Shown here: positions 1 to 33,502 of the stretch, one piece after another
How the letters are laid out: the number at the start of each line of letters is the position of its first letter
How positions within the stretch are numbered: position 1 is the first letter of the stretch
Assembly: GCA_020049115.1 (NCBI GenBank)
Contig: JAIFLK010000049.1
Coordinates: 1-33,502, forward strand
DNA: 33,502 bases
Source of the DNA: Chloroflexota bacterium
GTDB taxonomy: Bacteria; Chloroflexota; Anaerolineae; 4572-78; J111
Direction: 5' to 3'
Notes under the pieces: generated by a model
What the model was told of the DNA's origin: nothing
The model's database searches: none
The model's input: the letters and a program-made list of their open reading frames with translations, nothing else
Made by a program: the position numbers and the translations under genes

Positions 1-1336
1 TTTTGCCACTGAGATAATTCAACATGCCCCGTAAGCGTTTGTTATCCTTTTGCAATTCAGCCATGTCCCGCCGAAAATCCTGCCCAAAATCAGGCGCAAA
101 GGTAGAGATTTCCTCCTCAAAGCGACTCCGCAAAATGAGATACAGTGTGCCATCTTGTAACCCTTGAAAACGAATGTCCGAGCCGCCATCGGCGATTAAA
201 TCGGCCTCCAGGAGTAATTCCAGCTTACGGTGAATGTCATCATAAGACAACTCTAACCCTAACGCTTCCTTAATTTCTTTGGGTGTCCAGGTGCGTTCAT
301 GATGTTTCGTTAAATGTAATACAATATGCTTACTGTGTCTATCATTCAGGCGTGATAAATTCTTATAAATATACTCGCCCCATGTTTTGGATAATTCCGA
401 AGTGCGGCTGGTAATTTCGTAATTAACCGTATCAACCACACCGTCAACCGTTTGCAAATTTCTCCCCTTGTAATTACTTTGTACGACACAGGAGATGAAA
501 AAAGGGTCAGCCATGCACAGTTGGTTTAACATGGCCGCGCTGTCGTTGGTGATGGGTTCATTAAAGGTTTCGGCATAGCGATAAACGGCTTGCAGCCCTT
601 CATCTGGCGTAAGGTAAGGGTTCATGTACCACAAACTTAATCGCCCCGCCTCCAGATATTGGCTGGCAATTTCTAACAGCCAACTAATGTAAGAACCCGT
701 CACCAACATGGGCGCGACTTTCGACTCGACTACCGTATGGAAACTCCCTGGCATAGTGGTATCAGGCTGGCCTTCACATTTTTCATCACGGTAGATAAAT
801 TGCGCTAGATATTGAAACTCATCAATCATGACCAAAAAGCGCAGGTCATAAATGGCCGCAAAACGGTGGGGGGCATTATAGGCCGTTTCCCAGACCGCAA
901 AATAGTTGTGGCGTTCTTTTTCACGCAATAAGGTTTCTACATCGTCAACTAACCCCTTAATGGCATGAGATAGGCCATATTCCTTAATTTGTTCTAGGGT
1001 CAGCGGTTTGCGAACTAATTCCTCATCGCGCTCCAAAAATGAAATATAATGCGAGGCAAAGGTTTGGTAATAATTCCAAGCAAAATCAACATACCACACA
1101 TTACTTTCAGGCACACTGAAATAAAAGGGAATAACCTGCCCATGTTGACTCCACAGTTGATTAAAAAGCCGTTGCACAAAGGCGGTTTTGCCACTTTTGC
1201 GGCGCGCCAAAATCACCCGCGATTTGGAGAGTTTGCCAGGCATATTTGCCAACCATCGGCCAAAATTTGTAAACTCTTCCTCCCGCCCCACCAACAGGGA
1301 CGGATTACCAATTTTTTCTTCTAAGGGATATTGCAT
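1..1336 (-). CDS. AAA-type ATPase, partial (3' end outside window)
   Basis: Read on the minus strand, an open frame begins with ATG at 1336 and runs 445 codons without a stop to the window edge. The N-terminus reads MQYPLEEKIGNPSLLVGREE, the usual opening of prokaryotic AAA ATPases of the archaeal-ATPase type. A Walker A-like ARRKSGKTAF lies near residue 45, a Walker B FLVMIDEFQYL near residue 170, and a sensor-like LVTGSY near residue 205. The C-terminal part (TWTPKEIKEALGLELSYDDI) looks like a winged helix, as in this family, followed by a possible coiled coil. These proteins are mostly of unknown target. The Shine-Dalgarno AAGGAG abuts the end of an upstream palindromic repeat. The kinase gene lies about 150 bases upstream on the same strand, so co-transcription is possible. 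Family assignment is firm; function is unknown. Confidence 0.85.
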   Translation of the reverse strand, partial: MQYPLEEKIGNPSLLVGREEEFTNFGRWLANMPGKLSKSRVILARRKSGKTAFVQRLFNQLWSQHGQVIPFYFSVPESNVWYVDFAWNYYQTFASHYISFLERDEELVRKPLTLEQIKEYGLSHAIKGLVDDVETLLREKERHNYFAVWETAYNAPHRFAAIYDLRFLVMIDEFQYLAQFIYRDEKCEGQPDTTMPGSFHTVVESKVAPMLVTGSYISWLLEIASQYLEAGRLSLWYMNPYLTPDEGLQAVYRYAETFNEPITNDSAAMLNQLCMADPFFISCVVQSNYKGRNLQTVDGVVDTVNYEITSRTSELSKTWGEYIYKNLSRLNDRHSKHIVLHLTKHHERTWTPKEIKEALGLELSYDDIHRKLELLLEADLIADGGSDIRFQGLQDGTLYLILRSRFEEEISTFAPDFGQDFRRDMAELQKDNKRLRGMLNYLSGK

Positions 1337-1346
1337 GAATACTCCT

Positions 1347-1409
1347 TGGAGTCCAAATCTTTAGATTTGTTGGCGACCAACTCTGACAAATCTAAAGATT
1401 TGGACTCCA
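1347..1409. repeat. GGAGTCC-ended palindromic repeat
   Basis: Two perfect 24-base arms (1347-1370 and 1386-1409) start with TGGAGTCC and end with TGGACTCCA. Each arm also holds a smaller palindrome, CAAATCTTTAGATTTG. Other copies with the same GGAGTCC ends but different interiors lie near 12000, 15400, 23025 and inside the TACTGC MITEs. Confidence 0.85.
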
Positions 1410-1434
1410 GTTTCTGATAGTGCTGAGTATAGAA

Positions 1435-1467
1435 TCAGCGAATTATTAGCGGTAAGAATGATAACAT
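1435..1467 (-). CDS. Possible 10-residue peptide ORF downstream of the kinase
   Basis: ATG at 1467 is preceded by AAGGAG with a 7-base spacer and encodes MLSFLPLIIR then TGA. It starts 18 bases after the kinase stop. The ribosome site resembles the one in front of the AAA ATPase (AAGGAGTATTCATG against AAGGAGTAATTTCATG), so it may be a leader peptide or the old 5' end of the ATPase gene displaced by the palindrome. Too short to be trusted as a gene. Confidence 0.25.
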   Translation of the reverse strand: MLSFLPLIIR

Positions 1468-1484
1468 GAAATTACTCCTTGTTT

Positions 1485-2879
1485 TTACGAAACAAACTGT
1501 ATATATGCCGCGCGGCCATGCGGCGGATTAAAGAGGAGGCGCGCCCCGTCCACTAAAGGGACTTCTTGCTGTATACGGATAGATTGCGGCGAACCGTAAG
1601 GCGGGAAATAGAGCAGATTGGGCAGGGCTAGATTTTGTAATAGCCATGTTTTTTGTTTATGCTGATATTTTAGCCGCGCGGCGGCAATAACAGTATTAAG
1701 CCCTGGGCTAGGGGGTTGCGTGGGGTCAACATGCCAGAGTTGTAAGGTACGGTCAGGTTGCCCCACCCAAACATAGCCCCGTTCCCCCTGATACATGCCT
1801 GGCTGACCTGACCAGGGTTTGTAAAAATAAAAAAGAGGTAACTTCGCATAGCGAGTAACTATCGTCCCACAATGACACCTTAATGGCTGTTTGAACGAAA
1901 AAACGAACGCGCCAAAGGGACATTTCGGGTTATCACACATCACTAAACTATCTTTCATTCGGCCCAATTCGCGCTCCCAATAAGCGGCGGCAGGGCGTTT
2001 GGCAGGCTGATGTAAGCCTTCAATGAAGGCCGCTTCAATCAATTTGGCAACGGCGGGCGTAAAGACATCTTGATAACGAATCTTTAAGTCGGCGGGGCGG
2101 TTGGAGGTGTCGGTGGGATGTTCAATGAAGAGAGCCTGCTCGCCCAAACTGAGGGCTTCATCTAACGCGGGGTCGCTGTCATGAATTTTGGGGCCGAGCA
2201 GGGGGTGGCGTAACAATAATAGCCAATAAATCAGCGTGGCGAGGGCATGTAAATCGGTGCTGGCGGAGGGAGAGGCTTTAACATGCGGCGAGGTAAGTTG
2301 CGCTGCCAATTCAGGGGCCATGCATTTGGACGTGCCTAGCACTTGGGGCGGCAAAAAATCGGGGACAACCAAGCCGTCACAATCAATCAACATGAGGCTG
2401 TCGGTGGCGGGGTCAACCAGAAAATTACGAAAAGATAGGTCAGAGTGACACAGGCCGCGAAAGTGCATCCGCCTAACAGTTTGTGCCATTTTGATGGCTA
2501 AGGTCAGATAATTTGACCATTGCCCCAATTTGGCCGCGCCATGTTTTTTCGCCACCACCTGCCGTTGTTTCGCGCCCAAAAACCATTGCAACTCCAATGA
2601 ACCCTGCGGGGCGCGCTCCATGAGCAGCCCCAATTGGGGCTGTTTGACAATCATTTTCGGCCAAGCAAATAAACTGTCCCAATAGGGTTCAGATTGCACG
2701 ATGTTATATTGCGGACTGATAATTTTTTGCAAGGCCGCTTCCCGTTGTGGCTCCACCGTTTTATAGAGTTTGACCACATATTGCCCCGCTTTATCCCAAT
2801 AAAGCAACCCCTCGCCGCCCTCAGCAAAGGGTTGGTCATCACATTCAATTTTTGAGCCGTCAGCGAGAGTGCAAATCAT
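1485..2879 (-). CDS. Protein kinase-like protein with C-terminal zinc ribbon
   Basis: 464 residues. The N-terminal half is a eukaryotic-type kinase fold: glycine-rich loop FAEGGEGLLY (18-27), candidate ATP-binding lysine K37 in YVVKLYK, catalytic loop HSDLSFRN (145-152), and a metal-binding motif DCDG (166-169) in place of DFG, followed by MAPE (187-190) in place of APE. After the kinase domain comes a four-cysteine zinc ribbon (C315, C320, C335, C337) and a C-terminal beta-rich domain. Kinases with the HSD/DCDG pattern often sit beside VWA and PP2C proteins in TerY-type phosphorylation triads, but neither partner is seen here. Its start codon overlaps the stop of a 40-codon gene (ATGA), so translation is probably coupled. 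Kinase-like fold is confident; substrate is unknown. Confidence 0.85.
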   Translation of the reverse strand: MICTLADGSKIECDDQPFAEGGEGLLYWDKAGQYVVKLYKTVEPQREAALQKIISPQYNIVQSEPYWDSLFAWPKMIVKQPQLGLLMERAPQGSLELQWFLGAKQRQVVAKKHGAAKLGQWSNYLTLAIKMAQTVRRMHFRGLCHSDLSFRNFLVDPATDSLMLIDCDGLVVPDFLPPQVLGTSKCMAPELAAQLTSPHVKASPSASTDLHALATLIYWLLLLRHPLLGPKIHDSDPALDEALSLGEQALFIEHPTDTSNRPADLKIRYQDVFTPAVAKLIEAAFIEGLHQPAKRPAAAYWERELGRMKDSLVMCDNPKCPFGAFVFSFKQPLRCHCGTIVTRYAKLPLFYFYKPWSGQPGMYQGERGYVWVGQPDRTLQLWHVDPTQPPSPGLNTVIAAARLKYQHKQKTWLLQNLALPNLLYFPPYGSPQSIRIQQEVPLVDGARLLFNPPHGRAAYIQFVS

Positions 2880-2998
2880 GGTAACGGTTGATTACAAGTT
2901 TTGCCTGCAATCTCCAAAGTAAAGGCTTTACCAAACGGTTCTACGGTCATCGTGGGTGGAACTTCGCGCATTTCGTGGCGATTTAATTTCAGTGACAT
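2876..2998 (-). CDS. Small 40-residue protein, coupled to the kinase gene
   Basis: Not recognised. ATG at 2998 is preceded by AGGAG with an 11-base gap. It encodes MSLKLNRHEMREVPPTMTVE followed by a short stretch ending AGKTCNQPLP. Its TGA overlaps the ATG of the kinase gene as ATGA, typical of translational coupling. A good sigma-70 promoter lies just upstream, so this is the first gene of the transcript. There is no membrane segment or signal peptide. It could be a regulator or ligand of the kinase, or a remnant of a larger partner. Promoter, ribosome site and coupling argue that it is translated; the function is open. Confidence 0.6.
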   Translation of the reverse strand: MSLKLNRHEMREVPPTMTVEPFGKAFTLEIAGKTCNQPLP

Positions 2999-3034
2999 AA
3001 TGAGTAAGCTCCTATGGTTTAATAAGATGAATGA

Positions 3035-3070
3035 CTAGAAAAATTCTAGGCTAAAAAGGGGAGATGTCAA
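3035..3070 (-). promoter_or_regulatory. Sigma-70 promoter with overlapping palindromic operator
   Basis: On the minus strand TTGACA (3070-3065) and TAGAAT (3048-3043) are separated by 16 bases, giving a start near 3036 and a leader of about 38 bases before the ATG at 2998. The sequence CTAGAA-AAA-TTCTAG (3035-3049) is a perfect 6+3+6 palindrome over the -10 box and the start point, so it is placed like a repressor operator. Confidence 0.65.
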
Positions 3071-3088
3071 ATAAAATGTATTTAATAT

Positions 3089-3275
3089 ACTACAACGGAT
3101 TTATACTGCATATCAAATGAAAACTACACTTTCGGCGCAGGAGTCCGCAATTATTTGCGGGCTATCCGCAAAGGATTGCGGACTCCTGCCAAAAAGTGTA
3201 ACTCTCAAATAAAACGCAGTATAGGAGGGAACGGATTTTTGGCGGCTATCCGTTTATTTCTTAATCCGTTGTAGT
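3089..3275. repeat. Palindrome (ACTACAACGGATT) interrupted by a TACTGC MITE
   Basis: The outer arms ACTACAACGGATT (3089-3101) and AATCCGTTGTAGT (3263-3275) are perfect. The TACTGC MITE (3104-3221) sits inside with TA on both sides. Taking out the MITE leaves a shorter palindrome with inner ACGGAT/ATCCGT pairs. Together with flanking AT-rich sequence this fills the gap between the kinase operon and xisH. Confidence 0.8.
3104..3221. mobile_element. TACTGC MITE, copy 1 (118 bp)
   Basis: Ends are TACTGC and GCAGTA, with subterminal arms CAAATGAAAACTACACTTT and AAGTGTAACTCTCAAAT, flanked by TA (3102-3103 and 3222-3223). The centre holds a GGAGTCCGCAAT / ATTGCGGACTCC palindrome. No coding capacity. 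TA duplication is the habit of IS630/Tc1-mariner transposases, which would have to act in trans. Confidence 0.75.
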
Positions 3276-3311
3276 GTTATTACGGTGGCGGGGCTACCAC
3301 TCAAGTATCGT

Positions 3312-3339
3312 TTGACATGCCCCTTAGCCTGACTATAAT
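3312..3339 (+). promoter_or_regulatory. Near-consensus sigma-70 promoter of xisH copy 1
   Basis: TTGACA (3312-3317) and TATAAT (3334-3339) with a 16-base spacer. The xisH ATG starts 8 bases after the -10 box, so transcription would begin at or next to the ATG and the message should be leaderless. The same arrangement is repeated before the second copy. Confidence 0.75.
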
Positions 3340-3346
3340 TGAGGAC

Positions 3347-3760
3347 ATGGCAAAAGATAAAATTCATGACCAAGTGAAACATGCGTTAATTAAAGATGGC
3401 TGGACGATTACGGATGACCCGTATACGATTGAGTTTGAAGAGATTACGGTTTATGCTGATTTTGGGGCGGAAAAGTTATTGGCTTGTCAGCGAGGCTCAA
3501 CCAAAATTGTGGTTGAGGCCAAAAGTTTTATTAGTCGTTCACCTGTATCTGACTTAGAAAAAGCTTTGGGGCAATACAATGTATATCAAGTTTGGTTAGC
3601 CGAAATTGAACCTGACCGCCAACTTCATTTAGCGATTGATGAAACCATTTACCGCCAATTTTTTAGCAAAAAAGCGATTCAACTGATTATTCAGGCATAC
3701 AACGTTAAGATAATTGTGGTTGACCTTAACCAGGAGGAAATTATGTTATGGACAAGTTAA
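3347..3760 (+). CDS. xisH: XisH family protein, copy 1
   Basis: 137 residues from ATG 3347, reading MAKDKIHDQVKHALIKDGW at the N-terminus, the typical opening of XisH. XisH was named as an fdxN-element excision controlling factor in heterocystous cyanobacteria; its family has a PD-(D/E)XK nuclease-like fold. Here the acidic residue is in YADFGAE and the E-x-K pair in VVEAKSF, followed by SPVSDLEKALGQY. An ATG 30 bases earlier (3317) is rejected because it lies in the -35 box. The stop overlaps xisI by 13 bases, so the two are translated together. Where no excised element is present, as here, the actual role of XisH/XisI is not established. Confidence 0.9.
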   Translation: MAKDKIHDQVKHALIKDGWTITDDPYTIEFEEITVYADFGAEKLLACQRGSTKIVVEAKSFISRSPVSDLEKALGQYNVYQVWLAEIEPDRQLHLAIDETIYRQFFSKKAIQLIIQAYNVKIIVVDLNQEEIMLWTS

Positions 3761-4089
3761 GCCGCTACCGCCAAATTATTAAACAAATTCTACTCCAACA
3801 CATCGAAATTTTACAACGCCGTCCCATTTCAGGCTTAGATAAAGAAGTGGTCTTTGATGAAGCACGTGACCATTATTTATTGTATAAAGTGGGGTGGACT
3901 CAACAGGGGCGAGTTGATGCCCCCACAATTTATGTTCGGTTGCGTAATGAAAAATTTTGGATAGAAGTGGATTGGACGGAGGACGGCATTGCTACTGATT
4001 TGTTAGAGGCAGGCGTGCCTAAAGAGGATATTGTGTTGGCTTTTCAAATCCCCACCATGCGCCAATATACGGAATTTGCGGTGGCGTAA
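3748..4089 (+). CDS. xisI: XisI family protein, copy 1
   Basis: 113 residues starting MDKLSRYRQIIKQILLQHIE, the standard XisI N-terminus, and ending with WTEDGIATDLLEAGVPKEDI and an IPTMRQYTEFAVA-type tail, also conserved in the family. The Shine-Dalgarno AGGAGG lies inside the end of xisH. XisI is the usual partner of XisH and is always encoded next to it. A rho-independent terminator follows directly, so the module is a closed two-gene transcription unit. Family identity is clear; molecular function is not known. Confidence 0.9.
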   Translation: MDKLSRYRQIIKQILLQHIEILQRRPISGLDKEVVFDEARDHYLLYKVGWTQQGRVDAPTIYVRLRNEKFWIEVDWTEDGIATDLLEAGVPKEDIVLAFQIPTMRQYTEFAVA

Positions 4090-4090
4090 T

Positions 4091-4123
4091 AAAAAAGCCT
4101 CATTGACTCTATGAGGCTTTTTT
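4091..4123 (+). terminator. Rho-independent terminator after xisI copy 1
   Basis: Arms AAAAAAGCCTCAT (4091-4103) and ATGAGGCTTTTTT (4111-4123) are perfect, with a 7-base loop and a T tract. Placed 1 base after the xisI stop codon. Confidence 0.9.
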
Positions 4124-4126
4124 TGT

Positions 4127-4154
4127 TTGACATGCCCCTTAGCCTGACTATAAT
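4127..4154 (+). promoter_or_regulatory. Duplicated promoter of xisH copy 2
   Basis: TTGACA (4127-4132), 16-base spacer, TATAAT (4149-4154); identical to the promoter of the first module. The ATG of the second xisH is again 8 bases after the -10 box, so the leaderless layout was copied with the gene. Confidence 0.75.
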
Positions 4155-4161
4155 TGAGGGC

Positions 4162-4749
4162 ATGGCAAAAGATAAAATTCATGACCAAGTGAAACATGCC
4201 CTCATCAAAGATGGCTGGACGATTACGGATGACCCGTATACCTTGAAATATGGCACCGATAATAGTTACCCTGACTTCGCGGCTGAACGTACTGGATTGT
4301 TCATTTAGTTTTTAGTACATGGTCAGACAAGAATGTCCGACCTACCAACGGTAGAACAGACATTCTTGTCTGTTCGGATATACCCAACGGTAGAACAGAC
4401 ATTCTTGTCTGTTCGGATATACTAGAAATTAAGTGAACAGTCCACTACTATGACCGCGCAGAAAGGAGAGGAAAAAATTCTAGTAGAGGTCAAAAGTTTT
4501 ATTGGCATCTCAGGTTTGCATGATTTTGAAGTGGCTTTGGGTAAATATACCCTGTACTTAACCGTATTGCGTAAACGTAAGTTAAATTATGTTCTCTGTG
4601 TGGCCATTGATGAGAAAGCTTACAAAAGTACCTTTCAACGCCCCATGATTCAATTAGCCGTTGAGGAACATCAGATTCCGCTTATCGTTACTAATCTTAA
4701 TCAAGAGGAGGTTATAAAATGGATAAATTATCCCACTATCGCACCGTAA
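4162..4749 (+). pseudogene. xisH: xisH copy 2, interrupted by a MITE
   Basis: ATG 4162 opens MAKDKIHDQVKHALIKDGW and continues to YPDFAAER, then meets a stop (4306-4308) inside a 154-bp MITE. The rest of the protein resumes after the MITE as MTAQKGEEKILVEVKSF and runs to 4749. Deleting the MITE and one copy of its TA target (156 bases, 52 codons) joins AAER-T-MTAQKGEEK in frame, which matches the XisH family. The break falls between the PD motif and the E-x-K motif of the nuclease-like core, so neither half can be active alone. The 3' half has an ATG at 4450 but no ribosome site. Its final codons overlap xisI copy 2. Confidence 0.9.
4292..4445 (+). mobile_element. GTGGACTGTTCA MITE inside xisH copy 2 (154 bp)
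   Basis: Ends CTGGATTGTTCA and TGAACAGTCCAC form the terminal inverted repeat; TA flanks both sides (4290-4291 and 4446-4447). Inside are AGACAAGAATGTC-type palindromes and a 39-bp tandem duplication (4345-4383 and 4384-4422). No coding capacity. Other copies: 22812-22979 (inverted) and 33416 to the window end. The TA target suggests an IS630/Tc1-mariner-type transposase acting in trans. Confidence 0.85.
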
Positions 4750-5063
4750 TTAAACGATTGCTGGCAGAATATGAACGGCTAGGCGGGAGTACCGCCCCTG
4801 ATGATTTGGTGGTAGACCATGCCATGTTTGATGATGAGCATAATCGCTACATTTTATTAAGAACAGGTTGGTGGGAAGAAAAACGGGTGAATGCGGCGGC
4901 CTTATATCTGCGCTTGCATAACGATAAAATCTACATTGAAGAGGATTGGACGGAGGATGGCATTGCCGCCGATTTGTTAGAGGCAGGGGTGCCGCGTGAG
5001 GATATTGTGTTGGCCTTCCATCCGCCTGAAATGCGTCAATATACGGAATTTGCGGTAGCGTAA
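4719..5063 (+). CDS. xisI: XisI family protein, copy 2
   Basis: 114 residues starting MDKLSHYRTVIKRLLAEYER and ending MRQYTEFAVA like copy 1. Between these ends it differs clearly from copy 1, so the duplication is not recent over its whole length. AGGAGG with an 8-base gap precedes the ATG and lies within the end of the broken xisH. The gene is intact, so XisI could still be made if the transcript reads through the MITE. A terminator follows at once. Whether it works without its own XisH, or with the XisH of copy 1, cannot be told from sequence. Confidence 0.88.
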   Translation: MDKLSHYRTVIKRLLAEYERLGGSTAPDDLVVDHAMFDDEHNRYILLRTGWWEEKRVNAAALYLRLHNDKIYIEEDWTEDGIAADLLEAGVPREDIVLAFHPPEMRQYTEFAVA

Positions 5064-5068
5064 TAGAA

Positions 5069-5100
5069 ACAGCCCTGAGTTAACATTCAGGGCTGTCTTT
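5069..5100 (+). terminator. Rho-independent terminator after xisI copy 2
   Basis: Arms ACAGCCCTGA (5069-5078) and TCAGGGCTGT (5087-5096) followed by CTTTATT. Closes the second module. Confidence 0.8.
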
Positions 5101-5187
5101 ATTACGCCACCTCCAACTCATCCCGTACCAACTGGTCGGTGAATTTGCCCCACTTCATAAAATGGCTACAATTCGTAGAATATAAGT

Positions 5188-5220
5188 AGACCTCACAGGT
5201 TTTTAAAACCTGTGAGGTCT
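5188..5220. repeat. ACCTCACAGGTTTT palindrome
   Basis: AGACCTCACAGGTTTT pairs with its complement ending CTGTGAGGTCT. Related palindromes lie between urtB and urtC (9873-9907) and between ureA and ureB (13240-13272). The stretch 5101-5187 before it shows no gene; a minus-strand MKWGKFTDQLVRDELEVA frame there looks like a leftover C-terminus. Confidence 0.75.
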
Positions 5221-5260
5221 GCACTCAAGTTTATATTTCTGACAAAGGAGTCTTTTTAGC

Positions 5261-6262
5261 ATGAATGACCGAGTTGCATTATATTTACAAGATGCCCATG
5301 ATTTACGGGAGGGCATGAAATTGGCGCAGTATGCCGAGAAGCATGGCTTTGAGGCCGTTTGGCAGGCCGAGAGCCGTTTAGTGCGGGATGCCATTGTCCC
5401 GATGGCCGCGTTCGCGGCGGTGACGGAACGAATTAAAATTGGCTCAGGCGTGATTAACAATTGGACGCGTAATATTGGGTTATTAGCGGCCACGTTTCTG
5501 ACGCTGGATGACCTTGCGCCTGACCGTATTATCTGCGGGATTGGGGCTTGGTGGGACCCGTTGGCGGCGAATGTGGGCATTACGCGCCGTAAGCCATTGT
5601 TAGCCATGCAAGAAACCATTGAAGTGATGCGCCGTTTATTACGCATGGAGCGCGTCACTTTTGACGGTGAGTTTCATCATGTGAAGAATATTGAGCTAGA
5701 TGTCGTGCATGGTCGGCGCGAACCGCGTCATGTGCAGATGATGATTGGCGCGACGGGCCCGAAAATGATGGAATTGACGGGCGAAATTGCCGATGGCGCG
5801 GTCTTAAATTATTGCGTTGCGCCTGATTACAATATTGAAGCCCTAGAGCAACTCACTACGGGCGCGGCGCGGGCAGGGCGCACTCTGGCCGAGATTGACC
5901 GCCCACAATTGATTGTCTGCTCGGTGGATAACGATAAGGCGAAGGCTCTGGACGGGGCGCGGGCGTTATTGACCCAATATCTGGCGCAGCAGCCACATAT
6001 TGCCAAAGCGAGTAATGTGAGCGAGGATATTGTGAAAAGTATCCAAAATATTCTCGGCTGGCCTGCCACCAAAGAGCAAATTAAAGCGGCCATGCCTCTC
6101 GTGCCTGACGATTTAGTACAACGTATTACGGCCAGTGGCACGCCCGAAGAGGTCAAAGCCAAAGTCCGCGAATATGTGGCGAATGGCTGCACCTGCCCCA
6201 TTCTTTACCCCCTCGGCGACCCCTATTTGATGATTGAAGTTTTCTCTGACGGATACAATTAA
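5261..6262 (+). CDS. LLM-class flavin-dependent oxidoreductase
   Basis: 333 residues, the normal length of the bacterial luciferase-like monooxygenase family. The N-terminal beta strand and helix ([20 protein letters not shown]), the IKIGSGVIN strand with NWTRN, and the [18 protein letters not shown] region are family signatures; a TIM-barrel fold binding FMN or F420 is expected. Many Chloroflexota members are F420-dependent, but cofactor and substrate cannot be read from this sequence. AAGGAG 11 bases before ATG 5261 supports the start. It lies 80 bases before the YqeB-like gene, with a palindromic repeat between them. It is upstream of and on the same strand as the urea operon but a strong internal promoter separates them. 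Confidence 0.88.
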
Positions 6263-6266
6263 AAAA

Positions 6267-6336
6267 ATGAGAAGTGAGAAATAAGAAATAAAAATTTCTC
6301 ACTTCTCATTTTTCACTCTCATTTCTCACTTCTCAT
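6267..6336. repeat. GAGAAGTGAGAAAT palindrome with extra direct copy
   Basis: The 16-base arms 6267-6282 and 6294-6309 are perfectly complementary, and the right arm is repeated directly at 6321-6336. The repeat ends 5 bases before the first conserved codon of the next gene and leaves no ribosome site there. Confidence 0.85.
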
Positions 6337-6341
6337 TTCTC

Positions 6342-7133
6342 ATTGTTGTTAAGGGCGCGGGCGATTTAGCGAGTGGGGTGGCGTATCGGCTGAAACGGGC
6401 GGGCTTGCCGCTGATTATGACGGAGTTGGCCGCGCCTTCCTTTGTGCGGCGGACGGTCTGTTTTGGTGAGGCCGTTTATCAAGGGGAGACCACCGTTGAG
6501 GGGATTATGGCGCGCCATGTTGCCACTATAGATGAAGCGCGCCAACTCGCGCCCACCGCTATCATTCCCATTTTAGTCACGCCCGATATATCGCTGCTTC
6601 AGCCGACCATCATGGTGGACGCGATTGTAGCAAAGGTTAATACGGGGACGCGCTTGAGTGATGCGCCCTTCGTGGTTGCGCTTGGCCCTGGCTTTACCGT
6701 TGGCGTGGATTGCCATGCCATTGTGGAGACGAATCGCGGCCATTCATTAGGGCGGGTGCTATATCATGGTTCTGCCGAGCCGAACACAGGGACTCCTGGT
6801 CAAGTGGCGGGGGTGGCGCATGAGCGCGTCCTGCGCGCCCCTGCGGTGGGGCATGTCATGCCGATGGCGCAGATTGGCAATATGGTGGCGGCGGGGCAGT
6901 TGATTGCTACGGTGAATGGGCAGGAACTGCGCGCCCCCTTTGCGGGAGTGTTACGGGGCTTAATTCATCCTGCGGTCAAAGTGACCCCAGGTTACAAAAT
7001 TGGTGATCTTGACCCACGCGGCCATGTGACCCATTGTTTCACAATTAGTGATAAATCTCTTGCTATTGGTGGTGGCGTGGTTGAGGCGGTGTTGGGTGAG
7101 CGTCCTTGGGCTGTCACCTATCAACCAAATTAG
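6342..7133 (+). CDS. yqeB: YqeB family selenium-dependent molybdenum hydroxylase accessory protein, start lost or non-canonical
   Basis: The frame reads IVVKGAGDLASGVAYRLKRA from 6342 and continues through ELAAPSFVRRTVCFGEAVYQ and VEGIMARHV, the pattern of the YqeB/EF2563 family, which is tied to selenium-dependent molybdenum hydroxylases. From 6342 the protein is 263 residues, the family's length. No ATG, GTG or TTG exists in frame at the conserved start: 6342 is ATT, and the first standard start (GTG 6378) would remove the GAGDLASG nucleotide-binding-like motif. The bases upstream belong to a palindromic repeat with no Shine-Dalgarno. Either the repeat destroyed the start and the gene is a recent pseudogene, or ATT is used. 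The remainder is intact. Confidence 0.75.
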   Translation: MVVKGAGDLASGVAYRLKRAGLPLIMTELAAPSFVRRTVCFGEAVYQGETTVEGIMARHVATIDEARQLAPTAIIPILVTPDISLLQPTIMVDAIVAKVNTGTRLSDAPFVVALGPGFTVGVDCHAIVETNRGHSLGRVLYHGSAEPNTGTPGQVAGVAHERVLRAPAVGHVMPMAQIGNMVAAGQLIATVNGQELRAPFAGVLRGLIHPAVKVTPGYKIGDLDPRGHVTHCFTISDKSLAIGGGVVEAVLGERPWAVTYQPN

Positions 7134-7136
7134 TAG

Positions 7137-7165
7137 TTGACAAGTCACCCAATACATGCTATACT
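7137..7165 (+). promoter_or_regulatory. Strong sigma-70 promoter upstream of the urea operon
   Basis: TTGACA (7137-7142), 17-base spacer, TATACT (7160-7165). Transcription should start near 7172, some 400 bases before urtA. Confidence 0.75.
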
Positions 7166-7171
7166 GCGTTT

Positions 7172-7240
7172 CATAGTTCAATTTTCAATGGGTAAGGTAA
7201 AACCTCGATGACGAGTTCTAACGTTTAGCGAGGTTTTTTT
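7172..7240 (+). ncRNA. Candidate short RNA or attenuated leader ending at a terminator
   Basis: Starts at the predicted +1 of the TTGACA/TATACT promoter. It ends with the hairpin AAAACCTCG (7199-7207) / CGAGGTTTT (7229-7237) and a run of seven T. A transcript of about 69 bases would result. It has no recognisable riboswitch consensus. It may be an independent small RNA or the first decision point of the urtA leader. Prediction from promoter and terminator only. Confidence 0.45.
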
Positions 7241-7274
7241 AATTGCCCCAAATTCATATTTATGAGCCTAGATG

Positions 7275-7313
7275 CTCCCAACCTTGATGTTATATCAAGG
7301 GCGGGAGTTTTTT
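7275..7313 (+). terminator. Second terminator-like hairpin in the urtA leader
   Basis: CTCCC...CCTTGAT pairs with ATCAAGG...GGGAG, followed by six T (7308-7313). It follows the first terminator by about 35 bases, so any transcript from the upstream promoter has to pass two terminators before urtA. Confidence 0.6.
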
Positions 7314-7572
7314 GTTTCTGGCTCTGGAAAAGAGGCCAATGAGAAAAAGATGATACCCTTTGACCTAAATGAAAAATAGGAGATACCGATTCGCTTAGAG
7401 GCACACGGTATCTCTCTTGACCCGCAACATGTTCCATTTATAGCCAACCAAGTCGGTCTATAAACATCACCTGTTTTGCCTAGAGAATTATAACACATTT
7501 CAGTGATATAGGGTAGGCCAAACGGGACATTAAATTGTTGATTTAACCTTATAACTCTTCTAGGAGAAGAAA
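7314..7572 (+). promoter_or_regulatory. urtA leader region
   Basis: No gene is visible. A third hairpin GAGATACCG (7380-7388) / CGGTATCTC (7406-7414) has no T tract. There is no clear second promoter; TATAAC near 7487 lacks a good -35. The urtA ribosome site (AGGAG) ends the region. Confidence 0.35.
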
Positions 7573-8835
7573 ATGACACTTAATGTTATATCCCGTAAAA
7601 TTCGTTGGTTTACTTTGCTCGTTGTAATGAGTTTTTTAGCGGCTTGTGGTGGCGCAGCCCAACCCACTGCTGCCCCTGCGGCTGAGGTTGCCGATGGCGA
7701 CACGATTAAAGTGGGTATTTTACATTCACTCAGCGGCACCATGTCCATTAGTGAAGTTTCAGTGCGTGACGCGACCCTGTTAGCTATTGAAGAAATCAAT
7801 GCGGCGGGTGGTATTTTAGGCAAAAAATTAGTGCCTGTGGTTGAAGATGGCGCGAGCGATTGGCCGACCTTTGCGGAAAAAGCGGGCAAATTGCTCAAAG
7901 AAGATAAAGTTGCCGTTATCTTTGGTTGCTGGACGAGTGCCAGCCGTAAAGCGGTGTTGCCTGTCGTGGAGCAAAATAACGGTTTATTATTCTACCCCGT
8001 ACAATATGAAGGGCTAGAACAATCCCCCAATATCTTCTACACGGGGGCTGAACCGACCCAACAAATCATTCCTGGCGTAGAGTATCTCCTTTCCCAAAAG
8101 AAAACCAACATTTACTTGCTTGGCTCTGATTATGTCTTCCCCCGTACCGCCAACACCATTATCAAAGCCCAACTCGCCGCCAAAGGCGCGACCTTAGCGG
8201 GTGAAGAATATCTCCCGTTAGGTGGCACCGAATTTAGTACCATCATCAGCAAAATTCAGGCCGCTAAACCTGATGCCATTTTCAGCACTTTGAATGGCGA
8301 TAGCAATGTGGCCTTCTTCAAACAGTTCAAAGATGCGGGCTTTACCCCTGAAACCTTACCTGTTCTTTCGGTGAGCGTGGCGGAAGAAGAAGTGCGTGGC
8401 ATTGGCGCAGATAATATTGCGGGACATTTAGTGGCTTGGAATTACTATCAAACCACTGATACCCCTGAAAATAAAACTTTCGTGGCTGCTTATAAGAAAG
8501 CCTACGGTGAAGACCGCGTGACTGATGACCCGATTGAAGCGGGTTATTTTGGGGTTTATCTTTGGAAAGCGATGGTGGAAAAAGCGGGTAAAGTTGATGT
8601 GGATGCCGTAAGAGCCGCCGCTAAGAGCAATGAAATTTCTTTTAATGCCCCTGAAGGTTTAGTTAAAGTGGACGGTGAAAGTCAACATACCTGGAAAACC
8701 GTTCGCATTGGTAAGGTTCGCGCTGATGGGTTGATTGATGAAGTTTTCAGCAGCAAAGAACCTGTTAAGCCCGACCCGTTCTTAAAAGGGTATGAGTGGG
8801 CGAAAGATTTAGCTGCCGCAATGGGCAAGAAATAA
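7573..8835 (+). CDS. urtA: Urea ABC transporter, substrate-binding lipoprotein UrtA
   Basis: 420 residues. A type II signal peptide with lipobox LAAC (Cys25) is followed by a short Ala/Pro/Thr linker and a branched-chain amino acid-type binding protein: [69 protein letters not shown] and VFPRTANTI match UrtA rather than amino acid binders. It should hold urea at the outer membrane face for UrtBCDE. AGGAG is 6 bases before the ATG. It is the first gene of the operon and the whole urtABCDE-ureABC order downstream supports urea as substrate. Short-chain amides are a possible additional ligand. Confidence 0.95.
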
Positions 8836-8845
8836 ATCGTTAAAC

Positions 8846-8929
8846 ACCCTCACCCCCGCCCCTCTCCCACAAGGAGAGGGGAGACAAAATATCCCCTCGC
8901 CCTTTGGGAGAGGGGCAGGGGGTGAGGGT
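8846..8929. repeat. CCCTCACCCC-type palindrome between urtA and urtB
   Basis: Arms 8846-8869 and 8905-8929 pair over 24 bases with one bulged base and hold a second GAGAGGGGAG / CTCCCC pairing. A relative sits at 27242-27326 inside another palindrome. In the operon it could weaken read-through after the abundant urtA message. Confidence 0.8.
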
Positions 8930-8955
8930 AACGTAATTCTTTAGGAGATTATCAC

Positions 8956-9849
8956 ATGGGCGGTTGGCTATTACAGGCATTTAATGGGCTAAGTCTCGGC
9001 TCTATCTTACTGATGATTTCACTCGGCTTGGCCTTTTCCTTTGGCCTCATGAAAGTCATCAACATGGCTCACGGCGAGTTTATTATGCTAGGGGCGTATG
9101 TGACGTATGTCTTTCAAAATAATTTCGCTACCATGTTAGGCGGCCTTGATTTAGGGTTATGGTTTCTCATCTCCATTCCTGTGGCCTTCATTGTTACGGG
9201 TTTGTTAGGTATATTACTTGAAATTAGCCTGATTCGCTTCCTCTATGGTCGCCCATTGGATACCCTGTTGGCGACATGGGGCGTGGGCTTGGTGTTGCAA
9301 CAAGCCACACGCTCTATTTTTGGCGCACCTAACGTGCAAGTTGTCAGCCCCGCTTGGTTAAGTGGTGGTTTTATGATATTGGATATTACGCTACCGTATA
9401 AACGTCTGTTTATTATTGCGGTGGTTTTAGTCGCTATTGCTGTCATCTACATTCATCTAAATTATACCGCCAGTGGTCGCCGCTTGCGTGCCGTCATGCA
9501 AAATCGGGAAATGGCCTCCTGTTTAGGCGTGGCCTCCCGCCAAGTAGATGCCACAACTTTCGGTTTAGGCGCGGGATTAGCGGGCGTGGCGGGCTGTGTC
9601 TTAACCTTAATCGGCCCTATCGGCCCCTCCATTGGCACACATTACATTGTTGATGCCTTCATGGTGGTGGTTTTAGGTGGCACAGGTGGCTTAGTTGGCA
9701 CAGTTTTGGCCGCGTTCCTTATTGGCATTGCCAACACTTCCCTAGAATTTGCCACGACTGCCACTTTAGCCAAAGTGTTGGTTTTTGGGCTTATTATCGC
9801 TTTTTTACAATGGCGACCTTCGGGTTTAGTTGTCCAAACTGCGCGCTAA
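8956..9849 (+). CDS. urtB: Urea ABC transporter permease UrtB
   Basis: 297 residues with about eight hydrophobic segments, of the LivH type. [20 protein letters not shown] near the N-terminus, [18 protein letters not shown] in the middle and [19 protein letters not shown] near the C-terminus are signatures of UrtB. It pairs with UrtC to form the membrane channel for urea and is energised by UrtD and UrtE. AGGAG lies 9 bases before the ATG. Upstream neighbour urtA is 120 bases away because of an inserted palindrome. Confidence 0.95.
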
Positions 9850-9872
9850 TGATTTTTTTAGACCTACAAGTT

Positions 9873-9907
9873 TAGACCTGCAAGGTTTTCAAAACCTTGT
9901 AGGTCTA
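9873..9907. repeat. ACCTGCAAGGTTTT palindrome between urtB and urtC
   Basis: Two 17-base arms (9873-9889 and 9891-9907) around a single C, with one G-U type mismatch. Same family as 5188-5220 and 13240-13272. Confidence 0.85.
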
Positions 9908-9925
9908 GTAGTTAAGGACGTAATA

Positions 9926-11017
9926 ATGTTAAAACAAACCGCCATGCGTCAATTTATCTCAGAGTGGGGGCCAGTTATTTTATTAGGCTTATTATTTTTA
10001 TGCGCCCCGCTATTTCTGTCCGACTTTCGCCTCAGCCTCTTAGGGAAATTCTTAACCTTTGCTATTGTCGCCATTGGCCTAGATTTAATTTGGGGTTATG
10101 GCGGCATGTTAAGTTTGGGGCAGGGGCTATTTTTCGGCTTGGGTGCGTATGCCATCGCCATGCACATGAAGCTGGAAGCGGGGGGAGGTGGCTTGCCTGA
10201 TTTTATGGTGTGGAGTGGCCTGCAAGAATTGCCCCTATTTTGGCAACCGTTTCACTCGCCTTTCTTTGCGGTGGCTATGGTGATGATTTTACCCGCTACC
10301 GTCGCGGCCATGCTAGGTTTTTTGGTCTTTCGCAGCCGTATCCAAGGGGTTTATTTCTCCATTATTACGCAAGCCCTCACCCTATTGGTCAGCGTGTTGC
10401 TCGTGGGGCAACAGGAATATACGGGTGGCACGAATGGTATTACGAATTTAAGCACCATTTTTGGCTATAGTTTAATGGCACAAGAGACTCAAGTTGCCAT
10501 TTATTTCGTAACGGTCATGATGTTAGCTCTCGTTTATCTCTTTTGTTACCACCTGACACGCTCCCGTTTTGGGCGGCTATTGGTCGCCATGCGCGATGAT
10601 GAAGCCCGTGTGCGCTTTTTGGGCTATGACCCCGTTATCATCAAAACCGTAACATTTGCCATCTCCGCCGCCATTGCGGGTATCGGTGGCGCGCTTTTTG
10701 TGCCGCAAGTGGGTATCATTTCCCCGTCATCTTTAGGGGTGGTTTTCTCTATTGAAATGGTCGTTTGGGTGGCGGTAGGTGGGCGTGGCACGCTCATTGG
10801 GGCAATTATTGGGGCGTTATTGGTCAATGCGGGGCGCAGTGCTTTCAGTGAACAGTTTCCAAATGTTTGGCAATATTTCTTAGGGGCTATGTTCATAGGG
10901 GTCGTGGTATTGTTCCCGCAAGGCATTGTTGGCTCGCTCCGCTTAGGGGTTGATAAGTTATGTTTAATAAACCAAACGCCCAAATTAGAAGGCTCAGTTT
11001 CGCAACCGTCTATTTAA
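9926..11017 (+). CDS. urtC: Urea ABC transporter permease UrtC
   Basis: 363 residues from ATG 9926, a LivM-type permease with many membrane segments. [53 protein letters not shown] and [20 protein letters not shown] are UrtC signatures. An upstream in-frame TTG at 9830 is rejected: it overlaps urtB and the repeat, whereas ATG 9926 has AAGGA 8 bases before it. It forms the second half of the urea channel. An 18-codon hydrophilic tail ([15 protein letters not shown]) follows the last segment. Confidence 0.93.
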
Positions 11018-11029
11018 TAAACTTAAATT

Positions 11030-11087
11030 CTTAGCGACTTTGCGTCTCTGCGTTAAAAATTCAACGCCAAGACTCTAAGTCGCTAAG
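11030..11087. repeat. CTTAGCGACTT palindrome between urtC and urtD
   Basis: Imperfect 25-base arms (11030-11054 and 11063-11087) starting CTTAGCGACTT and ending AAGTCGCTAAG. The ends resemble those of the urtE-ureA palindrome (GCTAAGAA) only loosely. Confidence 0.75.
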
Positions 11088-11111
11088 AGTTAATCAACAG
11101 AGGAAAATCCC

Positions 11112-11942
11112 ATGACGCAACCTAAAATTTTAGCCGTAAAAAATGTAACGGTCAGTTTTGATGGTTTCACCGTGCTAGATAATTTGAATTTCAGCATGAA
11201 TTATGGTGAATTACGTTTTCTCATTGGGCCAAATGGCGCGGGCAAAACCACCTTCCTAGACATTATCACCAGCAAAACCAAGCCCACACGCGGCGAAGTT
11301 ATTTTTGATAAGACCGTAAACATTAGCCATTTACCTGAGCATAAAATTGTCCAACAAGGGATTGGACGCAAATTTCAAACCCCTGCCATCTTTAGCAGTC
11401 TAACGGTCTATGAAAATTTAGAGGCGGCCATTAGCTTCCGCGAATGGAGTATCCAATTATTTCGCTGGCTATCACCTTCCAATCGTGAACGGATTACGGA
11501 AACTTTAGAGCTAGTCGGCTTGCAAGAGCGCGCCGATGTCCGCGCGGGGGCGTTATCACATGGCGAAAAACAATGGCTAGAAATTGGCATGTTACTCATT
11601 CAGAAGCCCAAATTGTTGTTATTAGATGAACCTGTCGCGGGCATGACGCGGCGTGAGCGCAACCGCACAGGTGAGTTGCTACAAAATATTGCTAAAAATT
11701 ACTCTGTTCTGGTGGTGGAACATGACATGGAATTTGTGCGGAGTTTTGCCAAAACTGTCACCGTATTACATACAGGCAAGGTGTTATGTGAAGGCACAAT
11801 GGAGCAAATCCAACGTGACCCCCGTGTGGTTGAGGTTTATTTAGGCCGCGCTCACGGCGAAGCTCGCCCTCCCAAGCATGAACGGGTTTCCGTCCCCACA
11901 CAGCGCGTTGGGCGTATGCCCATGCCCGCGTTGGCGAGTTAA
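11112..11942 (+). CDS. urtD: Urea ABC transporter ATPase UrtD
   Basis: 276 residues, LivG-type ATPase. Walker A GPNGAGKTT, Q-loop region GIGRKFQTPAIFSSLTVYEN, signature LSHGEKQWLEIG, Walker B LLLLDEPVAGM and switch histidine in VVEHDMEFV are all present. LSHGEKQWLEIGMLL and RGEVIFDKTVNI are typical of UrtD. It works at the inner face of the membrane with UrtE. The last 25 residues (after YLGRA) are an unusual basic/Pro-rich extension. AGAGGA is 8 bases before the ATG. Confidence 0.94.
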   Translation: MTQPKILAVKNVTVSFDGFTVLDNLNFSMNYGELRFLIGPNGAGKTTFLDIITSKTKPTRGEVIFDKTVNISHLPEHKIVQQGIGRKFQTPAIFSSLTVYENLEAAISFREWSIQLFRWLSPSNRERITETLELVGLQERADVRAGALSHGEKQWLEIGMLLIQKPKLLLLDEPVAGMTRRERNRTGELLQNIAKNYSVLVVEHDMEFVRSFAKTVTVLHTGKVLCEGTMEQIQRDPRVVEVYLGRAHGEARPPKHERVSVPTQRVGRMPMPALAS

Positions 11943-11943
11943 A

Positions 11944-12105
11944 GAATCCGCGAAAAACCGCGAAGTTTCCACCTGTAAATCTTTAGGCGATGGGTTAAAG
12001 GAGTCCGCAATCATTTGCGGACAGCCCGCAAATGATTGCGGACTCCTTAATTAAATCCTCCAAACAGGTGGCAAAGTTTTTAATTTTTTCTTCTTTCGCG
12101 GATTC
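11944..12105. repeat. Triple-nested palindrome between urtD and urtE
   Basis: Outer arms GAATCCGCGAAA (11944-11955) and TTTCGCGGATTC (12094-12105). Inside them CCACCTGT (11969-11976) and ACAGGTGG (12064-12071). Inside those a perfect 21-base GGAGTCC-ended palindrome (12000-12020 and 12026-12046) with a 5-base loop. Three families appear to have entered one inside the other. Confidence 0.85.
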
Positions 12106-12129
12106 TCAGTAGTTAAAAGGTGTTATTTT

Positions 12130-12831
12130 ATGTTACAAGTTGAACAACTCCAGGCATATTATGACGACAGCCGCATCCTCAATGATGTTTCCTTAACCGT
12201 TCCCGATAATCAGGTGGTTTGTTTATTGGGGCGTAATGGGGTGGGCAAAACGACCTTCATGAAAACGGTCATGGGAGTGGTTAAGGCGCGTCATGGCATG
12301 ATTAAGCTTAGTGGCGAAGATATAACCACCTACTCCACCAGTCAACGGGCGCGGGCGGGCATCGGGTATGTGCCGCAGGGACGGGGTATTTTCCCTTATC
12401 TGACGGTTTATGAAAACCTGCTCATGGGCTTTGAGGCCACGCCCAAACGCCAGGTTGAAGCCGACATATTAGAGGAAATGTATCATCTGTTTCCCGTGTT
12501 AAAGACCATGCAAAAACGGGTGGCGGGGACATTAAGCGGCGGACAACAACAGCAACTCGCCATTGCCCGCGCCCTCGTAGGTCGGCCTAAACTTTTATTA
12601 CTAGATGAACCCACTGAGGGGATTCAGCCTTCCATTATGTTAGAAATTGAGGAAGTGATAATTTCACTTCAAGCCCATAGTAATATTACAATTTTGGTGG
12701 TGGAACAATTTCTGGATTTTGCCCTAGCCATTGCCGATTATTTCTATATTATGGAAACGGGCGTGATTGTCGAGCAAGGGCCGATTGCTAATTTTAACGA
12801 TGACCTTGCCAAATTATATCTGGCGGTTTAG
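12130..12831 (+). CDS. urtE: Urea ABC transporter ATPase UrtE
   Basis: 233 residues, LivF-type ATPase. Walker A GRNGVGKTT, GIGYVPQGRGIFPYLTVYEN, signature LSGGQQQQLAIARAL, Walker B LLLLDEPTEGIQPSI and the switch region ILVVEQFLDFALAIAD (Gln in the usual LivF style) are all in place. VPQGRGIFP and EGIQPSI are typical of UrtE. Partner of UrtD. Only a weak ribosome site (AAAAGGTG) precedes ATG 12130, after the nested palindrome. Confidence 0.95.
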   Translation: MLQVEQLQAYYDDSRILNDVSLTVPDNQVVCLLGRNGVGKTTFMKTVMGVVKARHGMIKLSGEDITTYSTSQRARAGIGYVPQGRGIFPYLTVYENLLMGFEATPKRQVEADILEEMYHLFPVLKTMQKRVAGTLSGGQQQQLAIARALVGRPKLLLLDEPTEGIQPSIMLEIEEVIISLQAHSNITILVVEQFLDFALAIADYFYIMETGVIVEQGPIANFNDDLAKLYLAV

Positions 12832-12837
12832 TAGGCA

Positions 12838-12908
12838 GAGTCCGCTAAGAAACACGAAGAAAAATTAAGAAAAAACTATAGCGGTTCTTCGCGTTTCTTA
12901 GCGGATTC
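12838..12908. repeat. GTCCGCTAAGAAAC palindrome between urtE and ureA
   Basis: 24-base arms 12838-12861 and 12885-12908 with two G-U type mismatches; AT-rich loop. Confidence 0.8.
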
Positions 12909-12923
12909 GATTAAGGTAATCTT

Positions 12924-13226
12924 GTGCATTTAACTCAACGTGAGCAAGAAAAATTATTAGTCCATGTGGCCGCAGATGTGGCGCGTAAACGACAGGCGCG
13001 CGGCCTCAAGCTGAATTATCCCGAATCAATCGCCATTTTGACCGCCGAAATTATGGAAGCAGCGCGTGACGGCAAAACGGTGGCCGAGATTATGGTTTAT
13101 GGCACCACCATTTTGAGCCGCGCCCAAGTGATGGACGGCATTGCCGAGATGATTCATGAAGTGCAGGTTGAGGCCACGTTTCCCGACGGCACAAAACTTG
13201 TCACCGTGCATGACCCCATTCAATAA
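12924..13226 (+). CDS. ureA: Urease gamma subunit UreA
   Basis: 100 residues from GTG 12924, the standard length. The family sequence [40 protein letters not shown] and the [20 protein letters not shown] end are all conserved. It is the small structural subunit of the (UreABC)3 urease that hydrolyses urea to ammonia and carbamate. AAGG lies 8 bases before the GTG. It directly follows the urt genes, so transport and hydrolysis are in one operon. Confidence 0.96.
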
Positions 13227-13239
13227 ACATGATATAACA

Positions 13240-13272
13240 AAACCTCACAGGTTTTCAAAACCTGTGAGGTTT
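13240..13272. repeat. AAACCTCACAGGTTTT palindrome between ureA and ureB
   Basis: Perfect 16-base arms (13240-13255 and 13257-13272) around one C. It ends 3 bases before the AGGAG of ureB. Confidence 0.9.
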
Positions 13273-13286
13273 CAAAGGAGCAAGCC

Positions 13287-13670
13287 ATGAAACCAGGAGC
13301 CTATTTGCTCAATGAAGCTGCGGGGCCAATTGAGGCCAATGTGGGGCGACCAACGGCGCAATTATTAGTCATACATCGTGGAGACCGCCCGATTCAGGTT
13401 GGAAGTCACTTCCATTTTTTTGAGGTCAATCGTGATTTGCTCTTTGACCGTCAAGCCGCATACGGTTTACGTTTGAATATCCCTGCGGGGACGGCGGTGC
13501 GTTTTGAGCCAGGCGATACCAAAGAGGTCAATTTAGTGGCTTTAGCGGGCGAGCGCGTCATGTATGGACATAACGGTTTTGTGAATGGGGCGTTAGATGA
13601 GGCCACAGTACGGCAAGCTGCCGTAGTTGCTTATCAAGCGGCTCAATTTGGGGATACGGAGGGCAGTTAA
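13287..13670 (+). CDS. ureB: Urease beta subunit UreB
   Basis: 127 residues. [73 protein letters not shown] and the NGFVNG stretch are conserved UreB features. Structural subunit; it helps form the flap side of the active site. AGGAG lies 8 bases before the ATG. The start of ureC follows after 2 bases, the only gap in the urea operon too small to hold a palindrome. Confidence 0.96.
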
Positions 13671-13672
13671 TC

Positions 13673-15388
13673 GTGAGCTTAAAAATACCACGAAATGTTT
13701 ATGCAGATTTATATGGGCCGACAACGGGTGACCGCGTGCGGTTGGCGGACACCGAACTCATCATTGAGATTGAGCAAGATTACACTCACTATGGGGACGA
13801 AATTGCCTTTGGCGGCGGTAAAGTGATTCGTGATGGCATGGGGCAAAGCAGTCGTGCCACGCATGATGGCGCGTTAGATGTCGTCATCACCAATGCCATT
13901 GTATTAGACCATTGGGGCATTGTGAAAGGTGACATTGGCATTAAGAATGGACGCATTGTTAAGGTCGGCAAAGCGGGCAACCCTGACACGATGGCAGGCG
14001 TTGACCCTGAATTGGTGGTGGGCGCGTCTACGGAGGTGATTGCGGGCGAACATTGCATTATTACGGCGGGTGGCATTGATAGCCACATCCATTTTATCGC
14101 CCCGCAGCAGATTTATGAAGCCCTGAATAACGGGATTACCACCATGCTCGGCGGTGGCACTGGCCCCGCCACAGGCACAAATGCTACCACATGTACGCCT
14201 GGCGCGTGGAACATGGCACGCATGTTACAGGCGGCTGACGCGTGGCCGATGAATTTTGGCTTTTTGGGCAAGGGTAACGCTTCGACTGCCGCGCCCTTAA
14301 TTGAGCAGTTGCGCGCGGGCGCGATTGGCCTGAAATTGCATGAGGATTGGGGAACGACTCCCGCCGCGATTGACGCATGTTTGGCGGTGGCTGACCAATT
14401 TGATGTGCAGGTGGCGATTCACACCGACACCTTAAATGAAGCGGGTTTTGTGGAGGATACGATTGCCGCCATCAAAGGGCGCACCATTCACACCTACCAC
14501 ACGGAGGGCGCGGGCGGTGGGCATGCGCCTGACATCATTAAAATTGCGTCATTTCCTTACATTTTACCTTCGTCAACCAACCCCACTCGCCCTTACACCA
14601 TCAACACCATTGCTGAACATTTAGATATGTTAATGGTGTGTCACCATCTTAATTCTCAAGTGCCTGAAGATGTGGCCTTTGCCGAGAGTCGGATTCGCCC
14701 TGAAACCATTGCGGCGGAGGACATTCTGCATGATTTAGGCGTATTAAGCATGATTTCAAGCGACTCCCAAGCGATGGGGCGTGTCGGTGAAGTGGTCACG
14801 CGCACCTGGCAGACCGCCCATAAAATGAAGGTGCAGCGTGGGGCATTGCCACAAGATACGGCGCGTCATGATAACCACCGTGCCAAACGTTATGTTGCGA
14901 AATATACCATTAACCCTGCTATCGCGCATGGCATTAGCCATGAGGTGGGTTCAATTGAGCCAGGCAAATTAGCCGATTTGGTGCTATGGAAACCCGCCAT
15001 GTTTGGGGTCAAACCTGAAATGATTATTAAGGGTGGCTTTATTGCCTGGAGCGTCATGGGCGATGCCAATGCCTCCATTCCCACGCCGCAACCCGTTTGG
15101 TATCGCCCCATGTTTGGCTCATTTGGTGGCGCAACGGCCGCGACGAGTGTCACTTTTGTCTCGGCGGCGGCACTGGAGGCAGATTTGCCCGCGCAGATTG
15201 GTATGCGGAAAACAGCGGTGGCGGTGAAAAATTGCCGTAATATTGGTAAAGTTGACATGGTGCATAACAGTGCCATGCCCACGATTGAAGTTGACCCTGA
15301 AACCTACGAAGTGCGCGCCGATGGCGAATTATTAACCTGTGAACCCGCCGAAGTGTTGCCGCTGGCGCAACGATATTTTCTGTTTTAA
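13673..15388 (+). CDS. ureC: Urease alpha (catalytic) subunit UreC
   Basis: 571 residues from GTG 13673, the usual length. All nickel and catalytic residues are visible: H138 and H140 (DSHIHF), the carbamylated K221 (GLKLHEDWG), H250 ([10 protein letters not shown]), H276 ([15 protein letters not shown]), catalytic H324 (LMVCHHLN) and D364 ([10 protein letters not shown]). It should be a working urease once nickel is loaded by UreD/F/G. GGAGG precedes the GTG, inside the end of ureB. Cytoplasmic. Confidence 0.97.
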
Positions 15389-15399
15389 CGGTATGAGGC

Positions 15400-15455
15400 G
15401 GAGTCCAAAGCCGTAGGCTTTGAGTTGTGAGTCAAAGCCTACGGTTTTGGACTCC
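15400..15455. repeat. GGAGTCCAAAGCCGTAGG palindrome after ureC
   Basis: 22-base arms 15400-15421 and 15434-15455 with one G-U mismatch. A near-identical copy lies inside the CCACCTGTAAAT palindrome at 23025-23080. Confidence 0.85.
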
Positions 15456-15511
15456 ATAACTATCACCTAAAAATTTAGCTGACAACATCTTTACTGAAAG
15501 GAGTATGACTC

Positions 15512-16360
15512 ATGGCGCATCTGTTATCTAATAAAACAACTCGATATTTAGTGCCACAAATCAGCGATGATTATCAGCAACGTAGCTTAAATCAGTTCTC
15601 TATTTTACCTGACAAGGTTAATTTAGTCGCAAAATTTTTAGCTTTCATTACAATTATTACATTTTGGTGGCTGGCGACGCAATGGGGCTTGGTCAATACA
15701 ACCCTATTGCCGTCCCCGCAAGATGTTTTTTGGGCTGCCGTGTCGTTGTGGACGCAGGGGGGGCTTAGTCAAACTATCGCCCTCACTTTTTTGCGGGTTT
15801 CAATTGCCTTTATGGTGGCCGTTATTATTTCATTACCATTGGGCATAATTTTAGGGCTTGAGCCGAGATTACAATTTTGGTTTAGCCCACTTACTGTTAT
15901 TTTTCGTTATTTGTTAACGGTTGCTTTAATGCTGCTCTTCATCTTTTATTTAGAAGGCAATGAACTCACCAAAATCATGCTTATTTTGTTTGGCATGGTT
16001 AGTTATAACCTCTTAAGAATTACTGAAGTTATTAAAGACGTGCCACGAACTTTGATTGATACCACTTATACTTTAGGGGGTAATTTTCAACAAATTATCT
16101 TTGAGGTTATCTTACCTTACGCCTGGCCTAAAATTATTGAAATATTTCGACTCAATGTTGCCATTGCCTGGAGTTTAGTTATGGTGACTGAATTGTTAGC
16201 GGCTAAAATTGGTTTAGGGCAGAGTTTGTTGGCCGATCAACCCACTTTACACTCAAGTCAGGTGATGGCCTACTTGCTCATTTTAGGTGGATTAGGTCTA
16301 GCCATTGACCTATTTTTCCGTTGGGCTTTGGGGGTTACTTGTGAATGGTCATTGGAGTAA
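15512..16360 (+). CDS. ABC transporter permease, NitT/TauT type
   Basis: 282 residues with about six membrane segments after a roughly 45-residue hydrophilic N-terminus. The pattern ITFWWLATQWGLVNTTLLPS PQDV, TLGGNFQQIIFEVILPYAWP (the EAA loop) and AWSLVMVTELLAAKIGLG places it in the nitrate/sulfonate/taurine permease group. AGGAG is 9 bases before ATG 15512. It overlaps the following ATPase gene. There is no binding protein gene beside it. Its place between ureC and ureG suggests a nitrogen or nickel-linked substrate, but that is only inferred from context. Confidence 0.85.
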   Translation: MAHLLSNKTTRYLVPQISDDYQQRSLNQFSILPDKVNLVAKFLAFITIITFWWLATQWGLVNTTLLPSPQDVFWAAVSLWTQGGLSQTIALTFLRVSIAFMVAVIISLPLGIILGLEPRLQFWFSPLTVIFRYLLTVALMLLFIFYLEGNELTKIMLILFGMVSYNLLRITEVIKDVPRTLIDTTYTLGGNFQQIIFEVILPYAWPKIIEIFRLNVAIAWSLVMVTELLAAKIGLGQSLLADQPTLHSSQVMAYLLILGGLGLAIDLFFRWALGVTCEWSLE

Positions 16361-17120
16361 CCGCGATTTTAACCGATTTGACAAACCTTTAGAAGTCACT
16401 CTAGTTGCTAAGGTTTTTGCTACGCCCCAAGGTCAACTTTTGGCTCTACACCAAATCAATTTATTCGTCAACCCTGGCGAATTTATCACGATTTGTGGCC
16501 CATCAGGCGCAGGAAAATCAACTTTATTGCGCCTGATTGCGGGTTTAGATACACCTGACATGGGCCACCTGTCGTTGAATGGTCAGCCTATTAGCGGCCC
16601 TGGCCCTGAACGCGGCCTTATTTTTCACCAACCCACCGTTTATCCCTGGCTCACGGTGGGGGAGAATGTCGGTTTTGGTCTAAAATTACAATACTTTGCC
16701 AAATCAGAACGCAATAAACAAGTTGAGATCTATCTTAATTTGGTCGGTTTGGTAGATTGTGAGCAGCTTTATCCTAAAGACTTATCTGAGGAACAATTAC
16801 AACGTATGGCGATTGCGCGAGCTTTGATTTGCGAACCCAAGCTATTGTTATTAGATGACCCTTTTGTTACGTTAGATATACCTTCTCGTGAACGGCTGCA
16901 AGAATTGTTACTCAAAATTTGGCAATATTTTGGCGTGAGCATTTTATTAGCCACCCGTGATATAACGGAGGCTATCTTTTTAGGTCAACGGGTTTATCTG
17001 CTTTCCAATCACATTCAGGCCGAAGTTCCCATTGACCTGCCGCAACCTCGGACTCAGCGTCTCAAACAAGAGCCTCAGCTTCTTAATTATATCAAATATA
17101 TGGCCGATTTGAGCCATTAG
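16341..17120 (+). CDS. Degenerate ABC transporter ATPase, NitT/TauT type
   Basis: 259 residues from GTG 16341, which overlaps the permease by 20 bases; an ORF start at 16305 would overlap more and lacks a ribosome site. Walker A GPSGAGKS (53-60) and the Q-loop FHQPTVYPWLTV are intact. Three other motifs deviate: signature LSEEQ (148-152) for LSGGQ/M, Walker B LLLLDD (168-173) with Asp in place of the catalytic Glu, and Arg206 (ATRDITEA) where the switch His is expected. The reading frame is intact, so it is not an ordinary pseudogene. It may bind ATP but hydrolyse it poorly or not at all. The family is clear; activity is doubtful. Confidence 0.85.
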   Translation: MNGHWSNRDFNRFDKPLEVTLVAKVFATPQGQLLALHQINLFVNPGEFITICGPSGAGKSTLLRLIAGLDTPDMGHLSLNGQPISGPGPERGLIFHQPTVYPWLTVGENVGFGLKLQYFAKSERNKQVEIYLNLVGLVDCEQLYPKDLSEEQLQRMAIARALICEPKLLLLDDPFVTLDIPSRERLQELLLKIWQYFGVSILLATRDITEAIFLGQRVYLLSNHIQAEVPIDLPQPRTQRLKQEPQLLNYIKYMADLSH

Positions 17121-17290
17121 CACTTGAGTTCAGGATAACGGTTGCCTGACGCTAAAGCGGTCAGGCTAAGAAAACAAAGTACGCTAAAGCGCACTTAATT
17201 TGCTTCATGGCGTGGCTTTTTAGCCTACTTGAGTAGGCTTTGTCTTCTTAGCACGACGGCTTCAGCCTCGTGCCGTTTTATCCCAATTTA
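17121..17290. repeat. 170-bp GCTAAAGC repeat between the ATPase and ureG
   Basis: Contains CCTGACGCTAAAGC, AGGCTTTGTC and CACGACGGCTTCAGCCTCGT pairings. A related copy is at 27721-27981. It is bounded by the 9-base direct repeat AGCCATTAG (17112-17120 and 17291-17299); the left copy is the last codons and stop of the ATPase. Confidence 0.7.
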
Positions 17291-17312
17291 AGCCATTAGT
17301 AGGAGTATTTGG

Positions 17313-17996
17313 ATGACTAATTCAACCTTTAATAGCCTTTTCAAAGTGGGCATTGCGGGGCCAGTGGGCAGTGGAAAAACTGCGCTCGTCTCGCGGTTGT
17401 GCGAAAAATTACACGCCAAATATAACTTGGCGGTAGTGACAAACGATATTTATACCAAAGAAGATGCCGAGTTTTTATTGCGCCAAAATATTTTGCCAAT
17501 GGAACGGGTGCGCGGCGTGGAAACGGGCGGTTGCCCTCATTCTGCTATTCGTGATGATGCCTCCATGAACATTGAAGCGGTGGAAGATTTGCTAGAAACA
17601 TTGCCTGGGCTAGAAATGGTTTTCATCGAAAGCGGTGGTGATAATCTAGCCGCGTCCTTTAGCCCAGAGTTGGTTGATGTGTGGATTTATGTCATTGACG
17701 TGGCGGCGGGGGATAAAATTCCGCGCAAGGGCGGCCCTGGCATTATTCGCTCAGATTTGCTCGTCATCAATAAAATTGACCTCGCGCCTTTAGTTGGGGC
17801 TTCATTAAACGTTATGGAGCATGATACGTTGCATGTGCGGGGCAATTATCCGTTCATCTTTACGAATTTGAAGGATGAGACGGGTTTGGCTAACGTGGTG
17901 GCGTGGGTAGAGGACAAATTTATCACCCGCAGCCCCGCCCGTTGGCATGAACCCGTTCAAGTTTATAACAACTATCAGGTATTACATCAGCATTAA
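17313..17996 (+). CDS. ureG: Urease accessory GTPase UreG
   Basis: 227 residues. P-loop GPVGSGKT (16-23), the nickel-binding C-P-H motif (74-76) in [45 protein letters not shown] and the GTPase NKID motif are all present, so it should be functional. It provides GTP-driven nickel delivery to UreC together with UreD and UreF, which are not in this window. AGGAG lies 8 bases before ATG 17313. A terminator follows and ends the urea operon. Confidence 0.96.
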
Positions 17997-18034
17997 ATTT
18001 TAGACGTTTCAAAAATTACAGCCATGAAGTTAAA

Positions 18035-18072
18035 GGTTAAACAGGAGTGCGAAAGTTTTACTTTCGCTTAAC
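18035..18072. repeat. Hairpin after ureG
   Basis: GTTAA...GCGAAAGT pairs with ACTTTCGC TTAAC. No T tract. It lies between ureG and the terminator. Confidence 0.5.
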
Positions 18073-18094
18073 AGTCAAACTTAAAGTAAAAGTG

Positions 18095-18122
18095 GGGGTT
18101 CAACATATTGAACCCCTTTTTT
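18095..18122 (+). terminator. Rho-independent terminator of the urea operon
   Basis: GGGGTTCAA (18095-18103) and TTGAACCCC (18108-18116), 4-base loop, then six T. Perfect stem. Confidence 0.92.
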
Positions 18123-18160
18123 GTGCCTCAGAAATGGCTCATTTTGCATATCTGAGGCAC
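18123..18160. repeat. GTGCCTCAGA inverted repeat upstream of tex
   Basis: GTGCCTCAGA (18123-18132) and TCTGAGGCAC (18151-18160). It could be a regulatory hairpin of the tex leader or another dispersed palindrome. Confidence 0.55.
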
Positions 18161-18204
18161 ATGGTGTAAGGTTCAGAGAAAATTTTCTTTTTGGGAGAAA
18201 TATC

Positions 18205-20340
18205 ATGACGACGAACTACGCCCCGAAAATTGCGGCGCAACTCCAGGTGCGGGTGGAGCAGGTAGCCGCAACGATTAAACTGTTAGACGATGGGAATACC
18301 ATCCCCTTTATTGCCCGTTATCGCAAAGAGGCCACGGGGACATTAGATGAAGAACAATTACGCCAAATTAGTGCGCTGTTAGAGCAGTGGCAAAATTTGG
18401 ATAAACGGCGCGAGACCGTTTTGGCGAGTGTGGAGAGTCAGGGCTTGCTTACGCCAGAATTACAGGCACAGTTCATGGCCGCCGAAACCATGACCGACTT
18501 GGAAGACCTGTATCAACCTTACAAACCGAAACGGCGTACCCGCGCCAGCATGGCCCGTGAAAAAGGGTTGACTCTGTTAGCCGAGGCGATTCTTAGCCAA
18601 AATCGCACTAAAATATCATTAGAGCAATTGGTGGCCGAGTTCATCAATGAGCAAGTGCCGACGAATGAGGAGGCTTGGGCGGGGGCGCGCGATATTGTGG
18701 CGGAAACCATGAGTGACCACCCAAATGTGCGCCGCGTGACGCGGGAGAAGGCATTGAAATTTGGCAAGCTGACTTGTGGTAAAATTGAGGCGGCGGAAGA
18801 CCCTAAACGGGTGTATGAAACCTATTATGACTTTGAATTTCGGGCCGAAACGATTCGCCCCCATCAAATTTTAGCCCTGAATCGGGGGGAAGAGGAGAAG
18901 GTTTTGCGCGTAGCAGTACAGGTCATGGAGCAGGATTGGCGGCGCGCCGTTGAGGATAATTTTCGGCCTGACCCGCGCTCACCGTTGGCGGAACAGCTTA
19001 AGCTGGCGATTGATGACGGGGCGGAACGGTTGTTATTGCCCACCATTGAGCGTGATGTGCGCCGTACTTTGACCGAGAAAGCCGAAGCGCATGCCATTGG
19101 CGTGTTTGGGGCAAATTTGCGGGGCTTGCTCAGTCAGCCACCCTTAGCGGGGCATACGGTGTTAGGGCTTGACCCTGGTTTTAGAACGGGCTGTAAGGTA
19201 GCGGTCATTGACCCGACGGGTAAATTGTTAGATACCGCTACCATTTATCCTCATGCGCCGCAAAATCATTGGGCGGAGGCGTTGAAAACGTTGCACGTGT
19301 TAATTAGTCGTCATAAAATTACCTTAATTGCCATTGGTAACGGTACGGCCTCGCGGGAAACAGAGCAACTCGCGGCGGAGTTGACCCGCCAATTGCCTAC
19401 GAAATATCTCATTGTGAATGAAGCAGGGGCGAGTGTTTATAGCGCGAGTAAATTGGCGAAGGCCGAGTTGCCTGATTTGGACGTGTCTATTCGCGGGGCG
19501 GTTTCCATTGGGCGGCGGGTGCAAGACCCGTTGGCGGAGTTGGTGAAAATTGACCCGCAATCCATTGGCGTGGGCATGTATCAGCATGATGTTGACCAGA
19601 AACAGTTGGCCTCGGCGTTGGATGGCGTGGTGGAAAGTGTGGTCAATTATGTGGGGGTGGATGTTAATACGGCTTCACCTGCTTTATTAACTCATGTGTC
19701 GGGCATTGGGCCGAAATTGGCGGAACGGCTGGTGGCTTATCGGGATGAACATGGGCCATTTCGGACGCGTGAAGCGGTGAAAAAAGTCTCTGGTTTGGGG
19801 CCAAAAGCCTTTGAACAGGCGGCGGGTTTTTTGCGTATTCGCGGCGGAAATAATCCGTTAGATGCGAGTGCGATTCACCCTGAGAGTTATTGGGTGGCGG
19901 AGGCGGTCATGCGCCGCGCTAAAATTACGCTGGACATGCCGATTGCGGAACGTGAAGCAACGTTGAAGGAGCTGCAAGCCAAGCAACCGTTGCCCAAATT
20001 AGCGGCCGAATTACACACCGACACGCCCACGTTGACCGATATTTTCAGCCAACTGATTCGCCCTGGGCGTGACCCACGCGAGGATTTGGCCGCGCCATTA
20101 TTACGGAGTGATGTCCTCTCCATGAGCGATTTGGTGACGGGCATGAAGCTGCATGGCACGGTACGTAATGTGATAGATTTTGGGGCGTTTGTGGATATTG
20201 GGGTGAAACAAGACGGTTTGTTACATCGTAGTCAGGTGCCGTTTGGGACAGTGTTGCACGTAGGCGAAGTGTTAGAGGTAGAGATTTTGAAGGTGGAAAC
20301 GGAACGCGGGCGGATTAGTTTGGGTTGGGTGAAGCCATAG
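18205..20340 (+). CDS. tex: Tex family RNA-binding transcription accessory protein
   Basis: 711 residues from ATG 18205, which has GGGAG 10 bases upstream; an in-frame TTG at 18121 lies in the terminator and is rejected. Tex N-terminal helices (IKLLDDGNTIPFIARYRKEA), the YqgF/RNase H-like core (GLDPGFRTGCKVAVIDPTG and IAIGNGTASRETE), the VNEAGASVYSASKLAKAELP stretch, a double helix-hairpin-helix (HVSGIGPKLAERLVAYR, VSGLGPKAFEQAAGF) and a C-terminal S1 domain (GTVRNVIDFGAFVDIGVKQD) appear in order. Tex/YhgF is a conserved nucleic-acid-binding protein linked to transcription and stress tolerance. Slightly short for the family but complete. Confidence 0.95.
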   Translation: MTTNYAPKIAAQLQVRVEQVAATIKLLDDGNTIPFIARYRKEATGTLDEEQLRQISALLEQWQNLDKRRETVLASVESQGLLTPELQAQFMAAETMTDLEDLYQPYKPKRRTRASMAREKGLTLLAEAILSQNRTKISLEQLVAEFINEQVPTNEEAWAGARDIVAETMSDHPNVRRVTREKALKFGKLTCGKIEAAEDPKRVYETYYDFEFRAETIRPHQILALNRGEEEKVLRVAVQVMEQDWRRAVEDNFRPDPRSPLAEQLKLAIDDGAERLLLPTIERDVRRTLTEKAEAHAIGVFGANLRGLLSQPPLAGHTVLGLDPGFRTGCKVAVIDPTGKLLDTATIYPHAPQNHWAEALKTLHVLISRHKITLIAIGNGTASRETEQLAAELTRQLPTKYLIVNEAGASVYSASKLAKAELPDLDVSIRGAVSIGRRVQDPLAELVKIDPQSIGVGMYQHDVDQKQLASALDGVVESVVNYVGVDVNTASPALLTHVSGIGPKLAERLVAYRDEHGPFRTREAVKKVSGLGPKAFEQAAGFLRIRGGNNPLDASAIHPESYWVAEAVMRRAKITLDMPIAEREATLKELQAKQPLPKLAAELHTDTPTLTDIFSQLIRPGRDPREDLAAPLLRSDVLSMSDLVTGMKLHGTVRNVIDFGAFVDIGVKQDGLLHRSQVPFGTVLHVGEVLEVEILKVETERGRISLGWVKP

Positions 20341-20430
20341 AGAACCTCACTTTGGATAGGTGATATTTCAGCTTGGTTGGGTTATACTGAGATGAAATAA
20401 AAACTTATTATCACTAGGAGAGGTTATAAA

Positions 20431-20856
20431 ATGAACATTCGACCATCTGGCACATTTATGGGGGTATCTTGGCTGGCTTTAGGCGTGGGTATTCTCAGTT
20501 ATAACATTGGGTTATGGAATGCGACCATGCAACTCAACGAAAAAGGCTATTATTTTACTGTTTTAATGTATGGGTTATTTGCGGCGGTATCCATGCAAAA
20601 AACCATACGCGATAAACTTGAAGGGATTCCCGTCACTGACATTTATTACGGCATTTGCTGGTTTTCCGCCATAATGTCGGTGTTACTCCTGACGATAGGT
20701 TTGTGGAACGCGTCATTATTGTTAAGTGAAAAAGGATTTTATGGCATGTCCTTTTTGCTGAGTTTATTTGCGGCCATTGTGGTGCAAAAGAATACTCGCG
20801 ATAGCCAAACGTACGATAGATTAAATAACGAAAATATACAAAAAGTTCTTGAATGA
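20431..20856 (+). CDS. YiaA/YiaB-like four-helix membrane protein
   Basis: 141 residues built from two copies of a two-helix unit: [20 protein letters not shown] followed by [22 protein letters not shown], and [20 protein letters not shown] followed by [23 protein letters not shown]. The repeated GLWNA and (F/Y)GLFAA..QK.TRD pattern is the YiaAB two-helix domain. It is an inner membrane protein of unknown role. AGGAG lies 12 bases before ATG 20431. It appears to be a single gene behind tex and ahead of a shared bidirectional terminator. Confidence 0.85.
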
Positions 20857-20972
20857 TAAGTTATACCCTACTTTCGTTATGCGTTAATACTGAGACTAGA
20901 AAATGTTCTACTGCAACAGCAAATGGAACAGGCTTAGATTGGTTTGCCAGGTAGCTATAGCGAATGGGGCGG

Positions 20973-21014
20973 CAACAGATTGAGGAAAATAGCCATTTTT
21001 TCCTCAATCTGTTG
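20973..21014. terminator. Bidirectional terminator
   Basis: CAACAGATTGAGGAAAA (20973-20989) and its complement ending CCTCAATCTGTTG (21014). A-rich on one side and T-rich on the other, between the convergent YiaA-like and lipoprotein genes. Confidence 0.85.
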
Positions 21015-21028
21015 TTATGTTTGTAAAG

Positions 21029-22663
21029 CTACCGCCACACTCCCAGCGGAAAATTGGTCGAAAGGGTGGATGTTTGCGCCTCTAGCGAAACCAACCCTAC
21101 GCCAGGGCTGAAATGTTCTGCACTGGTAAAACCATAGGCCACATGGCTATCATCTAACCATTCCCATAAGGTTAAAACGGAATTATCCGTCAGCAAAATT
21201 TGCGGCTCATCGGTGTAGGGCGGGGCGACAAAACTAATGTAGCCAGGGTTTGGTGTGGGCGGTTGCTCTTTAGGGCTGTCGGGATTGAAGGTAATTGAAA
21301 TAAAAGCTAGGTTGCCATTCGGGGCAAAGGTTGGTTGGCCGAGATAATTTTCACCTGGGGCGGTGAAACTGTTAATCACGGTGCCATCGAGTCGGATTAA
21401 TTTCACCACTTTTTCCTTAACCTCTGTATAGGCCAACGTTGTGTCATCGGCAGAGATGTCGCCAATACACAAGTTCACTAGGTCAGCCGACGGGCAGGAG
21501 TAAATCAATTTGCTCTCGCCACCCGCGATGGGCAATTGATAAAGGGTATCATATTTGCCCACAAAACTAAATGGTCCGCCACCCAAGCCATTGGGCTGCA
21601 TGGCATAATACAGTGATATGTTATCCGCCGCGAAGCGAACGGGAATCACATAACGGGCTTCATTATTCGTCACCTGCTGCATCAAGGCTACCTGTTCCGA
21701 GCCGTCTAAATTCGCCACCCACAGATTATTATGGTAGGGTGGTTTGTTATTATTATCACTGGCCTCAATGACTGTTTGCGCCCAGGCGATTTTGCGCCCA
21801 TCGGCGGAAACGGCAAAATTATAGGGGTAAAAAGGCTGCTCCACCACGACGCGGGTAAAACTCAGCGGTTTCGGCTGACCATTAGGGGGCAATTGCCACA
21901 CCATGACAGTTTTCTCGATTTCATTAAAAACTGGGAAAAACAAGCTGCCCTGCGCCGTCGCCATGCGGCCTAAAGGCGGTTGAGGTAAGATAATGTCACA
22001 AGAAGCCAGAGTTGTAGGGTCAATGGCGGCAATTTTGTACGGGCTTTCGTAATTATCCACCAACATGGCGGGGCGACTAATGGTGGGGCAAAGTCCTTCG
22101 GGGCCAATTTGCACTGTGGGCGGTGGGGCGGGCGTGGGCGGCGGCGGTTGCATCCGCGCCACGAGGCCATTGACCCAATCGATCATGACTCCTTTTTGAG
22201 TCTCATCAGGCACAGTCGCCCCGTTACCCTTAAAAACCAATTCGGTTTGCATGGCATCTGCCCCCGTTTGCGGCGGACTGCTCACCTGAAATTCGGCCAA
22301 ATCCTTGAGCCAACTTTGAAATGAAGTTAAATCCACGCCGACCAAATTGCCCTTGAGTTCATGCTTTTTGCAAGGTTGATTCATCTTAAATTCACCCCCC
22401 TCACTAATAAATAATTCGTCACAAAACCCTGCAATACCACCGATTACTTTAAAGCTAATGACTGGCGCAAATTCGGTGGCTATTGTTTGCGTTACAGCTG
22501 TTTCGCTGGTCGAGATGGGTGTCGCCATGGCGATAACGACGGCCGTTGGCGTGGCAAATTGCACCTGACTATTGGCGGGTGGCGGGGTGGGTTGGCTGCC
22601 ACTGCAACTTGTCAGCAGCGCAATACAAACGAAGAATATAATTTTTTTTCCTAAATATGTCAT
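21029..22663 (-). CDS. Lipoprotein with TolB-like beta-propeller
   Basis: 544 residues from ATG 22663, which has AGGAG 8 bases upstream; the longer frame from 22711 has no ribosome site. The signal peptide MTYLGKKIIFFVCIALLTSC has a lipobox LTSC (Cys20), followed by a Pro/Thr/Ala-rich linker, a small domain (about 80-190) and a second PPPPTPAPPPT linker. The rest is made of WD40/PD40-type blades: FAVSADGRKIAWAQT, NNLWVANLDGSEQVALM, ISADDTTLAYTEVKEK, PTFAPNGNLAFISI. It should sit on the outer face of the membrane. Function unknown; such propellers usually bind proteins or surface polymers. The linker style is common in Chloroflexota. Confidence 0.8.
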   Translation of the reverse strand: MTYLGKKIIFFVCIALLTSCSGSQPTPPPANSQVQFATPTAVVIAMATPISTSETAVTQTIATEFAPVISFKVIGGIAGFCDELFISEGGEFKMNQPCKKHELKGNLVGVDLTSFQSWLKDLAEFQVSSPPQTGADAMQTELVFKGNGATVPDETQKGVMIDWVNGLVARMQPPPPTPAPPPTVQIGPEGLCPTISRPAMLVDNYESPYKIAAIDPTTLASCDIILPQPPLGRMATAQGSLFFPVFNEIEKTVMVWQLPPNGQPKPLSFTRVVVEQPFYPYNFAVSADGRKIAWAQTVIEASDNNNKPPYHNNLWVANLDGSEQVALMQQVTNNEARYVIPVRFAADNISLYYAMQPNGLGGGPFSFVGKYDTLYQLPIAGGESKLIYSCPSADLVNLCIGDISADDTTLAYTEVKEKVVKLIRLDGTVINSFTAPGENYLGQPTFAPNGNLAFISITFNPDSPKEQPPTPNPGYISFVAPPYTDEPQILLTDNSVLTLWEWLDDSHVAYGFTSAEHFSPGVGLVSLEAQTSTLSTNFPLGVWR

Positions 22664-22811
22664 CAAAATCTCCTGTGTGAGGTTAAAAACTTTATAAATT
22701 TTACCTAACATCGCTTTTCGTGCAAGTAAAGCCGTAGGTGATGTTTTTTAGTTGAAGGTAAAAGTTGAGTCTTAGGCGGCTCTATGCTAAGATATACCCT
22801 ATATATAGGTA

Positions 22812-22979
22812 GTGCTTTGTTCATTTAATTTCTAGTATATCCGAACAGACAGGAATGTCTGTTCTACCGCTGGTAGGTCGGACATTCTTGTCTGACCATG
22901 TACAGGAATGTCTGTTCTACCGCTGGTAGGTCGGACATTCTTGTCTGACCATGTACAAAAAATTAAATGAACAGTCCAG
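22812..22979 (-). mobile_element. GTGGACTGTTCA MITE, copy 2 (168 bp)
   Basis: Inverted relative to the copy in xisH. Ends GTGCTTTGTTCA and TGAACAGTCCAG, flanked by TA (22810-22811 and 22980-22981). The interior carries a perfect 53-bp tandem duplication (22851-22903 and 22904-22956) holding AGGAATGTCTGTTC and GGACATTCTTGTC palindromes. Confidence 0.85.
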
Positions 22980-22995
22980 TAGTTGCAATTTTGTT

Positions 22996-23105
22996 CCACC
23001 TGTAAATTTTCAGGGGATATTGATGGAGTCCAAAGCCGTAGGCTTTGTGTAGTGGGTCAAAGCCTACGGCTTTGGACTCCATATCACCCATTTATTTACA
23101 GGTGG
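22996..23105. repeat. CCACCTGTAAAT palindrome holding a GGAGTCC palindrome
   Basis: Outer arms CCACCTGTAAAT (22996-23007) and ATTTACAGGTGG (23094-23105). Inside, perfect 22-base arms 23025-23046 and 23059-23080, nearly identical to the repeat after ureC. With the MITE this fills most of the gap between the divergent lipoprotein and kinase genes. Confidence 0.85.
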
Positions 23106-23172
23106 ATTTTGTTGGTTACATGTAACGTAAGCGTTACGATGCCAATATTTGGTATCTAAGGAAATCATTTTT

Positions 23173-25800
23173 ATGCCACCCCAAAACCAGCCTCATTTAC
23201 TGCAAAAGGATGGTCTGCTCATTTCTGGCGATGATGTTATTACTGTTTCTTCCGTTTATTTAGGTGAAGATGACGGTGGCACGCGCGTGGTATCTGATTT
23301 AGGTGAAGATGACGGTGGTACGCGCTTGGTATCTGATTTAGGTGAAGATGACGGTGGCACACGCGTGGTGTCGGATTTAGGTGAAGATGACGGTGGTACG
23401 CGCGTGGTATCCGATTTAGGTGAAGATGACGGTGGTACGCGCGTGGTATCCGATTTAGGTGAAGATGACGGTGGTACGCGCTTGGTGTCGGATTTAGGTG
23501 AAGATGACGGTGGTACGCGCTTGGTGTCGGATTTAGGTGAAGATGACGGTGGCACGCGCGTGGTGTCGGATTTAGGTGAAGATGACGGTGGTACACGCGT
23601 GGTATCCGATTTAGGTGAAGATGACGGTGGTACACGCTTGGTATCCGATTTAGGTGAAGATGACGGTGGCACGCGCGTGGTATCCGATTTAGCTTCTAAA
23701 ATTAATACGCAAATTTCCCCGTCTAAAATAATGACTGCGACGCAGCCCAGCGTAATTCAGGTTACTCAAAAGCAATCTAAAATAACCGATACACAACCGA
23801 GTCTGGCCTCACAAACCACTCATCGGGGGAGTTTATTACAACCAGGGCAGCTTTTAGCCCAACGGTATCAGGTGAATAAAATTTTGGGTAGAGGTGGTTT
23901 TGGGGCCGCTTATTTAGCTGAAGACGTGCGATTACGGCGGCTATGTGTGGTTAAGCAAATGTTAGTGCCAGCAAATCGCACCGCAAAACAAATTGAGCAA
24001 TTACGTGCCTCGTTTGAGCAAGAAGCCAATTTATTAGCCCAACTCAACCAACCAGGCCATCCTAATATCCCTGAAATTTATGATTATTTTTTCGACGAGT
24101 CGGGCAATTATTTAGTCATGAAATATATTCAGGGTAAAGACCTGAATGATGTTATTAAGCAAGCTGAAGGCAAATTGCCGTGGCGTGAAACTATTCGTTA
24201 CATGATAGCGGTGTGCGATGCCTTAAGTTACATGCACACTCAGGGCAATCAACCTGTGCTGCATCGTGATGTTAAGCCAGGAAATATTTTGCTGGGCAAT
24301 GATGGACGATTATGGCTGGTTGATTTTGGGTTAGCCATGGAAGGCGTGGCGAGCGCAGGCGCGACTGAGGGGAGTGGTAGCCCTGGCTATACGCCATTGG
24401 AGCAATGGTTGGGCAAAGCGATAAGTGCTTCAGATGTATATGCGGCAGGGGTTACATTACATTATCTTGTTACCTCGATTAATCCCTTGGAGGCGTATGG
24501 TGGCAAAGTAACCGTGCCAAAATTAAAAGAGCTACATGGTAAATTGCCATCCTTAGACAAAATTGAAACCTTGGATAAAACCATTCCCAAAGAATTAAAT
24601 AGCATTATTGCCGCAGCCATAGCGGTTGAACCCCAAGACCGCCCTACGGCTAATCAACTAAAACAAGAACTACAATTATTGATTTCGGGCGCGCAAAGTG
24701 CGGCTCTATTTACTTTCAAAAATGGGATTTCAGCGGTAACGGTTGACCAATTGGTTGATTTATGTGAGCAAAATCAGGCCGAGGCGCGGGGTTATCTCTA
24801 TAATGGGGATTTTGAACGTTGGTTTTCGTTAATCAATCGCAATGATTTAGCCGAGGCGGCCCACCAAGCGGTTAAACAATATCCGCAAAAGCAAAAGCAG
24901 GGACTAGAGCGATTCTTGAAATTAGCCCGCCCTGGTCTTTTTTGGCGACGAGTACGTATAGCTGGGCTTACCCTTGCTCGTTGGTCTGCAACATTTTTGC
25001 TGGCTTTATGCCTGGTTTTAATCCTCGTTACGGTTGGTGGAGCTTACAGCAGCCGATTATTGATTCGTTGGGGGATTGCCACCTACCCCTGGAGTTTCTA
25101 TACCTTAAAAACGAATGAACCCAATATCTTTACCGAGAGCTATTTGAGCGAAAATTTGGCTTTGCTGACCAATACTATTTTGACTGAACCCCATGTGGAT
25201 GTGGTTACGCCTGACCAAGTGAAATTGGAAGGTCAACTGGGGAATTATCAAGTGAGTGTTCCTTTAACCTTACAGCTGCAAGGGCAAAAGCCATTTCTTA
25301 AGTTTGGTACGGATAATCAATGGGTCGAGTATTTTATTACTGATAATATCGTACAAGGTATCAATGAAGGTATTAGTGATGCTTTTCGTACTTCGCCCGT
25401 AGATATTACCGATTTAAGGGTGAATAACCAAGCTATTACGTTTACCGTTAAACTGAATGGTCAAGTGGCCCTAGCAACTCCAACGCCCGGCCCTACCGCT
25501 ACGCCCACCCCATTGCCAACCCCGACCATGACTGCCACGCCTGATGGCCCAGCTTTAATTGTTATTTATAACGATGTGGGGCATGATATTATTTTGCAAC
25601 TGGATGGCGAAACATGGAACATGCCCACTAATGGCACGCAATTAGTGGAAAAACCGCCAGGGGTTTATAGCTACACAGTGCTTTATCGTGCCAATGGGCA
25701 GTTGGCAGCGCAGGGCAGTAAAGATTGGAAAGTGAAGGCGTATCGCTGGCATATTGAGGTGGCGGATTTAAATGCTACTCCGCCAGCAGATAAAAATTAA
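23173..25800 (+). CDS. Transmembrane Ser/Thr kinase with eleven N-terminal 13-residue repeats
   Basis: 875 residues from ATG 23173 (AAGGA upstream; the TTG at 23149 is less likely). Residues 30-172 are eleven copies of LGEDDGGTR(V/L)VSD. A linker with two TQPS motifs leads to a Ser/Thr kinase domain (about 230-505): glycine loop GRGGFG (239-244), lysine in CVVKQM, catalytic HRDVKPGN (364-371), DFG (384-386), and GSPGYTPLEQW in the activation segment. A cytoplasmic helical domain follows, one membrane segment (about 603-625), then an extracytoplasmic domain, a TPGPTATPTPLPTPT linker and a C-terminal beta domain. All catalytic residues are intact. Each repeat has one Thr with Val at +3, fitting an FHA-binding phosphosite. 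The neighbouring gene encodes an FHA-kinase. Confidence 0.9.
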   Translation: MPPQNQPHLLQKDGLLISGDDVITVSSVYLGEDDGGTRVVSDLGEDDGGTRLVSDLGEDDGGTRVVSDLGEDDGGTRVVSDLGEDDGGTRVVSDLGEDDGGTRLVSDLGEDDGGTRLVSDLGEDDGGTRVVSDLGEDDGGTRVVSDLGEDDGGTRLVSDLGEDDGGTRVVSDLASKINTQISPSKIMTATQPSVIQVTQKQSKITDTQPSLASQTTHRGSLLQPGQLLAQRYQVNKILGRGGFGAAYLAEDVRLRRLCVVKQMLVPANRTAKQIEQLRASFEQEANLLAQLNQPGHPNIPEIYDYFFDESGNYLVMKYIQGKDLNDVIKQAEGKLPWRETIRYMIAVCDALSYMHTQGNQPVLHRDVKPGNILLGNDGRLWLVDFGLAMEGVASAGATEGSGSPGYTPLEQWLGKAISASDVYAAGVTLHYLVTSINPLEAYGGKVTVPKLKELHGKLPSLDKIETLDKTIPKELNSIIAAAIAVEPQDRPTANQLKQELQLLISGAQSAALFTFKNGISAVTVDQLVDLCEQNQAEARGYLYNGDFERWFSLINRNDLAEAAHQAVKQYPQKQKQGLERFLKLARPGLFWRRVRIAGLTLARWSATFLLALCLVLILVTVGGAYSSRLLIRWGIATYPWSFYTLKTNEPNIFTESYLSENLALLTNTILTEPHVDVVTPDQVKLEGQLGNYQVSVPLTLQLQGQKPFLKFGTDNQWVEYFITDNIVQGINEGISDAFRTSPVDITDLRVNNQAITFTVKLNGQVALATPTPGPTATPTPLPTPTMTATPDGPALIVIYNDVGHDIILQLDGETWNMPTNGTQLVEKPPGVYSYTVLYRANGQLAAQGSKDWKVKAYRWHIEVADLNATPPADKN
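23260..23688 (+). repeat. 39-bp tandem repeat, eleven copies, within the kinase gene
   Basis: Eleven 39-base units in frame, each coding 13 residues. Units differ mostly at synonymous third positions (GGT/GGC, ACG/ACA, TCT/TCC/TCG) and at one Val/Leu position. Because 39 is a multiple of three, the antisense frames also stay open. Confidence 0.98.
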
Positions 25801-25834
25801 GATAATTTGCGAAAATAACAAACCTACCCCCCTT

Positions 25835-25898
25835 AATCCCCCCGACATCAGGGGGATATTGGACTCCCTCGTCCTACATATGAGAGGACTGGGGTGAG
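25835..25898. repeat. ATCCCCC hairpin between convergent kinases
   Basis: ATCCCCCC..AGGGGGAT pairing, followed by AGTCC..CTC / GAG..GGACT pairings. No proper T tract; may be a dispersed palindrome acting as a weak terminator. Confidence 0.4.
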
Positions 25899-25908
25899 GT
25901 ATATCCAA

Positions 25909-27159
25909 CTAACCATCATAAAAAACTACACTTAAAGTACTTAATCGCACCACATCCCCGTTTTTAAGTAAAATAGGATAGCCCTTCATAACGGGTACAT
26001 TATTAACAAATGTACCGTTTAAGCTCCCTAAGTCATCGATATACCAACCATCAGGTTGCTTGGTTAAAGCTGCATGATGACGCGACACCCCCATATCTAC
26101 TGCCCCATAAGCCATTAAATCAATATCAGCCATCACTTGCCGATGAGTTCGCCCGATAATTATATAATTCTTAATGGGGAGGTCTAGCCTGGTTTTATCA
26201 GGTAAAATCAAATGGGTTTGGCGCGCCAGCTTCTTATCGTTAGGGCGTGGATCTAAGGCCAGAGTCGGAATGTCTTTTTGATTGACGACCCTGGTTTGTT
26301 TAAGTAAGCCAGCCCACCCACCTGATTGATTAGCTATCTCTATTGCCAAAATATCTTTCAACATCTTACCCACTTCCCCTAAGCTAATATAACGCTCTTC
26401 AGGGGATTTAGCCAACATTTTTGTAATAATTTCAGTTAAATTTGAGGGGCAATCAGGATTTAGCTCCTGTAATGGTGGTATTGATTCAGAGATATGCGCG
26501 AGCAAAATTTTGCTGGCATTAGCATAATTAAAGGGTAACCGCCCTGCTAACATTTCAAACATAACCACCCCTAAAGCATACATATCGGCGTGGTAATCAA
26601 GCTCAAGGTTACGGGCTTGTTCAGGTGATATATAAGCAGGTGTCCCTAACGGTGCGCCCTGACTGTTTAAATCAGCTGTTTGCCCAGTTTGTGGTAATTT
26701 CATCAAGCCAAAATCAGCTAATAAAGGCCAATTTGCTTGCGGCATTAAAATATTCGCGGGCTTAACATCCCCATGAATCTTGCCATGTTGATGAATATAA
26801 TCTAACACCTGGGTGAGTGGCAGGATTAATTTAATGACAGGTTGCCATTCCATAGGTTGTCCTTTAAGTTGGTCGCGTAAAGTTCCTTGCTCCACATATT
26901 CCATGACCAAGAAAGGATAACCATCCTGCTCCCCATAATCATAAATTGTCAATAAATTACGATGATGTAACTGAGCCATAGCTCGCGCCCCAAGCTCAAA
27001 CCTCAAACGGGTATTTGGGTCGCGGTAATATAATATCTTTATGGCTACCCAGCGTTTTAATTCAGCTTGATAGGCTTTATACACCGTTGCCAAGCCGCCA
27101 GAGCCAATTTCAGAAACAATTTGATAACCACCTATGAGTTGTCCCAGAAGATTGTCCAT
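25909..27159 (-). CDS. Ser/Thr kinase with C-terminal FHA domain
   Basis: 416 residues. Kinase domain about 12-270: glycine loop GSGGLATV (19-26), K41 in VAIK, catalytic HGDVKPAN (129-136, Gly replacing the usual Arg of HRD), DFG (149-151), GTPAYISPEQ (172-181). HGD kinases are not activated through the usual arginine-phospholoop contact. A 50-residue linker leads to an FHA domain (about 322-412) with its conserved IGR (335-337), SRHHA (359-363) and LGSLNGT (378-384); FHA domains bind phosphothreonine. There is no membrane segment, so it is cytoplasmic. It is transcribed towards the repeat-bearing kinase and ends 108 bases from it. Kinase and FHA assignments are confident. Confidence 0.92.
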   Translation of the reverse strand: MDNLLGQLIGGYQIVSEIGSGGLATVYKAYQAELKRWVAIKILYYRDPNTRLRFELGARAMAQLHHRNLLTIYDYGEQDGYPFLVMEYVEQGTLRDQLKGQPMEWQPVIKLILPLTQVLDYIHQHGKIHGDVKPANILMPQANWPLLADFGLMKLPQTGQTADLNSQGAPLGTPAYISPEQARNLELDYHADMYALGVVMFEMLAGRLPFNYANASKILLAHISESIPPLQELNPDCPSNLTEIITKMLAKSPEERYISLGEVGKMLKDILAIEIANQSGGWAGLLKQTRVVNQKDIPTLALDPRPNDKKLARQTHLILPDKTRLDLPIKNYIIIGRTHRQVMADIDLMAYGAVDMGVSRHHAALTKQPDGWYIDDLGSLNGTFVNNVPVMKGYPILLKNGDVVRLSTLSVVFYDG

Positions 27160-27206
27160 AAATAACCACCGTTATGTTTCACCGAAGCGAGAATTTGTAA
27201 AATGGT

Positions 27207-27346
27207 CTCAGTATATCAAGATTTGAGTGCAACTACTTAATCCCCCTCACCCCCCGCCCCTCTCCCTAAGGGCGAGGGGAGACCAAATACTCCCTCTCCC
27301 TAAGGGTGAGGGTAGGGGTGAGGGGGACAAATCTTGATATACTGAG
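27207..27346. repeat. CTCAGTATATCAAGATTTG palindrome holding a CCCTCACCCC palindrome
   Basis: Outer 19-base arms 27207-27225 and 27328-27346 are perfect. Inside (27242-27326) is the CCCTCACCCC/GGGGTGAGGGGG element also seen between urtA and urtB. Confidence 0.85.
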
Positions 27347-27387
27347 TCTACAAAATATATCATTAAATATTCTATCAGGCTAATTTT

Positions 27388-27430
27388 GAGTGATGAGTGA
27401 AAGACAAAATCAACTTATCATTCATCACTC
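27388..27430. repeat. GAGTGATGAGTGA inverted repeat
   Basis: 13-base arms 27388-27400 and 27418-27430 with one mismatch. Distantly like the 6267-6336 repeat. Confidence 0.6.
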
Positions 27431-27531
27431 CGATAGTACATTAGTCCCAAATAAGCCTCATAAGGAAAAAATACTCATTGCAGTTAAATTTTATATTTGT
27501 TAAAATAAAGTTACCATTTTCACTTACTTTT

Positions 27532-27628
27532 AGGACTTACGCAGAACCCTCACCCACAGGGCGAGGGAGTAAAGCTTCCCTCACTTTGGGGGGGACTGAG
27601 GGGGGGGTTGCCTTTTTGCGTAAGTCCT
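27532..27628. repeat. AGGACTTACGCA-ended repeat
   Basis: Perfect 12-base ends (27532-27543 and 27617-27628) around a CCCTCACCC-type core. GGACTTACGCA ends are known from small transposon derivatives in several phyla. No coding capacity. Confidence 0.7.
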
Positions 27629-27632
27629 TGTA

Positions 27633-27703
27633 TGTTGCCAATAAATCAGACAAGAATGTCTGACCTACGGTAGAACAGACATTCCTGTCTGTTCATGGCA
27701 ACA
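27633..27703. repeat. TGTTGCCA-ended repeat with AGACAAGAATGTC core
   Basis: Ends TGTTGCCA (27633-27640) and TGGCAACA (27696-27703). The core (CAGACAAGAATGTCTGACC...GACATTCCTGTCTGTTC) is the same as the core of the GTGGACTGTTCA MITEs but without their ends. Confidence 0.7.
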
Positions 27704-27720
27704 CAGTATCTTACTTTATA

Positions 27721-27981
27721 AACCTAAGTTCGGACTAAGGGTTACCTGACGCTAAAGCACCCTGAATTAGCTTCTTGAGGTGATTTTTTAGCGAGGCTTT
27801 GTCCTCTTATACTGCGTATCAAATGAAAATTACACTTTTGGTATAGGAGTCCGCAATCATTTGCGGGCTGTCCGCAAAGAATTGCGGACTCCTGATTGTT
27901 ACTATGAAAGTGTAACTCTCGAATGAAATGCAGTATAGCACAAGACTAAAGCCTCGTGTGCGTCAATCCCGAACTCAGGTT
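27721..27981. repeat. GCTAAAGC repeat, copy 2, interrupted by a TACTGC MITE
   Basis: Ends AACCTAAGTTCGG (27721-27733) and CCGAACTCAGGTT (27969-27981). Shares CCTGACGCTAAAGC, AGGCTTTGTC and GCCTCGTG with the repeat at 17121-17290, but is split at TA (27808-27809) by a MITE. No gene is visible in 27160-28018. Confidence 0.75.
27810..27935. mobile_element. TACTGC MITE, copy 2 (126 bp)
   Basis: Ends TACTGC / GCAGTA, flanked by TA (27808-27809 and 27936-27937). The uninterrupted relative of its target shows a single TA at 17249-17250. Centre holds a GGAGTCCGCAATCATTTGCGG palindrome. Confidence 0.88.
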
Positions 27982-28018
27982 ATAACCAATTCTGATATTT
28001 TACTCTGAATGATGGAAC

Positions 28019-31000
28019 ATGCCCATGCTAGACTTACAAAATATCCTCAATAAAGTCATTGCCAATACTAACGAACTCTTCGAGGCCGAAGCTGGCTCAG
28101 TCGCTTTACTAGAGCCATCCAATCAGCAAATTGTCATTTACGCCGCCGTAGGCGAAGGGGCTGATGCGGTGCGTGGGGTCAGTTTGCCAGTTGGAAAAGG
28201 AATTGTGGGCTGGGTTATTTCCAACGAACAGCCCACCATTGTGCCTGATGTCAGCCTTGATAGCCGCTTTTATGCCTCGGTGGATGAACAAATTGGCTTC
28301 CACACCCAATCTATTATGTGCGCCCCATTGTGGGTTGATGGACATATTATTGGGGTTATTGAACTCATTAACATTCATCCTGACTATTTGAATGACAATG
28401 GCCTTAAAATTTTAACCGTTTTTGCCGACCATGCAGCCCTGGCCATTGAAAACGGCCAGCTTTTGGCCGAAGCCCGCCAATGGTCTGAGCAGCAAACCCT
28501 CCTTTTTGCCCCACAAACTGAAATCACCTCTGACCGCGCCCTAGAAACCATTGTTAATATGGTCAGTCGTCAATTGTTAGAAGTGCTTAAGGTTGATTTA
28601 TGTTTGATTTCTCGTTGGGATGAAGGGCAAAAGCAATTACGGATTCTGCATAGCCAAGCCAATACAGCTTTACCTCAATTACAAAAAATAGCTCGTTCCC
28701 TCGCCAACTCGCCCTTAACTTGGGCTTTAACTGCTGAAACGCCTCCTATTTTATATGCCAACGACCCAGATTTAACACCTGCGACGGCTGATTGGCTTAA
28801 TTTATTGCAAGTCCATCTATTATTTGCCATGCCCCTGACCTATCACCGTGAAGTGATTGGCTTGGTGGAAGTGGCGCGAGTTCATTCGGCTGAACCGTTG
28901 ACCAAAGATGACATTCGCATGGCTGAGATAATTGTGGCGCAAGCTGCGGCCACCATTGAACACGCCACCCGCTATGATGCCACCGCCCGCCGTCTGGCTG
29001 AAACCAATGTATTACAGCAGGTTATGATGGCCGCCGCCGCCAAACTTGATTTTGATGATGTTTTACATGAAACCATCAAAGCTCTGCATCGTGCTTTAGG
29101 CATTGAGCGATTAGCCGTTATTTTGCCCGCGTCACCAGGAAAAATTGCCACAACGCACCCCGCAACGATTGGTTTTCCTAACGATACCGTCATGATTCCC
29201 ATTGAAAATAGTGCGCCAGGGTGGGTCATTCACCATGGACGGCCCTTACTCTTACCTAATAATACGGAATCTAATCCTTATCATGAATTAAGACAAGATA
29301 CCCACTCAGCCATGTATGTGCCAGTTATGTTAGATGATAAAGTCATGGCCGTGTTATGTGCTGAAAGCCCCCGCCTCAATGCCTTTGGCGAATCTGATTT
29401 ACGTCTGTTTGGGGCCATTGCCGCCGAGTTAGCCATTGCCCTGAAAAACGCCAAATTATTTGAGGCCGAGCATCGCCTCGCCAGCCAACGCCAAGCCATG
29501 CTTGATATTTTTGCCGATTTAAGCTCAGAGCTACAGCCCGAAGTCTTATTTCAACGTATCATTGAGCGTGCCGTTCAGGTCATTCCCCATGCCGATGCCG
29601 GCAGTTTCATCATTCCCAAAGGCACCATGTTTGTTTATGCCGCCGCCGTCGGTATGGATATAAAAACATTACAACAATTTGCCTTCTCGCGCGAATCAAT
29701 GCTGCGAGAAATCCCGCCGCCACAAAAAGTTCGCCATATCTCAAAGGCGGATTTATCGGCCATCTCGCGCCAAAACATGTTACCTAACCTTAACTTTGGT
29801 AGCTTTAAACAAGTGGGTTTAGTTAAAATTGAATCTACTATTCAAGCAGGCTTACATACAAGCGATGATATTTTGGGCGTATTAAGCATTGATAGTTTTT
29901 CTGGCCCAACGGCTTTTACGGAAGATGATGAACAAACCTTACTTCTTTTTGCCAACCAAGCCTCTATCGCGCTACAAAATGCCCGTCTCTTTGATGAGGT
30001 ACGTACCGCCGAGGCTAACTATCGTGATTTATTTGATAATGCCAATGATTTTATTATCACGTTAGATGGTAAATTTCGCTTAACCAGTGCCAATAAAGTC
30101 ACCCTCAAAACCAGTGGCTACAGCCTGGCAGAGTTGCTGCATGTTCCCATTACGAAATTTCTAGCTCCCAAGCAAATTCCCTTGCTTTACAAAGCCCTTA
30201 AAACTCATATTGCCCACACCGAAATGGCTGCGCCACTTGAGCTAACTATCTTGGGCAAAAATCAGCAAGAGATACTCCTAGAAGCGACCATTCGGATTCA
30301 GCACCATAATGGGCGGCCCATTGGTATCCATTGTATCGCCCGTGATATTACACAACGCCGAGTGTTAGAGCAACAATTACAGCAAAACGAAAAACTCTCA
30401 GCTATTGGTAAATTGGTGGCGGGCGTGGCGCATGAACTCAATAATCCGCTCACAGCGGTCATTGGCTATGCCAGTTTATTACAAGATAGTGACATTGCTT
30501 CAGTTTACAAAAATGACTTGGAGGCGATTTTCCGCCATGCTCAACGGGCGCGTTTCATTGTACGGGATTTATTAACCTTTGCTCAACGGGTCAACTTAAA
30601 CCCGAAACCCATTCAGTTGAATGAGGTGCTGCAACTCAGCCTAACACAGATGAAATCAAATATTAATAATCATCAAATTGAGGTTATCACCCACCTTGCG
30701 CCCAATTTGCCTATTACTATGGGCGACCCACGTCAGTTGGAACAAGTTTTTATTAATTTGCTGACCAATGCCTGCCAAGCCCTAGAAAAGATGACCTGTC
30801 CACGACAAATTGTCATTAGCTCACAAAAAATAAACCAAACCATTTTGATAAAATTGGTCGATAATGGTGGGGGGATTCCTGCCGAGATTCTCAAACAAAT
30901 TTTTGAACCATTTTTTAGCACCAAAGAGATGGGGCAGGGGACGGGGCTAGGGCTGTCTATCTGTTTTGGCATTATTAGCGAGCATAAAGGGCGTATTTGG

Positions 31001-31489
31001 GCGGATAATGCCCCCGATAGCGGAGCGGTTTTTTATATTGAACTGCCAATTAAAACCCCGCCTATTGCACCTAAGTTGCCTGAAAAAATGGCAAATAATC
31101 GCCATGTAAAACAGCCCCACCTGCAAATTTTAGCTATTGACGATGAAGGAACGGTGTTAGAATTATTAAATCGAGTCCTCTCTCCCCTCGGCCATCAGGT
31201 GGATTTGGTTTCTAATGGACACACAGCGTTAGAAAAATTAGGCCAAAATAGCTACGACTTAATTATTTGTGATGTACTTATTCCCTATCTATCAGGCATT
31301 GAGTTATATAAAATTGCTCGTGAAAAATTTCCCGAAACGGCGCAAAAATTCCTGTTCGTTACGGGGAATGCCACTGATTTACAAACGAAACATTTCTTGG
31401 AAAAATCAGGCTTGCCCTGGTTAGCCAAGCCATTTTTACCCACTGAGTTGGAAATCTTAATCAATCAACATGCTGATAAACGCATTTAA
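28019..31489 (+). CDS. Hybrid sensor histidine kinase (GAF-GAF-GAF-GAF-PAS-HisKA-HATPase-REC)
   Basis: 1156 residues, no membrane segment, so a soluble sensor. Four GAF-like domains lie at about 8-150, 170-320, 330-480 and 490-660, the first with GKGIVGWVI. A PAS domain follows (about 665-785) with IARDITQR at its end. The HisKA box VAGVAHELNNPL carries the phospho-accepting H805; the ATPase domain has NLLTNACQAL (913-922), DNGGGIP (948-954) and GTGLGLSI (974-981). The C-terminal receiver has DDE (1041-1043), phospho-accepting D1085 in IICDVLIP and K1137 in LAKPF. All key residues are present. It stands alone after a repeat-filled gap, with no paired regulator, so it must signal to an unlinked partner. 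The ligand is unknown. Confidence 0.93.
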   Translation: MPMLDLQNILNKVIANTNELFEAEAGSVALLEPSNQQIVIYAAVGEGADAVRGVSLPVGKGIVGWVISNEQPTIVPDVSLDSRFYASVDEQIGFHTQSIMCAPLWVDGHIIGVIELINIHPDYLNDNGLKILTVFADHAALAIENGQLLAEARQWSEQQTLLFAPQTEITSDRALETIVNMVSRQLLEVLKVDLCLISRWDEGQKQLRILHSQANTALPQLQKIARSLANSPLTWALTAETPPILYANDPDLTPATADWLNLLQVHLLFAMPLTYHREVIGLVEVARVHSAEPLTKDDIRMAEIIVAQAAATIEHATRYDATARRLAETNVLQQVMMAAAAKLDFDDVLHETIKALHRALGIERLAVILPASPGKIATTHPATIGFPNDTVMIPIENSAPGWVIHHGRPLLLPNNTESNPYHELRQDTHSAMYVPVMLDDKVMAVLCAESPRLNAFGESDLRLFGAIAAELAIALKNAKLFEAEHRLASQRQAMLDIFADLSSELQPEVLFQRIIERAVQVIPHADAGSFIIPKGTMFVYAAAVGMDIKTLQQFAFSRESMLREIPPPQKVRHISKADLSAISRQNMLPNLNFGSFKQVGLVKIESTIQAGLHTSDDILGVLSIDSFSGPTAFTEDDEQTLLLFANQASIALQNARLFDEVRTAEANYRDLFDNANDFIITLDGKFRLTSANKVTLKTSGYSLAELLHVPITKFLAPKQIPLLYKALKTHIAHTEMAAPLELTILGKNQQEILLEATIRIQHHNGRPIGIHCIARDITQRRVLEQQLQQNEKLSAIGKLVAGVAHELNNPLTAVIGYASLLQDSDIASVYKNDLEAIFRHAQRARFIVRDLLTFAQRVNLNPKPIQLNEVLQLSLTQMKSNINNHQIEVITHLAPNLPITMGDPRQLEQVFINLLTNACQALEKMTCPRQIVISSQKINQTILIKLVDNGGGIPAEILKQIFEPFFSTKEMGQGTGLGLSICFGIISEHKGRIWADNAPDSGAVFYIELPIKTPPIAPKLPEKMANNRHVKQPHLQILAIDDEGTVLELLNRVLSPLGHQVDLVSNGHTALEKLGQNSYDLIICDVLIPYLSGIELYKIAREKFPETAQKFLFVTGNATDLQTKHFLEKSGLPWLAKPFLPTELEILINQHADKRI

Positions 31490-31564
31490 GTTATCTGGGC
31501 TAAAAATTATCGGTTATAATCCTCAATAGCCACTAAATTATAGTTCATATTTGATTAGACCCAA

Positions 31565-31843
31565 CCACCTGTAAAAAATTCGGTGATGACTAGTACACTT
31601 GGGCGTAAATAAGTGCGTAGTTCGCCCAGCCCTTATAAGGTTCAAAACCTTATAAGGGCTTGAAACTTATTTACGCCTAGCGGTACTATACTGCGTTTTA
31701 TTTGAGAGTTACACTTTTGCTATGACTGGCAGGAGTCCGCAATCCTTTGCGGGCTGTCCGCAAATAATTGCGGACTCCTACGCCAAAAGTGCCATTTTCA
31801 TTCGGTACGCGGTACTAGTCATCACCGAATTTTTTACAGGTGG
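31565..31843. repeat. Four-level nested palindrome (279 bp)
   Basis: Outer arms 31565-31596 and 31812-31843 are a perfect 32-base inverted repeat starting CCACCTGTAAAAAATTCGG. Inside are two side-by-side elements. The first has arms GGCGTAAATAAGT (31602-31614 and 31665-31677) enclosing AGCCCTTATAAGGTT (31628-31642 and 31646-31660). The second is a TACTGC MITE (31689-31814) enclosing a GGAGTCCGCAAT palindrome (31732-31752 and 31758-31778). This fills the gap between the histidine kinase and guaB; no gene is seen in it. Confidence 0.9.
31689..31814. mobile_element. TACTGC MITE, copy 3
   Basis: Inverted relative to copy 2: left end TACTGCG with TTTGAGAGTTACACTTTT, right end diverged to GCGGTA. 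TA precedes it (31687-31688); on the right the TA is one base further on. CGGTACTA occurs on both sides. Confidence 0.65.
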
Positions 31844-31874
31844 TGCTTTTTTGAAATTATGAAAGGTCTAAACC

Positions 31875-33356
31875 CTACCCCCCGTGATATGGGCTGTAAT
31901 TCGGAGCCTCTTTGGTCAACATAACCCCATGTGGATGGCTCTCAATCAAACCCGCCTGACTAATGCGAGTGAAACGGGCTTTTTGCTTTAATTCAGCCAA
32001 ATCCGTCGCACCAATGTAACCCATGCCAGAGCGAATTCCGCCCGCAAATTGATAAATCATATCGCTTAATTTACCCTTATACGGTACACGCCCCTCAATG
32101 CCCTCTGGCACGGTTTTGCCAGAGTCCGAGGCTTGGCCAGAGCTGTAACGGTCACGGCTGAATTGGCTCATTGCCCCCAAACTGCCCATGCCACGATAAT
32201 CTTTATAGGAGCGACCTTCATAAACAATAATCTCACCAGGAGCCTCCTCTACACCCGCCAACACACTACCGAGCATCACACATGAAGCCCCTACCGCCAA
32301 CGCCTTAACCGCATCACCTGAATAACGAATCCCGCCATCCGCAATAATGGGAATGTTATATTCACGCGCCGCGCTACTACATTCAGCAATCGCAGTAAGT
32401 TGTGGCACGCCCACCCCGGCAATAATGCGCGTCGTGCAGATTGACCCCGCGCCTACGCCTACTTTAATGGCCTCGACACCCGCCTCAATCAAAGCTGTCG
32501 CGCCTTCAGCGGTTGCCACATTACCACCAATGACGGGTGTGTTAGGGTAAGCAGCCCGCGCCCAACGAATGGCCTCTAACACTTTGCATGAGTGACCATG
32601 CGCCGTATCAATCGCCACCACATCCACACCTGCCTCAATTAAAACGGCGAGCCGTTTTTGATAATCGGGGCCAACACCAATGGCCGCGCCCACGCGCAAA
32701 CGCCCTTGATTATCCACCGCCGCGTCGGGATAATCTCGTTTCTTACTAATATCTTTCACCGTTATCAAGCCCCGTAGCTTGCCTTCTGCATCCACTAACG
32801 GTAATTTTTCAATTTTATGCGTTTGTAATATGGCCTGCGCTTCCTCTAACGTCGTGTTAACGGAGGCCGTAATTAAATTTTGATGGGTCATATAATGGGC
32901 AATCGGCAAGGTGGCATCTTCAGCAAAACGCACATCGCGATTGGTCAAAATGCCCACCAATTTACCCTTATTCAGCGCATCGGTAATGGGAATGCCTGAA
33001 ATGTGAAAGCGCGCCATGAGCGATTCAGCCTCGGCCAAACTGTTATGCGGATGTAATGTAATGGGATTAGTTATCATCCCTGCCTCAGAACGTTTCACGC
33101 GGTCTACTTCGTCCGCCTGCTTTTCTACGGTCATATTACGATGAATAATGCCCAGCCCACCCTGGCGCGCTAAGGCAATGGCTAAATCACCCTCAGTTAC
33201 GGTATCCATAGCCGCCGAAATAAGCGGAATATTCAGCCAAATATCCCGCACAAAACGGGTTTTGAGTTTGACCTCATGCGGCAAAATATCAGAATAGCCA
33301 GGCAAAATGAGTACATCATCAAATGTATACGATTGTTTTTCAAACATGTGTTCCAT
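31875..33356 (-). CDS. guaB: IMP dehydrogenase GuaB
   Basis: 493 residues from ATG 33356, which has GAGGG 8 bases upstream; a longer frame from 33374 lacks one. [16 protein letters not shown] opens the barrel; two CBS domains lie at about 95-205; the catalytic loop [11 protein letters not shown] has Cys307; [20 protein letters not shown] and GMGSLGAM follow in order. It oxidises IMP to XMP with NAD, the committed step to GTP. Full length with all active-site residues. A MITE sits 60 bases upstream of its start. Confidence 0.96.
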
Positions 33357-33415
33357 AATTTTTCCCTCACTCATTAGTAGCGTTAGCCATTCTAGTCACG
33401 GCCCACGCGCCACTA

Positions 33416-33502
33416 GTGGATTGTTCATTTAGTTTTTAGTACATGGTCAGACAAGAATGTCCGACCTACCAGTAGAACAGACATTCTTGTCTGTTCGGAT
33501 AT
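33416..33502 (+). mobile_element. GTGGACTGTTCA MITE, copy 3 (partial)
   Basis: Begins GTGGATTGTTCATTTAG after TA (33414-33415) and runs out of the window in the AGACATTCTTGTCTGTTCGG core. It has the same orientation as the copy in xisH. Confidence 0.8.

Follow-up and report, generated by a model that had tools for sequence, protein, structure and literature searches.

An eleven-copy acidic threonine repeat in a Chloroflexota membrane kinase is a candidate multi-site dock for FHA domains

Introduction

The N-terminal tail of a membrane Ser/Thr protein kinase, encoded in a 33,502-nucleotide contig of a Chloroflexota bacterium (the whole stretch analyzed here, hereafter the window), carries eleven tandem 13-residue units, each with one threonine in an acidic, T-x-x-hydrophobic context, and we consider it probable that this array is a multi-site docking tail whose threonines, when phosphorylated, would be bound by FHA domains. 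This reading takes its basis from the array itself, from a threonine-centered core that is conserved in relatives with differing tails, from intact kinase and FHA domains, and from gene neighborhoods that recur.

Results

An in-frame 39-bp array with a uniform threonine motif

The array spans positions 23260–23688 of the forward strand, and tandem-repeat searching with unit-by-unit comparison resolves these 429 bp into 11 × 39 bp (TRF score 723, 93% matches, 0 indels), exactly the coordinates and copy number given in the original prediction. All eleven units translate in frame as LGEDDGGTR(V/L)VSD, seven with V and four with L; the threonine codons start at 23281 and then at every 39 bp up to 23671, and the threonine, the acidic residues and the Val at T+3 are invariant, such that the single acidic-context threonine with Val at +3 that had been attributed to each unit is indeed present in 11 of 11. 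The 13 residues immediately 5′ of unit 1, ISGDDVITVSSVY (23221–23259, forward strand), lie in register with the array and retain DD and T; from their sequence they are probably a decayed unit. We find no match to the 13-residue unit in the 149 other genomes of the class (150 searched) or elsewhere in its own genome. Minus-strand open reading frames over the array were rejected as genes, as they are mirror images of the repeat.

The near-identity of the units in DNA, also part of the earlier description, is reflected in a mean pairwise identity of 93% (range 87–100%), with nine distinct DNA versions among the eleven units. Variation is confined to 5 of 39 columns: four are silent third positions, and the fifth gives the conservative V/L exchange at T+2. 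With at least five silent among approximately six changes, and 10 of 39 sites synonymous, a hand calculation gives P near 0.005, a value to be read in light of changes that are few and not independent, because units arise as copies of one another.

The array lies in a predicted unstructured tail of a membrane kinase

The array corresponds to residues 30–172 of an 875-residue protein (23173–25800, forward strand). We take the ATG at 23173 as its start, the mechanical open reading frame beginning at TTG 23149; sequence inspection reveals an AAGGA-type ribosome site directly 5′ of this ATG. A PF00069 match in the same protein (23866–24666, E = 3.6e-41) substantiates the assignment of the repeat to a kinase N-terminus. 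The array-bearing tail directly precedes this domain, in which the catalytic Lys, HRD, Asn and DFG are conserved, and invariant in eight aligned relatives. The closest solved kinase domains are those of StkP and PknB, with PknG absent among the best 60 matches listed. A hydrophobic stretch at approximately 24980–25060 is a putative transmembrane helix (model helix 589–637); the C-terminal part beyond it is modeled as β-rich, and no TPR domain is matched in the protein by Pfam.

In an AlphaFold2 model, residues ~1–224 (23173–23844) have a pLDDT of ~25 and no predicted secondary structure, vs. ~60–90 for most of the remainder, although the input alignment was shallow (8 sequences) and the low pLDDT may partly reflect this. 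The model is thus consistent with a disordered tail without being proof of one.

An Anaerolineae kinase of other architecture (L084) has in common with the repeat kinase a segment 3′ of the kinase domain, ...TFKNG...LVxLCxxxxxEAxxYLYNGDFERWF..., which matches no Pfam family in the repeat kinase and may be an undescribed domain.

Relatives conserve the kinase and rebuild the tail

Full-length relatives of the kinase are encoded by 8 genomes, counting that of the window, of the 12 in the bacterial family, and by 0 of 13 other genomes of the same order; named relatives include the Anaerolineales bacteria HSG24 and HSG25 and several Chloroflexi/Anaerolineae MAGs, and the G003 copy is truncated at the edge of its contig. 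Alignment is good over the kinase and C-terminal parts and fails in the N-terminal tails. Tail repeats have DNA periods of 108 bp (G007), 90 bp (G006) and a nested 42–138 bp (G011), and within G002 of 84/75 bp (C584), 48 bp (C75) and 123 bp (C22); the tails of G009, G004 and G002:C689 have three to four scattered sites with no array, and that of G001 has a single site. Across tails, the site numbers are 1, 3, 3, 4, 7, 9, 10, 11, 11, 14 and at least 16. Copy number had been predicted to vary between strains; at the level of species, site number does vary, since a pair from a single genus, 85% identical over the kinase and C-terminal parts, has 10 sites and at least 16, the latter a lower bound from a partly masked tail.

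Several relatives begin with a zinc-ribbon-like CxxC pair 5′ of the tail. In G002:C584 (L026 411–413), one in-frame stop, either a sequencing error or real, separates this zinc-ribbon-like start from the array.

On visual inspection, the units, being acidic and rich in Gly, bear a superficial likeness to calcium-binding repeats, and they might accordingly bind calcium in a DxDG-like manner or fold as a regular solenoid, with the conservation of threonine incidental. We regard this as very improbable and reject it, since the unit spacing ranges from 13 to ~30 residues among relatives, with Gly-Gly not kept, and no structure is predicted for the tail; the tail also lies on the kinase, i.e., cytoplasmic, side of the membrane helix.

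An acidic-threonine-hydrophobic core persists in differing tails

Nearly all relatives keep a core with acidic residues at −4/−3, threonine, hydrophobic residues at +1 to +3 and often Ser or Pro at +4, as in DDGGTRVVS, DDGATFFMP, EDGFTVAMP, DDGHTTMLS, AEEATMFMP and TDDLTTRII. Comparison of 191 threonine-centered windows from 11 tails, with repeat copies collapsed per tail, to tail shuffles reveals acidic enrichment before the threonine (−4, z = 5.6; −3, z = 3.2) and hydrophobic enrichment after it (+1, z = 7.2; +2, z = 4.5; +3, z = 6.6). When at least two of the five residues preceding the threonine are acidic, +3 is hydrophobic in 55% of cases vs. 20% in shuffles (z = 8.5); the corresponding figure for acidic-context threonines in ordinary proteins of the window is 22% (8/36). 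As the relatives' windows are phylogenetically dependent, these z values denote a departure from composition and not a count of independent events. Serine-centered windows in the same tails have no hydrophobic signal at +3 (z = −1.0).

Site counts exceed those of shuffles in 10 of 11 tails, the exception being G001. Among the fetched loci, all reading frames with z ≥ 3 belong to this kinase family except for one lipoprotein frame (z = 3.6), and no such array is found in the other kinases and FHA proteins of these loci. Together with the 10 vs. at least 16 sites at 85% identity, these results indicate that the core survives while units turn over.

These data bear on whether the array is simply a minisatellite evolving neutrally within an acidic, disordered linker, where neither length nor content matters much. 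The high similarity of the DNA units, an expansion private to one genome and the wide differences among relatives' tails are all as expected of such a sequence, but it is difficult to see how neutral turnover would retain a threonine-centered core across tails built from different units, leave the changes within the array almost all silent, and spare the serines of the same tails from any such context. Neutrality is already disfavored by this threonine-centered signal in the sequences, and we consider it distinctly unlikely.

An FHA-kinase adjoins the repeat kinase

The convergent neighbor (25909–27159, reverse strand) is by Pfam a Ser/Thr kinase with a C-terminal FHA domain and is the candidate reader. 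Its FHA domain (25942–26160, reverse strand; PF00498, E = 8e-17) has intact GR, SRHH and SLNGTFVNN motifs; alignment with the Rv1747 and GarA FHA domains, the nearest solved ones, reveals that the phosphothreonine-pocket residues (GR, SR, NGT..N) are present. The same FHA-kinase follows the repeat kinase in the same convergent arrangement in G002:C689. Adjacency is limited to these two genomes, and the two genes are on different contigs in G007, G009, G004 and G001. A GAF/PAS histidine kinase with a receiver (28019–31489, forward strand) is a recurrent companion of both kinases: G007:C90 and G001:C488 have it next to the FHA-kinase, and G004:C175 and G009:C88 have it in the vicinity of the repeat kinase. 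That the three genes recur in overlapping pairs suggests, without proving it, that they act in a shared pathway. The genome encodes 28 FHA domains at only ~56% completeness, making readers other than the neighbor possible.

The linker between the kinase and FHA domains of the neighbor contains TRVV (26284–26295, reverse strand), the identical four residues found in the repeat, and some relatives' FHA-kinase linkers contain an acidic TIQL or TFQL. Conservation of a GarA-like threonine in these linkers is not supported by the count of T-x-x-hydrophobic sites (in 9 linkers vs. 8.2 expected, P = 0.43), a comparison blurred both by the first FHA strand and by loose linker boundaries.

Additional elements in the window

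A 19-bp partly palindromic element, GAACAGACATTCnTGTCTG, occurs at 4345–4422, 22849–22957, 27673 and 33475, with some copies in tandem; 94 exact copies are present in the genome vs. 0 for a reversed control, and it resembles a REP-type intergenic repeat family. The region 5′ of the kinase gene holds a near-perfect hairpin (23023–23082; fold z = −12.6) whose arms measure ~25 bp and which may be a small mobile element or a regulatory one. By inspection, the translations at 7573–17996 read as a urea ABC transporter, the urease subunits ureABC, another ABC transporter and ureG; no ureD, ureE or ureF is obvious among the window's frames of at least 100 aa. A divergent kinase-like protein at 1485–2879 has a C-terminal cysteine cluster and matches Pkinase weakly, under the curated cut-off.

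Discussion

We propose that the repeat kinase, or the kinase encoded next to it, would phosphorylate the threonine in each acidic T-x-x-hydrophobic unit, and that FHA domains, most plausibly that of the adjacent FHA-kinase among them, would bind the resulting phosphothreonines. The repeat kinase could in this way hold several copies of an FHA partner or substrate at once, in a manner akin to the recruitment of GarA by the autophosphorylated PknG N-terminus, while tandem DNA duplication would grow, shrink and replace the array and selection would keep the threonine core. The array, its conserved core, the intact domains and the recurrent neighborhoods are observed; that the threonines are phosphorylated, that FHA domains bind them, which protein reads them and what site number does are inferred.

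The T-x-x-V/L pattern was originally ascribed to FHA preference. An acidic-T-x-x-hydrophobic core kept in relatives, the lack of such arrays in other kinases and FHA proteins, and an FHA-kinase that adjoins support this in part, and more strongly than one sequence alone could, but a hydrophobic residue at +3 is only one among several FHA preferences, and there is no universal +3 rule (PMC4037201). A substrate preference of the kinase itself would explain the pattern equally well, and this resemblance renders FHA binding inseparable from being phosphorylated. Mycobacterial kinases likewise favor acidic residues before the threonine and hydrophobic residues after it, a similarity that makes reader and substrate preference inseparable by sequence.

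The threonines may instead be autophosphorylated with no FHA reader at all, the tail working as a charge switch or, like a substrate, competing for the kinase's own active site, with activity tuned by the number of sites. Such self-regulation would account no less well than a reader for a threonine-specific motif that is acidic on its N-terminal side and hydrophobic on its C-terminal side, and a tail directly 5′ of the kinase domain is well placed for it; yet many near-identical sites would add little to simple self-inhibition, and FHA domains are numerous in the genome, with one of them in the very next gene. On balance we consider a tail without a reader unlikely, and favor FHA docking.

The closest parallel to a docking tail is PknG with GarA/OdhI in Mycobacterium and Corynebacterium, where autophosphorylation sites in the disordered PknG N-terminus (Thr23, Thr32, Thr63 and Thr64) anchor GarA via its FHA domain, an interaction on which efficient phosphorylation of this substrate depends (PMC8546545). 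Removing the PknG tail reportedly alters phosphorylation of the partner and leaves activity toward a free peptide unchanged. The repeat kinase shares with PknG a predicted disordered N-terminal segment with several candidate threonine sites followed by a Ser/Thr kinase domain, and the CxxC pair of several of its relatives is loosely reminiscent of the PknG rubredoxin domain. PknG differs in having ~4 scattered sites instead of 11 tandem near-identical candidates, and in being cytosolic with TPRs, whereas the repeat kinase has a membrane helix and a β-rich C-terminal part without TPR.

Tandem acidic phosphothreonine motifs that form a disordered, multivalent dock are known from the SDT repeats of human MDC1, which bind the NBS1 FHA-BRCT region in DNA repair (PMC8079451). 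The repeat kinase presents tandem acidic threonine units, which are putative phosphosites, in a region predicted to be unstructured; however, MDC1 is eukaryotic, is phosphorylated by a separate kinase, CK2, rather than being part of a kinase, and uses a pSer-Asp-pThr motif in place of T-x-x-hydrophobic. In the mycobacterial PknH-EmbR and PknQ-MupFHA pairs, a kinase and an FHA protein are linked by FHA-mediated phosphorylation or binding (PMC7785237, PMC4238996), and gene adjacency similarly pairs a Ser/Thr kinase with an FHA protein here. PknQ-MupFHA docking involves activation-loop residues, not a repeated N-terminal tail, and the candidate FHA partner here is, unlike those in both pairs, itself a kinase. 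We found no bacterial multivalent FHA docks or Chloroflexota kinase repeats described in the open-licence literature; eukaryotic DNA repair provides the best-known multivalent phosphothreonine docks for FHA domains, and the bacterial cases that we found have few, scattered sites.

We suggest, more tentatively than docking itself, that a fast-changing DNA minisatellite sets the number of FHA docking sites, with each lineage having assembled its array anew from a unit of its own and retained only the acidic-Thr-x-x-hydrophobic core. The single-site tail of G001 implies that a large array is not essential. If this proposal is correct, the minisatellite would set how many partner molecules are held per kinase or how sharply the system switches. 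The tails that share the threonine core and differ in unit sequence form a natural series of site numbers, with which one may ask what the number of docking sites does and whether repeat turnover tunes a signaling threshold.
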